Shown here: positions 1 through 64,000 of the stretch, one piece after another | How positions within the stretch are numbered: the first letter of the stretch is position 1 | Layout: each line of letters begins with the position of its first letter | NCBI RefSeq assembly: GCF_037078405.1 | Contig: NZ_JAYMGZ010000002.1 | Location: 372,001 to 436,000 of the forward strand | Direction of reading: 5' to 3' | DNA length: 64,000 nt | Source of the DNA: Haloarcula sp. DT43 | Lineage (GTDB): Archaea > Halobacteriota > Halobacteria > Halobacteriales > Haloarculaceae | Translations under genes and position numbers: made by a program | Notes under the pieces: generated by a model | Seen by the model: the letters and a program-made list of their open reading frames with translations, nothing else | What the model was told of the DNA's origin: nothing | The model's database searches: none

Positions 1-1065
1 CTCTCGCACCTCCCGTTTGCGGAGCAGGTACAGGAAGAAGGGCGCGCCCAGCGCGGCGGTGACGATGCCGACCGGGACCTCGGCGCTGCCCGAGCGCGCG
101 AGCGTGTCCGTCGCGACCAGGAAGGAGGCCCCCGCGAGCGCCGCCGTCGGGAGCAGTATCCGGTGGTCCGGGCCGACGAGCAGTCGCATGACGTGGGGGA
201 CGATGAGGCCGACGAAGCCGATGATTCCGGCGACGGCGACGCCCGCGGCGGTGACGACCGAGGACAGGGCGAGCAGGACCCGCTTGGTCCGCTCGACTTC
301 GATGCCGAGGCTCTGGGCGTCCTCCTCGCCCAGCAGCATGACGTTCAGGTCGCGGGCGTAGGCCAGCAGGACGACGAACGGGACGGCGACCAGGAGGACG
401 CTGGTGGTGACCTCGGGCCAGGACGCCCCCTTCAGGTGGCCCATCAGCCAGAACAGCGCCCGACGGATGCTCTCGCCGCTGTGGAGGAGCAGAAAGGAGA
501 CGACCGCGCCGAGGAACGTCTGGACGGCGACGCCGGCCAGCAGGAGCGTGGCGACGGGCGTCTCGCCGTTGCGCGTCGCGATGAGGTAGACGCCGAAGGC
601 GGAGAGGATCGCCCCCGCGAAGGCCGCGCCGCGCAGGCCGAGACCGAGCGGAATCGCGACCGGCGCGACGATGTAGCCGACAGCACCGACCGCCGCGCCG
701 GAGGAGACGCCGATGATGGAGGGGTCGGCCATCGGATTCCGGAAGATGCCCTGCATGATGGTGCCCGCGGCGGCGAGCGAGAAGCCGACCACAGCGCCGA
801 GCAGGATGCGGGGCAGACGGACTTGCATGACGATTTGGGTCTGGAGGTCGGTGACGGGATAGACGAACAGGCGGGTCGTGGACACGTCGAGCGCGGGGCC
901 GGAGAGGGAGACGCCGGTCGGGACGGCGACGGCGTTGAGCAGCACCTTCGCGACCGCGGCCGGCGGTATCCACACCGGGCCGATGCCGGCGCTAACCGTC
1001 ACAACGACACCGAGGACGGCGGTGAGGCCGACCGACCACCCGACGGAACGCCCCGCGAAACGCAT
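1..1065 (-). CDS. btuC: BtuC/FecCD-type ABC transporter permease (3' end cut by window edge)
   Basis: Membrane permease of an ABC importer for cobalamin or ferric siderophores. The reading frame starts at the ATG complementary to 1063-1065 and stays open for 355 codons to base 1, so only a few residues and the stop are missing (family length is about 330-360 aa). About ten hydrophobic helices are visible. The family-typical stretches 'GFSLAAAGTIMQGIFRNPMA' near residue 95 and 'GIIGFVGLIVPHVMRLLVG' near residue 285 are present; the latter is the loop region that contacts the ATPase. It is divergent from the binding-protein gene at 1124, and the ATPase gene (btuD) is presumably just off the left edge. 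Substrate choice between corrinoid and siderophore cannot be settled from sequence alone. Confidence 0.9.
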   Translation of the reverse strand, partial: MRFAGRSVGWSVGLTAVLGVVVTVSAGIGPVWIPPAAVAKVLLNAVAVPTGVSLSGPALDVSTTRLFVYPVTDLQTQIVMQVRLPRILLGAVVGFSLAAAGTIMQGIFRNPMADPSIIGVSSGAAVGAVGYIVAPVAIPLGLGLRGAAFAGAILSAFGVYLIATRNGETPVATLLLAGVAVQTFLGAVVSFLLLHSGESIRRALFWLMGHLKGASWPEVTTSVLLVAVPFVVLLAYARDLNVMLLGEEDAQSLGIEVERTKRVLLALSSVVTAAGVAVAGIIGFVGLIVPHVMRLLVGPDHRILLPTAALAGASFLVATDTLARSGSAEVPVGIVTAALGAPFFLYLLRKREVRE

Positions 1066-1090
1066 GTATGAAAGCCCAGTTGCAGTAGAT

Positions 1091-1100
1091 AAGTATTTAT
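1091..1100. promoter_or_regulatory. AT-rich box shared by two divergent leaderless promoters
   Basis: The bases aagtatttat are centred about 28 bases before the ATG at 1124. Read on the other strand (ataaatactt), they lie about 29 bases before the minus-strand ATG at 1065. One AT-rich element therefore sits at the TATA position for both genes, which have only 58 bases between them. That fits coordinated control of the permease and binding protein. Confidence 0.6.
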
Positions 1101-1123
1101 TGCTCCTGGCACCCGCATAGACC

Positions 1124-2215
1124 ATGCGACGCCTGTCTCTCGTCTGTGTCCTCGTCTTGCTCGCGGGCTCGATTGCGGCCCCGACCGCAGCGACGGCGAC
1201 CACGCAGGCCGACGACTGCTCGTTCCCGGTGACCGTGACCGACGCGACCGGGACCGAGGTCACCATCGAGGAGCGCCCGGAGCGGGTCACGACGACGAAC
1301 CCCTCGGCCGCCCAGACGATGTGGGAAATCGGCGGCCGGTCGCAGGTCGTCGGGCTGACCCAGTACGCCGGCTACCTGGACGGCGCTGAGAGCCGGGAAA
1401 ACGTCTCGGCCAGTTTCGGCGTCAGCGTTGAGAGAGTCGTCGGGACCGAGCCGGACCTCGTGCTCGCCCCGAACGCCAGCGCCGGCGACGTGGCACCGCT
1501 CCGACAGGCCGGCCTGACGGTGTATCACTTCCGCGCCGCGACGACCGTCGACGACATCCGCGAGAAGACGACCACGACCGGTCGGCTGACCGGGAACTGC
1601 GACGGTGCGGCCGCGGCCAACGCCTGGATGGACGCGAACGTCGCGGCCGTCGACGAGGTGACCGCCGGCGTCGAGGACCGCCCGAAGGCGCTGTACCCGC
1701 TGGGGAGCGGCTACGTGGCCGCCGGGGACACGTTCATCAGTTCGCTCATCGACCTCGCCGGCGCGGAGAACGTCGCCGCGCGCAACCACACGGGGTACCC
1801 GCAACTCAGCGACGAAGTGATCCTGCGACTGGACCCCGAGGTGCTGTTCGTCACCGAGAACTCGGCGGGGATCGCGGCGACGGAACCGTACGCGAGCACC
1901 ACCGCCGGCGAGCGAAACGCCACGGTGTCCCTGCTGGTCAGGAACCTCAATCAGCCCGCGCCCCGGAGCGTCGTCAACGTCGCGCACAACGCCACCGCAC
2001 AGCTGTATCCCGACCGCTACGACGCCGACAGCTACGTCCCCCGGTCGGTGGCGACGCCGACCGAGACCCGGACGAGCGACCCGACGCCCGCGGACCACAC
2101 GCCGAGCACGGACCAGCCCACGACGGCGGCCAGCGGCCCCGGCTTCACCGCCGTCGGGGCGCTCGTCGCACTGCTCGCGCTCCTCTGTGCGCTCGGGGTC
2201 CGACGGCGGGAGTAG
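1124..2215 (+). CDS. btuF: PGF-CTERM-anchored corrinoid/siderophore ABC substrate-binding protein
   Basis: Extracytoplasmic binding protein of the BtuF/FepB type, 363 aa. It has a signal peptide (residues 1-25, hydrophobic and Ala-rich), then two lobes. The N-lobe contains the family's 'ERVTTTNPSAAQTMWEIG' beginning, and a Thr/Pro-rich linker runs from about 305 to 338. The C-terminus is 'PGFTAVGALVALLALLCALG' followed by RRRE, a textbook PGF-CTERM signal for archaeosortase processing and lipid anchoring. The ATG at 1124 has a TATA box 28 bases upstream and needs no leader. The gene is divergent from the permease, so the two probably form one importer; the next gene follows after 2 bases. Confidence 0.88.
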   Translation: MRRLSLVCVLVLLAGSIAAPTAATATTQADDCSFPVTVTDATGTEVTIEERPERVTTTNPSAAQTMWEIGGRSQVVGLTQYAGYLDGAESRENVSASFGVSVERVVGTEPDLVLAPNASAGDVAPLRQAGLTVYHFRAATTVDDIREKTTTTGRLTGNCDGAAAANAWMDANVAAVDEVTAGVEDRPKALYPLGSGYVAAGDTFISSLIDLAGAENVAARNHTGYPQLSDEVILRLDPEVLFVTENSAGIAATEPYASTTAGERNATVSLLVRNLNQPAPRSVVNVAHNATAQLYPDRYDADSYVPRSVATPTETRTSDPTPADHTPSTDQPTTAASGPGFTAVGALVALLALLCALGVRRRE

Positions 2216-2217
2216 CC

Positions 2218-2946
2218 GTGGACAAGCAAGCCATCCGAGAGCGGGTGTGGGACGCGCTGGAAGAGCGCGGCGTCGCCCGCTTTCCGTTCCCGCCACACGA
2301 CCGGATTCCGAACTTCGCGGGCGCGGAGGCGGCCGCACAGCGCCTGACCGAGACACCGGTCTGGGACGCCGCCGAGACGGTGAAGGCGAACCCCGACGCG
2401 CCGCAGTTGGCGGTCCGACGGGCGGCGCTCCGGGCGGGCAAGACGGTGTACATGGCCGTGCCGCGCCTGCGAGACGAGCGGTGTTTCTACGAACTCGACC
2501 CCGCCGAACTGACCGACATCGAGGCCGCCCCGGCGGTGTCGAACGTCGCCGACCACGCGCGCCAGGTCGGGCCCGAGGCCGTCGGGACTGTCGACCTCGT
2601 CGTCTCGGGGTCGGTCGCGGTCACCGAAGACGGCGCGCGAATCGGCAAGGGCGAGGGGTACAGCGACCTCGAATACGCCGTCCTCCGGGAACTGGGGCTG
2701 GTCGACGACGACACGCCGGTCGCGACGACGGTCCACGAACTTCAGATTGTGGGCGGCCCTGAGGGTGTTGTCGACACCGCCGTGCCCGTCGACGACCACG
2801 ACGTGCCGATGGACTGGGTCGTGACGCCGGACCGCACCGTCGAGACCGAGACGCCACACCCGCGACCGACTGGCGTCGACTGGGACGCGCTCTCGGCGGC
2901 CCGCGTCGACGAGATGCCGGTGCTTTCGACCCGCCGGCCCGACTGA
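2218..2946 (+). CDS. 5-formyltetrahydrofolate cyclo-ligase-like protein
   Basis: A 242-aa protein of the 5-formyl-THF cyclo-ligase/MTHFSD fold, which in characterised members converts 5-formyl-THF to 5,10-methenyl-THF using ATP. The N-terminus 'KQAIRERVWDALEERGVARF' and the later 'VVSGSVAVTEDGARIGKGEG' with 'YSDLEYAVLRELG' match the family's substrate-loop region (G-x-G-x-G-Y-x-D). The start is a GTG two bases after the preceding stop, implying co-transcription and translational coupling. The physiological substrate in haloarchaea is not shown by the sequence. Confidence 0.78.
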   Translation: MDKQAIRERVWDALEERGVARFPFPPHDRIPNFAGAEAAAQRLTETPVWDAAETVKANPDAPQLAVRRAALRAGKTVYMAVPRLRDERCFYELDPAELTDIEAAPAVSNVADHARQVGPEAVGTVDLVVSGSVAVTEDGARIGKGEGYSDLEYAVLRELGLVDDDTPVATTVHELQIVGGPEGVVDTAVPVDDHDVPMDWVVTPDRTVETETPHPRPTGVDWDALSAARVDEMPVLSTRRPD

Positions 2947-2999
2947 ATCGCACCCGCGACGGCGGGCCACCCGTGGTAGCGACTCCTTACTGGCGGTAC

Positions 3000-3008
3000 A
3001 ACTTTAGC
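3000..3008 (+). promoter_or_regulatory. TATA-like box for the kinase gene at 3030
   Basis: The bases actttagcc are centred about 26 bases before the ATG, the usual haloarchaeal leaderless geometry. Confidence 0.45.
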
Positions 3009-3029
3009 CCCACACACCCTTGAACAGGT

Positions 3030-4949
3030 ATGGATACACCCGTGGCCGCGTCGGACCGTCACGGGAGCGACGAAGCGGCCGGGCGGCTCCGTCTCCTCTA
3101 CGTCGACCCTGACTGTGACGACGTCACTGCGGTCAGAGAGGCGCTGACCGAGAACACCGACGAGTTTACCCTGACGGTGTGTGAGACGGCGGACGACGCG
3201 CTCGAAGCCCTGGAGAGTGCGGCGTACGACTGCGTCGTCAGCGAGTACCGGCTGCCGGACCGCGACGGGGTCGAACTGCTTGAGTCCGTCCGAGAGCGGT
3301 CGCGTGACCTCCCCTTCCTCCTCTTTACCGACGACGGCGACGAACGCGTGGCCAGCGACGCGATTTCGGCCGGCGTCACGGACTACGTGACGAAGACGCC
3401 CCTCCCGGAACAGACGGAACGGCTCCGACAGCGCATCACGTCGGCCGTCACCCGCTACCAGGAGGAGGCGGACATCCTCGACCGGATGACCGACGCGTTC
3501 TTCGCGGTGGACGAGAACTGGGAGTTCACCTACGCCAACGAGCGCGGCCGGCGCGTCATCGGCCGCGCGATGGCGGAGGACGGGGAGACGTCGGGCCTGC
3601 TGGGGCGCAACGTCTGGGAGGCGGTCCCGTCCCTCGAGGGGACGGAGTTCAGCAAGCAGTACCGGAAGGCGATGGCCAACCAGGAGCCGACGTCGTTCGA
3701 GGCGTACTTCGAGCCGCTGCAGACCTGGTTCGAAGTGTCCGTGTACCCGTCGCCGACGGGTATCTCGGTGTACTTCCGGGACATCACCGAGCGCCACGAA
3801 CGCGAGGAGGAGATACGCGAGCGAGAGCGGACGGTCAGGGAGGTCTACCGGGTCGTCTCCCGCAAGGACCTGGCGTTCGAGGAGAAGGTCGAGCGACTGC
3901 TCGAAATCGGCCAGAACGTCCTCGGGACGTCGACGGCCGCCCTCTCGCACATCGACGGCGACCGGTACGTCTTCGAAATCGTCCACGACCGGACGGGGGC
4001 CACCGAGGCGGGCGATACGGTCCCGCTGGAGGCGACGAACTGCGAGCGGGCCGTCGCCGAGGAGCAGACGCTGGTGCTCGCCGACGTCGCCGCGGACCGG
4101 CCGGACCTGACCGACAGGGCGGGGTACACGGAGATGGGCGTCTCCTGTTACCTCGGAACCCCGGTCGTTGTCGACGGGTCGGTGTACGGCACGTTCTGCT
4201 TCTACGGGACGGAACCCCGGGACTCCTTCTCGGAGTGGGAGGTCACGCTCGTCGAGTTGATGGGCAACTGGGTCAGCTACGAGCAGGAACGGGAACGTCG
4301 CGAGCGGGAACTCACCCGCGAGCGGAACCGGCTGGAGGAGTTCGCGAGCGTCGTCTCCCACGACCTCCGGAACCCGCTGAACGTCGCCTTCGGCCGCCTC
4401 GCGCTCATCGACGACGAGTACGACGGGGACCCGGACCACGTCGAGTCGCTCCGCCGCGCGCTCGAACGGATGGACGAACTCATCGACGACGTGCTCGCGC
4501 TCGCGCGCGGGGGCCACAAGGTCGTCGACGCGACCGACGGGTCGCTGGACGACATCATCACGGCCGCCTGGGACACCGTCGAGAGTTCGGACGCGACGCT
4601 CGAACGGACCGACACGGACGCGCAAATCACCGGCGACCAGACGCGCCTCCAGCAACTGTTCGAGAACCTCTTTCGAAACAGCGTGGAACACAGCGATGGC
4701 CCCGTAACCGTCAGCGTCGGAACCCTCTCGGGCGGGCGGGGGTTCTACGTGGCCGACGACGGCCCCGGCATCCCCGAGGACGAGCGCGAGGACGTGTTCG
4801 AACGCGGCTACACCACGAGCGACGAGGGGACCGGCTTCGGGCTGGCAATCGTCTCCGAAATCGTCGACGCACACGGTGGCCGCATCACCGTCGCGGAGAG
4901 CGAGGACGGCGGTGTCCGCTTCGACGTGACCGGGATTCAGGTCGACTGA
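3030..4949 (+). CDS. Hybrid histidine kinase: REC-PAS-GAF-HisKA-HATPase
   Basis: Cytoplasmic sensor kinase of 639 aa without membrane segments. A receiver domain (about 18-140) is followed by PAS (about 150-250), GAF (about 275-420), HisKA with phospho-accepting His444 in 'SVVSHDLRNPLN', and HATPase_c. The ATPase has the N box 'LQQLFENLFRNSVEHS', the G1 box 'DDGPGIP' and the G2 box 'GTGFGLAIV'. The receiver carries Glu72 in 'CVVSEYRLPDRDG' where the phospho-acceptor Asp is expected; the N-terminal acidic pair and the C-terminal Lys are retained. It is transcribed alone, and its 3' end overlaps the convergent flavoprotein gene by 13 bases. The signal sensed is unknown. Confidence 0.9.
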   Translation: MDTPVAASDRHGSDEAAGRLRLLYVDPDCDDVTAVREALTENTDEFTLTVCETADDALEALESAAYDCVVSEYRLPDRDGVELLESVRERSRDLPFLLFTDDGDERVASDAISAGVTDYVTKTPLPEQTERLRQRITSAVTRYQEEADILDRMTDAFFAVDENWEFTYANERGRRVIGRAMAEDGETSGLLGRNVWEAVPSLEGTEFSKQYRKAMANQEPTSFEAYFEPLQTWFEVSVYPSPTGISVYFRDITERHEREEEIRERERTVREVYRVVSRKDLAFEEKVERLLEIGQNVLGTSTAALSHIDGDRYVFEIVHDRTGATEAGDTVPLEATNCERAVAEEQTLVLADVAADRPDLTDRAGYTEMGVSCYLGTPVVVDGSVYGTFCFYGTEPRDSFSEWEVTLVELMGNWVSYEQERERRERELTRERNRLEEFASVVSHDLRNPLNVAFGRLALIDDEYDGDPDHVESLRRALERMDELIDDVLALARGGHKVVDATDGSLDDIITAAWDTVESSDATLERTDTDAQITGDQTRLQQLFENLFRNSVEHSDGPVTVSVGTLSGGRGFYVADDGPGIPEDEREDVFERGYTTSDEGTGFGLAIVSEIVDAHGGRITVAESEDGGVRFDVTGIQVD

Positions 4950-6346
4950 AGCTCGTCGACGCAGTCCCGAATCAGCCCGTCGACGTTCTCCGGCAGCGTC
5001 GGGTGGTAGGCCCGGTCGGGCAGGTCACGCACGTCCAGCCCTAGCTCGACGACAATCTGGAACGTCTTGGCGAAACTGTCGGCGTGGTAGTGCATGCCTT
5101 GCCAGCCCAGCACCGTCCCGTCGTCGGCGTCGACGACGAGCTTCGCCAGCCCCTCGGGCACGTCCTTCGACTTGAACACGCCGTCGTCGCTGGCCTGGCG
5201 CGTCGCCGTGACCACGTCGTAGCCCGCCTCTCTCGCGGTCTGTTCGCTGTGGCCGACGCGGGCGAACGGGTAGACCCCGAGCCCGGAGAAGATGACGTGG
5301 TGGTGGACGTTCCGGTATTCTTCGAGGGTCCCGCCGGCTTCCTGCCGGAGGATGTTCTCGGCGGCGGTGAAGCCCTGCTCCTTGGCGACGTGGAGAATCG
5401 GCTCCTTCCCGTTGACGTCGCCGACGGCGTAGATGTGGTCGGCGTCGCGGGTCTGCATCGTGTCCCGCACCCAGTCGCCCACGACGGAGACGGGCGTGTT
5501 TTCGAGCCCCAGCCCCTCGACGGTCGGGCGGCGGCCGGTAAAGAGGAACAGCTGGTCGGCCTCGAAGGTCTCCTCGCGCCCGTCGTCGTACTCGACGGTG
5601 AGCCGGACGCCGCCGTCGTCGGTCTCCTCCAGGGCCTTCTCGTGGCAGTTCGTCGGGATGGTCACGTCCCAGTTGTCCTCGTAGATGTCCAGTGCCTCGT
5701 CGCCGAACTCCGGGTCGCCCTCGTCGATGGGCCGGTCGTCGTGTTCGACGACCGTGAGCTCCATCCCGCCGGCCTCGGCGAGGTACGGGACCAACTCCAT
5801 CCCGATGTAGCCAAAGCCCATCACGATGCCGGAGTCGGGGAACTCCGTGGCGTCGAGCACCTGGTCGCTGGTCATGAAATCCACCCCGCCGATGCCGGGC
5901 GTGTCCGGGACGTTCACGCTGGAGCCGGTGGCGACGACGACGTAGTCGGCCTCGTGGTCCTCGCCGCCGGCCCGGACCGTGTGCTCGTCGACGAACGTCG
6001 CGGTGTCGTGGACGAAGGTCACGTCCTCGCGCTCGGCCATCTCGTGGATGGAGGCCCGCCGGTGGCCGGCCCAACCGAGGACGTGGTCGTCCTTGCGCTC
6101 GACGACCGCCTCCAGGTCGACCTCGGGAACGTCGCCGACGAGGCGCTCGTCGTGGCGCGCCTGAAACCGGTGTGCGGCCGCGGAGAGGACTTCCTTGGAC
6201 GGCATGCAGCCCCGCAGGATACAGAGGCCGCCGCCGGGCTCGCCGTTGTCGATGAGCGTGAGTTCGATGTCCTCTTCCCCGACGAGTTCCCCGGCGACCG
6301 CGGCCCCGGCGCTCCCGTACGCGCCGATGATGACGACGTGAGTCAT
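4937..6346 (-). CDS. Dihydrolipoamide dehydrogenase-like pyridine nucleotide-disulfide oxidoreductase
   Basis: FAD-dependent oxidoreductase of 469 aa. The N-terminal FAD motif is slightly degenerate ('VVIIGAYGSAGAAVAGELV'). It is followed by the redox-active CX4C pair 'LCILRGCMPSK', a central NAD(P) Rossmann motif ('VMGFGYIGMELVPYLAEAGG'), the second FAD motif 'HIYAVGDVNG', and a dimerisation domain with the catalytic 'HYHADSF...HPTLPE' region. The motif set is that of Lpd/mercuric reductase-like proteins. No lipoyl-dependent complex genes lie beside it, so the partner is unknown. The promoter is the TATA-like gcctttattt (minus strand, 6370-6379), 28 bases before the ATG. Confidence 0.82.
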   Translation of the reverse strand: MTHVVIIGAYGSAGAAVAGELVGEEDIELTLIDNGEPGGGLCILRGCMPSKEVLSAAAHRFQARHDERLVGDVPEVDLEAVVERKDDHVLGWAGHRRASIHEMAEREDVTFVHDTATFVDEHTVRAGGEDHEADYVVVATGSSVNVPDTPGIGGVDFMTSDQVLDATEFPDSGIVMGFGYIGMELVPYLAEAGGMELTVVEHDDRPIDEGDPEFGDEALDIYEDNWDVTIPTNCHEKALEETDDGGVRLTVEYDDGREETFEADQLFLFTGRRPTVEGLGLENTPVSVVGDWVRDTMQTRDADHIYAVGDVNGKEPILHVAKEQGFTAAENILRQEAGGTLEEYRNVHHHVIFSGLGVYPFARVGHSEQTAREAGYDVVTATRQASDDGVFKSKDVPEGLAKLVVDADDGTVLGWQGMHYHADSFAKTFQIVVELGLDVRDLPDRAYHPTLPENVDGLIRDCVDELQST

Positions 6347-6369
6347 ACTCGTGCTAGGACCGTGCCGTC

Positions 6370-6379
6370 AAATAAAGGC
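6370..6379 (-). promoter_or_regulatory. TATA box for the flavoprotein gene ending at 4937
   Basis: Minus-strand gcctttattt is centred 28 bases upstream of the ATG at 6346, so the transcript is probably leaderless. Confidence 0.6.
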
Positions 6380-6421
6380 TTCAGTGGCGTGTCGGCGCCG
6401 GACACGACCGGTGTCGCGGCC

Positions 6422-8938
6422 TCAGTCGTCGCCGTCGACGGGCGCGGGCGGCCGCGACCGGCCGAACCCGACCAGGCCACTGACCGACCAGTCGGCGTTG
6501 AACACCCGGTCCCAGACGATGAGAGCGGAGGGAATCACGAGCAGCGAGGTGACGAAGGCGTACGCGACCGACAGCGCCGTCAGGATGCCGAACTGCCCGA
6601 TTGCGGGGAACACGGCCAGTCCGAGCACGCCGATGCCGAACGTCGTCGTGAGCATGCTGCCCAACAGCGCGCCGCCCGTCCCACGAACGGTCCGGTCAAG
6701 CGCCGTTTCGAGGTCGTTCTCGTCGAGTTCGTCGGCGAACCGGTGGGTGACGTGGACCGAGTAGTCGACCCCCAGCCCGATGGTGATGGCAAGCATCGTC
6801 GCCGTGAGCGCGTTGAACGGGATGTTGAGAACCCGCATCGTCCCGCCGAGCCACGCCACCGTGACGACGACGGGGACGATGTTCACGAGGCCGAGCGACG
6901 GGCGGCCCTCCAGCATGTTGTAGACGAGGATGAGAAACACCGCCGCCCCGGCGAGCGCGATAGCCAGCGACTGAATCGCGGACTCAAGGATGAGGTCCGA
7001 GACGGCCTGGAACACGACGACCGACCCGGTCGCCGTCGCCTGGTACCGGAAGTCGCCGGCCACGTCCTGCGCGTCGGCGGTCACCTCGGCGTCGGTTGCG
7101 TCCGACTCGACCGTGTAGACGACGCGTGCGCTCCGGTAGTCCTCGGTGATGTAGTTCAGCGCCTCGCTTCGGGACGACGAGTCGAGCAGGTACTCGTATA
7201 TCTCCCCGAGGTTGTCGTCCGGGACGCCGTTGTCGTTCCGGTCGTTGCGCTCGACCATCCGGCGGAACTCGGGGTCATCTGCTGCTCGGTCCTGGATGAC
7301 GGTGATGATAGACGTGGAATCGGCGCGCCCGTCCTCGCGGATGAACGAGTCCGGCGGGTCGTTGCCCGCCCGGTACATCTGCTCTAACGCCGCGTCGTTC
7401 CGCATCGGCCCCTCTACGTATATTGTCGCCTGGCTGGACTGTGTCGTGTCGAACCGCTCGTCGAGGAAGTTCGTCACCTCCGTTACGGTGTACTCGCTGG
7501 GGGCGAACGGCTCCGGCAGGGCCTCGACGAAGTCAGGGTTCTCCTCGGGCGGCAGGAAGTCCTCCTGGCTGAACGACGTCGAGACGCCGGTGGCGTAGTA
7601 GCCGGCCCCGACCGTCGAGGCGAGGATGAGCACGAGGAAGAGTATCGGGGTCCGGTCCGCGATGACGACGCCGCCGCGCAACACGTCGCTGAGGGCGGAG
7701 TCCTCCGCGCCCAGCGGGGTCTCGCTGAACGTCGGGATTGGGTAGCGCTGCCGGAGCCGGTCCAGTTCCACCTTCGCGGCTGGCAGGAACACCCCGAAGA
7801 TGAGGAACGTGAAGGTGATGCCGACGGAGGCGACGTAGCCGAAGTCCTGAATCGGCGGCAAGGCGCTCGTGAGGTTCGCGGCGAACCCGATGACCGTCGT
7901 CCCGGTGACGATGAAGAAGGCGACGAGCAGTTGGTCGGTCGTGATTCGCATCGACTGCTGTATCGACGTCCCGTCCTCGCGCTCCTCCCGGTATCGGTTG
8001 ACCGCGTGGATGCCGAAGTCGATCCCGACGGCGAGTATCAGCGGCGGCACTGCGATGAGCATCTGCGAGAAGGGGATGCCGGCGAGCCCCATGAAGCCGA
8101 ACGTCCAGACGACGGCCATAAACAGCGCCAGCAGGCCAAGCGCCATGTCCGCGAGGTCGCGGTAGGCAATCGTCAGGAAAAACAGGATGAAAAGCACCGC
8201 CGCGGGGACCGTCAGGATGAGCGAGTCGCCGACCACGTTCGAGAACTCCTCGGCGACGATACCGCTGCCGAACAGGGTGATGCTACCGTGGTCGGCGCTG
8301 GAGACGGTGAACCCCGCCTGTTGCTGGATGCTCGTCAGCGGGCTCGAACCGCCCTGGCCCGACCCGGAGGAGATGCCCGCCGGGACCTCGTGTGTGACGA
8401 CGCCGATTGTCGCCGACGCCGAGGCGGCCCTGCGGTTGAAGTCCTTGCTCAGCAGCGACTCGAACCGGGTGTTTTGCTCCGCCGCACGCCTGACCGCGGC
8501 GTCGGTGTCGCTCGCCGTCGCGGACTCGACCGCGTATATCTGCTGTTCGGTCGTCGTCGCCTCGGTGTCCAGTTGCTGGGCGACGATGCTCGCGGCGCTG
8601 GACGTCGACGTGACGCGTAGCTCCGGGTGCTGTTCAAGCCGGTGCTGTGACCGCAGCATCCGCAACAGCGCCGGTTTCGAGAGCACGTTGTTGTTCTGCT
8701 GGATGAGCTGTGTGCTTCCCGTGTCCGGCGAGAACGGCGGGGAGAACTTGTCGTTGACCTCCTGAAGTGCCTCCTCGGCCGGCAGCCCGGTCGTGAACTG
8801 CGAGGTCCCGGAATTGGTCGAGACGCCGCCGAGGCCGGCGCTGAAGACCACCGTCACGACCAGGAAGGCGAGTACCACCTTCCGAGAGTCGTTGACGATG
8901 CGGTCGTCCGCCCAGTCGATGTAGCGCTGGTAGTCCAT
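6422..8938 (-). CDS. RND superfamily (MMPL-type) exporter
   Basis: Large membrane transporter of 838 aa with the duplicated RND plan. TM1 lies near residues 22-40, a roughly 200-residue extracellular domain follows, then five helices (about 235-400). TM7 is near 430, a second extracellular domain follows, and five more helices run from about 665 to 825. 'GIDFGIHAVNRYREE' and 'GLGVDYSVHVTHRFADEL' are the paired TM4/TM10 motifs typical of the MMPL/HpnN/SecDF-like branch. The gene starts 3 bases after the stop of the surface-protein gene, so the two are one operon facing a TetR regulator. The substrate (lipid, pigment, drug or protein) cannot be read from the sequence. Confidence 0.88.
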   Translation of the reverse strand: MDYQRYIDWADDRIVNDSRKVVLAFLVVTVVFSAGLGGVSTNSGTSQFTTGLPAEEALQEVNDKFSPPFSPDTGSTQLIQQNNNVLSKPALLRMLRSQHRLEQHPELRVTSTSSAASIVAQQLDTEATTTEQQIYAVESATASDTDAAVRRAAEQNTRFESLLSKDFNRRAASASATIGVVTHEVPAGISSGSGQGGSSPLTSIQQQAGFTVSSADHGSITLFGSGIVAEEFSNVVGDSLILTVPAAVLFILFFLTIAYRDLADMALGLLALFMAVVWTFGFMGLAGIPFSQMLIAVPPLILAVGIDFGIHAVNRYREEREDGTSIQQSMRITTDQLLVAFFIVTGTTVIGFAANLTSALPPIQDFGYVASVGITFTFLIFGVFLPAAKVELDRLRQRYPIPTFSETPLGAEDSALSDVLRGGVVIADRTPILFLVLILASTVGAGYYATGVSTSFSQEDFLPPEENPDFVEALPEPFAPSEYTVTEVTNFLDERFDTTQSSQATIYVEGPMRNDAALEQMYRAGNDPPDSFIREDGRADSTSIITVIQDRAADDPEFRRMVERNDRNDNGVPDDNLGEIYEYLLDSSSRSEALNYITEDYRSARVVYTVESDATDAEVTADAQDVAGDFRYQATATGSVVVFQAVSDLILESAIQSLAIALAGAAVFLILVYNMLEGRPSLGLVNIVPVVVTVAWLGGTMRVLNIPFNALTATMLAITIGLGVDYSVHVTHRFADELDENDLETALDRTVRGTGGALLGSMLTTTFGIGVLGLAVFPAIGQFGILTALSVAYAFVTSLLVIPSALIVWDRVFNADWSVSGLVGFGRSRPPAPVDGDD

Positions 8939-8941
8939 GCG

Positions 8942-10867
8942 TTAGCGGAACCTGAAGTAGCCGCCGATGGCCAGGACGGCCACGAGTCCGAGGCCGATAA
9001 TCGCCGTCAGCGGCGAGCCGCCACCGCCGGAACTCGTCACGGAGACCGGCAGCCGGTAGGTGTCCGACACCGGCGTGTCCCCGTCGGGCTCCTCGTACTG
9101 GAAGTCCACCGAGACGGGGTAGTCCTTGGTCATCGCGGCACCGCTTGCGCTGATGCCGAACTCGATGGTCGCGGACTCGCCGGGGTCGAGGCCGGCGACG
9201 TAGGCCTGGTCGTCGGAGACGGAGATGGGGGACTCGGCGAACAGTTTCGCCTCGATGTTGGTCAGTCGCTCGCCGGCGTCGTTGGTGATAGTCACTTCGA
9301 GCGTGCTGGAGCCCCCGACGTCGACGGACGCGTTCGTCGTCTCGATGGTGAACTCGTCGGCGCTCCCGCCGACGTTCTGCTGGATTTCGAGCGTGTCGCT
9401 CTCGCGGCTGTCGCCCTCGCTGTTGCGGTAGTTGGCGACGAAGTCGAACTGCCGCGGGCCGGCGTTGGCGTTGTCCGACACGTCGGCGTCGAAGGAGACG
9501 GTGGCCGACTCGCCGGGTTCGAGGTCGCCGACGGCGTACTGGGTCTCCTTCGGCGAGATGTTGGCGTGGTCGCTCTCCCAGTTCAGGACGACGTTGCGCA
9601 CCGCCTGGTCGCCGGTGTTGGTCAGCGTGGCTTCGAGGGTCCCGTCGTCGCCGGCTTGGAGCGTCGACTCGACGTTCTCGAGTTCGAAGGACTGCTCGGG
9701 CTCGGGCCGGATGCCGAGCGCGATTCCGTCGTCGGCACCGGCGTCGCCCTCGGGGTCCGTGTAGCCGACCGTGGCGGAGAGCGCGTACCCCCTGACGGAC
9801 GCGTCCCCGCTCGCGGACGCTTCGACGCTGATGGTGCGGCTCTCACCGGGTTCCCACGTCCCGATGTACTGCTCGGCGGTCTCGGACCCGCCGAACGTAA
9901 TCTGGCTGCTCTGTGAGCGCAGGGAGACCGTCGCGTCGTTGACAGTCACCGGCCCGTCGTTGTGGAGCGTGACATTGTAGGTTCCCGAGTCGTCGACGGC
10001 GACGTCGCTCTCGACCCCGCGTACGCTGAACGTCTGCTCCGGCTCGGGCGTGATGCCGAGCGAGGACGCGGTGGCGCTCTTGCGAACCCCGTCGGTGTCG
10101 TCGAAGTCCACCTGGAGGTCGAACTGGTACGGCTCGGCCCGGGCATCGCTGCTCGCGCCGACGCGGTAGCGGAGGGTGCGCTGTTCGCCGGGCTCCCAGG
10201 TCTCGATGAACCGGGCGCTGCTGGTGTCGCTCCCGACCGTGAGTTCGGGGTTCGTCGACGACAGCGTCACGGAGGCGTCGCGGGCCGGCTCGTCGCCGGT
10301 GTTCTCGACGGTGACGGCGACCGTACCGGTCGAGTCGACGCGTGCGCCGGAGTCGACGTCCACCACGTCGAAGGCCGCGTCGTCGTCGATTTCGAGTTCG
10401 AGCTCTATCCGCTCGGTCGTGCTCCTCTCGTCGCGCGCGCCGTCGGCTTCGGAAATGTAGCTCGTGTACTCGTACTCGACGATGACGGGGACGGTGTAGC
10501 TGCCGGGGCTCGCGTCGTCCTCGACGCTGATGTCGAAGGAGAGCGGGTCGGTCCGCCCCTCGGGGACGGACCCCACGGCCCGTTTGCTCGTCGTCACCGT
10601 AATCGGGGCGTCGCCGCTGTTGACCTTGACGATGGTCCCGCGGGCGGTCGTCACCTCGCTGTTCTGGACGCCCTGGGTCGAGGACCCGGAGTCGACGGTC
10701 CCGCTGTTGACGAGCACGATGTCGAGGGTCGTTTCTTCGCCGGGTGCGACGGTGTCATCGACGAACGTCGCGTCGAAGTCCGGGCTCCCGGTCACGGCGG
10801 CAAGCGCCGTGCCGGACGCCATGAGCAATGCGACAACAGTCAGCGTCAGCAGTGTTCGTGGTTTCAT
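8942..10867 (-). CDS. COG1361-like secreted/surface protein with tandem beta-sandwich repeats
   Basis: Predicted 641-aa exported protein: signal peptide 'MKPRTLLTLTVVALLMASGT', four to five tandem domains of about 110-120 aa, then a single C-terminal helix 'PLTAIIGLGLVAVLAIGG' with a short basic tail. Each domain ends in a phrase like 'WEPGE.RT' or 'L.PGESAT' and contains 'V.NTGD' or 'LHNDGP', typical of CARDB/NEW3-like adhesive folds in S-layer-associated proteins. I chose the ATG at 10867 because it begins the signal peptide; in-frame upstream starts (10888, TTG at 11011) only add non-signal sequence. It is co-transcribed with the RND exporter and is probably its extracellular partner. Confidence 0.82.
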   Translation of the reverse strand: MKPRTLLTLTVVALLMASGTALAAVTGSPDFDATFVDDTVAPGEETTLDIVLVNSGTVDSGSSTQGVQNSEVTTARGTIVKVNSGDAPITVTTSKRAVGSVPEGRTDPLSFDISVEDDASPGSYTVPVIVEYEYTSYISEADGARDERSTTERIELELEIDDDAAFDVVDVDSGARVDSTGTVAVTVENTGDEPARDASVTLSSTNPELTVGSDTSSARFIETWEPGEQRTLRYRVGASSDARAEPYQFDLQVDFDDTDGVRKSATASSLGITPEPEQTFSVRGVESDVAVDDSGTYNVTLHNDGPVTVNDATVSLRSQSSQITFGGSETAEQYIGTWEPGESRTISVEASASGDASVRGYALSATVGYTDPEGDAGADDGIALGIRPEPEQSFELENVESTLQAGDDGTLEATLTNTGDQAVRNVVLNWESDHANISPKETQYAVGDLEPGESATVSFDADVSDNANAGPRQFDFVANYRNSEGDSRESDTLEIQQNVGGSADEFTIETTNASVDVGGSSTLEVTITNDAGERLTNIEAKLFAESPISVSDDQAYVAGLDPGESATIEFGISASGAAMTKDYPVSVDFQYEEPDGDTPVSDTYRLPVSVTSSGGGGSPLTAIIGLGLVAVLAIGGYFRFR

Positions 10868-10985
10868 ACGTAGGGACACTTCGGACATTCCATGGGTCGT
10901 TTCTGTTCGGAACGGATGCTGTGACAGAGCGCTTGGGTACCACCCCACATTCCTCTGCGGGGACGCCCGCCCGAACCGTGTACAT

Positions 10986-11003
10986 CGAACGAACGTTCGG
11001 TCG
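10986..11003. promoter_or_regulatory. TetR operator candidate O1
   Basis: The 18-base sequence cgaacgaacgttcggtcg is an inverted repeat with a single mismatched pair. It shares 15 of 18 bases with the operator at 11050-11067. It lies just downstream of the place where a minus-strand transcript from the AT box at 11037-11046 would start, so binding here would block the exporter operon. Confidence 0.65.
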
Positions 11004-11036
11004 CCTATCAACGTTGTGGTTCGGTGACAGTGGGAA

Positions 11037-11046
11037 GGTATTTATC
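11037..11046. promoter_or_regulatory. TATA box between the two operators
   Basis: The bases ggtatttatc are centred about 28 bases before the regulator's ATG at 11070. Read as gataaatacc on the minus strand, the same element could also serve the exporter operon with a leader of about 140 bases. I see no better minus-strand TATA nearer to 10867. Confidence 0.55.
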
Positions 11047-11048
11047 GA

Positions 11049-11068
11049 CCGACCGAATATTCGGTCGG
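11049..11068. promoter_or_regulatory. TetR operator candidate O2 (perfect 20-bp palindrome)
   Basis: The sequence ccgaccgaatattcggtcgg is perfectly self-complementary and ends one base before the regulator's ATG. It therefore covers the transcription start expected from the TATA box at 11037-11046. The site is well placed for autorepression by the TetR protein. Confidence 0.75.
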
Positions 11069-11069
11069 G

Positions 11070-11690
11070 ATGAGTGATGGAATTCCGTTCGCCGGGGAGC
11101 CGGAGGACTCCCACGAGGCGATAATGCGAGCCACGTTCCGGGCGCTCCGGGAATACGGGTACGCCGGACTTTCGATACAGCGAATCGCGGACGAGGCCGA
11201 CCTCAGCAAATCGACGTTCTACCACCATTTCGACGGGAAAGAGGACCTCTTGCTGTCGTTTCAGGAGTTCATTCTCACGGAGTTCAACCGCATCTTTCAG
11301 CTCGAATCGACCGGCGACCCCGAACAGGACATCAAGACGTTCGTCAGCCTGATTCTCGACGACTTCACCGACTGCGTCGAGACGCCGGAGAAGAACGCGG
11401 TGCTCGGTTCCTACGTCGAGATGCGCGCACAGGCGGTCCAGAACCCGGACTTCCGGGAGAAGTTCACCGAGACGGACAAACTGTTCGCCCGGCAGTTCGC
11501 ACAGATAATCGAGGACGGCATCGAACAGGGGAAGTTCGCCGACGTCGACCCCGAGGAGGTCTCGCAGTTCATGATAATGGTCCTCGACGGCGTGATTCTG
11601 CAGAACGCGACCAGAAACGACAACCCCGTCGCCACGGTCCGTGACACCATCGACGAGTACATCGACGAGACGCTGATTCTCGACGCCTAG
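11070..11690 (+). CDS. TetR/AcrR family transcriptional regulator
   Basis: Dimeric ligand-responsive repressor, 206 aa. The N-terminal helix-turn-helix is clear: 'ALREYGYAGLSIQRIADEAD' followed by 'LSKSTFYHHFDGKEDLL' (residues about 26-65). The remaining all-helical domain should bind the inducer and form the dimer. The gene faces the surface-protein/RND exporter operon, and two similar palindromes lie in the shared spacer, 64 bases apart centre to centre (about six helical turns). That strongly suggests control of both units. Its stop TAG is shared with the convergent HalX gene through a CTAG at 11687-11690. Confidence 0.92.
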   Translation: MSDGIPFAGEPEDSHEAIMRATFRALREYGYAGLSIQRIADEADLSKSTFYHHFDGKEDLLLSFQEFILTEFNRIFQLESTGDPEQDIKTFVSLILDDFTDCVETPEKNAVLGSYVEMRAQAVQNPDFREKFTETDKLFARQFAQIIEDGIEQGKFADVDPEEVSQFMIMVLDGVILQNATRNDNPVATVRDTIDEYIDETLILDA

Positions 11691-12259
11691 TTCCGGCTGA
11701 TGGACTGGTGGGTCCGTTTCAGCTCCTCGAAGTCGTCGGTTTCGGCCTGCAGGACCCACTCCAGTTTCTTGGCCCGCTCTTTCAGTTCGGTGTACTCCGT
11801 GCTCCCCTCCAGCTGTGACGTTGATTTCTCCCGTTCCAGCACGGAGAGCTTCGAGGAGATGCGGAAGTACTCGTCGAGCCGGTCGTCCCCGTCGGCCCTG
11901 TCGAGGTGCTGGTCGAGCGTCGACAGGAGCGTCGACTGGTCGACCGGCTTCTGGAGGTAGTCGTCGAAGGGCATCTCCAGGATGTTCAGGTCCGCGCCGA
12001 CCGCCGTCAGCATGATGACGGTGCCGTCGTACCCCCGCTCGCGCAACCGCGAGAGCACCTCGTCCCCGTGTACGTCCGGCATTCGGCGGTCGAGCAACAC
12101 GGCGTCGAACTCCGGCCCGGCGGTGTCGAGCGCCGCCTGGCCGCTGTAGGCGACAGCGGTCTCGTACCGGTCGCCGAGTTTCAGCGCCTGGGTGTCGGCG
12201 ACGTCGTGTTCGTCGTCGACGACGAGCACTCGCGGCGGACCGCCTGTAGTTCTGGACAC
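11687..12259 (-). CDS. HalX-domain response regulator
   Basis: A 190-aa protein with an N-terminal receiver domain ('VLVVDDEHDVAD', phospho-acceptor Asp in 'AVLLDRRMPDVHGDEVL', Lys in 'YLQKPVD') and a C-terminal HalX region of about 65 residues rich in Leu, Glu and Lys ('FRISSKLSVLEREKS', 'RAKKLEWVLQAE'). HalX proteins are haloarchaeal orphan regulators of unknown output. I chose the GTG at 12259 because a TATA-like agacatatac lies about 30 bases upstream and the upstream extension is not protein-like. A kinase partner is not encoded next to it; a PAS-like membrane protein is divergent. Confidence 0.85.
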   Translation of the reverse strand: MSRTTGGPPRVLVVDDEHDVADTQALKLGDRYETAVAYSGQAALDTAGPEFDAVLLDRRMPDVHGDEVLSRLRERGYDGTVIMLTAVGADLNILEMPFDDYLQKPVDQSTLLSTLDQHLDRADGDDRLDEYFRISSKLSVLEREKSTSQLEGSTEYTELKERAKKLEWVLQAETDDFEELKRTHQSISRN

Positions 12260-12350
12260 AGTCGTAGCGAGTGGTAGGGCTGGTAGCTGTATATGTCTTG
12301 CCAGCGGCGTGTTCTCGAAAAGCGTTAACCCATGGCCTCCGGAGTGTCCC

Positions 12351-12959
12351 ATGATGAGCAAGTCGTCGACGGACGCAGGCCGACGCCGTCTCGGGAGCCT
12401 CGCCGCCATCCTCGGGTGGATTGGGGCCGGAGCGGTCGTGCTGGCGACCGTCGCGCTGCTAGTACAGTCGACGCTGTCGCTGGGGCTGTCCGAACAGGTC
12501 ACCGTCGGCCTCGGACTGGCGCTCGGCGGTGGGGTCGGCGGCGTCTCCTACCTCCTGTTTACCGACTCGCCGGGCGAGTCGGCCGACGAGACGGTGTCGG
12601 TGTCGGCAGACGCCGAGGCCACGCCGGAGCCACAGCCGGTCGACCTCTTCGACGGCCATCCGGACCCGGTGCTGTACTTCGCCGACGACGGCCACGGTCC
12701 GGTCGTGCGCGCGGCCAACGAGGCGTTCGGCACCACGTTCGACGTGCCCGCCGACCGGCTCACCGGGACGGCGCTCTCCGAGGCCCTGCTCGTGGCCGGC
12801 ATCGACGAAGTGGACGCGGAGTCGGTCAACACGGCCGACCTCGACGTCGTGGCGCTCTCGACGGCCCACGACGAACCGACACGGTTCCGGCTGCGGACGG
12901 CCGGCGTCCCCTCGACCGGCTACCTCCTGTTGACGCCGCTTGGGACGGCGGGCGACTGA
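12351..12959 (+). CDS. Membrane protein with degenerate PAS-like domain
   Basis: About 202 aa. Two transmembrane helices ('LAAILGWIGAGAVVLATVAL' and the Gly-rich 'VTVGLGLALGGGVGGVSYLL', residues about 14-65) are followed by an acidic linker and a roughly 110-residue cytoplasmic domain. That domain contains 'GHPDPVLYFADDGHGPVVRA' and 'NEAFGTTFDVPADRLTG', which resemble the start of a PAS fold. There is no kinase or output domain. The start is one of two adjacent ATGs (12351 or 12354). It is divergent from the HalX regulator and may act as a sensor for it, but that is inference from position. Confidence 0.7.
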   Translation: MMSKSSTDAGRRRLGSLAAILGWIGAGAVVLATVALLVQSTLSLGLSEQVTVGLGLALGGGVGGVSYLLFTDSPGESADETVSVSADAEATPEPQPVDLFDGHPDPVLYFADDGHGPVVRAANEAFGTTFDVPADRLTGTALSEALLVAGIDEVDAESVNTADLDVVALSTAHDEPTRFRLRTAGVPSTGYLLLTPLGTAGD

Positions 12960-12980
12960 GCGGTCGGCGGCGGAACGGAA

Positions 12981-12990
12981 CTTTAAAGAT
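12981..12990 (+). promoter_or_regulatory. TATA box for the small membrane protein at 13018
   Basis: The bases ctttaaagat contain the strong TTTAAA core, centred about 33 bases before the ATG. Confidence 0.6.
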
Positions 12991-13017
12991 TCCATCACGG
13001 CGAAATCCTGGATAGGA

Positions 13018-13305
13018 ATGCTCGCGTCACCGCTGCAACTCATCGATAGTTTCCTGCTGAACTACACCATCGGTGATGTCCTGCTGCTCGGCTTTGTCGG
13101 GGGGCTCGTCGCCATTCTCCCACAACGGTCGCTCCGAATGCTCGGACTGCACACGATTGCGCTGGGCGCGCTGCTCGTCATCACGCCGGCGTCGGCGATG
13201 GAACCGAACAGCGCGAGCGTCCTCGCGTCGTCGTTCCAGTACAAACTGTTCGGCCTGGTGTTGCTCGTCCTCGCACCGGTGCTGTACGCCGTCGGTCGGC
13301 GTTAG
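13018..13305 (+). CDS. Small three-helix membrane protein
   Basis: A 95-aa protein with three predicted membrane helices ('GDVLLLGFVGGLVAIL', 'GLHTIALGALLVITPAS', 'LFGLVLLVLAPVLYAVG'). I do not recognise the family. The ATG is supported by a TTTAAA promoter box upstream. The stop overlaps the NAD kinase stop on the opposite strand (TTAG, 13302-13305). Confidence 0.72.
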   Translation: MLASPLQLIDSFLLNYTIGDVLLLGFVGGLVAILPQRSLRMLGLHTIALGALLVITPASAMEPNSASVLASSFQYKLFGLVLLVLAPVLYAVGRR

Positions 13306-14153
13306 GCGAGCTTGTCCAGTGCGGTGAAAAAGTCCAGGGGCGGACCGGCGAGCCGGACCGGTTCGCTCGCACGCGAGAGCGCGATTCGCTCCGGCGGAAC
13401 CACGTCTTTTCGGACGCGACCGTCGCTGACGACGACGCCGCTGTCGGCGTCCGCGAGTTCGATGACGATTTCGCTGTCGACGTCGACGACTAGCGGCGGC
13501 GTCCCGGCCTCGTCCGCCATCGTCGTGACGATGAGGCCGGACACGTCGGGGTGGACGAGCGGCCCCCGCTCGCTGAGGTTGTACGCCGTCGACCCCGTGG
13601 GGGTGGCCACGAGCACGCCGTCGGCGTGGCCGGACGCGTACAGCGAGCCGTCGACGTACACGTCGAGGGTCGCCCCGCCGCCGTGACCGCGGCGCTCGCC
13701 CTGGACGACGACCTCGTTCAGCGCCGGCGACAGCTCCCAGTCATCGCCGCTGGCCTGGAGCCGCGGCTTGGCCCGGGTCCGGGCGCTGCCGGTCTTCTGG
13801 ATGTGCTCGACCTCCGCGACGACCGTCTCGACGGCCTCCTCGGGCGCGATAGCGTTCAGAAAGCCGACTTCGCCGAGATTGACCCCCAGTATCGGTGTCG
13901 ACCCCGCCCCCCGGGCCGCGTACAGAAAGGTCCCGTCGCCGCCGATGCTCACGACCAGGTCGCAGGCGGACATCTCCTCGACCGGGGCCGACTCGGGCAC
14001 GGCGGCCTCCCACGCGTCGTGGTCGCCGAGCGCGCCGGCGGTCGTCTCGTCGACGACGACGGCCGCGGAGGTGGCGCGCAGTCGGTCACACAGTGTGCTC
14101 GCAAGCGACATGGCCCGGTCGTTGTCCCGCTGCGCGACGATGCCGACAGTCAT
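13302..14153 (-). CDS. nadK: NAD kinase
   Basis: ATP-NAD kinase, 283 aa, making NADP+ from NAD+. The N-terminus 'MTVGIVAQRDNDRA' is followed by the catalytic 'VSIGGDGTFLYAARGAG' (GGDG motif near residue 88). Next come 'PILGVNLGEVGFLN', the 'ALNEVVV' substrate strand, and the 'SGHADGVLVATPTGSTAYNL' motif, which carries the NAD-binding Asp and the GSTAY signature. Length and motif order match archaeal NadK. The start is the ATG at 14153; longer in-frame extensions upstream are not protein-like. NADP demand in the window includes isocitrate dehydrogenase and HMG-CoA reductase. Confidence 0.93.
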   Translation of the reverse strand: MTVGIVAQRDNDRAMSLASTLCDRLRATSAAVVVDETTAGALGDHDAWEAAVPESAPVEEMSACDLVVSIGGDGTFLYAARGAGSTPILGVNLGEVGFLNAIAPEEAVETVVAEVEHIQKTGSARTRAKPRLQASGDDWELSPALNEVVVQGERRGHGGGATLDVYVDGSLYASGHADGVLVATPTGSTAYNLSERGPLVHPDVSGLIVTTMADEAGTPPLVVDVDSEIVIELADADSGVVVSDGRVRKDVVPPERIALSRASEPVRLAGPPLDFFTALDKLA

Positions 14154-14261
14154 TGCCGGACGTTCCGGCCGGCCGTACATAAACCCTCTACGACGGCACT
14201 TATATCCGTCCCGACGCGTATCCCCTTCCATGGGCCGTTCGTGTGGCCGGTGGTCGTGCGT

Positions 14262-15311
14262 ATGAGCGGGGACGACGGGTCCGACGACGACTGGTTCGAA
14301 AGCGCGCTTGACGACGAGGACGCCGAACCGACGGAGACGCCGTCCGAGGGCGACTCCGACGGGACGGCGTCCGCGGATGCCGGACCGTTCGAGACCGGGA
14401 ACGACGAGGACAGCAGTCCCTTCGACGGAGGCGACGACAGCCCCTTCGAGGACGGGACCGAAGACAGCCCTTTCGACGGCGAGGGAGCCGACGCCGACGA
14501 CGGGGCTGGCGGCGACGGCGGCCTCTTTGACGACGACTTCGCCACCGCCTTTCAGTCCGCCGGCAGCGGCGACGGCGACGGCGACGGCGACGGTTTCGAC
14601 GAGGAGTTCGAGTCCGACATCCCGCGTGTCGACATCGGCATCGAGGGGCTCGACCAGATGATTCAGGGCGGGATTCCCGAACGCCATCTCATCGTCACCA
14701 TCGGCTCGGCCGGGACCGGGAAGACGACGTTCGGACTGCAGTTCCTCCAGCACGGGCTGGAGAACGGCGAGAACGCGGTGTTTCTCACCCTCGAACAGTC
14801 CCACGACGCGATACTGGACACCGCCAGTGACCGCGACTGGGGATTCGAGGAGTACGAGGAGGCGGGCCAGCTAGCCGTCGTCGACCTCGACCCGGTCGAG
14901 ATGGCCAACAGCCTCGACAACATCCGCGGGGAGCTCCCGGACCTCATCGAGCGGTTCGACGCCGACCGACTGGTGCTCGACTCCGTCTCCCTGCTGGAGA
15001 TGATGTACGACGACCAGTCCCGGCGGCGCACCGAGGTGTTCGATTTCACCCGGTCGCTGAAACAGGCCGGCGTGACGACGATGCTCGTCTCCGAGGCCAG
15101 CGAGAGCAACCCCTTCGCCTCCAGACACGGCATCATCGAGTACCTGACCGACGCCGTGTTCATCCTCCAGTACGTCCGGTCGGACACCGGCGAGACGCGA
15201 CTCGCCGTCGAGATACAGAAGATACGGAACGCGAACCACTCGCGGGAGACGAAACCCTACGAGATAACGAACGACGGCATCTCGGTCTATCAGCAGGCCA
15301 ACATCTTCTAG
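14262..15311 (+). CDS. KaiC-like RecA-superfamily ATPase with acidic N-terminal tail
   Basis: A 349-aa protein. Residues 1 to about 115 are extremely acidic and low in complexity, with three repeats of the type 'DSPF(D/E)-GG' (around residues 50-75). From about 122 a single KaiC domain follows: 'IPRVDIGIEGLDQMIQGGIP', Walker A 'GSAGTGKTTFGLQF', the catalytic Glu pair region 'VFLTLEQS', Walker B 'DRLVLDSVSLLE', and a C-terminal 'VEIQKIRNANHSRE' loop. Single-domain KaiC relatives in archaea include signalling and motility (ArlH-like) ATPases; the role here is unknown. An in-frame GTG at 14241 is an alternative start. A TATA-like cttatatc lies near 14203. Confidence 0.83.
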   Translation: MSGDDGSDDDWFESALDDEDAEPTETPSEGDSDGTASADAGPFETGNDEDSSPFDGGDDSPFEDGTEDSPFDGEGADADDGAGGDGGLFDDDFATAFQSAGSGDGDGDGDGFDEEFESDIPRVDIGIEGLDQMIQGGIPERHLIVTIGSAGTGKTTFGLQFLQHGLENGENAVFLTLEQSHDAILDTASDRDWGFEEYEEAGQLAVVDLDPVEMANSLDNIRGELPDLIERFDADRLVLDSVSLLEMMYDDQSRRRTEVFDFTRSLKQAGVTTMLVSEASESNPFASRHGIIEYLTDAVFILQYVRSDTGETRLAVEIQKIRNANHSRETKPYEITNDGISVYQQANIF

Positions 15312-16021
15312 ACGGTCGCCGTCCCGACCGACCCGGTCTCCTCCCGCTCGTCGAGCGCGGCGTTGTAGCCGCCCGCCCAGAGGTCCGTCGCGACGACCGC
15401 CACGTAGAAGGTGGCGAACGGGCTGAGTAGCACGGCGACGAGCGAGCCGAGGAACGGGATGACGTTGAGCAGGTTCACCACGATGTTGGCGGCGACGACC
15501 AGCCCGACCGAGACGAGCCACGGCGTCGCGTACTCCGGGGACAGGACCAGCTTCCGGAGCGTCCCGAAGTCGAACCCGGCCTCGAACTCGCCGGTGCAGG
15601 CGAAGTGGATGATAGCCGCCGTCGCCACGTACCCGAACACCAGCGACAGGACGGTCGATATCACCAGGCCACCGAACAGGCCGGCCAGGCCGGCCCCCGC
15701 TCCGGCGCGGGTACCCGTCGCCATCGCAATCAGGCTGCCGCCGACGGTCACTCCCAACACGACGAGCGGGACGAGCATGTACACGATGCCGATGACCCAG
15801 GCCTTGAGGCCGTCGACGAACAGGTCGCCCCAGTCCTCGAATCCCGGCGGTCGCGTCGCTCCGGCCGCCCGCTCGCGGACTGCCTGGACGAGGTAGCCGT
15901 ACACGAGGATGCCGGGGACGACGAGCACGGACAGGAGGCTGAGGACGCCGCCGATGAGTACAGTCGTGGTCCAGTCGTCGTCTTCCATGGGATACCTGAG
16001 CGTCTCTTCTAGCGAGTCCAT
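15308..16021 (-). CDS. DUF4013-family membrane protein
   Basis: A 237-aa integral membrane protein with about six helices and the family-typical beginning 'LEETLRYPMEDDDWTTTVLI'. It contains 'PPGFEDWGDLFVDGLKAWVI', the amphipathic segment characteristic of DUF4013 proteins. Function is unknown; members are common in haloarchaea and methanogens. I used the ATG at 16021 (MDSLEE), not the in-frame GTG at 16036, because of a TATA-like gtaactaact about 27 bases upstream (minus strand). It shares its stop with the KaiC-like gene through CTAG at 15308-15311. Confidence 0.82.
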   Translation of the reverse strand: MDSLEETLRYPMEDDDWTTTVLIGGVLSLLSVLVVPGILVYGYLVQAVRERAAGATRPPGFEDWGDLFVDGLKAWVIGIVYMLVPLVVLGVTVGGSLIAMATGTRAGAGAGLAGLFGGLVISTVLSLVFGYVATAAIIHFACTGEFEAGFDFGTLRKLVLSPEYATPWLVSVGLVVAANIVVNLLNVIPFLGSLVAVLLSPFATFYVAVVATDLWAGGYNAALDEREETGSVGTATV

Positions 16022-16146
16022 GGGGGCTGTCCACACTCCGCACAGTTAGTTACAGACACCTTGCCGACCTGTTCGCTCGGCTTACCGGGGGACTCCGCTG
16101 CCCCGGTCACGCGCCGCGTCGCTCGTATATTGTCGGCTTGCGGAAC

Positions 16147-16154
16147 CAATAAAT
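16147..16154 (+). promoter_or_regulatory. TATA box for UspA gene at 16178
   Basis: The bases caataaat are centred 28 bases before the ATG, indicating a leaderless transcript. Confidence 0.6.
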
Positions 16155-16177
16155 CACGACCGTGAGACAGATGGGCT

Positions 16178-16621
16178 ATGGTACTACTCGTGCCTTTCGA
16201 CGGCTCGGCGCTGTCGGAAGCCGCCCTGGAGCGGGCGACGGAGTTCGCGGACTACCGCGACGAAGAGGTCACCGTCCTGTCGGTCATTCCGGACGACGCG
16301 GCGTACGCGCGGGAGCGCGGCTGGGTTGACGCCGACGAGGCGTTCTCTGTCGAGACTGTCGCCGACCGGATGCGGGAGCAGGCCGAGGCGATAGCCCCGA
16401 CGGCGACGTTTCGCTACGAAACCCCGGAGGACGTGAGTTCGATGGCGTCGACGACGACGGACGTCAGCCGGACCATCAGGGAGGTCGCCCACGACACGAG
16501 GGCCTCAATCGTGTTCATCGGCAGCGAGAACGCCGGACGGGTGTCGTCGCCGGTCTACAGCGTCGGCTCGCCGGTGTCGGAAGACCCCCAGTACGACGTC
16601 CACATCGTTCGCCACGCGTAG
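16178..16621 (+). CDS. Universal stress protein (UspA family), divergent member
   Basis: A 147-aa cytoplasmic UspA fold: 'MVLLVPFDGSALSEAALERA' at the N-terminus and 'ASIVFIGSENAGRVSSPVYS' near the C-terminus. The usual ATP-binding G-x2-G-x9-G-(S/T) motif is altered (GSENAGRVSSPVYSVGSPV), so nucleotide binding is uncertain. The gene is convergent with a second, canonical UspA gene and the two stops abut directly (16621/16622). Confidence 0.82.
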   Translation: MVLLVPFDGSALSEAALERATEFADYRDEEVTVLSVIPDDAAYARERGWVDADEAFSVETVADRMREQAEAIAPTATFRYETPEDVSSMASTTTDVSRTIREVAHDTRASIVFIGSENAGRVSSPVYSVGSPVSEDPQYDVHIVRHA

Positions 16622-17053
16622 CTATCTGACGACGGTCACGGGGACGGAGGCGCGCCGGACGACGATTTCGGCGACGCTGCCCAGCAGGATACGGGACATC
16701 CCCGAGCGGCCGTGGCTCCCCATGATAATCTGGTCGATGTCGTGGTCGTCGGTCGAGTCAACGATGACCTTCGTCGGCCGCCCGACCTCGACGACGCGCT
16801 CGACCGACTCGACGCCGGCCTCGGTCACCGTCGCTTCGAGGTCGTCGAGCAGCTCTTCGGCCGTGGCCTTCTGTGTCTCGTACCACTCCTCGGAGAAGGA
16901 CGGAATCGACGCCTCTGCGCTGTAGCCGGCCTCCGCGGGGTTGATGACGTGCAGGAGCACGAGCGTCGCATCGGGGTACTCCTCGGCCGCGAACTCACAG
17001 GCCGCCGTCGCTTGGTCCGAGCTGTCGACCGGAACGAGGATTCGCTTTGCCAT
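16622..17053 (-). CDS. Universal stress protein (UspA family), canonical
   Basis: A 143-aa UspA protein with the canonical beginning 'AKRILVPVDSSDQATAACEF' and a complete ATP-binding loop 'MGSHGRSGMSRILLGSVAE' (G-x2-G-x9-G-S), so it is probably the ATP-binding kind of Usp. The start at 17053 (MAKR) agrees with family length; upstream in-frame residues are not conserved-looking. It is likely a homodimer. Confidence 0.9.
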   Translation of the reverse strand: MAKRILVPVDSSDQATAACEFAAEEYPDATLVLLHVINPAEAGYSAEASIPSFSEEWYETQKATAEELLDDLEATVTEAGVESVERVVEVGRPTKVIVDSTDDHDIDQIIMGSHGRSGMSRILLGSVAEIVVRRASVPVTVVR

Positions 17054-17122
17054 ACGCCCACTTCCGCTGGGGGCGGTTTGAATCTTCGGCCCGCTGCAAT
17101 CCACGGGCCGGCCTGCGGTTCG

Positions 17123-18991
17123 TCACTCCCGACCGTGGCGGGTCACGCAGGTCGAGAGGCCGATGAGCTCCACCGACTCCGAGTTGTCCGGCGAGTGGAC
17201 GACGCGCTGGCCCTTCTCCATGTAGGGGACCTTCGATTCGAGGTTGCTCGGGATGTTCACGGCCTTGATGGCGTCCTCGTCGCCGAGGTTGAGCACCATC
17301 GTCGTGTTTATCTGCTTGAACACCGGGTCGGCGATGTCCTGTGGGTCCTGCGTGATGAGGTACAGTCCCAGTCGCTCCTTCCGCCCCTGTTTGGCGGCCT
17401 CGGTGAACTTCCCGATGACCTTCCGGGCCTGGACGCTGTCTGCGTCGGTGAGGAAGTTGTGGGCCTCGTCCATCCCCAGGACGAGCGGCGTCTCCTTGAT
17501 GCGGTCGTAGGTCGGGTCGTTCGAGAGCTTCTGGTCGATGAGCAGGCTGGAGACGGCCAGCACGACGGTCGAGGCGGTCCGGGAGTCCGTGATGTGGTAG
17601 GTCGGGATGACCGTCAGGCCGCCGTCGCGGACGAACTGCGATATCTGGTCGGTGATGGGGCGGGCGTCCTGGTCGAACACCGCACCGAAGCCCTGGACGC
17701 GGCGCTTGACGGCGTCGAAGGTGGCCTCGTGGACGTCGCCGGCCTCGTCCAGTTCCTCCTTGAGCGCGGGGTCCCCGAGGAAGGTCCGGAAGTCGCTGTA
17801 GGTCCCGCTCTCCCCGTACTCGCGCTCGAACCGCGGGAGGAGCGTGTTCACGAGTGCGCCGTACTGGTTGTCGTTCAGGCTCGACCCCGCGATGAGCCAG
17901 GGGTTCTCGTGGACCAGCGAGAACGGGATGGTGAACTCCACCTGCTCGGCCCGGTGGTGGCTGGCGTTGTAGTCGGCCCCCGCGACCTTCGGGACGAACG
18001 CGATGGTGTCGTCGTGGCCGCCGTAGGCGACGCCCTCGCGCTCGCAACGCCGCCTGAACTCGTCTGTCATCGCGGGGTTGTCGTCGTGCATCTGGGCGTA
18101 CTCGTCCTGTGGGTCGAACTGGACGACAGCGAGTTCGGGCGTCCGGCCGTCGCCCATCTCGTAGGTCCGCCCGAGATACTGCCGCAGGACGTTCTTGGAA
18201 CTGTGGGTCTTCCCGGACCCCGTCCCGCCCGCGACGAGCGTGTGGCGGAACACGAGCGGGTCGCCGGCCTCGTAGTCGTCTTTCAGCCGATAGTCGATAG
18301 TCGGCGGTTCGGCGGCGGTGCGGACCTTCTCGCCGCCGACGGCGAGATGGCCCAGGAAGACGCCGTCCTCGGGAATCTTCAGGCCGGTCTTGATTTCCGA
18401 CTTGTCGGTGGCTTCCCGGACGACGGTCTCGGGTTTGGGCACCCGGTCGGTCATCCGGCGCTTGAGGTCGCCGCCGTCGCCGGCTCCGCCGGCTGCTTGC
18501 GACGTCCCCGACGTCGCTCCGTCGCTGTACAGCACCGCGACCGGGTCCAGTTCGGCGATGAACTTGAAGTCCCGCTCGTCGATGCCTCGCTCGCGCATCG
18601 CCCGCCGGGCGTGGATTTCTGTCGCGTCGTCGGCGTGGAACTCCTGTGCGTACTCCAGGGCCTCGATGCGACAGAACAGGCGCTCGCCGTCGGGGTACGG
18701 GACCAGCAGGTACGTCCCGATTCGCAGGCGCGAGCGGTTCCGGGCGGTGACGTACGCCCGCAGGACCGACTCCCCCTCCTCCTCGCTGATTCGGAGGCCG
18801 TTCGCCGCCGAGAGGACGCCCAGCCCGGAGTCAGTCCCCGCCGACGCGACCGCCATCTCCTCGAAGTCGTCGTCTGTCGGGTCGGTACTCGCCGCGTCGA
18901 CGGCCTGCTCGCCGTCGTCGGTCGAACCGGCCGGCTCGTCGTCGGCCGCGTCGTCGCCGTCGAAATCGGTGAAATCCCCGAGGTCGGACAT
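17123..18991 (-). CDS. herA: HerA-like FtsK/HerA-superfamily ATPase
   Basis: A 622-aa ATPase of the HerA type, a hexameric DNA translocase that in archaea works with the NurA nuclease in DNA end resection. Residues 1 to about 60 are an acidic leader. A HAS-barrel-like region (about 60-150) precedes Walker A 'LVAGGTGSGKTHSSKNVLR' (near 255) and Walker B 'PLVLGMDEAHNFL' (near 510), with the sensor region 'GLYLITQDPQDIADPVFKQI' after it. A NurA-like gene lies 3.4 kb away on the same strand (22421), not adjacent. HerA-like paralogues with other roles exist, so the pairing is inferred. Confidence 0.83.
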   Translation of the reverse strand: MSDLGDFTDFDGDDAADDEPAGSTDDGEQAVDAASTDPTDDDFEEMAVASAGTDSGLGVLSAANGLRISEEEGESVLRAYVTARNRSRLRIGTYLLVPYPDGERLFCRIEALEYAQEFHADDATEIHARRAMRERGIDERDFKFIAELDPVAVLYSDGATSGTSQAAGGAGDGGDLKRRMTDRVPKPETVVREATDKSEIKTGLKIPEDGVFLGHLAVGGEKVRTAAEPPTIDYRLKDDYEAGDPLVFRHTLVAGGTGSGKTHSSKNVLRQYLGRTYEMGDGRTPELAVVQFDPQDEYAQMHDDNPAMTDEFRRRCEREGVAYGGHDDTIAFVPKVAGADYNASHHRAEQVEFTIPFSLVHENPWLIAGSSLNDNQYGALVNTLLPRFEREYGESGTYSDFRTFLGDPALKEELDEAGDVHEATFDAVKRRVQGFGAVFDQDARPITDQISQFVRDGGLTVIPTYHITDSRTASTVVLAVSSLLIDQKLSNDPTYDRIKETPLVLGMDEAHNFLTDADSVQARKVIGKFTEAAKQGRKERLGLYLITQDPQDIADPVFKQINTTMVLNLGDEDAIKAVNIPSNLESKVPYMEKGQRVVHSPDNSESVELIGLSTCVTRHGRE

Positions 18992-19078
18992 ACCCGACTC
19001 CAGGGTAGCCGGGGATTAACACCTTTCCCCAGCGGCGTGAAAGTGAAACCTTACCCCGGTGGCTGTCAACGAACGCAT

Positions 19079-19870
19079 ATGAATCCGACGCGGGTGATGT
19101 CTTTCAATGTGCGGTACGACACCGCCGGGGATGGGCTGGACGGGTGGCCCCACAGACGACGGCTGGTGGCGAGTACAATCCAGTACCACAGCCCCGACGT
19201 GGTCGGGGTCCAGGAGGCGATGGCCCACCAGCTCCGGGAGCTAGAGGTCCTGCTGGACGGCTACGAGTGGGTCGGCGACCCGCGCGAGTCCGTCGACGCC
19301 GGCGGGGAACACACGGCCATCGGCTACCGGACCGACCGGTTCGACTGCGCGGCCACGAACACGTTCTGGCTCTCCGAACAGCCGGCCGAGCCGAGCAGCG
19401 TCGGCTGGGACGCCGCGTACCCCCGCGTGGCGACGTGGGCCCGCCTCCGGGACCGCGAGACGGACGACGACCTGCTGTGTCTGAACACGCATCTGGACCA
19501 CCAGGGGGCAGACGCGCGCGTCGAGGGCATCGAACTGGTGCTCGACCACCTCGACTCCATCGCCCGCGCGGCCCCCGCCGTGGTGACCGGTGACTTCAAC
19601 TGTGTGGTCGGGGAGCCGGCCTACGAACGCGCCGCGGGCCACGAACTCCCCGACGGCCGCCGGCTCGTCGACGCCCGCGACACCGCGACGGTCACCCACG
19701 GACCGACGACCAGTCGGACCGACTTCCACGACCTGCTCCCCGAGATGGGCATCGACCACGTGTTCGTCACCGAGGACGTGGCCGTCGACACTAGGGCGGT
19801 CGTCGCCGACCGCGACGACGACCACTACGGCTCCGACCACCTGCCGGTCGTGGTCGACTGCCGGCCCTGA
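19079..19870 (+). CDS. Endonuclease/exonuclease/phosphatase (EEP) family hydrolase
   Basis: A 263-aa metal-dependent phosphodiesterase fold. The motifs appear in the family order: 'RVMSFNVRYDT' (metal-binding Asn), 'PDVVGVQEAM' (Glu), 'LLCLNTHLDHQG' (His), 'AVVTGDFNCV' (catalytic Asp/Asn), and the terminal 'MGIDHVFVTED' and 'YGSDHLPVVVD' (Asp-His). Members range from AP endonucleases to lipid and inositol phosphatases; 'NVRYDTAGDG.DGWP.RR' resembles the secreted-type EEP subgroup, but no signal peptide is visible. It lies between the herA-like and nurA-like genes. Confidence 0.85.
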   Translation: MNPTRVMSFNVRYDTAGDGLDGWPHRRRLVASTIQYHSPDVVGVQEAMAHQLRELEVLLDGYEWVGDPRESVDAGGEHTAIGYRTDRFDCAATNTFWLSEQPAEPSSVGWDAAYPRVATWARLRDRETDDDLLCLNTHLDHQGADARVEGIELVLDHLDSIARAAPAVVTGDFNCVVGEPAYERAAGHELPDGRRLVDARDTATVTHGPTTSRTDFHDLLPEMGIDHVFVTEDVAVDTRAVVADRDDDHYGSDHLPVVVDCRP

Positions 19871-19927
19871 CCCGGCGGTGTCGCCGTGGCACCCGCCATC
19901 GCCGAAGCACCTGCTAACTGGCAGTGC

Positions 19928-20662
19928 CTATCGGTCGACCCACTCCCCATTGTCGGGAACCCGAACGCCCTCTGTCGCCGACCGTAGCTCGTCCCGACTG
20001 AGCAGGCAGTGGTTTATCGCCTCCATGTGGACGACGGCGACCGTGGCGTCGGTCGCATCCCGGACGGCCGTGATGTCCTCGACGCCCATCGTGATGGGGT
20101 CGCCCTGTTCGAACCGCGCTTCGCCGCCGTTCAACACGACCAGGTCGGGCTCGAACCGGTCGAGCGTCTCCGCGACCGGCTCGTACCAGACCGTGTCGCC
20201 TGCGACGTACACCGTCTCGTCACCCTCGAACACGAATCCCGAAACGGGGCCCATCTCCGCCGCCAGCTCTCCGTGCCCGTGCCGGCCGGGCGTTCGGTGA
20301 ATCGAGATACCCTCGATAGACGCCTCGTCGTCGACGGGTCGGACGTCGGTGAACCCCTCGTCAGTGAACTCGTCCGCCTCCTCGGGCTGACAGAACAGCG
20401 GCACGTCGGCGTCGAGTGCCGCCTTGGCCGCCGCGTCCCAGTGGTCCTGGTGGCGGTGCGTGACAACCACGGCGTCGTAGGACAGGTCACTGTCCGGCAT
20501 CGGGACCAGCGGGTTTCGACGGTCGTTCGGCGAGTTCGGCACGGGCGGGTTCTCGCCAGGTGGCGCGAACATCGGGTCGACGAGGAACGTCACGTCCCCG
20601 ATGTCCACGAGTACAGTCGCGTTACGGAGTAACCGAACACTGGGGCCAGTCGAGGCTGACAT
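19928..20662 (-). CDS. MBL-fold metallo-hydrolase (UlaG-like)
   Basis: A 244-aa metallo-beta-lactamase fold enzyme. The metal motif is 'VVVTHRHQDHWDAAAK' (HxHxDH), with further ligands in 'GRHGHGE', 'YVAGDTVWY' and the C-terminal 'VVHMEAINHCLLSRDEL'. The N-terminal 'NATVLVDIGDVTFLVDPMFA' is typical of UlaG-like lactonase relatives. The substrate is unknown. The start at 20662 (MSASTG) gives a compact protein; upstream in-frame sequence has no family character. Confidence 0.85.
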   Translation of the reverse strand: MSASTGPSVRLLRNATVLVDIGDVTFLVDPMFAPPGENPPVPNSPNDRRNPLVPMPDSDLSYDAVVVTHRHQDHWDAAAKAALDADVPLFCQPEEADEFTDEGFTDVRPVDDEASIEGISIHRTPGRHGHGELAAEMGPVSGFVFEGDETVYVAGDTVWYEPVAETLDRFEPDLVVLNGGEARFEQGDPITMGVEDITAVRDATDATVAVVHMEAINHCLLSRDELRSATEGVRVPDNGEWVDR

Positions 20663-20738
20663 ACGACCATCTGTGGCACCCACCGTTATGCGACTTGCCT
20701 TGGCACGTGCCAACCTCCGTGGCACTCGGGACGGTCGT

Positions 20739-21122
20739 TCAGCCCCACCAGCTCGGTGCGGGTGAGCAACTCCGCTGTGATTCGTGAGCGGAGTCGTCGC
20801 GGGGTGCCGGTGACCGCGGAGCCACCGTACACTCCCCGTTCTCCCGACCGTCGGCCATCTGCGGGGCCGCCACCGGTCGAGGACTCCGTCGGGATGCGAG
20901 CGGTCCCGCGGGAACGAGTCGTTCCCGCGTGGCGACATTCCATTCCGGTGTCGTCGTCATAGTCACACCGCTGTACAGGAGGAACGACGTCGCTACGTCG
21001 AGAAAGATCCATATCCCGAAAACGCTGCTTTCGACGTCGACTGCGAGGGACGCTCCGCCGGCGACGGCTGCTGCGGCCGCAAGTATCGAAACGTCGATGC
21101 GTTCGGCGTTCACTTCGACCAC
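20739..21122 (-). CDS. Possible small membrane protein, perhaps a remnant
   Basis: Weak candidate of 127 aa from a GTG at 21122. The first 50 residues look real: 'ERIDVSILAAAAAVAGGASL' and 'FGIWIFLDVATSFLLYSG' would form two membrane helices joined by an acidic turn. After residue 60 the translation becomes Arg/Pro/Ser-rich with poor third-position GC, unlike neighbouring genes. That suggests a decayed or frameshifted C-terminal half, or that only the first part was ever coding. I do not recognise the family. The remaining bases of 20663-21356 show no other convincing gene. Confidence 0.35.
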   Translation of the reverse strand: MVEVNAERIDVSILAAAAAVAGGASLAVDVESSVFGIWIFLDVATSFLLYSGVTMTTTPEWNVATRERLVPAGPLASRRSPRPVAAPQMADGRENGECTVAPRSPAPRDDSAHESQRSCSPAPSWWG

Positions 21123-21356
21123 CCACCTACAATCAAGCCCTCGCGGTGTAGGTGATTTTCGGTGTACGGGCCCCTCTCACTCGGCCTGCGGGTGTTTCCC
21201 TCTCGGAGACCGAATCGGATGCGTCGGTCCCAGCCGGTGCCGCTCCCTCTTGGTGGGCAGTCCTCCGACCACAGACGCCGCCGGCTATCGGCCGCGGCTG
21301 TCGCGGCGCTTGCCCCGGGGGAGAATCTTTTGTCGTTGGGGCCCTTACGTGAAACT

Positions 21357-21692
21357 ATGTTGCTTATTCGGGGGACGGCGGGCGGGACGGCGCTGACCGG
21401 GACGCTGTACGAACCGGGCGAGGAGCCGCCCGAGTTCAACGGCGCGCCGGACGAGGGAACCCCCTACGTCTGGGTCTGTGACGCCTTCTACGAGGTCGAG
21501 AGCGGTGGGCAGGTCCAGGCCATCGGCGACCGCGAGATACGCATCGCCTTCGAGTCCCCGATGCCGCGCGGTTTCGAGACACGCGATGCGGCCATCGACG
21601 CGGCCAAGGAACACGTCCGGACGCAGTTCGCCCGGCTCGGCGTGGCCGGCGAGACGGTCGACGTGACGGTCCAGCAGGCCGAGACGGCGTAG
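21357..21692 (+). CDS. Conserved haloarchaeal protein of unknown function
   Basis: A 111-aa acidic soluble protein. The sequence 'TLYEPGEEPPEFNGAPDEGT' is followed by 'PYVWVCDAFYEVESGG' and ends in a helix-strand unit ('AIDAAKEHVRTQFARLG', 'ETVDVTVQQAE'). I do not recognise a named domain. No membrane segment or cofactor motif is visible. A single Cys lies in the conserved-looking 'WVCDAFYEV'. Confidence 0.72.
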   Translation: MLLIRGTAGGTALTGTLYEPGEEPPEFNGAPDEGTPYVWVCDAFYEVESGGQVQAIGDREIRIAFESPMPRGFETRDAAIDAAKEHVRTQFARLGVAGETVDVTVQQAETA

Positions 21693-21730
21693 TCTGGCCG
21701 CCGTTTTCTGAGCCAGCGAACGACCGGTGA

Positions 21731-21738
21731 GTTATACC
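21731..21738 (+). promoter_or_regulatory. TATA box deciding the GTG start at 21764
   Basis: The bases gttatacc are centred about 29 bases before the GTG at 21764 but only 15 before the in-frame GTG at 21749, so the shorter start is preferred. Confidence 0.6.
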
Positions 21739-21763
21739 ACAGCGCCGGGTGAAACCACTGCCC

Positions 21764-22114
21764 GTGGCCGAGGATCCGTCCCCGACTGAGGTGTTCGCCC
21801 TCCTCGATGACGAGTACGCTCGCGCGCTCCTTGCAGCCACGAGTCACAGACCGATGACAGCAACTGAACTCAGCAACGACTGCGACATGTCACTCTCGAC
21901 CGTGTATCGCCGTCTCGACGCCCTCGAAGACTGCGGCCTCGTCGTCGCTCGAACGCAAATCGCGGACGACGGGCACCATGCGGACGTGTACGAGGCACAG
22001 ATGGACGAACTCACCGTCCGTCTCACCGACGGGACCTTCGACGTGAGCCTTTCCGTCGAGTCGCGGACACACGAGTTCGCCGATGCGCTGGTGGACCTCT
22101 GGGAGGGGCTCTGA
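21764..22114 (+). CDS. Winged-helix transcriptional regulator (ArsR-like)
   Basis: A 116-aa DNA-binding protein. The winged-helix motif is 'EYARALLAATSHRPMTATEL' followed by 'SNDCDMSLSTVYRRLDALED' and 'GLVVARTQI' (residues about 15-75); the rest is a beta hairpin and a C-terminal helix. The GTG start fits the promoter. The stop overlaps the ATG of the next gene (TGATG at 22112-22116), so the regulator is translationally coupled to a three-helix membrane protein. This pairing is common in haloarchaea; its function is unknown. Confidence 0.82.
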   Translation: MAEDPSPTEVFALLDDEYARALLAATSHRPMTATELSNDCDMSLSTVYRRLDALEDCGLVVARTQIADDGHHADVYEAQMDELTVRLTDGTFDVSLSVESRTHEFADALVDLWEGL

Positions 22115-22416
22115 TGGCGGTTGCCGGCCTCTCTGCCGAAACGTGGGTTACTGTGAACACTGCGTTCCACCTCGCACAGACGGGGGTCGGACTGCTCATT
22201 GCTGCATTGGCGCTCGTTGGCTACCGTCGACGGCGGACCCGCTCCATGCTCGCACTGGCTATCGGCATCAGCCTCCTCACCTTCGTCTCGTACCTTGTTA
22301 CCCTTAGTGCCGTGCAGTTCCTCCCGCGGATGGTGTTTCCCCTTCCGGGCACTATCACGGAACTCGTCGGCCTCCTCGTCCTCCTCTACGCTATCGTTCT
22401 GGCCCGCCGAGACTAG
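22114..22416 (+). CDS. Three-helix membrane protein coupled to winged-helix regulator
   Basis: A 100-aa integral membrane protein with three helices ('HLAQTGVGLLIAALALVGYR', 'MLALAIGISLLTFVSYLVTL', 'ITELVGLLVLLYAIVLA') and short polar ends. Its ATG overlaps the stop of the winged-helix gene by one base. It may control membrane localisation or activity of that regulator; this is inferred from position only. Confidence 0.78.
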   Translation: MAVAGLSAETWVTVNTAFHLAQTGVGLLIAALALVGYRRRRTRSMLALAIGISLLTFVSYLVTLSAVQFLPRMVFPLPGTITELVGLLVLLYAIVLARRD

Positions 22417-22420
22417 CCCT

Positions 22421-23671
22421 TCAGAACGATTCTTCGACGGCACCCCACCGGATGTCGTTGAACTCCCGCTCGCGGTCGGTCTCGAAGGTCCGCTCGATGC
22501 GGCGGGTGAGTTCCTCGCTGCCCTGCCGGTCGATTTTGGCGAGTTCGTCGGCCTTCCCGATAGCCAGCGGCGGCCCCTGCTGGGCGGCCACGTCGTGGAG
22601 CAACTGGCGCGTGAGCCTGGCCCGACACTCCGGGTCCTCTGTGAACGCGTAGGGGGCTTCGACGCGGAACACGAGGTCCGAGCGCGGGTCGTAGCAGACG
22701 AAGAAGGTCACCTCGTAGGCCTCCGGGTCGAGCGACCGCTCGATGCCCAGGGCGTCGCCGTCGGCGGCCATGATGCCGTCGGTGCCGGCCCGCGAACGGA
22801 ACCAGTTCGTCGCGGTCAGGCAGTCGGTCAGCGTCTCGCCGTCGTCGTCGCGGCGCTCCAGTACCCGGCGGAAGAAGGCGGTGTCGTTCACCCACGGCGC
22901 GTTGGTCTTGCGCCGCACCGCCCGCGTGAGCGCCTTCGTCGAGGAGTTCTTGACGAAGCCGACCAGCGGCACGTCCCGCTCGACGAACCGCTCGACGAGG
23001 TCGACGTAGTTGTTCACCACCGTCTTCGGGCGGTCGTCCTCGGCGAGGAGGTCCGCGAGTTCGGTGTCGCGGTCGGCCCAGCGGAGCACGCCAGTCGGGT
23101 AGATGGGACCGTCGAGAATGAAGAGGTCGTCGACCACGTCGGCGTTGGTCAGGGCGTGCTGGCTCTCCGCGAGGTACAGCGCCAGCGCGTGGACGACCCG
23201 CTGTTCGTAGCGGTCGACCTGGGGCACGTCGAGGACGCGCCGCTTCGCGTAGCCGCGGTCCCCGCCCTGCCAGTCGCCGTCGAACCCCAGCGTCGCGTCG
23301 TTGGAGTGGACGGCCATGATGATGGTCCGGCCGCGGTGGAGGTCCACGTCCGAGGGGACGCTGCCCATCGCCGCCTGCGCCACGTCCAGGACCAGCCCGT
23401 TCTTGAACGTCGTGGGGTTGATGGTGCCCGAGTCCAGGCCGTGCTGGGTCGGAAACGGGGGGTCAGCGAGCGCGATGTCTTCGACGGGAACCTTCCGCCG
23501 GCGCTGCTCGCCCAGCGGCTCCAGCACCTTCGTCCCGTCCTGCCACAGCGGGTCGAGGAAGTGCTCCCACACCTCCTCGGCGGCGGCCTCCTGGTCGCTC
23601 GTCTCGACGGTCTCGCGCACCTGCTCGGCAAGCTGCGCGATACCGTCGACGTGGACCGGGTCGAGCGTCAT
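22421..23671 (-). CDS. nurA: NurA-domain nuclease
   Basis: A 416-aa protein with the NurA architecture (5'-3' nuclease that acts with the HerA translocase in DNA end processing). The N-terminal helix region is followed by the motif-I Asp in 'FPTQHGLDSGTINPTTF' and 'NGLVLDVAQAAMGS'. Central 'LFILDGPIYPTG' and the C-terminal 'FFVCYDPRSDLVFRVEAPYA' and 'GPPLAIGKADELAKI' segments are typical of haloarchaeal NurA. It lies 3.4 kb from the HerA-like gene on the same strand. The call rests on motif pattern and length. Confidence 0.78.
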   Translation of the reverse strand: MTLDPVHVDGIAQLAEQVRETVETSDQEAAAEEVWEHFLDPLWQDGTKVLEPLGEQRRRKVPVEDIALADPPFPTQHGLDSGTINPTTFKNGLVLDVAQAAMGSVPSDVDLHRGRTIIMAVHSNDATLGFDGDWQGGDRGYAKRRVLDVPQVDRYEQRVVHALALYLAESQHALTNADVVDDLFILDGPIYPTGVLRWADRDTELADLLAEDDRPKTVVNNYVDLVERFVERDVPLVGFVKNSSTKALTRAVRRKTNAPWVNDTAFFRRVLERRDDDGETLTDCLTATNWFRSRAGTDGIMAADGDALGIERSLDPEAYEVTFFVCYDPRSDLVFRVEAPYAFTEDPECRARLTRQLLHDVAAQQGPPLAIGKADELAKIDRQGSEELTRRIERTFETDREREFNDIRWGAVEESF

Positions 23672-23721
23672 GCCCGTGGGTTCGCCGGGACGGGCATAAC
23701 GCTTTGGTCACTTGCCGGCGC

Positions 23722-24114
23722 TCACTCCTTGCCGGACTCCTCGCGGAGCAGGCGCTCGATGGCCTCGGCGATTTCCTCGTAGGACTGCATCGTCAGGCCG
23801 TCCGTGGTGATGAGCACGCCCTGGCGCTCGGTCGTCGCCCGGAGGAGGTAGCCGTTCGAGAACGCGCGGACGGTAAAGCGGTAGTCGCCCAGCTCGGACT
23901 CCTGGTAGGCGTTCTTGGTCTGCTTGTACCCCTGCCACTCGTGGCCGACGAAGTCGTTGAGGTCGGCGTCCTGTTCGAGGTCGTCCCGCAGGTAGAGTTG
24001 CTCGAAGTTCGCACGTGTGAAATACGTCACTGACCGGAGCGAGTCGCCCGTCGCGGTCCGGGCTGTCGTGACGATTGCGTCGGCCAGATCGTCCGAGAGA
24101 ATATTCCGAGTCAT
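23722..24114 (-). CDS. Conserved haloarchaeal protein, possible Roadblock-like or sensory adaptor fold
   Basis: A 130-aa soluble acidic protein. 'SLRSVTYFTRANFEQLYLRD' and 'HEWQGYKQTKNAYQESELGD' are its distinctive segments, and it ends with 'LTMQSYEEIAEAIERLLRE'. The alternating strand/helix pattern would suit a small alpha/beta sensory domain, but that is speculation and no known family is recognised. A TATA-like cgaaattaag lies 29 bases upstream on the minus strand. Confidence 0.75.
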   Translation of the reverse strand: MTRNILSDDLADAIVTTARTATGDSLRSVTYFTRANFEQLYLRDDLEQDADLNDFVGHEWQGYKQTKNAYQESELGDYRFTVRAFSNGYLLRATTERQGVLITTDGLTMQSYEEIAEAIERLLREESGKE

Positions 24115-24137
24115 GCCCGACCGAAGGCGGGCCACCC

Positions 24138-24148
24138 TCTTAATTTCG
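24138..24148 (-). promoter_or_regulatory. TATA box for the gene starting at 24114
   Basis: Minus-strand cgaaattaaga is centred 29 bases before the ATG at 24114. Confidence 0.55.
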
Positions 24149-24273
24149 GGGTTCTCAGTATCGGCACCGATAGCGAGGGGCTGGGCCGCCGGAGCCGCCG
24201 GATTCCGCATCATCGACCGTGGCGTTCGGGCCTGACCGACAGTGTATTAGGCCGGTCGCGTGACCCTCCGGAC

Positions 24274-25833
<1,560 letters not shown>

Positions 25834-25854
25834 GGTCCAGAGACGACGGCGACC

Positions 25855-26541
25855 TCACGAGTCGTCAAGCAGGGTGAGGTATCGCGGGGGCACGCGGTCA
25901 GTGGTGTAGGTCCCGGTCCCGCGCTTGACGACGCGGCGACCGTCCTCGCCCATCGCCGCGGCGTCGACGGCGAACACCACCGGGTCGTCCGCGTGGCGGC
26001 GGCCGACCGCCTCGGCCTCGGCGACCGTCCCGGAGAGGTGGACCGTCTGACGCGACATCGGTCGGAGACCGTCTTCGCGGATGGCGGCGACGTTGCGCGG
26101 CGCGGTCCCGTGGTACAGCGTCTCCGGGACCGGGGCGTCCGTCGCCTCCAGGGACACGTCGACGGAATGGCCGTACGCGGCGCGGATTCGACCGACCTTG
26201 TCCACGTCCCCGGTTCCCGATGCGGTCGCCGTCTCCTCGACACCCGTCCGTTCGAATCGTCCCTTCGGGTCGGTGGTGACGACGCCCGCGAGCGCGTCGG
26301 CGTCGGCCCAGTCGTACTGTTTCTCGACGGCGTCGACCAGCGCCGCGAAGGGCGTCCAGCCCGACGAATCGAGTTCGAGGCCCGCGTCGTCGGGAAAGTG
26401 CCGGAGCGCCCCGGAGACGTACTTCGAGAGCTGCCGCCGGCGCTTACCGCCGAGAACGTGTACGCCCGCCACGTCGCAGGTCGGACACGCCGTGCCCTCG
26501 AAGAAGCCGTGGTCCGGACAGCGGCGAATCGGGTCTGGCAT
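25855..26541 (-). CDS. kptA: tRNA/RNA 2'-phosphotransferase KptA/Tpt1 with N-terminal zinc ribbon
   Basis: NAD+-dependent enzyme that removes an internal 2'-phosphate from RNA, 228 aa. A zinc-ribbon-like head has two Cys pairs ('RRCPDHGFFEGTACPTC'). It is followed by the Tpt1 winged-helix part ('RRRQLSKYVSGALRHFPDDA') and the ADP-ribosyl-transferase-like part ('LYHGTAPRNVAAIREDGLRP' and 'HLSGTVAEAEAVGRRH'). The His-Gly-Thr in 'YHGTA' and the conserved Arg/His residues are intact. Archaea lack the yeast-type ligation route that makes the 2'-phosphate, so the physiological substrate is open. Confidence 0.9.
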   Translation of the reverse strand: MPDPIRRCPDHGFFEGTACPTCDVAGVHVLGGKRRRQLSKYVSGALRHFPDDAGLELDSSGWTPFAALVDAVEKQYDWADADALAGVVTTDPKGRFERTGVEETATASGTGDVDKVGRIRAAYGHSVDVSLEATDAPVPETLYHGTAPRNVAAIREDGLRPMSRQTVHLSGTVAEAEAVGRRHADDPVVFAVDAAAMGEDGRRVVKRGTGTYTTDRVPPRYLTLLDDS

Positions 26542-26700
26542 CACCGGTGGTCCGTCCCCGCGGGCCAAAAGCGTCACGCGGTGTTCGGCGTGCCAGTCGA
26601 CGGCGACGTGACGAGGTGATGCTGGCGCGGCGGCTGGACTGAGGCAGATCGTCAGCGGGGGCATCTGCGTGGCGAACAGCGAACTCTCGGCAATCGCCCG

Positions 26701-26710
26701 TGGCTTTATG
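26701..26710 (+). promoter_or_regulatory. TATA box for the PPOX-family gene at 26734
   Basis: The bases tggctttatg are centred 28 bases before the ATG. Confidence 0.6.
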
Positions 26711-26733
26711 ACCGTCTCCAGACAAATCCAGAC

Positions 26734-27225
26734 ATGACAGTCGACGAACTCGACGACTACGGAATGCTCCGGATGGACGATGAAGACATCGAACGGACCC
26801 TCGAACGGAAGAGCGTCGGGGTGCTCGGCGTCTCGACCGACGCCGAACCGCTACTGCGGCCGCTCAGTTACTGGTACGACGGCGAGTCCGACCTCTATTT
26901 CGTCTACGTCCTCGGTTCCGACAGCCGGAAAGCGACGGTGAGCGACGAGGCGGACGTTGCCGGGTTTCTCGTCTACGACATCGAGACGACGTTCAACTGG
27001 CGCAGCGTCCTGCTCACGGGGACAATCGAGCGCGTGTCCGACGACGAACGCGCGGCGATCGAAGCACGGATCGATACCGACTGGAAGCCCGACCTGTTCG
27101 AACGGGCGGCCGAGTCGGAGATCACGGCGCTGTATCGATTCCGGATCACGGACAAGTCCGGAATCAAGCAACTCGAACTCCCGCCCGAGCTCAGGACCGA
27201 CTCCTCGACGAGCGGGCCGGACTGA
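26734..27225 (+). CDS. Pyridoxamine 5'-phosphate oxidase-family FMN-binding protein
   Basis: A 163-aa split-barrel flavin-binding protein. 'ERTLERKSVGVLGVSTDAEP' and 'PLSYWYDGESDLYFVYVLGS' with 'SRKATVSDEADVAGFLVYDI' match the haloarchaeal PPOX/nitroimidazole-resistance-like group, and 'NWRSVLLTGTIERV' is the typical third strand. The start is fixed by a TATA box 28 bases upstream. The substrate is unknown; it is probably dimeric. Confidence 0.85.
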   Translation: MTVDELDDYGMLRMDDEDIERTLERKSVGVLGVSTDAEPLLRPLSYWYDGESDLYFVYVLGSDSRKATVSDEADVAGFLVYDIETTFNWRSVLLTGTIERVSDDERAAIEARIDTDWKPDLFERAAESEITALYRFRITDKSGIKQLELPPELRTDSSTSGPD

Positions 27226-27232
27226 ACGCGGC

Positions 27233-28054
27233 TCAGCCCGTCCGAAACGAGAGATCGAGCGTCGGCGCTGAATGGGTCAGCGTCCCCATCGAGACGACGT
27301 CGATGCCGGTCTCGGCGTAGGCGGGCACGTCCGAGACCGTGATACCGCCGCTGGCCTCGGTCAGCGTGTCGGCGTCGGCCGCCGCCACGAGGTCGACGGC
27401 TCGCTCGGTCTCGGCGGGCGTCATGTTGTCGAGCAGGACGATGTCCGCGCCGGCCGCGGCGGCCCGCGGCGCGTCGTCCGGAGCTTCGACCTCCACGTTG
27501 AGCTTCGTCGCGAACGAGACGCGCTCGCGGAAGTGCTCGACGGCGTCTACCAGTCCCATCTCGGCGACGTGGTTGTCCTTGACCATCACCATGTGCGAGA
27601 GGTCGAGGCGGTGGGTGTCACCGCCGCCGGCGGCCACCGCGCGCTTCTCGACGCCGCGCAGGCCGGGCGTGGTCTTGCGCGTGCCGGCGATGCGTGGAAT
27701 CGAATCCACGTCGGCCGCCGCCGCTGCGTCGACGGCCGCGCGGGTCTTGGTGGCGACCCCGGACGCGTGGCCGGTGACGTTCACAGCGACGCGCTCCCCG
27801 CGGAGCACGGCTCTGGCCGGGCCTTCGACGCGGAGCACCACGTCGCTCGCGTCGATGCGGTTTCCGGGGTTGACCGGGGTCTCGACGGTGCAACCGAGGT
27901 ACTCGAAGACGGCGGTGGCCGCGTCGAGGCCGGCGACGACGCCGGACTCTCTGGCGACCAGCCGCCCGGTCGTCTCGCCGGGCACGTCGTTGGTCACGTC
28001 GTGGTGGCCCACGTCCTCGCGGAGCCAGCGCTCCACGTCTGCGTCGGTGAGCAT
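27233..28054 (-). CDS. nadC: Nicotinate-nucleotide pyrophosphorylase (carboxylating)
   Basis: Third step of de novo NAD synthesis: quinolinate plus PRPP gives nicotinate mononucleotide and CO2. The 273-aa length is normal. Motifs visible are 'REDVGHHDVTNDVP', 'NPGNRIDASDVVLRVEGPAR', the substrate-binding 'RIAGTRKTTPGLR', 'HMVMVKDNHV', 'VEVEAPDDAPRAAAAGADIV', 'LLDNMTP' and the C-terminal 'EASGGI' and 'SMGTLTHSAPTLDLSF'. It is the last gene of the nad operon. Its ATG overlaps the nadB stop as TGATG, so translation is coupled. Confidence 0.96.
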   Translation of the reverse strand: MLTDADVERWLREDVGHHDVTNDVPGETTGRLVARESGVVAGLDAATAVFEYLGCTVETPVNPGNRIDASDVVLRVEGPARAVLRGERVAVNVTGHASGVATKTRAAVDAAAAADVDSIPRIAGTRKTTPGLRGVEKRAVAAGGGDTHRLDLSHMVMVKDNHVAEMGLVDAVEHFRERVSFATKLNVEVEAPDDAPRAAAAGADIVLLDNMTPAETERAVDLVAAADADTLTEASGGITVSDVPAYAETGIDVVSMGTLTHSAPTLDLSFRTG

Positions 28055-29622
28055 CAGTCTGCCGTCTGCTCCCGGCGCTCGTCGCGCTCGCCGGAGACGA
28101 GGGTGTGCGTGCCGACGCTCTCGTCGTTCTCGGCGGCGTGACGAGCCACCAGCAGGGCGGTGACGCTCGCGTTGCGGAGTTCGTACAGCGACCGGCTGGT
28201 CCGCGTGCGGACGTAGGCGTCGACCTCGCCCTTGAGCCGGCGGAGGACGGCCATCGCGCGCCGGAGGTCGTCGGGGTCGCGCTCGACGCCGACGTACTCG
28301 TCCATCACGCGGGTGAGCCGGTGGAACTTGTCGCGGGCGAAACGGTCCGGCAGGTCCGGGTCGCGCTCCAGCAGGTCCGGGGCGTCGATGGGCTCGGGGT
28401 CGGTGCCGGCGGCGTCCGCGCCGGCGCGGAGGCCCCAGACGAGGCCCTCCAGCAGGGACGTGCTGGCGAGGCGGTTCGCACCGTGGACGCCCGTGCGTGC
28501 GCACTCGCCGACGGCGTAGAGCCGGTCGAGCGTCGTCCGCCCGCGGTCGTCGACGCTGACGCCGCCACAGAGGAAGTGTTCGGCGGGGGCGACCGGAATG
28601 CCCGCGGTCCAGTCGACGCCGTGGTCCGCACAGCGCTGTGCGAGGTCGGGGAACGCCTCGGCGAAATCGAGCGGCGAGACGTCGAGCGTGACCTCCCCCG
28701 TAGCCTCGCGCTCGGCTTTGACGGCGCGGGCGACCACGTCGCGGGGCGCGAGTTCGGCGTCCGGGTGGTAGTCGGGCATGAACCGCTCGTCATCCCCGTT
28801 TCTCAGCAGGCCGCCCTCGCCGCGGACGGCCTCGCTGACGAGGAAGGCGACCTCGCCCGCTCCGGCGGTTCCACCGCCTCCGTCCGAGCCATGGGGTGGC
28901 TCGCTGTCCAGCGTACAGGCGGTGGGGTGAAACTGCACGTACTCCATGTCCTCGACCTCGGCTCCGGCCAGCGCGGCCATCGCGATGCCGTCGCCGGTCG
29001 TGTCGGCCGGGTTCGTCGTCCGCGGGTAGAGGTCGCCGATGCCGCCGGTCGCCAGCACGACGCTGCCGGCGAAACACGGGTCGACGGCCCCGTCGGATTC
29101 GAGCATCGCGCCGTGGACGCGGCCCTCGTGGCGGATGAGTTCGAGCACGGCGGTGTCGTCGCGGATGTCCACGTCCTCGCGGTCGTCGAGGGAGTTCAGG
29201 AACGGGACGTGGACGTGTTTGCCGGTCGAGGCGTCCACGTGGAGGATGCGGTCCTCGCTGTGGGCGGCCTCGCGGGTGTAGTCCAGCCCGGCCCCGTTCT
29301 CGTCAAATTCGACGTCGAGCGTGTCGAACAGCACGTCCTCGACGGCCTCGTTGGCGTTCTCGACGAGCACGTCGACGGCGTCTGGGTCGGCGGTTCCGTC
29401 GGAGGCGGCGACGATGTCGCGCTTGAACTGCTCGGGGTCGTCGCGGGACACGGCGATTCCGCCCTGCGCCCACCACGAGGAGGCCCCCTCCGGCCGGGTG
29501 GCCTTCGTGGCGAGCAGCACCTCGTCGCCGGCGCGCGCGGCAGCCAGCGCGGCCGCCAGCCCGGCGATGCCGGAGCCGACGACCAGCACGTCCGTCGTGA
29601 GAGCGTCGTCCGTCATGGTCAT
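28054..29622 (-). CDS. nadB: L-aspartate oxidase
   Basis: FAD enzyme oxidising L-aspartate to iminoaspartate, 522 aa. It has an N-terminal FAD motif 'VLVVGSGIAGLAAALAAARA', 'ASSWWAQGGIAV', the active-site 'VQFHPTAC', 'AVRGEGGLLRN', and a C-terminal helical domain with 'LYAVGECARTGVHGANRLAS' and 'RGRTTLDRLYA'. Start choice: the ATG at 29622 overlaps the nadA stop as ATGA; a second ATG lies two codons later (29616). It is the middle gene of nadA-nadB-nadC, and its product would pass unstable iminoaspartate to NadA. Confidence 0.96.
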   Translation of the reverse strand: MTMTDDALTTDVLVVGSGIAGLAAALAAARAGDEVLLATKATRPEGASSWWAQGGIAVSRDDPEQFKRDIVAASDGTADPDAVDVLVENANEAVEDVLFDTLDVEFDENGAGLDYTREAAHSEDRILHVDASTGKHVHVPFLNSLDDREDVDIRDDTAVLELIRHEGRVHGAMLESDGAVDPCFAGSVVLATGGIGDLYPRTTNPADTTGDGIAMAALAGAEVEDMEYVQFHPTACTLDSEPPHGSDGGGGTAGAGEVAFLVSEAVRGEGGLLRNGDDERFMPDYHPDAELAPRDVVARAVKAEREATGEVTLDVSPLDFAEAFPDLAQRCADHGVDWTAGIPVAPAEHFLCGGVSVDDRGRTTLDRLYAVGECARTGVHGANRLASTSLLEGLVWGLRAGADAAGTDPEPIDAPDLLERDPDLPDRFARDKFHRLTRVMDEYVGVERDPDDLRRAMAVLRRLKGEVDAYVRTRTSRSLYELRNASVTALLVARHAAENDESVGTHTLVSGERDERREQTAD

Positions 29623-30746
29623 ATCTCCAGCATCCGGTCGAGGGCGACCCGGGCGAGGTCCTTCTCCTCGGGCGCGACCTCGATGACGTTGCGCTCGCGG
29701 CCCTCGACGAGCTCTTCGAGGACCCACGCGAGGTAGTTCGGGTCGATCTGGCGCATGGCGTTGCAGTCCATGCAGGCGTCGCCACACAGCGGCAGGACGT
29801 TCACCTCGGGATGCCACCGCTGGAGGTGGTGCGTGAGGTGGATCTCGGTGCCGATAGCCCAGGTGTCGCCGGGCTCTGCGTCCGCGACGGTCTGGCAGAT
29901 GTCGGCGGTCGAGCCGGCCCTGTCGGCGGCCTCGACGACCTCGCGGCGGCACTCGGGGTGGACGATGACGTTCGCCCCGGGGTGGTCGGCGCGGACCTGC
30001 TCGACGTGGTCGGTCCGGAACCGCTCGTGGACCTGACAGTAGCCCTCCCAGAGAATCACGTCGTTCTCGACGGCGGCCGCGGCGTCGGTCCCCTCGGCGT
30101 CCCAGGGGTCCCACTCGACGGTCTCGTCGGCCATGCCGAGCCGGTGGGCGGTGTTCTCGCCCAGGTGCTTGTCGGGCAGGAACAGGACCTTGTCGCCCTT
30201 CTCGAAAGCGTACTCGAACGCCTTGTGAGCGTTCGAGGAGGTGCAGACGAGCCCGCCCTGCTCGGCGCAGAAGGCCTTCAGGTCGGCGTAGCTGTTCATG
30301 TAGGTTATCGGGATGATGTCCTCGTCGTCGTCCAGGGCCACGGTCAGCTCCGCCCACGCGGCGTCGACCTGGAGCGCCTCGGCCATGCCGGCCATCGGGC
30401 AGGACGCCTCCATCGACGGGAGGATGACCTTCTGGTCGTCGTCGGTGATGATGTCCGCGGACTCGGCCATGAACGTCACACCGCCGAAAATGACGTACTC
30501 GGCGTCGGAGTCGGCGGCCTCCTTCGAGAGCTGGTAGGAGTCGCCGATGAAGTCGGCGTGCTCGACGATTTCCCGGCGCTGGTAGTTGTGGCCGAGGATG
30601 ACCACGTCGTCGCCGAGTTCGTCGAGCGCCGACTCGATGCGCTCCGTTCGCTCGTTTTCCTCCAGTTCCCGGTATTCAGGGGGAAGCTGTTCGAGGTTGT
30701 CGTACTTGAAGAGACTCAGGTCCGTTTCGAACGTTGCGGTTTCCAT
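29619..30746 (-). CDS. nadA: Quinolinate synthase A
   Basis: [4Fe-4S] enzyme condensing iminoaspartate with dihydroxyacetone phosphate to quinolinate, about 375 aa. Visible motifs are 'VVILGHNYQRREIVEHADFI', 'GDSYQLSKEAA', 'VIFGGVTFMAESADI', 'SMEASCPMA', 'CTSSNAHKAFEYA', 'FLPDKHLGEN', 'VHPECRREVVEAAD' and 'LPLCGDACMDCNAM', the last supplying cluster Cys. I take the ATG at 30746 (METATF); a GTG three codons upstream (30755) is possible. It is first in the operon, with an inverted repeat and AT-rich promoter region upstream. Confidence 0.95.
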   Translation of the reverse strand: METATFETDLSLFKYDNLEQLPPEYRELEENERTERIESALDELGDDVVILGHNYQRREIVEHADFIGDSYQLSKEAADSDAEYVIFGGVTFMAESADIITDDDQKVILPSMEASCPMAGMAEALQVDAAWAELTVALDDDEDIIPITYMNSYADLKAFCAEQGGLVCTSSNAHKAFEYAFEKGDKVLFLPDKHLGENTAHRLGMADETVEWDPWDAEGTDAAAAVENDVILWEGYCQVHERFRTDHVEQVRADHPGANVIVHPECRREVVEAADRAGSTADICQTVADAEPGDTWAIGTEIHLTHHLQRWHPEVNVLPLCGDACMDCNAMRQIDPNYLAWVLEELVEGRERNVIEVAPEEKDLARVALDRMLEI

Positions 30747-30761
30747 TTCTGGCACGATATG

Positions 30762-30773
30762 CCCACCTGTGGG
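30762..30773. promoter_or_regulatory. Inverted repeat in the nadA leader
   Basis: Arms cccac and gtggg are separated by two bases (cccacctgtggg), 16 bases before the nadA ATG. Its position between promoter and start would suit a repressor site for NAD-dependent control, but the arms are short and may be chance. Confidence 0.35.
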
Positions 30774-30792
30774 TGTACTAGCGTTCGGACTG

Positions 30793-30815
30793 CTTTATTG
30801 AAAAGATTTTATCTT
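30793..30815 (-). promoter_or_regulatory. nadA promoter region with palindromic AT-rich box
   Basis: It contains two TATA-like elements on the minus strand (gataaaatc and caataaag). The former is embedded in the inverted repeat aagat-ttt-atctt at 30803-30815. Transcription would start near 30770-30780, giving a short leader before nadA. A palindrome overlapping the TATA box is a plausible operator. Confidence 0.5.
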
Positions 30816-30940
30816 CAACACTGGGGTGTGGTGAACATCGAAGCGGGTAACGGGGTCGTCGTTCAGTTACGACACGTGTTACCACCAGCCAATATCGACC
30901 ACGAATCCCGCGAGTGGTGGATTGGCGACCGAGAGAAAAC

Positions 30941-30950
30941 GTTATTATTA
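30941..30950 (+). promoter_or_regulatory. TATA box for the membrane protein at 30973
   Basis: The bases gttattatta are centred about 27 bases before the ATG; this choice makes 30973 the start. Confidence 0.6.
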
Positions 30951-30972
30951 TCTAAACTACATTTCCTTGTGT

Positions 30973-31392
30973 ATGACACGCACACTCAAAGCCTCCGGCT
31001 TCCTCGGACTGGCAGTGATGATGACTGTGGGCATGTACCAGTTTATCCTCCTCTCGGGCGGGAGCGGGGTTCCTGGGTGGATGATAGGCGGGCACGCACA
31101 CCTCGGGGTCCTGTCGATTCTGGCCATCGTGATGGGCTTCGCCGTCCCGGCGCTGGGCGTGACGGGAACCCTCAGGTCGGCCGTGACGGGGCTGTACGTC
31201 GCTGGTCAGTGGGGCATCCCCGGCATCGTCTGGTTGGGGGAGGGCGCGGGGCTGACGCTCCTCATGCCGACCGGGTTCCTCTGGGGCGGGTGTCTCATCG
31301 CCTCGATGCTCATCATGTTCTACGTGACGGTCACCGGGGAGGGCGGCGGGACCGAGAGCGGACCGACCGGGACGCCGACGGCCGACGACTAG
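30973..31392 (+). CDS. Four-helix membrane protein with intramembrane HAH motif
   Basis: A 139-aa membrane protein with about four helices. 'WMIGGHAHLGVLSILAIVMG' places two His residues at a helix start; other helices are 'LGLAVMMTVGMYQFILLSGG', 'LRSAVTGLYVAGQWGIPGIV' and 'GFLWGGCLIASMLIMFYVTV'. The pattern loosely recalls small four-helix proteins such as hydroxylaminobenzene mutase/styrene-oxide isomerase, where a similar 'AH.G' segment occurs, and a haem or metal site is conceivable. This is only resemblance. The start follows a TATA box; an upstream in-frame ATG (30922) lies ahead of the promoter. Confidence 0.72.
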   Translation: MTRTLKASGFLGLAVMMTVGMYQFILLSGGSGVPGWMIGGHAHLGVLSILAIVMGFAVPALGVTGTLRSAVTGLYVAGQWGIPGIVWLGEGAGLTLLMPTGFLWGGCLIASMLIMFYVTVTGEGGGTESGPTGTPTADD

Positions 31393-31441
31393 GCGGCCCG
31401 CAAGAGCAACTGTTAGGGGGGCGGCCCGCAACCGGCCCTGT

Positions 31442-32659
31442 ATGACCGACGCTGACGCCGCCGACCTCGCACAGCGGGTCCGCGAGGGGGACCTGCGGCT
31501 GTACGAACTGGAGGACCACGCCGACGCCGACACCGCCGCCGCGGCCCGGAGACGCCTGCTCGCCGCGGAGACCGGGGCCGACCTCGCGGCGGTCGGCGAC
31601 TACACGTTCGACGCCGCCGACGCCGAGAGCAACATCGAGAACATGATCGGCGCGGCGCAGGTCCCCATGGGCGTCGTCGGCCCCCTGCCCGTCGACGGCG
31701 GGGCCGCCTCGGGCGACCACCACCTCCCGCTCGCGACCACCGAGGGCGCGCTGCTGGCCTCGGTCAATCGCGGCGTCTCGACGATCCGGAACGCCGGCGG
31801 CGCGACGGCACGCGTCCTCAAGTCGGGAATGACCCGCGCGCCGGTGTTCAAGGTCGAGGACGTGGCCGCCGCCGGCGAGGTGTCGGCCTGGGTGCGCGAG
31901 CACGTCGAGGACCTCGCCGACGCCGCCGAGTCGACGACGAGCCACGGCGAGTTACAGGGCGTGACGCCGTACGTCGTCGGCGACAGCGTCTTCCTGCGAT
32001 TCTCCTACGACACCAAGGACGCGATGGGGATGAACATGGCCACCATCGCCACGGAGGCGGCCTGTGAGGTTGTCGAGGCCGAGACGCCCGCCGAACTCGT
32101 CGCGCTCTCGGGCAATCTCTGTTCGGACAAGAAACCCGCCGCCATCAACGCCGTCGAGGGCCGTGGCCGCACCGTCGCCGCCGACGTGCTGGTCCCCCAC
32201 GAACAGGTCGAGGAGCGACTTGACACGACCACCGAGGCCATCGTCGAGGCCAACACCCGCAAGAACCTCGTCGGCTCCGCGAAGGCCGGCGCGCTCGGGT
32301 TCAACGCCCACGCCGCCAATATCGTCGCCGCGGCCTTCCTCGCGCTCGGCCAGGACATCGCGCAGGTCGTCGAGGGGAGCAACGCCATCACCACCGTCGA
32401 CGCCCGCGAGGACGGCCTCTACGCCTCCGTCACCATCGCCTCGCTGGAGGTCGGCACCGTCGGCGGCGGGACGAAGCTCCCCACGCAGGCCGAAGCGCTC
32501 GACGTGCTGGGGTACGCCGGCGGCGGCGACCCGGCCGGGAGCAACGCCGACGCGCTCGCGGAGGTCATCGCCGCCGCGGCGCTGGCCGGCGAACTCTCTC
32601 TGCTCGCCGCGTTGTCTTCCCGGCATCTGTCTTCGGCACACGCCGACCTCGGGCGGTAG
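31442..32659 (+). CDS. hmgA: 3-hydroxy-3-methylglutaryl-CoA reductase (class I)
   Basis: NADPH-dependent reduction of HMG-CoA to mevalonate, the committed step of archaeal isoprenoid lipid synthesis, 405 aa. Motifs in order: 'ENMIGAAQVPMGVVGPLPVD', catalytic Glu in 'LATTEGALLASVNRG', 'DAMGMNMAT', catalytic Lys/Asp region 'LCSDKKPAAINAVEGRGR', 'GALGFNAHAANIVAA' (catalytic His region), 'VEGSNAITTVDAREDGLYAS', and 'GTVGGGTKLPTQAEAL'. This is the target of statins and the classical haloarchaeal selectable marker. It is monocistronic and convergent with the following pair. Confidence 0.97.
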   Translation: MTDADAADLAQRVREGDLRLYELEDHADADTAAAARRRLLAAETGADLAAVGDYTFDAADAESNIENMIGAAQVPMGVVGPLPVDGGAASGDHHLPLATTEGALLASVNRGVSTIRNAGGATARVLKSGMTRAPVFKVEDVAAAGEVSAWVREHVEDLADAAESTTSHGELQGVTPYVVGDSVFLRFSYDTKDAMGMNMATIATEAACEVVEAETPAELVALSGNLCSDKKPAAINAVEGRGRTVAADVLVPHEQVEERLDTTTEAIVEANTRKNLVGSAKAGALGFNAHAANIVAAAFLALGQDIAQVVEGSNAITTVDAREDGLYASVTIASLEVGTVGGGTKLPTQAEALDVLGYAGGGDPAGSNADALAEVIAAAALAGELSLLAALSSRHLSSAHADLGR

Positions 32660-32677
32660 CGCCGCGTCGGTGTGCCG

Positions 32678-33028
32678 TCACTGCCGGCGCTGGCTCACCA
32701 GAAACCCCGCTCCGGCTACCAGGACGACCACGCCGGCCAGCAGGAGCGCTTCCCGTCCGAGCAGCGGCCCGAGCACCAGCAGCGCCCACGCCACGGCGAA
32801 GACGCCGTGTGCGATGGCGAACAGGCGGCGGCCCCGCCGGGCGAACACGGCCGTCCCCAGCGCGAACCCGAGCGTGAGGACGACCGCTGAGAGGGCGACC
32901 GTACTCACGCGAAGCGAGCCGACTGCGACCGGTTCGACAACCGGCGTGAGCAGAAACAGCAGCCCCGCGAGGCCGACGAGCGAGCCGACGGCGACGGGGC
33001 CTGGCTCCAAGTCCAGCGCCGCGGTCAT
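32678..33028 (-). CDS. Small four-helix membrane protein
   Basis: A 116-aa protein with four hydrophobic helices ('VGSLVGLAGLLFLLTPVVEP', 'VSTVALSAVVLTLGFALGTA', 'LFAIAHGVFAVAWALLVLGP', 'LLLAGVVVLVAGAGFLVS') and an RRGRR loop. I do not recognise the family. The ATG overlaps the stop of the zinc-ribbon gene (ATGA at 33025-33028), so the two are co-translated. Confidence 0.75.
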   Translation of the reverse strand: MTAALDLEPGPVAVGSLVGLAGLLFLLTPVVEPVAVGSLRVSTVALSAVVLTLGFALGTAVFARRGRRLFAIAHGVFAVAWALLVLGPLLGREALLLAGVVVLVAGAGFLVSQRRQ

Positions 33029-33549
33029 AGGAGGCGGTACCGTCCCCGGCTTTCTGACACCTCGCCGGCGCGAACGAGTTTCTCCAGCGCCGTCCGGGTG
33101 TACGACGCCGGGACGCCGCGTTCCTCGGCGTAGGCCACGACCTCGTCCTCGGTCGGCTCGTCCAGGTCCCGAAGCGCGTTCGTGACCGTCTCCTTGCGGC
33201 TGGCTCCGCCGGTCGCGCCCTGCTCGGCGCGGTCGGCGGCCGCCGACACGGCCTCGGTGTCCACCCCCGAATCCGAGAGGTACGTCTCGTCGTCCACGCC
33301 CGCGTCGTCGACCTGTCGCTCCATCTCGGCGTAGGAGTCCAGTTCCGCGAAGGCGTCGCCCTCCCCCTGCCGGTTCGCCAGCATCGACGCCCGGACCTCG
33401 CGGGCGTGGGCCTCGTCGTCTGTCTCGACGAACTTCCGGCGTTTGGCGTGTTTCCGGCGCGTCCCGCACCGCGGGCACTGGGTCGTCTCCGGCCGGCCTT
33501 CGGTGACCCACAGCGCGCTACACTCGCTACACCCGACGACCGCGTACAT
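33025..33549 (-). CDS. Zinc-ribbon/winged-helix protein (DUF5817-like)
   Basis: A 174-aa protein. The N-terminal zinc ribbon has two Cys pairs ('VGCSECSALW' and 'TQCPRCGTRRKHAKRRKF'), the middle is acidic with 'YAEMERQVDDAGVDDETYLS', and the C-terminus 'DEVVAYAEERGVPASYTRTA' with 'LEKLVRAGEVSESRGRYRLL' looks like a winged helix. This organisation fits the haloarchaeal DUF5817 group and suggests nucleic-acid binding. It is first in a two-gene unit with a small membrane protein. Confidence 0.8.
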   Translation of the reverse strand: MYAVVGCSECSALWVTEGRPETTQCPRCGTRRKHAKRRKFVETDDEAHAREVRASMLANRQGEGDAFAELDSYAEMERQVDDAGVDDETYLSDSGVDTEAVSAAADRAEQGATGGASRKETVTNALRDLDEPTEDEVVAYAEERGVPASYTRTALEKLVRAGEVSESRGRYRLL

Positions 33550-33644
33550 ACCTCCTCGTCGGGGCCGGACGGTACTGAATCCACCGACAGCGAACTGCTG
33601 TGAACGGAGAACGCTTAGGTGGGCCGGGCGCGACACCACGGTGC

Positions 33645-33983
33645 ATGGAGGAAGTACCACAGGCGGCCTGTGAGACGGTCGAAGCGGTCGAGGGCGTCCA
33701 CCTCACCCAGTTGGCGGCCGGCGAGCGGATGAGCGTTCAGGGGTTCCACATCGAACCCGGCGCGGCCGTCCCGGAACATAGCCACCGTCACGAGCAGGTC
33801 GGCTACGTCGCGGCGGGGACCTTCACCTTCCACGTCGACGGCGAGGAGTACGTCATCGGCCCCGGCGACTCCTACGTCATCCCAAGCGGGGAGCCACACG
33901 AGGCGCGCAACGACGGCGAGGAGTCGGTTCGGGGCATCGACGTGTTCAGCCCGCCCAGACCGGACCCGGACTGGCAGGACTAA
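33645..33983 (+). CDS. Single-domain cupin
   Basis: A 112-aa cupin barrel. Cupin motif 1 is 'PGAAVPEHSHRHEQVGYVAA' with His ligands and Glu; motif 2 is 'PGDSYVIPSGEPHEARN'. Metal binding is therefore likely. Function is unknown; small cupins of this type include sugar-binding, dioxygenase-like and stress proteins. The ATG at 33645 gives the family-typical length; the upstream in-frame start at 33600 adds unlike residues. Confidence 0.85.
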   Translation: MEEVPQAACETVEAVEGVHLTQLAAGERMSVQGFHIEPGAAVPEHSHRHEQVGYVAAGTFTFHVDGEEYVIGPGDSYVIPSGEPHEARNDGEESVRGIDVFSPPRPDPDWQD

Positions 33984-34020
33984 CCACAACTGTTTGAGTC
34001 CCGCGGCCCTATGACAATCG

Positions 34021-34812
34021 ATGACGCGCGCAGTGGCTACCGCCGTGACGCTCGCGCTCCTGCTCGCCGGGTGTTCGGGGTTCGTCGGCGGGGACGGCCC
34101 CGAGACGGTCACGCCGGCGGCGGTGCCGACCGACGGGGCCGGCTATCCCCCGGGCGTGAGCGACGACGCCGTGGTGCCGTCGGCGCTGTCCAGTGCCCAC
34201 GCACGGACGCTCGCGACGCGGAACTACACGGTGACTACTCGCCAGTGGGTCACCGACCGCAACGGGACGGTGCTCCGGCGGTCCACCCACAGGCGCTACG
34301 TCGCGGCGAGCAACGCGACGTACGCGGGGCGGTTCCAGCAGAACGGGACGGAGCTGAACGTCTTCACCAACCGCATCGACTACTGGACGAACGGCTCCGT
34401 CGTCGTGGCCCGGTACGACGAGCGGGTGAACCGTCCCCGCCGGGTCCAGTGGACCGTCCGGAACGACGGCCCCGTCTCGGACCTCCCGGAGCGCCGGACG
34501 GTCCACGGCGTCGCGGCGGCCGTCGACCTCTCCGTGACTGACCGGGTCGGTGGTGGCGTCGTCCTCGCCGGCACCCGGTTCACCGACCCCGACAGGCTCG
34601 TCACTCCGCTGTTCGTCAGCGAGCCCAGCAACGTCTCGGTCAGGCTCCGCGTCAGCCACGCCGGCATCGTCGAGGCGCTCCGACTGGCCTACGACGCCGA
34701 GCGGAGCAGTCAGCGGGTGCGTGTCACGCACGACCTCAGGGTGACGGCTATCGGGTCCACGACGGTCGTGCGGCCGGAGTGGGCCACGAACACCACCAGA
34801 CTTCAGGACTGA
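34021..34812 (+). CDS. Secreted lipoprotein of unknown function
   Basis: A 263-aa exported lipoprotein. The signal 'TRAVATAVTLALLLAGCSGF' contains a clear lipobox (LAGC) near residue 18, so the mature protein should be lipid-anchored on the outer face of the membrane. The mature part is beta-rich, with 'NYTVTTRQWVTDRNGTV' and several N-x-S/T glycosylation sequons. The pattern resembles haloarchaeal DUF7537-type lipoproteins distantly like LolA/outer-membrane carriers. No partner gene is evident. Confidence 0.82.
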   Translation: MTRAVATAVTLALLLAGCSGFVGGDGPETVTPAAVPTDGAGYPPGVSDDAVVPSALSSAHARTLATRNYTVTTRQWVTDRNGTVLRRSTHRRYVAASNATYAGRFQQNGTELNVFTNRIDYWTNGSVVVARYDERVNRPRRVQWTVRNDGPVSDLPERRTVHGVAAAVDLSVTDRVGGGVVLAGTRFTDPDRLVTPLFVSEPSNVSVRLRVSHAGIVEALRLAYDAERSSQRVRVTHDLRVTAIGSTTVVRPEWATNTTRLQD

Positions 34813-34817
34813 CAGAC

Positions 34818-35042
34818 TCAGGCGCTACCGAGCGCGGGCAGGACCCGCCGGGTGCCGAGCGTGTAGCCGGCGTACAGGAGGACCAGCCCCATGTACACCT
34901 CCCAGGCAGCGAACGCGGAGACGCCGCCGGACAGCTCGGCGAGAGCGGCCTGTTCGGTGAGTGCCCCGCCGACGGTGAGCCCGGCTGCGAGAAGCGCCGA
35001 AAGGAGGAGTTCCAGTAGCTCCGGAATCGATTCTGTGGCCAT
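34818..35042 (-). CDS. Small two-helix membrane protein
   Basis: A 74-aa protein with two helices ('LLLSALLAAGLTVGGALTEQ' and 'VSAFAAWEVYMGLVLLYAGY') and a short basic tail. I do not recognise it. The ATG at 35042 is the first in-frame start that gives a compact protein; the 80-base spacer to the next gene is AT-richer than the surroundings and could hold divergent promoters. Confidence 0.6.
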   Translation of the reverse strand: MATESIPELLELLLSALLAAGLTVGGALTEQAALAELSGGVSAFAAWEVYMGLVLLYAGYTLGTRRVLPALGSA

Positions 35043-35122
35043 GTCTGCCCGAATATCTCTCCAAACGCGTTGTAGCTCTTTCGATTCGAGAGAGCTTAGT
35101 AGGCTCACGAGAACGGACCCGT

Positions 35123-35350
35123 ATGAGCCAGAACTGGAACGCGGATTACGCGACACTCGCAAAGCGCGGGTTCATGCTCGGGGCCGGGCTGTTCCTGCTC
35201 GGCATCGCGGGCGAAGTCGCCGGGGGTGCCGTCCTCGGGACGCTCCCCGCCTGGGGCGACACGCTGCTGGTCGACATGGAACTGCTCGGTATTCTCGTCG
35301 GCCTCCTCTCGCCGCTCGTGTTCGGCGTCGTCCTCCCGCTGACGGAGTGA
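35123..35350 (+). CDS. Small two-helix membrane protein
   Basis: A 75-aa protein: 'MSQNWNADYATLAKRGF', then helices 'MLGAGLFLLGIAGEVAGGAV' and 'MELLGILVGLLSPLVFGVVL'. The conserved-looking polar head and two helices are typical of small haloarchaeal membrane proteins of unknown role. It is divergent from the similar-sized gene at 34818-35042. Confidence 0.68.
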   Translation: MSQNWNADYATLAKRGFMLGAGLFLLGIAGEVAGGAVLGTLPAWGDTLLVDMELLGILVGLLSPLVFGVVLPLTE

Positions 35351-35536
35351 CGGCTCCCGGTCGGGAACTCGGGAGACCGGCTCCCGAGCGGCTGGTCCGT
35401 TCCCCCGCCGGATGACCGCTCGTCTCGCCAGTCTCGGGCTGTGACACGCGAAAAATAGATGTCCGGTAGGCGGTTCGCTCAATTACGGGCGCTTCTGGGT
35501 GTTCGCGCGGTTCACCGCGCGAGCCCGGAACCCCGC

Positions 35537-36799
<1,263 letters not shown>

Positions 36800-36820
36800 A
36801 TTCCGCCAATTGACAGTCGC

Positions 36821-36830
36821 CCCTAAAGGC
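36821..36830 (-). promoter_or_regulatory. TATA-like box for icd
   Basis: Minus-strand gcctttaggg is centred 27 bases before the ATG at 36799. The rest of the 278-base spacer to map (36800-37077) shows no gene. Confidence 0.5.
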
Positions 36831-37077
36831 GTGCCGTTTTGCGCATCCTTTGGTAACAAACCTCACTAATAATCATTTTGTTGGGATTTCCGGGACCGTG
36901 AGCGTCTGAACCCTCCCTTCTCGAAGCGTGGTGCGAATCGACCGCGGCTCGGTTTCGACTGCGGTCGGACGGCAGTTCGACTGTGGTCGCACGCCCTCGG
37001 AGCGTCATCGGGGGTCGTCGGAACCCTCCGGACGCCAGAGGGAAACCCCTTTGCCCGCCAGCGACCAACCGGCGTGC

Positions 37078-37974
37078 ATGACCGACGTGGACCTCGACGG
37101 CGAGCAGTACGAGAAGTGTCGCGAAGCGGGCGAGATTCTGGCACAGGTACGCGACGAGGCCGCCGAGCGCGTCGAGGTGGGCGTCTCCCATCTCGAAGTC
37201 GCCGAGTGGGCCGAGGAGAAAATCCGGGACCTGGGCGGCAAACCGGCGTTCCCGGTGAACATCTCCATCGACGAGGAGGCGGCCCACGCCACGCCCGAGC
37301 GCGACGACGACGCCACCTTCGGCGAGGAGATGGTGAACCTCGACATCGGCGTCCACGTCGACGGGTGGCTCGCCGACACCGCCGTCACGGTCGACCTCTC
37401 CGGGCAGCCCGAACTCGCCGAAGCCCCCGCGGAAGCCCTGGACGCCGCGCTGGAGGTCGCCGGTCCCGGCGTCGACGTGGGTCAGATCGGCGCGGCCGTC
37501 GAGGAAGTCATCGAGGGGTACGGCTACAACCCCGTCGTGAACCTCACCGGCCACGGCCTGGGCCACTGGGAGCAGCACACGTCGCCGAACATCCCGAACC
37601 GCGAGGTCGCACAGGGCGCGACGCTGAACGTCGGCGACGTGGTCGCCATCGAACCGTTCGCCACCGACGGCCGCGGCAAGGTCCAGGAGGGGGCCGACGA
37701 GGAGATTTTCGCGCTCGAACGCGAGGGCTCGGTCCGGAACCGGCAGGCCCGGCAGGTCCTCGAACAGATAACCGAGGAGTACCGGACGCTGCCGTTCGCC
37801 GCCCGCTGGCTGGACTCGCCGCGGGCGGAGATGGCGCTGCGCCGCCTGAAACAGCAGGACATCGTCCACGGCTACCCCGTGCTCAAAGAGCAGGACGGGG
37901 CGTACGTCAGCCAGAAGGAACACACCGTCATCATCACCGAGGACGGCTGCGAAGTGACGACGCGGTCGCGGTAG
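37078..37974 (+). CDS. map: Methionine aminopeptidase, type II (archaeal)
   Basis: Removes the initiator Met from nascent proteins; 298 aa, the length of archaeal MetAP2. All five metal ligands are visible: the Asp pair in 'VNLDIGVHVDGWLADTAVTV', His in 'NLTGHGLGHWEQH', Glu in 'VVAIEPFATDG', and the final Glu in 'EHTVIITEDG'. The helical insertion 'QARQVLEQITEEYRTLPFAA' characteristic of type II is present. The start ATG is at 37078; no strong TATA box is visible. Confidence 0.95.
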   Translation: MTDVDLDGEQYEKCREAGEILAQVRDEAAERVEVGVSHLEVAEWAEEKIRDLGGKPAFPVNISIDEEAAHATPERDDDATFGEEMVNLDIGVHVDGWLADTAVTVDLSGQPELAEAPAEALDAALEVAGPGVDVGQIGAAVEEVIEGYGYNPVVNLTGHGLGHWEQHTSPNIPNREVAQGATLNVGDVVAIEPFATDGRGKVQEGADEEIFALEREGSVRNRQARQVLEQITEEYRTLPFAARWLDSPRAEMALRRLKQQDIVHGYPVLKEQDGAYVSQKEHTVIITEDGCEVTTRSR

Positions 37975-38139
37975 GGCGGACTGTTATTCGGGCGACAGCG
38001 GTTCAGGTTCGGCGTCGCGTGACAGAACGCGAGCCCCGCGTCTCGTTGGTGTGCAGCGTATGGAAAGGTGGGGTGGGGGGTGTGTGGCCACGTAGTCAGA
38101 GACCACGTGGCGTACTGAAAGGGTGGGGTGTGGGGATGG

Positions 38140-38310
38140 TCAGGCGTTGTTCATCCGCGTCGACGTCGTCGTGCCACAGATTTGACACTCGCTGACCCGG
38201 TACGGTTCGCGGGAAAACGCCGCGTTCTCCGGTTCGTCGGACTCCGTCTGTATCTGGACACGGACGGCGTGTGGTGTCTCGCGGTCACACGCCGTACAGT
38301 GTTCTGCCAT
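38140..38310 (-). CDS. Small zinc-finger protein (DUF7835-like, 56 aa)
   Basis: A 56-aa zinc beta-ribbon microprotein with two CxxC knuckles ('EHCTACDRETPHAV' and 'SECQICGTTTSTRMNNA') flanking a short beta region with 'ENAAFSREPYRV'. The Cys spacing and the ending TRMNNA are characteristic of a widespread haloarchaeal small zinc-finger family. The role is unknown; small zinc fingers in Haloferax are linked to stress and biofilm phenotypes. I chose the ATG at 38310 because the protein proper begins there; upstream in-frame codons lack family character. Confidence 0.83.
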   Translation of the reverse strand: MAEHCTACDRETPHAVRVQIQTESDEPENAAFSREPYRVSECQICGTTTSTRMNNA

Positions 38311-38513
38311 GTCAACGCCGTCGTTTGTCGCTGCCATCCCGGTCGATATGAGTCGGGTAGACAGTATAAAAACCGCATTCCGTTCTGGTCCGTTCAGCAC
38401 TGTTTATCGCCGGACGGGAAGCGGTTTTCGCCGAATACAGTCTCAGAGGGGTGGAGAACGTTTAATACCCGGTCTGTGGCTTCCAAATCCGTTATTCGAC
38501 CGTGAACGGCCAA

Positions 38514-38526
38514 CGCATTTATATAC
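38514..38526 (+). promoter_or_regulatory. TATA box for the HIT gene, with a second box at 38458-38467
   Basis: The bases gcatttatatacc would start transcription near 38546 and leave a leader of about 35 bases before 38580. An additional TATA-like cgtttaatac lies at 38458-38467. This 269-base spacer otherwise shows no gene. Confidence 0.5.
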
Positions 38527-38579
38527 CACTTTTCGGCGCCAGTCACGCCGCTTTTGCTGGTGGGTCGACAACCGGCGGT

Positions 38580-39119
38580 ATGGACAAGGTGTTCGCGCCG
38601 TGGCGCATCGAGTGGGTCGAGCGCGAGGAGACGAACCCCGACGCCGACTGCGTGTTCTGTGCGTTCCGGGAGGACGACGACGACCGGGCGAACAACCTCG
38701 TGGCCCGGAGCGACCGCGCGTTCGTCCTCCTGAACAACTACCCGTACAACCCCGGCCACGCGATGGTCATCCCCCACGACCACACCGGCGAGTACGGCGA
38801 CCTCGACGACGAGACCTTACTCGACCACGCGCGGCTGAAACAGCGGACGTTCGACGCGCTGGAGGCGGCGCTCGGTCCCGACGCCTTCAACGCCGGTCTG
38901 AACCTCGGCGGCTCGGCGGCCGGCGGGTCCATCGACGACCACCTCCACACCCACGTCGTGCCGCGCTGGGAGGGCGACACGAACTTCATGCCGGTCGTCA
39001 GCGACACGAAGGTCGTCGTCGAGGCCGTCGAAGACACCTACGACCGCCTCCACGAGGCCTTCGCCGAGCAGGCGGGCACGACCGTCGTCGGCGACGACGC
39101 CGCGGTCCGAATCGACTGA
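38580..39119 (+). CDS. HIT-family nucleotide hydrolase
   Basis: A 179-aa histidine-triad protein. The zinc-type Cys pair 'DCVFCAFRED' is followed by 'LLNNYPYNPGHAMVIPHDHT' and the catalytic triad 'DDHLHTHVVPRWEGD' (HxHxH). Members hydrolyse AMP-lysine, AMP-NH2 or dinucleoside polyphosphates. Length and motifs match archaeal HIT proteins of the FHIT/GalT-like branch. Start ATG at 38580, preceded by a TATA box about 60 bases upstream, so this gene probably has a short leader. Confidence 0.9.
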   Translation: MDKVFAPWRIEWVEREETNPDADCVFCAFREDDDDRANNLVARSDRAFVLLNNYPYNPGHAMVIPHDHTGEYGDLDDETLLDHARLKQRTFDALEAALGPDAFNAGLNLGGSAAGGSIDDHLHTHVVPRWEGDTNFMPVVSDTKVVVEAVEDTYDRLHEAFAEQAGTTVVGDDAAVRID

Positions 39120-39203
39120 CTGCCGCGCGCGACGGGCCGGGGACGACCCGGTCCCGAACGGGTGTCGAAGCGGCTTTGACCGGGGCCCGACAACCATCGG
39201 TCG

Positions 39204-40118
39204 ATGTCGCGCCGCGTGACGCTCCGACGGGTCGGGCTGCTCGTGCTCGTCGTGAACCTCGTTCTCGTGCTGGCGAAAGGGGCCGTTTGGTTCTCGACGG
39301 GCAGTCTGGCCGTCCAGTCCGAGGCGGTCAACAGCGCCGCCGACACCGCCTACTCGCTGGTCATCGTCGCCGGACTGTACCTGACGACCCAGCCGCCGGA
39401 CTTCGAGCACCCCCACGGCCACGAGCGCATCGAGCCGTTCGTCTCGCTGTTCGTCGCCGCGGGCATCTTCCTCGCGGGGGGCGTCGTCCTCTGGGGAGCC
39501 GGGAACGCGCTCATGACCGGTGACATCGAGGTTACCCAGGGACCCACGGCCGTCGGCGTCCTCGTGTTGTCGGCCGCCGCGAAGTACGGGCTGTATCGCT
39601 ACTGCCTCCGTGCCGGCCGGAACAGCCACTCCCCCGCGCTCGTGGCAACGGCGAAGGACAACCGCAACGACATCCTCACCGCCGTCGCGGCGCTCGTCGG
39701 CGTCACCGGCGCGATGGCGGGCTACCCGATCGCCGACCCGCTGGCGGCCATCGTCGTCGCCGTCGGTATCATCTACACCGGCATCGAAGTCGTCCAGGAC
39801 AACGTCACCTACCTCGTGGGCGGCGCGCCCCCCGAGGACCTCCGCCGGGAGATTCTCCGGCGGGCGCTGGACCACCCGAAAGTCGAGGGCGCACACGACG
39901 TCATCGCCCACTACGTCGGGCCGGAGATAGACGTGAGCCTCCACATCGAAGTCGAGGGGGACCTGACGCTGTTCGAGGCCCACGACATCGAGACGGCGGT
40001 GATTCGCTCCATCGAGGACCTGCCGGAGGTCGACGACGCCTTCGTCCACGTCGACCCGAAGGAACTCGGCGAGTGGAAAGACGACGCCGAGGTCGAGCGG
40101 CTGGCCGACCTGGAGTGA
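39204..40118 (+). CDS. Cation diffusion facilitator (CDF) transporter
   Basis: A 304-aa divalent metal efflux carrier: six helices and a C-terminal metallochaperone-like domain ('VEGAHDVIAHYVGPEIDVSL' and 'EVDDAFVHVDP'). The first membrane metal site reads 'AVQSEAVNSAADT', with Glu/Asn where zinc-type CDFs have Asp/His; the second is 'ATAKDNRNDILTA' (Asp-x3-Asp, no His). These sites suggest a preference other than the classical zinc pattern, perhaps Mn, Fe or Co. The start is the ATG at 39204. There is no metal-regulator gene next to it. Confidence 0.9.
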   Translation: MSRRVTLRRVGLLVLVVNLVLVLAKGAVWFSTGSLAVQSEAVNSAADTAYSLVIVAGLYLTTQPPDFEHPHGHERIEPFVSLFVAAGIFLAGGVVLWGAGNALMTGDIEVTQGPTAVGVLVLSAAAKYGLYRYCLRAGRNSHSPALVATAKDNRNDILTAVAALVGVTGAMAGYPIADPLAAIVVAVGIIYTGIEVVQDNVTYLVGGAPPEDLRREILRRALDHPKVEGAHDVIAHYVGPEIDVSLHIEVEGDLTLFEAHDIETAVIRSIEDLPEVDDAFVHVDPKELGEWKDDAEVERLADLE

Positions 40119-40185
40119 GCGCCCTCGTGCCCGCGGCTTTTACGATGTCCGGAACACCCAATACCGCCGGGAGCGATTCAGTCAC

Positions 40186-41214
40186 ATGTCTCCCGCAGCG
40201 CTCCCGGACTTCGCCGAGCTCCTGGACGTGACGCTCCTCCTTCACGACCCCGAGACCGACGCGATACTCGACGCGAACGCGGCCGCCGAGTCGCTGTACG
40301 GCTACACGCGGGCCGAACTCCGGGACCTGACCGTCGGCGACATCAGCACGGAGTCGCCGCGGTTCAGCCGCGACAAAGCCGTCGAGGCCATCCACGCCGC
40401 CGCCACCGGGGACCGGCCGGCCTTCGAGTGGCAGATACGGCGGGCCGACAGCGAGATGCGCTGGGTCACGGTTCGACTCCGGCCGTTCGCCCCCGCCGAC
40501 GAGACGCTCGTCCTCGCGGAGATTCAGGACATCACCGAGTTCAAGAAGCGAGCGCGCCGCCTCCAGTTGCTCAACCGCATCATCCGGCACAACCTCCGCA
40601 ACGAGATGACCGTCGTCATGGGCCACGCCGAGAGCCTCGAACGCGCCCTCGAAGACGAGGACTACGAGCGCCAGGCCGAGATAATACAGGACGTCGCCGA
40701 GGACGTGGGCGGGATGACGAGGTCCGTCGCCCAGATTGAGGACATCGCGACCAACGACGCCTCGGACTTCACGCCGACGGACGTCCCCGCGGTCCTCGAA
40801 CGGCTGGCCGACGAGTTCGAGTCGGGCTACCCTCACGCGACGGTGTCGGTCGACGCCGACGAAACCGCCCGCATCGCTGCGGACCGGGGGTTCGAGTACG
40901 GGCTCGAACACGCAATCGAGAACGCGCTCGAACACCACGACGGCTCCAATCCCGAGGTCCGGCTGGAGGCGACGGTCGAAACCGAGCCCCCGCGCGTCGT
41001 GGTCCGTATCGTCGACGACGGTCCGCCGATACCCCAGCGGGAAATCGACGCCATCGACGCCGACGTGGAGTTCTCCGAGATTCACCACGGGACCGGCGTC
41101 GGCCTGTTCGTGATGCAGTGGTGTGCAGAGTCGCTCGGCGGCAGTCTCGAAATCCGCGAGAACGAGCCCAGAGGGAACGTCGCCGAGTTCACCGTCCCGA
41201 TGCTTTCGGAGTGA
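40186..41214 (+). CDS. PAS-domain histidine kinase
   Basis: Soluble kinase of 342 aa: one PAS domain (residues about 8-120: 'LLLHDPETDAILDANAAAES', 'VTVRLRPFAPADETLVLAEI'), a HisKA-like segment with His135 in 'NRIIRHNLRNEMTVVMGHAE', and HATPase_c (N box 'GLEHAIENALEHHDGSNPEV', G1 'IVDDGPPIP', G2 'GTGVGLFVMQW'). The 'RHNLRNEM' H-box is typical of haloarchaeal kinases. No response regulator is adjacent, so the target is unknown. It is a single-gene unit. Confidence 0.9.
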   Translation: MSPAALPDFAELLDVTLLLHDPETDAILDANAAAESLYGYTRAELRDLTVGDISTESPRFSRDKAVEAIHAAATGDRPAFEWQIRRADSEMRWVTVRLRPFAPADETLVLAEIQDITEFKKRARRLQLLNRIIRHNLRNEMTVVMGHAESLERALEDEDYERQAEIIQDVAEDVGGMTRSVAQIEDIATNDASDFTPTDVPAVLERLADEFESGYPHATVSVDADETARIAADRGFEYGLEHAIENALEHHDGSNPEVRLEATVETEPPRVVVRIVDDGPPIPQREIDAIDADVEFSEIHHGTGVGLFVMQWCAESLGGSLEIRENEPRGNVAEFTVPMLSE

Positions 41215-41238
41215 GCCGACGCCCCGTGCGACGGGCGC

Positions 41239-42522
41239 TCAGTCCGCCAGTTGCGCCCGCTCGACGGGCTCGCCGAAGGCGTAGACGGTGTTGTGGCTCG
41301 TGATCTCCGCGTCGACCGTGTCGCCGATTTCGAGGCCGCGGTCCTGTGCGTCGGCGATGACGACCTGCCGGTAGGCCTCGTCGTAGCCCACCAGCGACTC
41401 GTCGGTGCCGTCCTCGACGAGCAGCACCGACGAGGTACGTCCGACCATCTCCTCGTAGGCCTCGGCCATCAGCTCCATCTTCGCCTCGCTCATCGCCTTC
41501 GAGCGGTCTTTCTTGACCTGGCCGCCCAGTCCCTTCATGTCGGCGGCGTCGGTGCCGGGCCGCTTCGAGAAGCGCGTGACGTTGATTTTCTCCGGGCGGG
41601 TCTCCCGCAGCAGCGCCATCGACTCGTCGTGGTCGGCCGGCTCCTCGGTCGGGAAGCCGACGATGAAGTCCGTCGAGAGCGTCCAGTAGTCCAGCGCCTC
41701 GTCGAACGCCGCGACGACCTCGCGGTACTCCGAGACGGCGTGTTGCCGGCGCATGTCCGCCAGCACGTCGTCGCTGCCGGACTGGACCGGGGCGTGGATG
41801 AAGTTGTACAGCTCGTCGTGGTCGGCGAACACCGCCGCCAGTTCCTCGCGGACGCCGTGGAGGCCCTTCGGGTTCGCCATTCCGACCCGCACGCGGAACC
41901 CGCCGTCGATTTCGGTGCAGATGCGGTCCAGTAGCTCTGGCAGGAGACTCGTCCCCTGGTTGGTGTCCCAGCCGTAGACGCCGGTGTCCTGGCCCGTGAT
42001 GCGGATTTCCTTCGCGCCGGCGTGGACCAGCGCCCGGGCCTTCTCGACGTTCTCCTCGACCGACGGTGACTCGATGCGGCCGGTCGCCTGCTTGGTGATG
42101 CAGTACGAGCAGTCGGACATACAGCCCCGGGCGATGGGGAGGATGCCGACGACGCCGTTGAGCACCGTCTCGGTGTCCGGCGTCACCGTCGGGCACTCGC
42201 CGTTGAGGACGTACTGGGGCACGTCGTCCCAGTGGAGTACCTCCGCGTCGATGTCGGCGTCCCGGAACTGCTCGCCCTGGGCCAGCGCCATACAGCCCGT
42301 GACGACGAGGTCCGCCGGCGTCTCCCTGTCGAGCTCTTTGGCCCGTGCGAGCATGTTGCGTTCGGTCTTCTCGAGCACCGTGCAGGTGTTGAGAATCGCC
42401 ACGTCGGCGCTCTCGGGGCCGCCGGCGGGGTGGTGGCCGCCCTCCCGGAGCGCCTGCTCTATCTGCTGGGTCTCACCTCTGTTGGAGGTGCACCCGTACG
42501 TCTCGATGTGATACCGGGCCAT
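41239..42522 (-). CDS. tRNA (t6A37) methylthiotransferase, radical SAM
   Basis: A 427-aa enzyme of the MiaB/CDKAL1 group that converts t6A37 to ms2t6A in tRNA. The N-terminal UPF0004 domain has three auxiliary-cluster cysteines ('ETYGCTSNRGE', 'ILNTCTVLEKTE', 'VVTGCMALAQ'). The radical SAM site is 'GCMSDCSYCITKQATGR' (CxxxCxxC). A TRAM-like RNA-binding tail follows ('LVGYDEAYRQVVIADAQDRG'). Motif order and length match the archaeal/eukaryal e-MtaB subgroup. Confidence 0.92.
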   Translation of the reverse strand: MARYHIETYGCTSNRGETQQIEQALREGGHHPAGGPESADVAILNTCTVLEKTERNMLARAKELDRETPADLVVTGCMALAQGEQFRDADIDAEVLHWDDVPQYVLNGECPTVTPDTETVLNGVVGILPIARGCMSDCSYCITKQATGRIESPSVEENVEKARALVHAGAKEIRITGQDTGVYGWDTNQGTSLLPELLDRICTEIDGGFRVRVGMANPKGLHGVREELAAVFADHDELYNFIHAPVQSGSDDVLADMRRQHAVSEYREVVAAFDEALDYWTLSTDFIVGFPTEEPADHDESMALLRETRPEKINVTRFSKRPGTDAADMKGLGGQVKKDRSKAMSEAKMELMAEAYEEMVGRTSSVLLVEDGTDESLVGYDEAYRQVVIADAQDRGLEIGDTVDAEITSHNTVYAFGEPVERAQLAD

Positions 42523-42572
42523 TCATCACAACACTGTCGCCAGGGCGGCAAAAGGGCGACGGATTGCCCCGG

Positions 42573-43268
42573 TCAGTAGCCGTCGGCCGCGTCGGCGTCG
42601 TTCCCGCCCGGCTCCGGTTCCGCCGTGGCGTCGCCCTCTGTCTCCGCTCGCCACTCTCGGACGATGGTGTCGCCGCTGGAGGCCCCGATGCGCTCGGCTC
42701 CGGCCTCGAACATCGCCTTCGCCTCCGCCCACGACCCGACGCCGCCGCTCGCCTTCACGGGCAGATACGTGCTCAGAATCTCCACGTCGTGGACCGTCGC
42801 GCCGCCCTCGCTGAACCCCGTCGCGGTCTTGAGGTAGGCGGCGTCGGCGTCGGCGGCGAGCTGTCCGACCCGTTCGAGCTCCTCGTCGGTCAGTAGCGGC
42901 GCTTCGACGATGACCTTCACCGGGACCGGGACGCTGGCGACGACTTCGGTGAGGTGGTCGGCCACCGCGTCGTCCTCGCCGGCCTTGAGCAGGCCGACGT
43001 TACACACCATGTCCAGTTCGTCGGCCCCGGCGTCCCAGGCCAGTTTGGCCGCCCGGCAGACGGCGTCGGTCTGGCCCTGCCCGTGCGGGAAGTCGACGAC
43101 GGCCGTCAGCGGCACGTTCGCGTACTCCGTCGCCAGCGGGAGGTAACACGGCGGGATGCACGCCCGCATCCCGTACTGGAGCGCCTCGTCGAGGCAGGTC
43201 CGCACGTCGTCCGGCGTCGTCGTCGGTCCGAGGACCGTGTGCTCGATGCGGTCTGGTACGTCGTCCAT
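42573..43268 (-). CDS. deoC: Deoxyribose-phosphate aldolase
   Basis: Class I aldolase cleaving 2-deoxyribose-5-phosphate to acetaldehyde and glyceraldehyde-3-phosphate, 231 aa. The TIM-barrel motifs are '[15 protein letters not shown]', the general-base '[19 protein letters not shown]', '[14 protein letters not shown]', the Schiff-base Lys in '[17 protein letters not shown]' and '[18 protein letters not shown]'. The last 25 residues are an acidic extension. A nucleoside phosphorylase gene lies 2 kb downstream (45214), so deoxynucleoside salvage or catabolism is a sensible pathway. The start is the ATG at 43268. Confidence 0.94.
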
Positions 43269-43434
43269 ACCACGGGGTGAGGCGTGGTGCCTACGTAAAG
43301 ACGGCGGGCGACGGGCCCGCGGTCGAGCCGTCCCGTTCCCGTCGAAACCACCGTTGCGGGGCGCTGTCTCCGCCGGGACCGCACCGCCGCTCGCGTTCGG
43401 AAGGTTTTCCATCGTCGGGGTCGGCGTGGGGGAC

Positions 43435-44271
43435 ATGGTACTGCCTTCGGGGTTGGCGCTCCCGCCGCTCGAGTACGCCGTGGCGCTCCTTGCGGGCACG
43501 CTCGTGGTGACAGCGCTGTTGTACGCCCTCGAACCGCCACTCGGCCAGCGGACCGTGGTCGCGCTGGCACCGTGGATGGCGCTCGGGGGCGCGCTGCACG
43601 CTTTCTCCCAGCCCCCCATCGAGGCCTACCGGCCCGTGGTCGCGCCGCTTTTCGGCGCGCCGGCGGTGTATCTCACGACGTTCGTCACGCTGGGTGTCGT
43701 CTGGGTCACGCTGACGCTGTTCAGCGTCCGGCGGGGCCACAGCGAGACGATATCGCGGAACCTGGGGCTCATCGGGACCGGCTTCCTGACGGTGCTGGTC
43801 GTCATCGCCGTCGTGATGGCACTGGAGTCCGACCTGCTGGGGCTGGTCTGGCCGACCGTCGCCGTCGTCGTCGCCATCGTCGCCACCGCCGTGGCGGTGC
43901 TGGTGGTCGCGCTGTGGCGGACGCCGGTGGTGGTCCGGATGCGCTACGCGGCCCCGACGGTCGTGTTCGCGCACATGCTCGACGGCGTCTCGACGGCGGT
44001 CGGTGCCGACGTCATCGGCATCAGCGAGCGAACGCCGATTCCGGCCCGCATCATGGAGTTCGCCGGCACGCTCCCGACGGCCCCGTACCTCGGCACGGGC
44101 TGGCTGTTCGTCCTCGTCAAACTGCTCGTCGCGGTCGGGATCGTCTTCCTGCTCGACGAGTACCTCGAAGAGGAACCCGCCGAGGCGAGCCTCCTGCTCT
44201 CGCTCGTGACCGCCGTCGGCATCGGCCCGGCGACGAACAACATCGTCCTGTTCCTGTTCATCCCGGTCTGA
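43435..44271 (+). CDS. DUF63-family polytopic membrane protein
   Basis: A 278-aa protein with about seven to eight helices. The conserved pattern '[15 protein letters not shown]' near the start and '[19 protein letters not shown]' and '[20 protein letters not shown]' match the archaeal DUF63 family, whose function is unknown. The His/Asp in 'HMLDG' and the Gly-Pro in 'VGIGPATNN' are family features. It is divergent from deoC with about 165 bases between start codons. Confidence 0.86.
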
Positions 44272-44428
44272 GTGGGCGTTTCGTGTATCCAGGCGACAGT
44301 TCCGGAGCCGGACGCAACCCCGGCGGAGCGACTCACTGCGCTGTCGCGCCCCAGCGACACGTGTCGACTCTGCTACTGTTAGGACACGTGACGCAACGCT
44401 CATTGGCACCGCGAGTGAGGGACCACAC

Positions 44429-44905
44429 GTGCTCGAATACCCCCTCTCCCAGTGGGCGTTCGTCTGTGCCGTCGCCGGCGCGGTCGTCGGTCTGTTGTTG
44501 AACATCCCGATGGTGACACAGGACGAGGGGTACCTGCCGGCGTACGTCGCCGCGGCCGGACTCACCCGCGCCGACCCGGCCGCGGTGAGCCGTCCTCTCG
44601 CCGTCGCCGTCCACCACGTCACCGCCCTCCTCGCGGCGCTGCTGTACGGTGCGGTGGTCGCCGTCCTCTCGGTCGTGCTCCCGACGGCAGTCTCGCTCAA
44701 CGGCGTCCCGCTGCTCCCACACGTCCTCGGCGCTGCGGGCGTCACCGCGTTCATCTACGCCTTCTTCGCCCGCGTCGCCATGCCCCGCTTCGGCGGGAGC
44801 CTCCAGGACAGGGCCGACGAGACCGTCAGACAGTGGGCGCTGACGGCGTTCATCTTCGGCACGGCGCTGGCCCTGTTCGTCCCGGTGCTGGTCACCCAAC
44901 TCTGA
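44429..44905 (+). CDS. Four-helix membrane protein of unknown function
   Basis: A 158-aa integral membrane protein: helices 'WAFVCAVAGAVVGLLLNIPM', 'VHHVTALLAALLYGAVVAVL', 'LLPHVLGAAGVTAFIYAFFA' and 'WALTAFIFGTALALFVPVLV'. A conserved-looking cytoplasmic segment 'PMVTQDEGYLPAYVAAAG' lies between helices. The start is a GTG at 44429 (no better ATG in frame). I do not recognise a named family. The 157-base spacer upstream shows no other gene. Confidence 0.72.
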   Translation: MLEYPLSQWAFVCAVAGAVVGLLLNIPMVTQDEGYLPAYVAAAGLTRADPAAVSRPLAVAVHHVTALLAALLYGAVVAVLSVVLPTAVSLNGVPLLPHVLGAAGVTAFIYAFFARVAMPRFGGSLQDRADETVRQWALTAFIFGTALALFVPVLVTQL

Positions 44906-44906
44906 G

Positions 44907-45128
44907 CTACTGGTCCCGGACCCGCTTCGAGAGGTTCCTGTAGGCACCGAAATACAGGAACGCGGTCGCAAGCACTGCGAAGGGGACGACGAGGGCCCAC
45001 GACGGGCCGTCCGGCGTGCCCGCGTCGACGGTGTAGCCGGTCAGCAGACCGAGGACGACCCCGGCACCGACGGCGATACCTGCTGGCCCCCGCATCCGCC
45101 TGTCGAACAGCGAGACGTCGTTTCCCAT
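44907..45128 (-). CDS. Small two-helix membrane protein
   Basis: A 73-aa protein with two helices ('GPAGIAVGAGVVLGLLTGYT' and 'WALVVPFAVLATAFLYFGAY') and a basic C-terminus (RNLSKRVRDQ). The family is unknown. Its stop lies one base from the convergent gene's stop. Confidence 0.68.
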   Translation of the reverse strand: MGNDVSLFDRRMRGPAGIAVGAGVVLGLLTGYTVDAGTPDGPSWALVVPFAVLATAFLYFGAYRNLSKRVRDQ

Positions 45129-45213
45129 ACGTTCCCTCTGTCGCGGGACCGCCGTCACTGTTGTGCCGGCGGGAATCCACTGGCTACTAAACCGTGCCGG
45201 CCGACGGGCCGGT

Positions 45214-45939
45214 ATGGCGAAACAGCCGCATCTGCTCGTCGAACCGGGCGACCTGACAGACATCGCGCTCGTGCCGGGCGACCCCGGCCGGGTCGACCGC
45301 ATCGCGGGCCTCTGTGACGACCACGAGGTCGTCGCGGAGAACCGCGAGTACAAGCTCGTCAACGCGACCTACGATGGCCGCGAACTGACAGTTTGCTCGA
45401 CCGGCATCGGGTCGCCCTCGACGGCCATCGCCGTCGAGGAACTGGAGGCGGTCGGCGTCGAGACGCTCATCCGCGTCGGGACGACCGGCGCGCTCCAGGA
45501 GGGCATCGAAATCGGCGACATGGTCGTCGCCAACGGCGCGGCCAAAGACGAGGGGACGACCGGCCGCTACGAGTCGGACACGGTGCCGGCGGTCCCGGAC
45601 TACGACGTGCTCTCGTCGCTGGTCGACGCCGCCGAGGCCAACGACGAGGACGTCCACGTCGGCCCCATCGCCACGGACGACGCCTTCTACGCCGAGACGG
45701 ACGAGTACATCAACGACTGGGAGGACGCCGGCCTGCTCGCCGTCGAGATGGAGGCCGCCGCGCTGTTCTCGCTGTGTCGCCGCAAGGGCCTGCGCTCGGG
45801 CGCTATCTGTACCGTCGACGGGAACCTCGTCGAGGGGACACAGAAGGGCGAGACCGAGGCCGACGAACTGCCCGAGAAGGCCAAGGACAACGTCGAGCGC
45901 GCCATCGAAATCAGCCTGACCGCGGCCGCGTCGCTGTAG
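45214..45939 (+). CDS. Nucleoside phosphorylase (uridine phosphorylase-like)
   Basis: A 241-aa enzyme of the PNP/UDP family that cleaves nucleosides with phosphate. Motifs are 'DIALVPGDPGRVDRIAGLCD' (phosphate loop), 'VCSTGIGSPSTAIAVEEL', 'TLIRVGTTGALQEGIEIGDM', and 'LLAVEMEAAALFSLCRRKGL' (nucleoside site with the Met-Glu pair). The family includes uridine phosphorylase and adenosine/guanosine phosphorylases of the archaeal pentose bisphosphate pathway; specificity is not decided here. The nearby deoC gene supports a role in nucleoside sugar use. Confidence 0.9.
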   Translation: MAKQPHLLVEPGDLTDIALVPGDPGRVDRIAGLCDDHEVVAENREYKLVNATYDGRELTVCSTGIGSPSTAIAVEELEAVGVETLIRVGTTGALQEGIEIGDMVVANGAAKDEGTTGRYESDTVPAVPDYDVLSSLVDAAEANDEDVHVGPIATDDAFYAETDEYINDWEDAGLLAVEMEAAALFSLCRRKGLRSGAICTVDGNLVEGTQKGETEADELPEKAKDNVERAIEISLTAAASL

Positions 45940-45970
45940 GTCGAGGCCGGACGGGCCGCTGCCCGGCGGA

Positions 45971-45980
45971 GGGCTTAACA
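45971..45980 (+). promoter_or_regulatory. TATA-like box for the HPP-Usp gene at 46004
   Basis: The bases gggcttaaca are centred 28 bases before the ATG. Confidence 0.5.
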
Positions 45981-46003
45981 GACGCTCCCTCGTGCACCCC
46001 TGT

Positions 46004-47512
46004 ATGCTCGACCAGTTCCGGAAGCGGCTCCGCGCGGCGGCCAGGCGGCTCCGGCGGGTCGAGCGCCGCGAACTCCAGGACTTCAGGCGCTGGGCAGAGG
46101 TGACCGAGAACCTCGTTCACATCTCCATGCTGGTGTTCGTCCCGCTGGCTATCGTGCTGGTGACGACGCTGGCGAACGTCGTTCCGCAACTGAGCTTCCT
46201 GCTTTTCCCGCCGCTCGCGGCGGGGACGTACACGCTGTTCGTCGACCCGACGAGCAAGTACTCCGACCCGAAGCGGTTCGTCGCGGGGCTGACCATCGGC
46301 GCGGTCTGTGGACTGGTCGCGCTCGCCGTCTCGAACAGTTACCTCCCGGTCCCGGGCGGCCAGTTCGGCGTCAACGCCCTCGGTGCCGGGCTAGCCGTCT
46401 TCGCCACCGGCGTGGTCACCTGGCCGCTGGACATCGAGGAGCCGTCGTCGTACTCGACCGCTCTGCTGGCGCTGCTCGTGGAACCGAACCAGCGGGCGGC
46501 GTTCGTCGCCAGCGTCTTCGTTGCCAGTTCGCTCGTGGCGGCCATCTTCGTCGTCTGGCGCGAGGAGTTCTACGAGCGGCGGGCGACGTACCTCTACGAG
46601 TCGATGTCCGGCGACGACCACGTCCTCGTCCCGATGCGCGGCGAGTCGGCGGGCCGGACGGCGATGCTGGGCGCGCGCCTCGCGGCCGCCCACGAGGCCG
46701 GCAAAGTCGTCCTGCTGGACATGGTCTCCGCCGGCGACGCCGCCGAGCACTCGCTCACGCGGGAGACGATACAGCTGGACATCCGGTCCGAGAACGGGGC
46801 CGAGCCGCCGTCGGCCGAGACCCGTCCGGTCGGCGACGGCGGCGACCCGGCGACCGCCCCGGCGTCGCCCGACCGGACCGACCTCGAAGCGGAAATCGAC
46901 TGGCTGGAGACCCACGCCGCACGCATCGAGACGCGGACGGGCGTCTCCTGTCAGGTCGTCGTCGCGAGCGACGACGGGTCGCCGGCCAAGACGACGCTAC
47001 AGACCGCGGCCGAGACCAACTGCGACCTCATAGTCGCGCCCTACGAGAGCCGCCACGGCGCGCTGACGCCGTACCTCCAGCGGCTGTTCCGCAGCGAGAG
47101 CGACGTTGTCGTCCACCGGTCGGTGAGCGACCGGACCCGCTGGAAGCAGGTCCTGGTCCCCGTGCGGTCCGTCAGCGACGTGGCCCACAACATGGTCGAC
47201 TTCGCCACGCGGCTGGCCGGCCGGAGCGGGCGGGTGGCCGTCGCCACCTGCATCGGCTCCCGCGGCGACCGCCGCCGGGCCGAGGAGATGCTCGCGGACC
47301 TCATCGAACCGTACGAGGGGGCCTTCGAGACGCGGGTCCCGCGGACGGACATCCAGGCGTTCCTCGCCGACACCGCCCCGCAGTACGACCTGGTGATTAT
47401 CGGGGCGAGCCGCGACCGGAGCAAGGCGTCGCGGTTCATTTCGCCGCCGACCTTCGAGCGGCTGGAAGACGTCGAGACGGACGTGGCCATCGTCGACCGC
47501 GGCCGGGCCTAG
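46004..47512 (+). CDS. HPP-family membrane protein fused to UspA-like domains
   Basis: A 502-aa fusion. Residues 40 to about 190 form an HPP-type membrane domain of about five helices ('LVHISMLVFVPLAIVLVTTL', 'LLFPPLAAGTYTLFVDPTSK', 'FGVNALGAGLAVFATGVVTW', 'AALLALLVEP'-like end). The soluble remainder has two UspA-like halves ('HVLVPMRGESAGRTAMLGAR' and 'KQVLVPVRSVSDVAHNMVDF'), the second ending 'YDLVIIGASRDRSKASRFIS'. A fusion of this kind suggests a nucleotide-sensing regulated membrane protein. It heads a cluster with a K+ channel and TrkA_C proteins; its stop is shared with the channel gene via CTAG. Confidence 0.83.
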   Translation: MLDQFRKRLRAAARRLRRVERRELQDFRRWAEVTENLVHISMLVFVPLAIVLVTTLANVVPQLSFLLFPPLAAGTYTLFVDPTSKYSDPKRFVAGLTIGAVCGLVALAVSNSYLPVPGGQFGVNALGAGLAVFATGVVTWPLDIEEPSSYSTALLALLVEPNQRAAFVASVFVASSLVAAIFVVWREEFYERRATYLYESMSGDDHVLVPMRGESAGRTAMLGARLAAAHEAGKVVLLDMVSAGDAAEHSLTRETIQLDIRSENGAEPPSAETRPVGDGGDPATAPASPDRTDLEAEIDWLETHAARIETRTGVSCQVVVASDDGSPAKTTLQTAAETNCDLIVAPYESRHGALTPYLQRLFRSESDVVVHRSVSDRTRWKQVLVPVRSVSDVAHNMVDFATRLAGRSGRVAVATCIGSRGDRRRAEEMLADLIEPYEGAFETRVPRTDIQAFLADTAPQYDLVIIGASRDRSKASRFISPPTFERLEDVETDVAIVDRGRA

Positions 47513-48717
47513 ATGTCCGCGTCCTCCTCGTCTCTCACGTCGAGCAGGTGGTCGGCGACGTTCTCCATCCCCTCCCGACCCAGCGCGGACTGGACGATGA
47601 GGTGCCCGCCGAGCACCGCCGGACTGATGACGGTGTCGGCCCCTGCCCGGCGGAGCTTCTCGACGTTCTCGCGGTCGGTCGCCGCGGCGACGATGTTGAC
47701 CTCCGGGTTGAGCGTCTGTGCCGTCAGTATCGCCAGCGCGTCCTGGGCGTCGTTGTTCGTCGCCGCGACGACCGCCGTGGCGTCCTCGATTCCGGCCCGC
47801 AAGAGCGGGTCCTCGTCGCTCGGGTCGGCGGTCAGCACGGCGATGTCCCGTTGCTGGAGTTGCGTGGCCGTCTCCGTGTCCGGGGTGATGACCACGAACT
47901 CTATCGCGCCAGTCAGTTCGTCGATAATCGGTTCCGTCAGGTCGCCGTGGCCGAGCACCAGCACGTGGTTCTCGAGCAGGTCCAGTTGTGCGTCAGTCAT
48001 GTTTCCGAGTGCCTCCGAAAGCCGCTTCTCGATTGCCGGCCCCAGCAGCGACCCTAGGGCGATGGCGAAACTGGCCGTCCCGAGGACGACCACCGACATG
48101 CCGAACAGTTTCGCCTGCTGGCTCTGTGGGGTCATGTCGCCGTACCCGACGGTACTGGCCGTCACGAGCGTGTAGTAGAACGCGTCGGTCGCCGTCGAGA
48201 GGTTGGCGAACTCGTCCCGGAGCGCGTACGAGCCGGCGGTCCCGTACATGAGCGAGCCTATCAGCGCCGCCCCGGCCGCCAGTTGCGCCGTCGAGAGGTC
48301 TATCGGCCGGTCGAACCGCCGCCGGTTCACCAGCATCGTCGGGAGCGATACCAGCGAGAGGACGACGAGCGGGACCGAAACCGCCGAACTCGGCACGACG
48401 CCGACGAACGGAATCGTCACTGCGGAGCTCTGTACCAGCCCCTGTATCGCCGCCACGGGGAGCAAGACGACGGTCGCGTACCACGCGATCCGCAGGCGGC
48501 GACGGAGCCCGACGACGCTGACCAGCAGCGTAAACCCCGTGAGCGCGCCGGTGAATCCGGCGGTCCGCTGGATGCTCGGCGGGATGAAGTCCCCGAGCGG
48601 CCCGCTGATGGACACGGCGCTGATGTTGACCACTCCGGTGACGAACGACAGCACCGCCACTATCACCGGCAGGATGATGGTCGCCCGCGCCCCGAGCCAG
48701 TCCCGTGGTCTGTCCAT
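47509..48717 (-). CDS. Six-helix potassium channel with RCK_N (TrkA_N) domain and no RCK_C
   Basis: A 402-aa voltage-gated-like K+ channel. Five helices precede the pore ('FYYTLVTASTVGYGDMTPQS' with the selectivity filter TVGYGD), then the last helix 'LFGMSVVVLGTASFAIALGS'. The cytoplasmic RCK_N domain begins 'NHVLVLGHGDLTEPIIDEL' and has 'DTETATQLQQRDIAVLTADP' and 'AVVAATNNDAQDALAILTAQ'. The protein ends shortly after 'DTVISPAVLGGHLIVQSALG', so the usual C-terminal TrkA_C/RCK_C domain is missing. The start at 48717 has the TATA-like catttacac 29 bases upstream. It is divergent from two TrkA_C membrane proteins. Confidence 0.88.
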   Translation of the reverse strand: MDRPRDWLGARATIILPVIVAVLSFVTGVVNISAVSISGPLGDFIPPSIQRTAGFTGALTGFTLLVSVVGLRRRLRIAWYATVVLLPVAAIQGLVQSSAVTIPFVGVVPSSAVSVPLVVLSLVSLPTMLVNRRRFDRPIDLSTAQLAAGAALIGSLMYGTAGSYALRDEFANLSTATDAFYYTLVTASTVGYGDMTPQSQQAKLFGMSVVVLGTASFAIALGSLLGPAIEKRLSEALGNMTDAQLDLLENHVLVLGHGDLTEPIIDELTGAIEFVVITPDTETATQLQQRDIAVLTADPSDEDPLLRAGIEDATAVVAATNNDAQDALAILTAQTLNPEVNIVAAATDRENVEKLRRAGADTVISPAVLGGHLIVQSALGREGMENVADHLLDVRDEEDADI

Positions 48718-48741
48718 ACCCATCCAGATTACAGCGCCCGG

Positions 48742-48780
48742 TGTAAATGTACTGTCCGCGGGCCGGAAGCGATTTACTAC
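48742..48780. promoter_or_regulatory. Divergent promoter pair of the potassium cluster
   Basis: The minus-strand TATA-like catttacac (48742-48750) lies 29 bases before the channel ATG at 48717. The plus-strand gcgatttacta (around 48769-48779) lies 27 bases before the ATG at 48801. The two promoters are back to back in an 83-base spacer, so coordinated expression is likely. Confidence 0.55.
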
Positions 48781-48800
48781 CGGACACGCAGGATGGGGAC

Positions 48801-50024
48801 ATGGCGTCGCTCCCGATTGAGGTATTGATGGGGATTTATCTGGGGTTGTTGGTGGGGGTAATACCGGCGCTCGTGTCGTGGGCGCTGGGGTTCAGTTTCA
48901 AGTACTTTACCGGCATCACCGTGCCCGGGTTCGGTGTCGTCGTGCTGGCAATCGCGCTGGCCGGCGTCAGCGGCGGGCTCATGTCGCTGGCGGACAAGTC
49001 GATAACGCAGGCCCCCAACGCCGAGCGGATAATCACTGCCATCATCCTCGTCGGGATGGTGTCGCTGTACGCCCACAGCAAGGGGGACAAGCTCGGGGCG
49101 GAGTTCCCGAAGCGGCTCTCGCTGAAGGGGCTACGCGAGAAGAAGCTCTCGGCCGACGTGGTCGAGTTCGTCGGCGGCCGCGACGAGGTCCGCATCCGCG
49201 TCGTCGGCGACGTGGCCGACATGGAGGGGTATCCCCCGCTGTCAGAGCCACTCCGGGCCGAGATACGAACCGAGGAGTGGCGCTTCCCGGCGGACCTCCG
49301 CATCGGCGAACTCGAACACCGCATGGAGGAGCGGCTGAAATCGGAGTTCGACCTCGGCGACGCCGCCGTCTCGATAGACGAACAGGGGCGGGCGACGGTC
49401 GTCGCTGCGCCGCCGTTTTCCGGGCTGTCGAAGCGCGTCGGCGACAACCGCCACGCCGTCTCGGTCGAGGCGCTGTTGCCGACCGGCCTGGCCCGCAACG
49501 ACGAGGTGACGGTGCTGACTGAGGACGCGCAGGTTCGCGGGACCGTCGTCAGTGCCCGGTCGGCGTCGGCGGACGACGAGACGGCCGCCGAGACGCCCAC
49601 GCCGCCCGAGGTCGACGACGAGGCGTCCCCGGCACCGGTCCAGGCACCGACGACCGATGGCGGCGAGGGCCGGCTCACGGTCGCCGTGACCCGGACCGAC
49701 GTCCAGCCGCTCCTGCGGTCGGCCCAGCCGAAGGTCGTGGTCGAGCCCCGCGGGACACATCGGGAGTACGAACTCGTCTCTCTGCTCCGGCGGGCCGGCA
49801 ACCGGTTCCGGCGGCTGACCGTCCGGGCCGACGGCCCCCTCGACGGGACGACGCTCAGGGACGCCCACGTCCGCGAGACCCACGGCGTCGCCATCGTCGC
49901 CATCCGGACGCCGGACGGCTGGCAGGTCGCGCCGCGGGGTGACGCGGCCGTCGAGGGCGGCGACGAACTGTACGCGATTGGCCGCCGCGCCGACCTCGAG
50001 GCCTTCGAGGAGGCGGTCGCATGA
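48801..50024 (+). CDS. Three-helix membrane protein with C-terminal TrkA_C domain (first paralogue)
   Basis: A 407-aa protein. Three helices ('MGIYLGLLVGVIPALVSWAL', 'GFGVVVLAIALAGVSGGLMS', 'IITAIILVGMVSLYAHSKGD') are followed by a beta-rich region (about 100-265), a Pro/Glu-rich linker (about 270-300), a second beta region and a C-terminal TrkA_C/RCK_C domain. The TrkA_C part reads 'DGTTLRDAHVRETHGVAIVA' and 'IRTPDGWQVAPRGDAAVEGG' followed by DELYAIG. There is no pore loop and no RCK_N domain. The gene overlaps the next, similarly built gene by ATGA (50021-50024). Together they could supply the regulatory part that the divergent channel lacks. Confidence 0.82.
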   Translation: MASLPIEVLMGIYLGLLVGVIPALVSWALGFSFKYFTGITVPGFGVVVLAIALAGVSGGLMSLADKSITQAPNAERIITAIILVGMVSLYAHSKGDKLGAEFPKRLSLKGLREKKLSADVVEFVGGRDEVRIRVVGDVADMEGYPPLSEPLRAEIRTEEWRFPADLRIGELEHRMEERLKSEFDLGDAAVSIDEQGRATVVAAPPFSGLSKRVGDNRHAVSVEALLPTGLARNDEVTVLTEDAQVRGTVVSARSASADDETAAETPTPPEVDDEASPAPVQAPTTDGGEGRLTVAVTRTDVQPLLRSAQPKVVVEPRGTHREYELVSLLRRAGNRFRRLTVRADGPLDGTTLRDAHVRETHGVAIVAIRTPDGWQVAPRGDAAVEGGDELYAIGRRADLEAFEEAVA

Positions 50025-51691
50025 CGCTCGCCGGACCGCTGGCACAGGTCGGTGCGAACCTGCAACTGGGGCTGCTATCGCAGGTGGTGGTCGAGGGCGT
50101 GGCGTGGCTCCTCGCCATCGCCGTCCTCGCCGCGACGCCGGCGGGCGCTATCGCCGTCTTCTACCGCTGGTACGTCCGGGAGCGGATTCAGACCGGGCTC
50201 GCGCTCCTGTTCGGGCTGACCGCCGTCGTCCTCGTCATCGGCGCGACGACCGCGCTCAGCGAGGTCATCCTCGGCGACGAGGACGTGCTGGCGGCCGGCG
50301 CGGTCCTGCTGAACCTCGCGGCCTTTTTCGCCGGCGGGGCCGGGGCCTACGGGGGAATGCGTATCGGGGACCGGCTGGGCGTCGACCTCTTCGCCGCGAC
50401 CGGCGGCCGGAACATCGACGCCGACGTGAGCGAAATCGTCCAGACCGTCGGCCGGGTTACCTCGGTCCGCCTCCCCGAGGACGTCGACGACATCGTCGGC
50501 TACGACCCGATGCCGGAGGAGACGAAGGAGACCCTCGCGGACCGGCGGTTCCTCTTCCCGCGGCGGCTGACGAAAGACGAACTCAGGGACCGGCTGGTCG
50601 CCCGGCTCAAGACCGACTACGGCGTCGGCCACGTGGACGTCGAACTGGCCGATGACGGCACCGTCAACTACCTCGCGGTCGGCTCGCGGGCGGCCGGTAT
50701 CGGCCCGACACTGCCGCCCTCGACGAACGCCGTCGCCATCCGCGCCGACCCGGCCCACGCCGCGAGCGCCGGGGACCTCGTCCAGGTCTGGGAGCGAGCG
50801 CCGGCCAGGCGCGTGCTCACCGGCGAACTCCGGGGAGTCGCCGACGACGTGGTGACGGTCGCCATCGACGCCGCAGACACGCCGAAACTCGACCCCCAGA
50901 CCGAGTACAAACTGGTCACGCTCCCGGTACAGGACCGCTCGGACCGGGAGTTCGCCTCGCTGCTCCGGGCGGCCGACGAGACGATGGGCACGGCCACCGT
51001 CGGGCCGGGGAGCGCGCTCGACGGCGCGCCCGTCGGGAGCCTGGCGGTCGCGGTGGTCGCAATCACCCGCGACGACGCGGCACCGGAGACGATTCCGTCC
51101 CGCGACCGGGTGCTGGCGGCCGGCGACACCATCTACGCCATCGCCACCCCGGACGCGCTCCGGCGACTGGAGCAAGCCACGGCGGGGACCGGCGACCCGC
51201 CCGCGACGGCCGCCCCGGCGGACGAGGCAGACGCCGACGGCGAGGATGTCGCGTCGGCGTCGGCCTCCAGTGCTGGGGCCGAACCCGACAGCGACGCCGC
51301 GGAGACACCGGCCGGGACCGACGACGGGAACGCCGACGCTATCGACGACGGGACGGCCGATACCGCCGCCGACACGGACCAGCCCGACACCGGCGCGGAC
51401 GAATCGACGGCCGAACCCGCCGACGGGCCGACGGACGAATCCGACGACGCCCCGGACGAGGACCCGCTGTCGGCGCTCTCGGACGCCGACGCGGAGGAGC
51501 CCGACGACCTCTCGGCTGACGAGCCGTTCGACGAGCCGGCGGCGGACGACGACACCGTCGAGGTGTGGGACCCGGAGGAGCGAATCGGCGAGGCGGACGG
51601 CGCCACCGACGACCCGACTGCCCCCGACCCGCCGGCCGACGAGGGCGGCGACACATCGAACGCCGACGAGGACCCGGAGAAACAGAGCTGA
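50021..51691 (+). CDS. Three-helix membrane protein with TrkA_C domain and long acidic tail (second paralogue)
   Basis: A 556-aa protein with the same plan as its upstream neighbour: three helices ('EGVAWLLAIAVLAATPAGAI', 'TGLALLFGLTAVVLVIGATT', 'AAGAVLLNLAAFFAGGAGAY'), beta-rich middle, and a TrkA_C-like domain ('LDGAPVGSLAVAVVAITRDD' and 'IPSRDRVLAAGDTIYAIATP', about residues 325-390). The last 160 or so residues are a disordered Asp/Glu/Ala/Thr-rich tail with no hydrophobic segment, as often seen in cytoplasmic haloarchaeal proteins. Translation is coupled to the upstream gene by ATGA. Gene duplication within the operon is likely. Confidence 0.8.
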   Translation: MTLAGPLAQVGANLQLGLLSQVVVEGVAWLLAIAVLAATPAGAIAVFYRWYVRERIQTGLALLFGLTAVVLVIGATTALSEVILGDEDVLAAGAVLLNLAAFFAGGAGAYGGMRIGDRLGVDLFAATGGRNIDADVSEIVQTVGRVTSVRLPEDVDDIVGYDPMPEETKETLADRRFLFPRRLTKDELRDRLVARLKTDYGVGHVDVELADDGTVNYLAVGSRAAGIGPTLPPSTNAVAIRADPAHAASAGDLVQVWERAPARRVLTGELRGVADDVVTVAIDAADTPKLDPQTEYKLVTLPVQDRSDREFASLLRAADETMGTATVGPGSALDGAPVGSLAVAVVAITRDDAAPETIPSRDRVLAAGDTIYAIATPDALRRLEQATAGTGDPPATAAPADEADADGEDVASASASSAGAEPDSDAAETPAGTDDGNADAIDDGTADTAADTDQPDTGADESTAEPADGPTDESDDAPDEDPLSALSDADAEEPDDLSADEPFDEPAADDDTVEVWDPEERIGEADGATDDPTAPDPPADEGGDTSNADEDPEKQS

Positions 51692-51750
51692 CCGCCACCA
51701 GCGGACGCTCGGAGGCGGAGCCCCGACCGGACACGCCGCGGTCCGGAACC

Positions 51751-51760
51751 CTCTTTTGAC
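51751..51760 (+). promoter_or_regulatory. TATA-like box for samp1
   Basis: The bases ctcttttgac are centred 25 bases before the ATG at 51780, so samp1 probably has its own leaderless promoter. Confidence 0.45.
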
Positions 51761-51779
51761 GGACGCCCGCAGTACCGGT

Positions 51780-52058
51780 ATGGAGTGGAAACTGTTCGCA
51801 CACCTCCGGGACGCGGCCGACGGCCAGTCGGTCAGCGTCGATGTCGAGGGCGACGCCACGGTCGAAGCGGCGCTCGATGCGCTGCTCGCGGCGCGACCGG
51901 CGCTCGCCGAGGAGGTGCTCGACGAAAACGAGGAACTGGCCGACCACATCCGTGTGCTCGTCGACGGTGAAGACCCGTTCTCCGCCGGCGACGGGCTGGC
52001 GACGCCGGTCGACGAGGGGACGGAACTCGCGCTGTTTCCGCCGGTCAGCGGCGGGTGA
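51780..52058 (+). CDS. samp1: Ubiquitin-like small archaeal modifier protein SAMP1 (MoaD-like)
   Basis: A 92-aa beta-grasp protein beginning 'MEWKLFAHLRDAADGQSVSV' and ending 'ELALFPPVSGG', i.e. with the exposed C-terminal Gly-Gly required for adenylation by the E1-like UbaA and isopeptide attachment to protein lysines. The beginning and end closely match Haloferax SAMP1, which is also needed for molybdopterin synthase activity as the MoaD-like sulfur carrier. The start ATG at 51780 is fixed by family length. It follows the TrkA_C pair with its own promoter. Confidence 0.94.
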   Translation: MEWKLFAHLRDAADGQSVSVDVEGDATVEAALDALLAARPALAEEVLDENEELADHIRVLVDGEDPFSAGDGLATPVDEGTELALFPPVSGG

Positions 52059-52070
52059 CGGCCCGACTTC

Positions 52071-53723
52071 TCACGCTCGCCTCGTCCCGACCTGGCCGGT
52101 GACGACGATGCGGAACCCGTCCCGGTAGGCCGTGTCGACGGTGGCCTCCCACCCGTGCGTTTCGGCCAGCAACCGCAGGTTCGGGAGCGGCAGCCCGGAC
52201 TGGCCGTCCGGAATCGCCTGCCCGTAGGTGAAAAACGGCGCGGGGTCGTCCCGGGCCGGCGGCTGGCCGTCGTCGGTGATAGTGAACCCGTCGTCGGTGA
52301 CCGCGACCGACACCGACGCCGCGCCGTTGTGGGCCGCGAACCGGAACGCGTTCTCGAAGAGGGTCTGCAAGCGCGGCGGGTCGGCCTCCACCGCGCCGTC
52401 CGCCGCGACGACGAGCGTGAGGTCGCCGACGTCGGCCGCTGCCAGCGCGCGCTCGGCGACCTCGCTCACAGTCACCTGCCGCGTCGATTCGACGGTCTGC
52501 CCGTGCTGTGCGAGCTGTGCGAGTTTGCCGACGACGTCGGCCATGTGGTCGGCCGACCGGGACGCCGCCCGGAGCGATTCGCGGGCCCGGGTCACGTTCC
52601 CGTCGGTCAGGGCGCTCCCGGCGATGTCGACCCGTCCGTTGACGGTCTGGAGCGTGTTGAGCAGTTCGTGGCGGATGGCGGCGGCGAACCCCTCTAGCTG
52701 TTCGTTCTGCCGCGAGAGCTCGCGCCGCTGGCGCTCTACCTCCGTCACGTCCGAAAAGACGACCATTTCGCCGATGCTGGTCTGCCCGAGGGAGAACGAG
52801 GTCCCGCTGACGAGGTAGTAGCGGACCTCGCCGTCTTCGACGTATTCGAGTATCTGGTCGTCGCTGTCGAGCGCGCCCGCGACGCTCGGGAGCGTGTCGC
52901 CGAGTTGTTCCCCGACCGTCCCATCGAGGGCCGGGAACGTCGACGCCGCGAGGTCGTTGTACTCGCGGATTCGCCCGGTGTCGTCGAGGTAGACGATTGG
53001 TCCGTCGACCCCGTCGGTCAACTGGACGGCCAGGAACGTGGTGTCGAAGACGTAGAGGACGCCGAGGGCGAACACGACGACCCCGAGCGGCTCGTAGTTG
53101 ATGTCCAGCAGCCGGTCGCTCGTGAACCCGACGATGTCGAGGAGCACGGGCAGCCCGGTCACGCCGACGAGCGCGACCAGCGGGCGCGTGTCGTAGTCCG
53201 CTTCCGCACAGAGCTCGTACAGCATGAAGAAGCCGACGGCGACGAGCGCGTACGAGAGGCCGGCCACGAGCCAGTGGAACGTCTGGTGTTCTATCGTCAG
53301 GTGCGGGAACGGCGTCTGGACGAACACCGTCCGGAAGTACAGCCCGTGGAGCGGGTTCGTCACTTTGACCGCGACGATGGCGAGGTAGACGCCGACGGCC
53401 AGGCGGCGGTACGATGCCGTCCGGTGGAGCGAGCGACCGGTGTACGCCGACGTGAAGTAGAGCCACGACCCGACGGTCGTCAGCCCCACGACGAGGCTGA
53501 GCACGTAGGCGGCGTACCGCAGCCCTGGCGTCGGTGCGACCAGGAACGCCAGTTCCAGCGCGGCCCACCCGCCGCTCCCGGCGAGCAGGCCGACGAGCCC
53601 GCGCCGTGTGTCCGGCTCCGCGACGCTGAGCGCCCGCGGCACGGCGGCCAGACACCCGAGCGTGGCGACGGCGTACGCCGCCACGTAGACCGCAAACGAG
53701 AGCGAGAGTCCGGAAACCGACAT
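52071..53723 (-). CDS. 7TM-type histidine kinase with PAS domain
   Basis: A 550-aa membrane kinase. The N-terminal part has about seven helices (residues 5-230; 'histidine kinase N-terminal 7TM' pattern). It is followed by a PAS domain ('GPIVYLDDTGRIREYNDLAA', 'SSIGEMVVFSDVTE'-like end), a HisKA-like segment with His352 in 'AAAIRHELLNTLQTVNG', and an HATPase_c region with 'LQTLFENAFRFAAHNGAASV'. The ATPase G boxes are atypical: 'TDDGQPPARDDPAPFFTYGQ' has no clear DxGxG, and no GxGxGL is visible. Catalysis may be reduced. The regulator partner is not next to it. Confidence 0.82.
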   Translation of the reverse strand: MSVSGLSLSFAVYVAAYAVATLGCLAAVPRALSVAEPDTRRGLVGLLAGSGGWAALELAFLVAPTPGLRYAAYVLSLVVGLTTVGSWLYFTSAYTGRSLHRTASYRRLAVGVYLAIVAVKVTNPLHGLYFRTVFVQTPFPHLTIEHQTFHWLVAGLSYALVAVGFFMLYELCAEADYDTRPLVALVGVTGLPVLLDIVGFTSDRLLDINYEPLGVVVFALGVLYVFDTTFLAVQLTDGVDGPIVYLDDTGRIREYNDLAASTFPALDGTVGEQLGDTLPSVAGALDSDDQILEYVEDGEVRYYLVSGTSFSLGQTSIGEMVVFSDVTEVERQRRELSRQNEQLEGFAAAIRHELLNTLQTVNGRVDIAGSALTDGNVTRARESLRAASRSADHMADVVGKLAQLAQHGQTVESTRQVTVSEVAERALAAADVGDLTLVVAADGAVEADPPRLQTLFENAFRFAAHNGAASVSVAVTDDGFTITDDGQPPARDDPAPFFTYGQAIPDGQSGLPLPNLRLLAETHGWEATVDTAYRDGFRIVVTGQVGTRRA

Positions 53724-53794
53724 GGACTCTAGTACAGACCGTTCGGGTCATGAACGCACTGGCCTCGTTTCCATGGCTGATAACGGGACGGGGC

Positions 53795-54682
53795 TCAGGT
53801 GAGGTCCGCGCTGCAGACGAAGGTGGGCCAGTCGCTCGTCGCCCCGCGGACGGCGGCCGCCTGTGCGACGTGCCGCGGCGTCTCGGGGATGAGGACCCGC
53901 GTCCGGTCGACGCCGAGGGCGGCGGCGTCGTCCCGAATCGCATCGAACAGGGCCGCGGCGGCGTCGGCGTCGTCCCACGCGCCGACGGCGTACTCTGCCA
54001 GACGAACGTCGTCGCCCGGGTCGCGCGTCACGCGGGCGCGACACGCCGCGCCGTGGGTCCCGCCGTCCGTGACGGCGAACACGGCCTCCTCGTCGGCGAG
54101 GGCCCGCAGGTCGTCGCGCGTGAGTTCCGAGAGCGCCCACGACTGCTCGCGGTCCAGTGCCAGCCCCGAGAGGGCGGTCCGCGCGTCGCTGTCGGTCCAG
54201 TAGGTCCAGGCGACCGTCGGGTCGTCGGTGACAGACAGCGACGGGGTCGCCTCGCGCGGCTCCGGCGACGCCCACCGGAACGAACAGGTCGGCTCGAACC
54301 CCGCCGCGACGGACTGGCCGAGGCCGGCGTCGTTCCACGAGAACACCATGTTCCGGGCGACCGTCGCCCCGCCGTCGGCCGCCCACTCGAGGAGGTCCTC
54401 GACCATCGCCAGCCCGTGGCCCTCGCCCCGGTGGGCCGGGTCGACGCGGATGCCCTGGAGCCACGCTTCGTGGTCGCTCAGCACGACGCCCTGGCAGAGG
54501 CCGACGGGGGTCCCGTCGACGGTCGCGACGACGGTCCGCTGGTCCGGGCCGTCGCTGGCAACCCAGTCGCGGAACACCGCCGGGATGTACTCCGCCGTGT
54601 CGCGGTCGCTCCAGACCTCCTGGACGAACGCCACCACGTCGTCGTAGTCGTCCGCTCGCGCCTGTCGAACCGTCGATGACAT
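53795..54682 (-). CDS. GNAT-family acetyltransferase with duplicated domain
   Basis: A 295-aa protein with an N-terminal GNAT domain ('TVRQARADDYDDVVAFVQEV', acetyl-CoA loop 'IRVDPAHRGEGHGLAMVEDL' near residue 90) and a C-terminal half that looks like a second, degenerate GNAT ('SELTRDDLRALADEEAVFAV', 'AVGAWDDADAAAALFDAIRD'). The substrate is unknown. The start at 54682 is supported by the TATA-like aacttttcac 27 bases upstream (minus strand). Confidence 0.85.
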   Translation of the reverse strand: MSSTVRQARADDYDDVVAFVQEVWSDRDTAEYIPAVFRDWVASDGPDQRTVVATVDGTPVGLCQGVVLSDHEAWLQGIRVDPAHRGEGHGLAMVEDLLEWAADGGATVARNMVFSWNDAGLGQSVAAGFEPTCSFRWASPEPREATPSLSVTDDPTVAWTYWTDSDARTALSGLALDREQSWALSELTRDDLRALADEEAVFAVTDGGTHGAACRARVTRDPGDDVRLAEYAVGAWDDADAAAALFDAIRDDAAALGVDRTRVLIPETPRHVAQAAAVRGATSDWPTFVCSADLT

Positions 54683-54724
54683 ACTCCACACTGCGGGACG
54701 GGGCGTGAAAAGTTCGGTCGCTCG

Positions 54725-55972
54725 TTACAGCCAGGGGGTCGACCGCTGCTGAATCTCGCCGGCGAGCGGTTCCTGCATGGCGTCGGCGACGTCGGTGCTG
54801 TTTGCCAGCGCCCACATGAGTTTGACCTTCGCCGTGCCGGGCAGCATGTCCTCGCCCTCGACGACGCCGGCGTCGAGCAGGTCGCGGCCGGTGTCGTAGA
54901 CGCGGTCGCAGACCCGGCCTTCGAGGCACTGGCTGGTCATGACGACCGGGATGTCGAGGTCTTCGATGACGCTTATCCAGTCGGTGTTGACGTGGCCGAG
55001 GCCGGTCCCCTCGATGATGAGGCCCTCGCTGTCGGCGGCGGCCGTGTCGAGCAGCGAGGCGTCCATGCCGGGCGAGAACTTCACCAGTTCCACGTCGGTC
55101 TCGACGGCGTCGTGCAGCGCCAGGTCGGTCGCGCCGCGCTCGGCGTACTCGCGGCGGAAGGTCACGCGGCTCTCGCCGTCGATGTCGTAGTCGACCTCGC
55201 CGAGGGGTTTCGCGCCGACGGTCTCGAAGGCGTCCCGGCGCGAGGTGTGGTTCTTGCGGACGCGCGTGCCGCGGTGCAGCGCACAGCGGTCGTCGGACTC
55301 GTCGGCGTGCATGCAGACCAGCACCTCCGCGCAGTCGCTCGTGGCCGCTTCGACGGCCGAGACGGCGTTCATGACGTTGTCCGAGGACGGGCGGTCGGCC
55401 GAGCGCTGGCTCCCGGTGAAGACGATGGGGACCGGCGTATCGAGCATGAAGGCGAGCGCCGACGCGGTGTACTGCATCGTGTCCGTGCCGTGCATGACGA
55501 CGACGCCGTCCGCGCCGGCCTCGATCTCCTCGTGGACGGCGCGGGCGAGGTCCTGCCAGACCGCGGGCGTCATGTTCTCGGAGAGGATGTTGGCGACGAC
55601 GCGGCCGCGGTAGTTCGCCATCCCCGCGAGGTCCGGGACCGCCCGCAGCACGTCCTCGGCGTCGAACTGCGCCGTCACCGCGCCGGTCCGGTAGTCGACG
55701 GTCGAGGCGATGGTCCCGCCGGTCGAGATGAGCGACACCGTCGGCAGGTCGTCGTCGAACTCGATTTCCGACGTACCCTGTTCGTCCTGTGCGCTCTCGA
55801 CGTCGTACACGTCCGACTCCAGCACGTCGACCTCGGCGTCCTCGCGGTCGATACCGACGTTGTACCCGCCGTCGAGCTTGACGACGAGGTGGTCCGGCGT
55901 GCTGGAGGGGAGCAACACGCCCTCGTAGGTCTGGGCCGCGCGCTCGACGCGGACCCGGTCGCCTGCGTTCAT
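54725..55972 (-). CDS. gatD: Glu-tRNA(Gln) amidotransferase subunit D
   Basis: Asparaginase-like subunit of archaeal GatDE, which converts Glu-tRNA(Gln) to Gln-tRNA(Gln); 415 aa. The N-terminal beta-barrel ('NAGDRVRVERAAQTYEGVLL') is followed by the asparaginase core: 'VSLISTGGTIASTVDYRTGA' (nucleophile Thr), 'VVVMHGTDTMQYTASALAFM', 'IVFTGSQRSADRPSSDNVMN' and the C-terminal 'GTGLGHVNTDWISVIEDLDI' and 'QCLEGRVCDRVYDTG'. The ATG at 55972 begins the conserved protein. GatE is not in the window. A tRNA-like sequence lies directly upstream (55983-56080), where a leaderless TATA box would be expected. Confidence 0.94.
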   Translation of the reverse strand: MNAGDRVRVERAAQTYEGVLLPSSTPDHLVVKLDGGYNVGIDREDAEVDVLESDVYDVESAQDEQGTSEIEFDDDLPTVSLISTGGTIASTVDYRTGAVTAQFDAEDVLRAVPDLAGMANYRGRVVANILSENMTPAVWQDLARAVHEEIEAGADGVVVMHGTDTMQYTASALAFMLDTPVPIVFTGSQRSADRPSSDNVMNAVSAVEAATSDCAEVLVCMHADESDDRCALHRGTRVRKNHTSRRDAFETVGAKPLGEVDYDIDGESRVTFRREYAERGATDLALHDAVETDVELVKFSPGMDASLLDTAAADSEGLIIEGTGLGHVNTDWISVIEDLDIPVVMTSQCLEGRVCDRVYDTGRDLLDAGVVEGEDMLPGTAKVKLMWALANSTDVADAMQEPLAGEIQQRSTPWL

Positions 55973-55982
55973 GCGCGGGACT

Positions 55983-56080
55983 TTCCGCCGGTGGGACTTG
56001 AACCCACTCGTTTCGGCCAGCGTGTCCAACCGAGGGTGCGTCTGGCACGGACCGTCCCAGACCGACCAGCGGCCAGCGGA
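55983..56080 (-). other. tRNA-like element (intact T-arm and acceptor-like ends) before gatD
   Basis: On the minus strand, a perfect T-arm gtgggttcaagtcccac (56007-55991; 5-bp stem, 7-base loop TTCAAGT, B-box match) is followed by cggcgga plus A. That tail can pair with tccgctg at 56080-56074 (six Watson-Crick pairs and one G-T). The 98-base span between them contains a 23-base hairpin but no recognisable D-arm, U8 or anticodon arm, and real haloarchaeal tRNAs rarely begin with T. It may be a decayed tRNA, an old attachment site, or a tRNA mimic in the gatD leader. It ends 10 bases before the ATG. Confidence 0.35.
56040..56062. repeat. Near-perfect inverted repeat upstream of gatD
   Basis: A 23-base inverted repeat with arms gtctgg/ccagac outside and acgg/ccgt inside, broken only by a G-G (C-C) opposition, lies 68 bases before the gatD start. 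It would form a stable hairpin in a leader RNA or serve as a protein-binding site. Confidence 0.55.
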
Positions 56081-56137
56081 CTCACCGAACACCACTCAAT
56101 TTCGCGACTGAAACTTCCGAGGGATACCAGGCCACAA

Positions 56138-56145
56138 GGTTATCC
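56138..56145 (+). promoter_or_regulatory. TATA-like box for the gene at 56169
   Basis: The bases ggttatcc are centred about 27 bases before the ATG. Confidence 0.45.
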
Positions 56146-56168
56146 GACTAGACACTCTCCTAACAAGT

Positions 56169-56768
56169 ATGGCTGACAACAAGACCGGACGGGAAAACCA
56201 GGCCCGGAACGACGAGCGCCGCCAGCGAGAACGCGCTATCGCAGAGGAACTCGAACGCGCGGACGATCCGGAGCCGCCGGTCGACCCGGCGGCGCTCGCC
56301 TACTTCGAGACAGAACTCGACACGCTCGAGTTCCCGGCGACAGCGGCTGACGTGGTGGATGCCGTGGGCGACCACGAAGTCGAGTCCGTCGAGGGAGCGT
56401 ACGCCGTCGCGGACCTCCTCCCGGATGCGACGGTCGAGTCGTTCGAATCGCCCGCCGCGGTTCGGACGCGGGTCCAGCGGCCGACGATTGCCGGGGCGAT
56501 GAAGCGCGTCGTGGAGGCCGCCGACGCACACCAGAGCGCGTCCTTTGGCACCTCACAGCGCGACGGCTACGAGCGAACCTTCCGGGAGTTGCAGGCTATC
56601 GACGAGGACGACGACGACGAGGGAATCCGGGTCGTCGCCGACTGGATCGTCGAACGCGTCCACGAGAAAGAGCGGCTTCCGAGCTCCCGTGACGTTCGCC
56701 GGCGAGCGGCGAAGTTCTGCCGGTCGAACGGCTACTCGGTCCGAAACGACGACTGGCTCGGTGTCTGA
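56169..56768 (+). CDS. Conserved haloarchaeal soluble protein (DUF5789/DUF2795-like region)
   Basis: A 199-aa very charged protein. A helical head ('DERRQRERAIAEELERADDP') is followed by 'TLEFPATAADVVDAVGDHEV', a small domain resembling DUF2795/DUF5789 proteins, then a long helix and the C-terminal 'SSRDVRRRAAKFCRSNGYSV', which could contact nucleic acid. The function is not known. Confidence 0.75.
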   Translation: MADNKTGRENQARNDERRQRERAIAEELERADDPEPPVDPAALAYFETELDTLEFPATAADVVDAVGDHEVESVEGAYAVADLLPDATVESFESPAAVRTRVQRPTIAGAMKRVVEAADAHQSASFGTSQRDGYERTFRELQAIDEDDDDEGIRVVADWIVERVHEKERLPSSRDVRRRAAKFCRSNGYSVRNDDWLGV

Positions 56769-56841
56769 GAGCGGCGGCACGGCCAAACGAACGGCAGGTG
56801 CTCCCCACAAGGACCATACCGCTCGCCGTCCCACTTCCGGT

Positions 56842-57318
56842 ATGGCCGAACGTACCAAAGAACGGACCCGCGACGCGGACGCCGAGTCGAGCGGCGAGTT
56901 CGGCGTCGACGCGACCGAGTCGCTGTCCGGGACGACCGACGCCGCGTCGCAGTCGTCGGAGTCCACGCACAGCTACTTCTCCCTGCGGGCGCTGCTGTAC
57001 GCCTTCGGCGCAGTCGGCGGCGGGATGGTGCTGGGCGGGCTGATTCCCCTCCTACCGTTTACCGAACTGCTCGGCGTCCTGCTGGGCGGGTTCGTCTACG
57101 GGCTGTTCGCCAGCGAACGGCGCTATCTCGAACTGGCGGTCGCCGGCGGCGTCAGCGGCGGCACGACGGCCGTCCTGTCCCTCCTGCCACAGCTGGCCGC
57201 GGGGCTGAACGGCACTCGACTGTTCGCCATCGCCGGCGGCGTCGGGCTGGTACTCGCGGTCGTCGGCCACTACTTCGGCCGTGACCTCCGCAGCGGGCTG
57301 ACGAAAGACCTGGACTGA
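56842..57318 (+). CDS. Membrane protein with acidic N-terminal tail
   Basis: A 158-aa protein: a disordered Asp/Glu/Ser/Thr-rich head (1-50), then four helices with Gly-rich faces ('LLYAFGAVGGGMVLGGLIPL', 'ELLGVLLGGFVYGLFASERR', 'LAVAGGVSGGTTAVLSLLPQ', 'LFAIAGGVGLVLAVVGHYFG'). The pattern resembles DUF456/DUF5518-like small membrane proteins; I cannot fix the family. The start at 56842 is the first ATG in a 73-base spacer. Confidence 0.74.
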   Translation: MAERTKERTRDADAESSGEFGVDATESLSGTTDAASQSSESTHSYFSLRALLYAFGAVGGGMVLGGLIPLLPFTELLGVLLGGFVYGLFASERRYLELAVAGGVSGGTTAVLSLLPQLAAGLNGTRLFAIAGGVGLVLAVVGHYFGRDLRSGLTKDLD

Positions 57319-57325
57319 CTCGCTC

Positions 57326-57973
57326 TCAGACGATTTCCCAGCCGTCGTCGGTCCGCTCGACCACGTCGTCGTCTTCGAGTCGGCTGAGCGCCTCCTCGAC
57401 GATTTCCGGCGGGGCCTCTATCTCCCGGGCCAGCGCCGGGACGGTGTCGATACCGTTCGCCAGCCCGCTGACGAGTTCCGCGTACAGCCGGCCGTCCCCG
57501 TTCTCGAAGCCGGAGTCGATGCGGTCCCGCACGTCGGTCATGCGGGCCTGGACCCACCGCTGGGCCAGCGACAGTTCGTTCTCCAGTTGCTGGAGGTGTT
57601 CCAGTTCCCGCGCCAGGTCGTGAAAGTCGCCGTCGGCGGCGGCACCCACGTCTATCGAGAGGTGGCGACAGGACGGCATCTCGAACTCGGGGTTGGCCGG
57701 GTATGCGCTCTTGGTACCGAACTCGTAGGGCGAGACGCGGACCTCCAGGCGGAGGTTCCGGGCGATAGAGAAGTACTTCCGGCGCTGGTCGTCGGTCCGG
57801 GACTCGATGAGCCCGGCGTCTTCGAGCTTCTGGAGGTGGTCGATGACCGCTTTCGGACTGACACCGATGTATTCGCTGATTTCAGTGACGTAGCAGGGCT
57901 TGTGGGCGAGTAGTTTGAGAATCCGCCGGCGGTTGGCGTTTCCAAGGAGATTGAGTAACTCGGCGGAGTCCAT
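57326..57973 (-). CDS. ArsR-family transcriptional regulator
   Basis: A 215-aa regulator. The N-terminal winged helix reads 'LLGNANRRRILKLLAHKPCY' and 'VTEISEYIGVSPKAVIDHLQ' followed by 'LEDAGLIESRTDDQRRKYFS' (residues about 10-75). A linker helix region ('HDLARELEHLQQLENELSLA') precedes a second small winged-helix-like C-terminal part ('IEAPPEIVEEALSRLEDDDV'). The lone Cys residues do not form the classic metal site. It is monocistronic, and its targets are unknown. Confidence 0.87.
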   Translation of the reverse strand: MDSAELLNLLGNANRRRILKLLAHKPCYVTEISEYIGVSPKAVIDHLQKLEDAGLIESRTDDQRRKYFSIARNLRLEVRVSPYEFGTKSAYPANPEFEMPSCRHLSIDVGAAADGDFHDLARELEHLQQLENELSLAQRWVQARMTDVRDRIDSGFENGDGRLYAELVSGLANGIDTVPALAREIEAPPEIVEEALSRLEDDDVVERTDDGWEIV

Positions 57974-58072
57974 CGAGTCGTAGGTAGCGGGTCACGGTTC
58001 AAAAGCATGACTCTCGTCGGGCGGTTTGCTGGTGAGTGACCTGCTCAGCTACTGACCGAGCCCACGCCCCAC

Positions 58073-59605
58073 CTACGCGCCGCCGTTCCCGTTGCCCTGA
58101 TTGCCGCTGTCTCCTTGGCCACTACCTTGGTCGTTTCCCTGGTCACTGCCGCCGGTGCCCTGGTCGTTTCCGCCGCCGTTTCCTCGGTCACCGGCCTGGT
58201 CGTCTCCGTTATTTCCCCGGTCACCCGCGTCACCGTCTCCCTGGCCACCGGCCTGGTCGTTCCCCTGGTCGTCTCCGTTATCTCCCTGGTCCCCGGTCTG
58301 GGCGTCTCCATTATCCTCCTGCCCCTCTCCGCTGTCGTTCCCTTGGTCGTCTCCGTTGTCGCCCTGGTTGGTCTCGTCGCCGGTGCCCTGGTCGTTTCCG
58401 CCGCTGTTTCCTCGGTCACCGGCCTGGTCGTCTCCGTTATTTCCCCGGTCATCCGCGTCACCGTCTCCCCCGCCGCCGGCCTGGCTGTTGCCCTGGTCGC
58501 CGCCGTCACTGCCTCGCTCGTTCCCGTTATCGTTTCCCTCGTCGTTCGCACCGTCCGCATCGCCGCTGGAATCCGTCTCGGACGAGCCGTCGGTACCGTC
58601 GCCGGACCCGTCGGCGTCAGAACCGTTCTCCCCACCAGCGCCGTTCCCGGCATCGTCACCGCTGTCGCCTCCGTCGCTGTTCTCGGTGCCGGACGCTCCA
58701 CGCTCCCCGTTCCCGTTGCCCCGTTCCGCAGCCCTGTCAGACCCGTTTCCCTCGCTCTCGGCCGCGTCGTCGGACGCCCCGTTATCGCCGTCGGTGCCCC
58801 TGTCAGCGGGTGGGCCCTGTTCGCTACCGGTTTCCTGCTGTCCGGGAGCATCGTCAGGTGGGCCCCGCTCGCTCTCGTTTCCCTGCTGGCGGGGTGCCTC
58901 GTCGGGCGGTCCCGGGTCGCTCTCGTTGGCTCCCCGTTCGGGCGTCTCGGCTGGCGGTCCCCGCTCGCTCTCGTTGACGCCCGCGACTTCCGGCGGGCCC
59001 TGTTCACTTCGGTTGACTCCCGCGTCCTCCGGCGGACCCTGGTCGTCCGGGCCGGCGGTGTTCGGCGGACCGGCGATGCCGCGGGCAACCGACGCCGCCT
59101 GCTGGCCGGAGAACTCGTTGGCGTTCCGTTTCAACCGCTCCAGTTCGGTGTCGTCTACGCCGGCCTGTTCGGCGGCCGTGTCGGTGTCGTTAATCGCGGC
59201 CTGCAGGCCGGTGATTTCGGCGGTGAGACGGCTCCGCTGGGCCACGTAGGCCTGCTCCGGGAGCGAGCCGTTCTCGTGTCGCTGTTCGATTGTGGCGTTG
59301 CGCTCCTGTAGCCGTTCCAGCCGGCGCTCGAGCGAACCGGCCCGGCTCGTGACGAGTTCGGCACGCTCGGTGTCGTTCGATTGGTTGTACGCCGACCGCC
59401 ACATCCCGTTTTCCACCGTGTCGTTCGCGGCGGCCGAGTTCGACTGCAGGAACGCCGTGAGCTGGGCCCCCATCCCGCTGCCAGAGTCGTTCTGCGTGGC
59501 CACCGTCTCCGTCGTGGTCTCTTGCGCCGCCACGGCCGGGAGGCCGACGGCGACACTCCCGACGATGACCAGTACGGCGAGGAGCGTGGCCTGGCGTGGG
59601 CTCAT
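58073..59605 (-). CDS. Secreted low-complexity protein with coiled coil and Gly/Asn/Asp repeats
   Basis: A 510-aa predicted exported protein. Signal peptide 'ATLLAVLVIVGSVAVGLPAV' (cleavage after AAQ or so), a helical coiled-coil region (about 70-165, 'RLERLQERNATIEQRHENGS'), six or so 'GPP-x3-A' repeats (about 178-270), then about 220 residues almost wholly of Gly, Asp, Asn, Gln and Ser. Those include two nearly identical 30-residue units (see repeat entries). Many N-x-S/T sequons suggest glycosylation. It is probably a cell-surface or extracellular matrix protein; there is no C-terminal anchor. I start at the ATG at 59605. Confidence 0.78.
   Translation of the reverse strand: MSPRQATLLAVLVIVGSVAVGLPAVAAQETTTETVATQNDSGSGMGAQLTAFLQSNSAAANDTVENGMWRSAYNQSNDTERAELVTSRAGSLERRLERLQERNATIEQRHENGSLPEQAYVAQRSRLTAEITGLQAAINDTDTAAEQAGVDDTELERLKRNANEFSGQQAASVARGIAGPPNTAGPDDQGPPEDAGVNRSEQGPPEVAGVNESERGPPAETPERGANESDPGPPDEAPRQQGNESERGPPDDAPGQQETGSEQGPPADRGTDGDNGASDDAAESEGNGSDRAAERGNGNGERGASGTENSDGGDSGDDAGNGAGGENGSDADGSGDGTDGSSETDSSGDADGANDEGNDNGNERGSDGGDQGNSQAGGGGDGDADDRGNNGDDQAGDRGNSGGNDQGTGDETNQGDNGDDQGNDSGEGQEDNGDAQTGDQGDNGDDQGNDQAGGQGDGDAGDRGNNGDDQAGDRGNGGGNDQGTGGSDQGNDQGSGQGDSGNQGNGNGGA
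58151..58241. repeat. 91-base direct repeat, copy A
   Basis: It matches 58379-58469 at 89 of 91 bases; the two differences are both C/T. The offset is 228 bases (76 codons), so the reading frame is kept. It encodes the 'DRGNNGDDQAGDRGN' unit of the low-complexity protein. Confidence 0.9.
58379..58469. repeat. 91-base direct repeat, copy B
   Basis: Second copy of the repeat at 58151-58241. The near identity at silent positions points to a recent duplication or ongoing gene-internal recombination. Confidence 0.9.
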
Positions 59606-59713
59606 TCGTACCACTATCTCTGCCCTCCCACGTCAAAAAGAAACGCCTTCGTTCGTGTCGTTCACGAGCGTCTGAAACGACCGCAGATAGTCCAAGAGTG
59701 TTTAACAGCGAAT

Positions 59714-60346
59714 TTAAGTCGGCTTCCCCGACGGGAGCAATCGCCAGGCGAGTCCAACCGACAGCACGGAAAGCGCGACGGTGGCGGCGGGCAGCGCGAG
59801 GCCGGGCTCGTAGCGCAACGGCGGGTGGTAGCCGAAGCCGTAATCGAGCACGTCGTTGCACAGGGCCAGCACCATCGCAGTCGCCAGCGCGCCCTTCGTC
59901 GTCCGGGCGTAGTGGGGGACTAACAGCCCCTCGGCGACGAAGCCGAGGTGGGTGACGATGATGCCGAAGTACGCCCACGGCGCGGGGAAGTAGGCGTCGA
60001 AGCCGATGTTTAACGCCACGACGGTCCACAGCCCCATCTTGACCAGCCAGACCAGCGCAATCGTGTGGAGGTACGCGAGCGGGACCGTCAGGGGGACCTC
60101 GTCGAGCGACTCCCCGAGGAAGGGCAGCAGCGTCGCCACCGACAGCGTCATCAGGAACAGCGCGGCCGGCGAGTCGGCGTACAGCGGCCAGAGGAACGTC
60201 GACACCTCGGGCATCGTCTCGACGTAGTACCGGACGCCGACGAGCATCGCCACGGCGTTGACGACCAGCAGCCACACGAGACTCGGCGTCTGTTCCAGGT
60301 AGTACCGCGCGTACCGACGTGGCAACGGCCCCCGCTGCTCGCTCAT
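59714..60346 (-). CDS. DUF1405-family membrane protein
   Basis: A 210-aa protein with about six helices. 'YYVETMPEVSTFLWPLYADS' and 'ALFLMTLSVATLLPFLGESL' with 'IVTHLGFVAEGLLVP' and 'LCNDVLDYGFGYHPPLR' match the DUF1405 family of bacteria and archaea, whose function is unknown. Conserved His and Asp residues face the membrane loops. The start is the ATG at 60346 (MSEQR). Confidence 0.86.
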   Translation of the reverse strand: MSEQRGPLPRRYARYYLEQTPSLVWLLVVNAVAMLVGVRYYVETMPEVSTFLWPLYADSPAALFLMTLSVATLLPFLGESLDEVPLTVPLAYLHTIALVWLVKMGLWTVVALNIGFDAYFPAPWAYFGIIVTHLGFVAEGLLVPHYARTTKGALATAMVLALCNDVLDYGFGYHPPLRYEPGLALPAATVALSVLSVGLAWRLLPSGKPT

Positions 60347-60472
60347 GGGTCGACTCGGGACCGCTCGCGGCAAAGCCCTGTCGGACGGGGCCGAGTCCGC
60401 GCTGTTTGCACGACGGCAAAAGCGTGCCGGCGAACACTTATGTATGTCAATGACACACATTCGGGTGCACCG

Positions 60473-60838
60473 ATGTTCGAACAGTTTTCGCGCGGATACT
60501 ACCTCGGCCGCCTCTACGTCGAACCGAGAGACGACGCGGCGGCCGCGATGTGTCGTGAGCAGCACGAACGAGTGAACGAACAGTTGTACGCCTCCGGCGA
60601 GGGAATCGAGCGCACAGACTATCCGCTCGTGATGAAACTCGGCTCCCAGCACTTCGCCGTCCACGGGGACGAACAGGTCCCGGCGGACACACTCGTCGTT
60701 CCCGAATCGATGCTCGAAGACGCCAACGTCCGGAACCCACCCAGCCTCGAAGAAGTGTTCCTGGCGAAGGCCGACCACGCCGCACAACTGCTCTCTATCT
60801 CCGAGGGGACGCCGACACTGCCCGATACAGCGGTCTGA
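60473..60838 (+). CDS. DUF5802-like conserved haloarchaeal protein
   Basis: A 121-aa soluble protein beginning 'MFEQFSRGYYLGRLYVEPRD' and including 'ERTDYPLVMKLGSQHFAVHG' and 'LPDTAV' at the end. This start and length match the haloarchaeal DUF5802 group of unknown function. A TATA-like acttatgtat lies about 32 bases upstream. Confidence 0.78.
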   Translation: MFEQFSRGYYLGRLYVEPRDDAAAAMCREQHERVNEQLYASGEGIERTDYPLVMKLGSQHFAVHGDEQVPADTLVVPESMLEDANVRNPPSLEEVFLAKADHAAQLLSISEGTPTLPDTAV

Positions 60839-60900
60839 CGGCGCAGACACGGCTCCGGTGAGGTTCTTGCTGGGACAGAACGGTCGGATTCCCGGACCCC

Positions 60901-60926
60901 GATATAAGTGGGTTATACGCTTAAGC
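60901..60926. promoter_or_regulatory. AT-rich element with inverted repeats
   Basis: The region contains atataa...ttatac (60902-60918, five of six positions inverted) and the palindrome gcttaagc (60919-60926). It is the most AT-rich point in the 60839-61330 interval and is a likely promoter or operator, possibly for the small reading frame at 60965. Confidence 0.45.
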
Positions 60927-60964
60927 TACAGACCGATGCGGTCCAGCGGCGTCCGTTCACCTGT

Positions 60965-61102
60965 ATGCCACAGCGGACCCACGCCGACGACCGGGACGAC
61001 GCTACCGAATCGAAATTTTACCTCCCCGCCGGGACTACCCCGTCGTCCGAGAGCAACTGGTTCGGGCGGCTCTGGGCCGCGCTGTTCAACCACCGCGTCT
61101 GA
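60965..61102 (+). CDS. Possible 45-aa small protein
   Basis: A short reading frame with strongly GC-biased third positions, like real genes nearby. It encodes a polar, acidic head ('MPQRTHADDRDDATESKFYL') and a C-terminal amphipathic, aromatic tail ('NWFGRLWAALFNHRV'). An AT-rich promoter-like element lies about 45 bases upstream. No family is recognised. The following 228 bases to 61330 show no gene. Confidence 0.4.
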   Translation: MPQRTHADDRDDATESKFYLPAGTTPSSESNWFGRLWAALFNHRV

Positions 61103-61330
61103 CTCACCGACACCGTTTCGCGGGACTACGGTACTGCAGTGGGGTGGTTTCGGGCCGACTGGCACGTGCGGGACGCGACAGCCCGGACAGCGGCTTCACG
61201 CTCCACACCCGACCGACCCGGTTACGATACAGCACGCCACCATTATGCCACTCGGAACTCGATATCGGTCCCACGCGCCTCGAACAGCCATCAGACCGTA
61301 CGACTCGGCACACCCAAACTACACAGCACA

Positions 61331-61996
61331 ATGACCGACATCAAGGCGGTCGTCCGGGCCGAACACCCCGACATCGTCCTCACACAGACCGTCGCCCACG
61401 ACCGGAGTTCGAAAGTCAGGTCCGTGTCGGAGGCGGGCACGGACCCGACGTCGGGCAAGTTCTTCTACCACATCGAGTCGTCCGACTTCCACCGGTTCGA
61501 AGACGGACTGCGGGGCGACAGCACCGTCGGCGAGTTCGAACGCGTCATCGAGACCAGGGACGACGAGGCCATCTACAGTTTCGAGTACACGGACGAGGCG
61601 AAGATACTCTCGCCCGTTATTTCCGCCGCCAACGGCGTCATCCTCGACATGGAGAACGACGGGCGCGCCTGGATTCTGACGGTGTGGATGTCCGACCGAA
61701 CGGACCTGGCCCACCTCTGGGACTACGCACAGGGGAACGACATCGACATCGACCTGGTGCGCGTGAACGAGTACGCCAGTCTGGGGAACACGGACGCCGG
61801 GTTGACCGACAGCCAGCGGGAAGCGCTCCTCGTCGCATTCGAAACCGGGTACTTCGAAGAACCGCGGAACGCGACGCTCAGCGACGTCGCCGCCGAACTG
61901 GACATCTCCCAACCTGCGGCCAGCGGTCTCCTTCGGCGCGGCGTCAAGCGGCTCATCATGTCGTCACTGAGAGACGACGGCGAAACCCCGAAGTGA
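61331..61996 (+). CDS. Bat-type HTH-10 transcriptional regulator
   Basis: A 221-aa regulator of the bacterio-opsin-activator class. The N-terminal sensory part ('HPDIVLTQTVAHDRSSKVRS', 'FFYHIESSDFHRFEDGL') is followed by the C-terminal HTH_10 domain 'LTDSQREALLVAFETGYFEE' with 'ATLSDVAAELDISQPAASGL' and 'LRRGVKRLI'. The length is typical of the short, one-sensor-domain members. Its targets are unknown. Confidence 0.9.
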   Translation: MTDIKAVVRAEHPDIVLTQTVAHDRSSKVRSVSEAGTDPTSGKFFYHIESSDFHRFEDGLRGDSTVGEFERVIETRDDEAIYSFEYTDEAKILSPVISAANGVILDMENDGRAWILTVWMSDRTDLAHLWDYAQGNDIDIDLVRVNEYASLGNTDAGLTDSQREALLVAFETGYFEEPRNATLSDVAAELDISQPAASGLLRRGVKRLIMSSLRDDGETPK

Positions 61997-62065
61997 GACG
62001 GCGCCCCGGCGCAGCGACGCTCCGGGAAGTCACTTTTAAGCCCGTCCCCGCCTGCCATCAATCCG

Positions 62066-62959
62066 ATGCTTGACCGGTTGCTGGGACGCGCGTCGCTGAA
62101 AGAGCGGGTGGCCGAACTCGAAGAGGAGAACCACCACCTCGAACGCCAACTCGACGCCGAGAAGGAGCGCCGTGCCGACGCGGCGACCGAGCGCCAGCGG
62201 GCCGAGGCCGAGGTCAATCGGCTGGAGGACCGCGTCGCCGAACTCGAAGACCGCGTCCAGCGACTCCAGAACGAGGAGGGCGAATCGACCTTCCGGGCCG
62301 AGGAGACGCTCAGTCGGGCGCGGCTCGGGGCCGTCCTCGACCGCCTCGAATCGTTCGAGACGGGGCCCGAGGGCGTGTTCACGGCCTACGTCGAGGCGGA
62401 GCGCTCCCTGCCCGGTCCGGTCCGGGACGCCTTCGGCGACCGCGCGTCCTTGGTCGCGAGCGCCGCGCCGTGTCTCGCGGTCACCGACGACGCCGGCCTC
62501 CTGTCGGCGTGTCTGTCCGTCCCCGCGCCGCCGTCGCCGTTTACCGAGTGGGCCGACGGGGTCCGGCTGAAGCGGTCGTGGTTCGAACCGACCGGCGAAC
62601 ACGTCGTCGCCCTGGTCCGTTCGGACCTGTTCGCGCTGGGCGAGTACGACGGCCGCGAGCGGACCGCCTTCCACGGCTTCGACTCGGACCTGAAGAGCCA
62701 GCACTCGAAGGGCGGCTTCTCGCAGGGCCGGTTCGAGCGGCTCCGCGACCAGCAGATAGACACCCATCTGGACCGCTGTCAGGCGGCTATCGAGGAGGTA
62801 TCGCCCGACCGACTGTACGTCGTCGGCGAGGGGTCGGTCATCCACGAGTTCGAGGACCGCGCGACGGCGACGAAGGCCGTCGACGCGACCGGGGAGCCGG
62901 CCGAGGCACTCGAAGACGCCGTGCGGTCGCTGTGGACCGTCCGGCTCCGCGTCCCGTAG
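62066..62959 (+). CDS. Vms1/ANKZF1-type (VLRF1) release-factor-like protein
   Basis: A 297-aa protein: an N-terminal coiled coil (residues about 8-75, 'LEEENHHLERQLDAEKERRA') followed by an eRF1-like fold. The key segment 'FDSDLKSQHSKGGFSQGRFE' (near residue 210) resembles the catalytic GGxSQ-type loop of Vms1/ANKZF1 peptidyl-tRNA hydrolases, which free nascent chains from stalled 60S ribosomes. The later 'DRLYVVGEGSVIHEF' is the typical core strand. A role in ribosome rescue is inferred from the family. The start is the ATG at 62066. Confidence 0.82.
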   Translation: MLDRLLGRASLKERVAELEEENHHLERQLDAEKERRADAATERQRAEAEVNRLEDRVAELEDRVQRLQNEEGESTFRAEETLSRARLGAVLDRLESFETGPEGVFTAYVEAERSLPGPVRDAFGDRASLVASAAPCLAVTDDAGLLSACLSVPAPPSPFTEWADGVRLKRSWFEPTGEHVVALVRSDLFALGEYDGRERTAFHGFDSDLKSQHSKGGFSQGRFERLRDQQIDTHLDRCQAAIEEVSPDRLYVVGEGSVIHEFEDRATATKAVDATGEPAEALEDAVRSLWTVRLRVP

Positions 62960-63000
62960 CGCGGTCCCGCACGTCAGAATCCAGCTGGGGCCGGTTCCGT

Positions 63001-63010
63001 AGGTTTTTCG
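63001..63010 (+). promoter_or_regulatory. TATA-like box for the DgcN-like gene
   Basis: The bases aggtttttcg are centred 29 bases before the ATG at 63034. Confidence 0.45.
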
Positions 63011-63033
63011 CGGGGCGGCGACTCTCTCCGGCT

Positions 63034-64000
63034 ATGGCCGTAGCCATTCTGACACACGACGCGTTCCCCGACCGGGCCAAGACGGCCGTCGGGCTGTTGC
63101 GGTACGGTGACCGAACGGTCCACGCCCTCGTCGACCGCGAGCGGGCCGGACAGCGCGTCCACGATACGCTTCCGGACGTACAGGACGCCCCCATCGTCGC
63201 GTCGATGGCCGACGTGCCCGAGGTGGACGCGCTCGTCGTCGGCATCTCGCCCATCGGCGGGGAGTTCGACGAGTCCTGGCGCGAAGACGTACGCACGGCG
63301 CTCGAACGCGGCTGTGACGTGTACTCGGGCCTGCACGACTTCCTGGCTGACGACGAGGAGTTCGCCCGCCTCGCCGCGGCACACGACGCCGAACTGCACG
63401 ACCTGCGCAAGCCGCCCGAGGACCTGACCGTGGCGGCGGGCACCGCTGGCGACGTGGACGCGACGGTCGTCACGACCGTCGGGACGGACTGCTCGACGGG
63501 GAAGATGACCGCGTCGTTCGAAATCCGAGACGCGGCGCGGGAACGGGGCCTCGACGCCGCTGTCGTCCCGACCGGGCAGACCGGCATCGCCATCACCGGC
63601 CGGGGTATCGTCGTCGACCGCGTCATCGCCGACTACGCCGCTGGCGCGGTCGAGCGACTGGTCGAGGAGGCGGGCGACCGGGACCTGCTGGTCGTCGAGG
63701 GCCAGGGCGCGCTCGCCCACCCGGCCTACTCGGGCGTGACGACGAGCATCCTCCACGGGTCGGCTCCCGACGCGCTCGTGATGTGCCACGAGGCCGGCCG
63801 CGAGGCGATTCACGGCTACGAGTCGTTCGCCATCCCGCCCCTGTCGGAGTACGTCGACATCTACGAGCGCCTGGCCGCGCCGGTCTCGGACGCGGCGGTC
63901 ACGGCGGGCATGCTGAACACGCGCCACCTCGCCGACGAAGCGGCCGCCGACGCCGTCGCGGACTACGCCGACGACCTCGGCGTGCCGGCGACCGACCCCG
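63034..64000 (+). CDS. dgcN: DUF1611/DgcN-like protein (3' end cut by window edge)
   Basis: The first 322 codons of a DUF1611-family protein, whose characterised bacterial members are D-glutamate N-acetyltransferases (DgcN). An N-terminal Rossmann-like part ('DALVVGISPIGGEFDESWRE') is followed by a P-loop-like 'VVTTVGTDCSTGKMTASFEI' and 'AVVPTGQTGIAITGRGIVVD', with 'LLVVEGQGALAHPAYSGVT' near residue 230. Family members are about 330-350 aa, so only the tail is missing. A dipeptide epimerase/DgcA gene often follows and should be looked for just to the right. Confidence 0.8.
   Translation, partial: MAVAILTHDAFPDRAKTAVGLLRYGDRTVHALVDRERAGQRVHDTLPDVQDAPIVASMADVPEVDALVVGISPIGGEFDESWREDVRTALERGCDVYSGLHDFLADDEEFARLAAAHDAELHDLRKPPEDLTVAAGTAGDVDATVVTTVGTDCSTGKMTASFEIRDAARERGLDAAVVPTGQTGIAITGRGIVVDRVIADYAAGAVERLVEEAGDRDLLVVEGQGALAHPAYSGVTTSILHGSAPDALVMCHEAGREAIHGYESFAIPPLSEYVDIYERLAAPVSDAAVTAGMLNTRHLADEAAADAVADYADDLGVPATDP

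What the first reader, a model, noticed from the sequence alone, without database searches (positions are those of the whole stretch)
46004..51691. K+ channel regulatory domains split across divergent genes
Seen: a 6-TM channel with TVGYGD filter has RCK_N but ends before RCK_C. Back to back with it, two translationally coupled paralogues each have three TM helices and a TrkA_C domain but no RCK_N and no pore. An HPP-Usp fusion shares the channel's stop. Known: RCK_N and RCK_C normally sit in one polypeptide or one soluble TrkA. Inference: the TrkA_C membrane proteins may assemble with the channel as separate ligand-sensing subunits, or work with the HPP-Usp protein as a new ion-homeostasis module.
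Basis: partly seen in the sequence, partly recalled or inferred. Interest (0 to 1): 0.62.

Follow-up and report, generated by a model that had tools for sequence, protein, structure and literature searches.

The report
Haloarchaeal membrane pair beside complete K+ channel
Next to an ordinary Kch-type potassium channel, salt-loving archaea carry a pair of linked genes for unusual membrane proteins that always travel together; they are probably a sensor or transport unit of their own rather than the missing half of the channel.

Summary
The genes are as described: HPP-Usp, a 6-TM TVGYGD channel with RCK_N only, and two overlapping 3-TM/TrkA_C genes (here TCA and TCB), in a Haloarcula genome. The 'split regulatory domain' reading is not supported. 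The channel belongs to the Kch kind, which lacks RCK_C anyway; its unlinked paralogue in the same genome also lacks it. It stays intact after at least 9 inferred independent losses of TCA-TCB. What is notable is the pair. TCA was found in about 83% of 212 Halobacteria genomes, TCB follows it in 55 of 55 loci, and TCB is missing whenever TCA is. The channel is linked in 48 of 55 loci, but so is the unrelated SAMP1 gene on the other side in 42 of 55 (difference not significant), so adjacency is weak evidence of a complex. In TCA the most conserved parts are TM1-TM2 and a cytoplasmic domain without a detected relative; RCK_C is less conserved and is degenerate in a divergent pair unlinked to the channel. 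I favour a heteromeric membrane unit with a ligand-tuned cytoplasmic module, probably in K+/osmotic homeostasis. One member, HVO_2617, was already reported as a 3-TM-TrkA composite gene (PMC5992828).

The parts
46004..47512 (+). HPP-Usp membrane protein (alternative start GTG 45992); TM_HPP about 46127-46558, Usp about 46817-47122
   Evidence: Pfam TM_HPP 1.6e-8, Usp 3.5e-7; found in 31 of 55 TCA loci, close in 28
47509..48723 (-). Kch-type 6-TM K+ channel, 404 aa, with RCK_N and no RCK_C
   Evidence: Ion_trans_2 2.1e-14, TrkA_N 2.5e-28; NCBIfam Kch PRK10537 E 1.9e-59, 201.7 bits, below its cut-off of 425; MthK 1lnq 3.8e-27, E. coli Kch RCK 1id1 4.7e-13
48136..48153 (-). selectivity filter TVGYGD
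   Evidence: invariant in all 85 aligned orthologues, including 19 from genomes without an intact TCA-TCB pair
47620..47964 (-). RCK_N (TrkA_N) domain of the channel
   Evidence: Pfam TrkA_N residues 254-368
48801..50024 (+). TCA: 407-aa 3-TM protein with C-terminal RCK_C (conserved start 48801; longer ORF from 48747)
   Evidence: TrkA_C 1.2e-13; 177 of 212 Halobacteria genomes match
48816..49007 (+). TCA TM1-TM2, the most conserved part of TCA (invariant G-x-Y-x-G and P in TM1)
   Evidence: mean column entropy 0.99 and 0.80 bits against 1.68 for RCK_C; column counts; helices in model
49185..49409 (+). TCA cytoplasmic domain D1 (mixed alpha/beta; conserved D-x-EGYPPL motif)
   Evidence: predicted elements; 23 of 86 columns at least 90% conserved; no sequence match in Pfam or PDB profile search outside RCK_C
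49812..50015 (+). TCA RCK_C (TrkA_C) domain
   Evidence: Pfam; Foldseek to MthK, KtrA and KhtT RCK_C
50021..51691 (+). TCB: 556-aa 3-TM paralogue, overlapping TCA by ATGA; RCK_C about 50996-51172; acidic tail from about 51188
   Evidence: TrkA_C 2.5e-6; beside TCA in 55 of 55 loci
51780..52058 (+). SAMP1-like ubiquitin-fold gene: synteny control, not part of the system
   Evidence: ThiS family 7e-11; linked to TCA in 42 of 55 loci

Best explanation
The channel is a complete Kch-type K+ channel that needs no partner RCK_C. TCA and TCB are a haloarchaeal family encoded as an obligate pair. They most likely form a hetero-oligomer in the membrane: TCA's strongly conserved TM1-TM2 is the functional membrane core, TCB is a more weakly constrained partner, and each sends down a cytoplasmic stack (domain D1, a beta-rich domain, a C-terminal RCK_C) that binds a ligand and changes the state of the membrane part. 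The likely role is an optional unit in K+/osmotic homeostasis, working beside the channel and the other K+ systems rather than as part of the channel. Shown by sequence: complete channel, pair obligacy, repeated loss without the channel, conservation pattern. Inferred: hetero-oligomer, ligand control, K+ role.
For: TCB adjoins TCA in 55/55 loci and is absent in all 20 tested genomes without TCA, apart from one fragment. Divergent pairs TCA2-TCB2 in other genomes are also always two adjacent genes. The channel orthologue persists without an intact pair in 19 sampled loci, needing at least 9-12 changes on the channel tree, with TVGYGD intact. The unlinked paralogous channel is also RCK_N-only. 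TCA TM1-TM2 are the most conserved segments; RCK_C is less conserved in both proteins. TCA2-TCB2 has a degenerate RCK_C in TCA2 and no channel nearby in 9 of 9 loci. Relation to K+: TrkA_C itself; usual neighbour a K+ channel; in one genome the pair sits beside a KhtT/KhtU-type antiporter and a double-RCK protein.
Against: No direct evidence of function, complex formation or ligand. The structure models have modest confidence (pLDDT 70.6 and 73.0, pTM 0.29), so no pore can be argued from them. TM conservation in TCA could equally reflect binding to the channel or another partner. The K+ link rests on domain resemblance and neighbours; TrkA_C also occurs in non-K+ proteins. Linkage to the channel is retained in most genomes, and in one small-genome genus the channel, TCA and TCB run in the same direction.
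Confidence: 0.5

Rival explanations
1. TCA and TCB are accessory subunits of the neighbouring channel: their RCK_C domains sense a ligand and modulate the channel through TM or RCK contacts, as a non-essential add-on.
For: Channel found in 48 of 55 TCA loci. Every tested genome with TCA holds the channel. In two genomes of one small-genome genus the orientation has changed but the three genes stay adjacent in one direction. KhtT, KtrA and TrkA are precedents for RCK subunits in trans (general knowledge; KtrA and TrkA in PMC4565861).
Against: The linkage is no stronger than to SAMP1 (Fisher p = 0.22). The channel is retained intact after repeated loss of the pair. In sampled genomes where channel and pair are unlinked both persist, and in five of those seven loci the pair stays with SAMP1 instead. 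TCA2-TCB2 is not near a channel.
Confidence: 0.22
2. The RCK_N-only channel and the RCK_C proteins are two halves of one split gating ring.
For: The channel stops after RCK_N; both neighbours carry RCK_C without RCK_N.
Against: RCK_N-only channels are a known kind: the channel's best NCBIfam match is Kch, its unlinked paralogue is RCK_N-only, and a review treats the C-terminal RCK sub-domain as an extra of BKca, MthK and TrkA, with E. coli Kch working in another arrangement (PMC4565861). Channels persist without the pair.
Confidence: 0.05
3. The RCK_C domains of TCA/TCB are receptors for c-di-AMP, making the pair an osmotic effector of the archaeal DacZ signal.
For: c-di-AMP is essential and osmoregulatory in Haloferax volcanii and its targets were not named in the passages read (PMC6741144). 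Foldseek matches include c-di-AMP-bound KhtT and BusR. TCA keeps the arginine of the KtrA motif in 55 of 68 sequences.
Against: The asparagine of the KtrA-type motif (motif recalled from memory, placed by the 4xtt alignment) is Ala/Thr/Val in TCA and never Asn among the residues counted. TCB lacks the arginine region. The KhtT matches beyond RCK_C have rmsd above 10 A.
Confidence: 0.1
4. There is no functional link: an old conserved stretch of chromosome (uridine phosphorylase, HPP-Usp, channel, TCA-TCB, SAMP1) holds unrelated genes that stay together by vertical inheritance.
For: SAMP1 (42/55) and uridine phosphorylase (31/55) are also conserved neighbours. Where TCA-TCB is missing, the channel commonly abuts SAMP1.
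Against: TCA-TCB are linked without exception. Rearranged genomes (L105, L106) keep channel and pair adjacent in a new orientation. One relocated pair sits beside other K+ genes.
Confidence: 0.25

Closest known systems
E. coli Kch (PRK10537; RCK structure 1id1)
   Same: 6-TM K+ channel with RCK_N and no RCK_C; best NCBIfam match of the window channel (E 1.9e-59)
   Different: Scores 201.7 bits against the family cut-off of 425; haloarchaeal lineage; usually beside TCA-TCB
Haloarchaeal composite family 1329 / Haloferax volcanii HVO_2617 (PMC5992828)
   Same: 403 aa, three-pass N-terminal membrane region and C-terminal TrkA domain, conserved in haloarchaea, suggested role in K+ uptake; SAMP1 is HVO_2619 (PMC4500146), which fits the order seen here
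   Different: That passage does not mention the obligate pairing with a paralogue, the channel link, the losses, or the conservation pattern
KhtT (RCK_C subunit of the KhtTU K+/H+ antiporter)
   Same: RCK_C on a separate polypeptide that acts on a transporter in trans; Foldseek match to the TCA/TCB models
   Different: KhtT is soluble and small (about 160-170 aa); TCA/TCB are membrane proteins with extra domains
MthK / KtrA RCK_C
   Same: RCK_C fold matched by sequence profile and by structure
   Different: There RCK_C follows RCK_N in one chain; TCA/TCB have none
Archaeal PhoU-like/TrkA_C proteins of about 400 aa
   Same: Carry TrkA_C and are the main matches outside Halobacteria
   Different: Soluble, repeated helical (PhoU-like, read by eye) plus TrkA_C layout, no TM region; match only over TrkA_C

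Membership tests
Kch-type K+ channel | six TM helices with TVGYGD-type filter | tested here: met
   Ion_trans_2 2.1e-14; TVGYGD in 85 of 85 orthologues; TM count from hydropathy only
Kch-type K+ channel | RCK_N without RCK_C at the C-terminus | tested here: met
   TrkA_N only; paralogue the same
Kch-type K+ channel | score above the curated PRK10537 equivalog cut-off | tested here: not met
   201.7 against 425 bits: filed as Kch-like, not as the E. coli equivalog
RCK channel split into two polypeptides | RCK_C partner present wherever the RCK_N channel is | tested here: not met
   Channel retained without an intact TCA-TCB pair in 19 sampled loci
RCK channel split into two polypeptides | physical assembly of channel with RCK_C proteins | not testable with these tools
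KhtT-type RCK_C subunit | RCK_C on a separate polypeptide, no RCK_N | tested here: met
KhtT-type RCK_C subunit | soluble subunit encoded beside a CPA2 antiporter | tested here: not met
   TCA/TCB have TM segments; an antiporter was seen beside the pair only in L071; neighbours of the other loci were not all annotated
c-di-AMP-binding RCK_C | KtrA-type motif with conserved Asp, Arg and Asn (motif from memory) | tested here: not met
   Arg 55/68, Asn position Ala 42/Thr 13/Val 6 of 68; other binding modes not excluded
Composite family 1329 (HVO_2617) | three-pass membrane N-terminus plus C-terminal TrkA domain, about 400 aa, haloarchaeal | tested here: met
   direct sequence comparison with HVO_2617 not run

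The most novel reading that the evidence does not exclude
TCA-TCB is a new kind of hetero-oligomeric membrane conductance or transporter, not a regulator of another channel: TCA's conserved TM1-TM2 lines the permeation path and the cytoplasmic D1/beta-domain/RCK_C stack gates it, giving salt-in archaea an extra ligand-gated osmotic valve.
Probability: 0.2. Interest if true: 0.7.

Novelty: new variant of a known kind. Interest (0 to 1): 0.36.

Why it matters
Haloarchaea live with molar K+ inside the cell, yet how K+ flux is controlled is little known. A pair present in about 83% of Halobacteria genomes, always encoded together and dispensable to the neighbouring channel, is a tractable target: HVO_2617 is the published Haloferax volcanii member and that organism has genetics. 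The result also shows that conserved adjacency in this region is a weak guide, because the SAMP1 and uridine phosphorylase genes are conserved in the same stretch.

Tried and rejected
Split gating ring: rejected as an obligate arrangement. HPP-Usp as a fixed module member: present in 31/55 loci only. c-di-AMP receptor by motif: canonical motif not met. Relatives of TCA/TCB outside Halobacteria: the matches read were PhoU-like/TrkA_C or Kef-type proteins matched over TrkA_C alone. Structural relatives for the TM region, D1 or the beta domain: none beyond RCK_C; KhtT matches longer than RCK_C have rmsd above 10 A and are not trusted. HPP-Usp has no PDB relative. Paper searches found no study of the pair; HVO_2617 is mentioned once. 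The third fold-search job (viral library) was not used, since the queries are cellular proteins.

Full report
WHAT IS THERE. The window lies in a Haloarcula genome (G000:C2:372001-436000; nearest loci are Haloarcula species). HPP-Usp runs 45992/46004-47512 (+). The channel runs 47509-48723 (-), 404 aa, with Ion_trans_2 and RCK_N and no RCK_C. TCA runs from the conserved ATG at 48801 (ORF from 48747) to 50024 (+) and TCB 50021-51691 (+), each with three hydrophobic segments and a C-terminal TrkA_C, without RCK_N or pore. TCA and TCB overlap by ATGA; the palindrome CTAG gives both the HPP-Usp and channel stop codons, an overlap of 4 nt also seen in 12 other loci. Channel and TCA start codons are 77 nt apart.

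THE CHANNEL IS NOT HALF A CHANNEL. Its best NCBIfam match is the E. coli Kch family (E 1.9e-59; 201.7 bits, below the cut-off of 425), and it matches the Kch RCK structure 1id1 (4.7e-13) and MthK up to the end of RCK_N. A review lists the C-terminal RCK sub-domain as an extra found in BKca, MthK and TrkA (PMC4565861). The paralogous channel elsewhere in the same genome (L107, G000:C3), with no TCA or TCB in its 15-kb stretch, also ends after RCK_N. So the missing RCK_C is a property of this channel type.

CO-OCCURRENCE. An alignment of TCA found it in 177 of 212 Halobacteria genomes and 60 of 68 genera. At least two of these hits are not intact pairs: G135 is a 66-residue fragment and G137 matches over TrkA_C only. 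I took 55 loci from 54 genomes, mostly one per genus, and scored every ORF. TCB adjoins TCA in 55 of 55. The channel is in 48 of 55 (46 within 700 nt), SAMP1 in 42, HPP-Usp in 31 (28 close), uridine phosphorylase in 31. Channel and SAMP1 do not differ significantly (48/55 against 42/55, Fisher p = 0.22; 11 loci keep only the channel, 5 only SAMP1). SAMP1 counts are lower bounds, because short ORFs can be missed. The linkage of channel and pair is therefore real but near the synteny baseline of this region.

LOSS OF THE PAIR. Of 20 genomes without a TCA hit, 17 keep a channel match at E of 3e-147 or better, and none has TCB except a fragment in G072. In the channel loci of genomes without an intact pair (L079-L097, which include G135 and G137), SAMP1 often follows the channel directly (L081, L085-L090), and fragments of TCA or TCB remain in L089 and L090. 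On a tree of 80 channels the label 'pair absent' needs 12 changes, at least 9 by starred branches (quick tree with several weak branches, so counts are approximate). All 19 of these channels keep TVGYGD. The channel does not depend on the pair.

REARRANGEMENTS. In seven sampled TCA loci the channel is not nearby (L030, L031, L032, L041, L052, L071, L075); every one of those genomes was searched and has the channel elsewhere; L041 is a second pair in a genome with a linked one. In five of the seven the pair stays with SAMP1. In L071 the pair lies beside a KhtU-like antiporter, a KhtT-like RCK_C protein and a double-RCK protein. In G001 and G007 channel, TCA and TCB run in one direction (L105, L106), a changed orientation with adjacency kept. 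A divergent pair (TCA2-TCB2) in several other genomes has no channel within its 15-18 kb locus in 9 of 9 loci (L125 is the canonical type), and RCK_C of TCA2 is degenerate in the two read in full.

WHICH PARTS ARE CONSERVED. Across 68 sequences each, mean column entropy (bits) in TCA is 0.99 (TM1), 0.80 (TM2), 1.34 (TM3), 1.23 (D1), 1.74 (beta domain), 1.68 (RCK_C); in TCB it is 1.88, 1.69, 1.97, 1.32, 1.40, 1.87. In TCA the membrane helices, with an invariant G-x-Y-x-G and proline in TM1, are the core; in TCB it is D1. This does not fit the idea that RCK_C is what the proteins exist to supply. The RCK_C of TCA does not carry the KtrA-type c-di-AMP motif (Asn position mostly Ala; motif recalled from memory).

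STRUCTURE. AlphaFold2 models from 27 window and the search for related loci sequences are of modest confidence (pLDDT 70.6 and 73.0, pTM 0.29). Both show a three-helix membrane region, a mixed alpha/beta domain, a beta-rich domain and RCK_C. Against the PDB the trusted matches are to RCK_C of MthK, KtrA, KhtT and BusR, as in the profile search. Domain arrangement and pores cannot be judged from these models. No complex prediction was possible.

LITERATURE. HVO_2617 (403 aa, three-pass, TrkA C-terminus; family 1329) was reported as a conserved haloarchaeal composite gene with a suggested K+ uptake role (PMC5992828). SAMP1 is HVO_2619 (PMC4500146), consistent with the same order in Haloferax volcanii; I did not read that genome. 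No study of the pair was found in the open library.

CONCLUSION. Observation confirmed; split-channel interpretation not supported; accessory role on the channel possible but unproven. The most likely reading is an independent, obligate TCA-TCB membrane unit with a ligand-responsive cytoplasmic module, probably in K+/osmotic homeostasis (0.5). Whether it transports, gates or only senses is open.

Noticed in passing
window 51780-52058 (+): SAMP1-like ThiS-family gene follows TCB and is conserved there in 42 of 55 loci; served as synteny control.
   Followed up: yes
L008:7302-11153, L009:7302-9569; window 51188-51688: TCB has a variable acidic tail, in some species very long with many copies of a motif like SFADLKDEFESGEADW (L008 TCB is 1283 aa).
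   Followed up: no
L071 (G033) 7016-15201: TCA-TCB pair relocated beside a KhtT-like and KhtU-like K+/H+ antiporter pair, a double-RCK protein and an amino-acid permease with Usp domains.
   Followed up: partly
L115, L116, L119-L124, L126-L128: Divergent TCA2-TCB2 pair, unlinked to the channel; TCA2 has a degenerate RCK_C in the two read in full.
   Followed up: partly
L011:4990-10085: Halorientalis salina has two TCA-TCB pairs in tandem.
   Followed up: no
L089, L090: Fragments of TCA/TCB next to an intact channel, i.e. gene loss in progress.
   Followed up: partly
L107 (G000:C3:337407-338522): Second Kch-like RCK_N-only channel in the same genome, with no TCA or TCB in its 15-kb stretch.
   Followed up: yes
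window 47509-47512: CTAG palindrome used as the stop codon of both convergent genes; a 4-nt overlap of this kind is seen in 13 loci in all, in several genera.
   Followed up: partly
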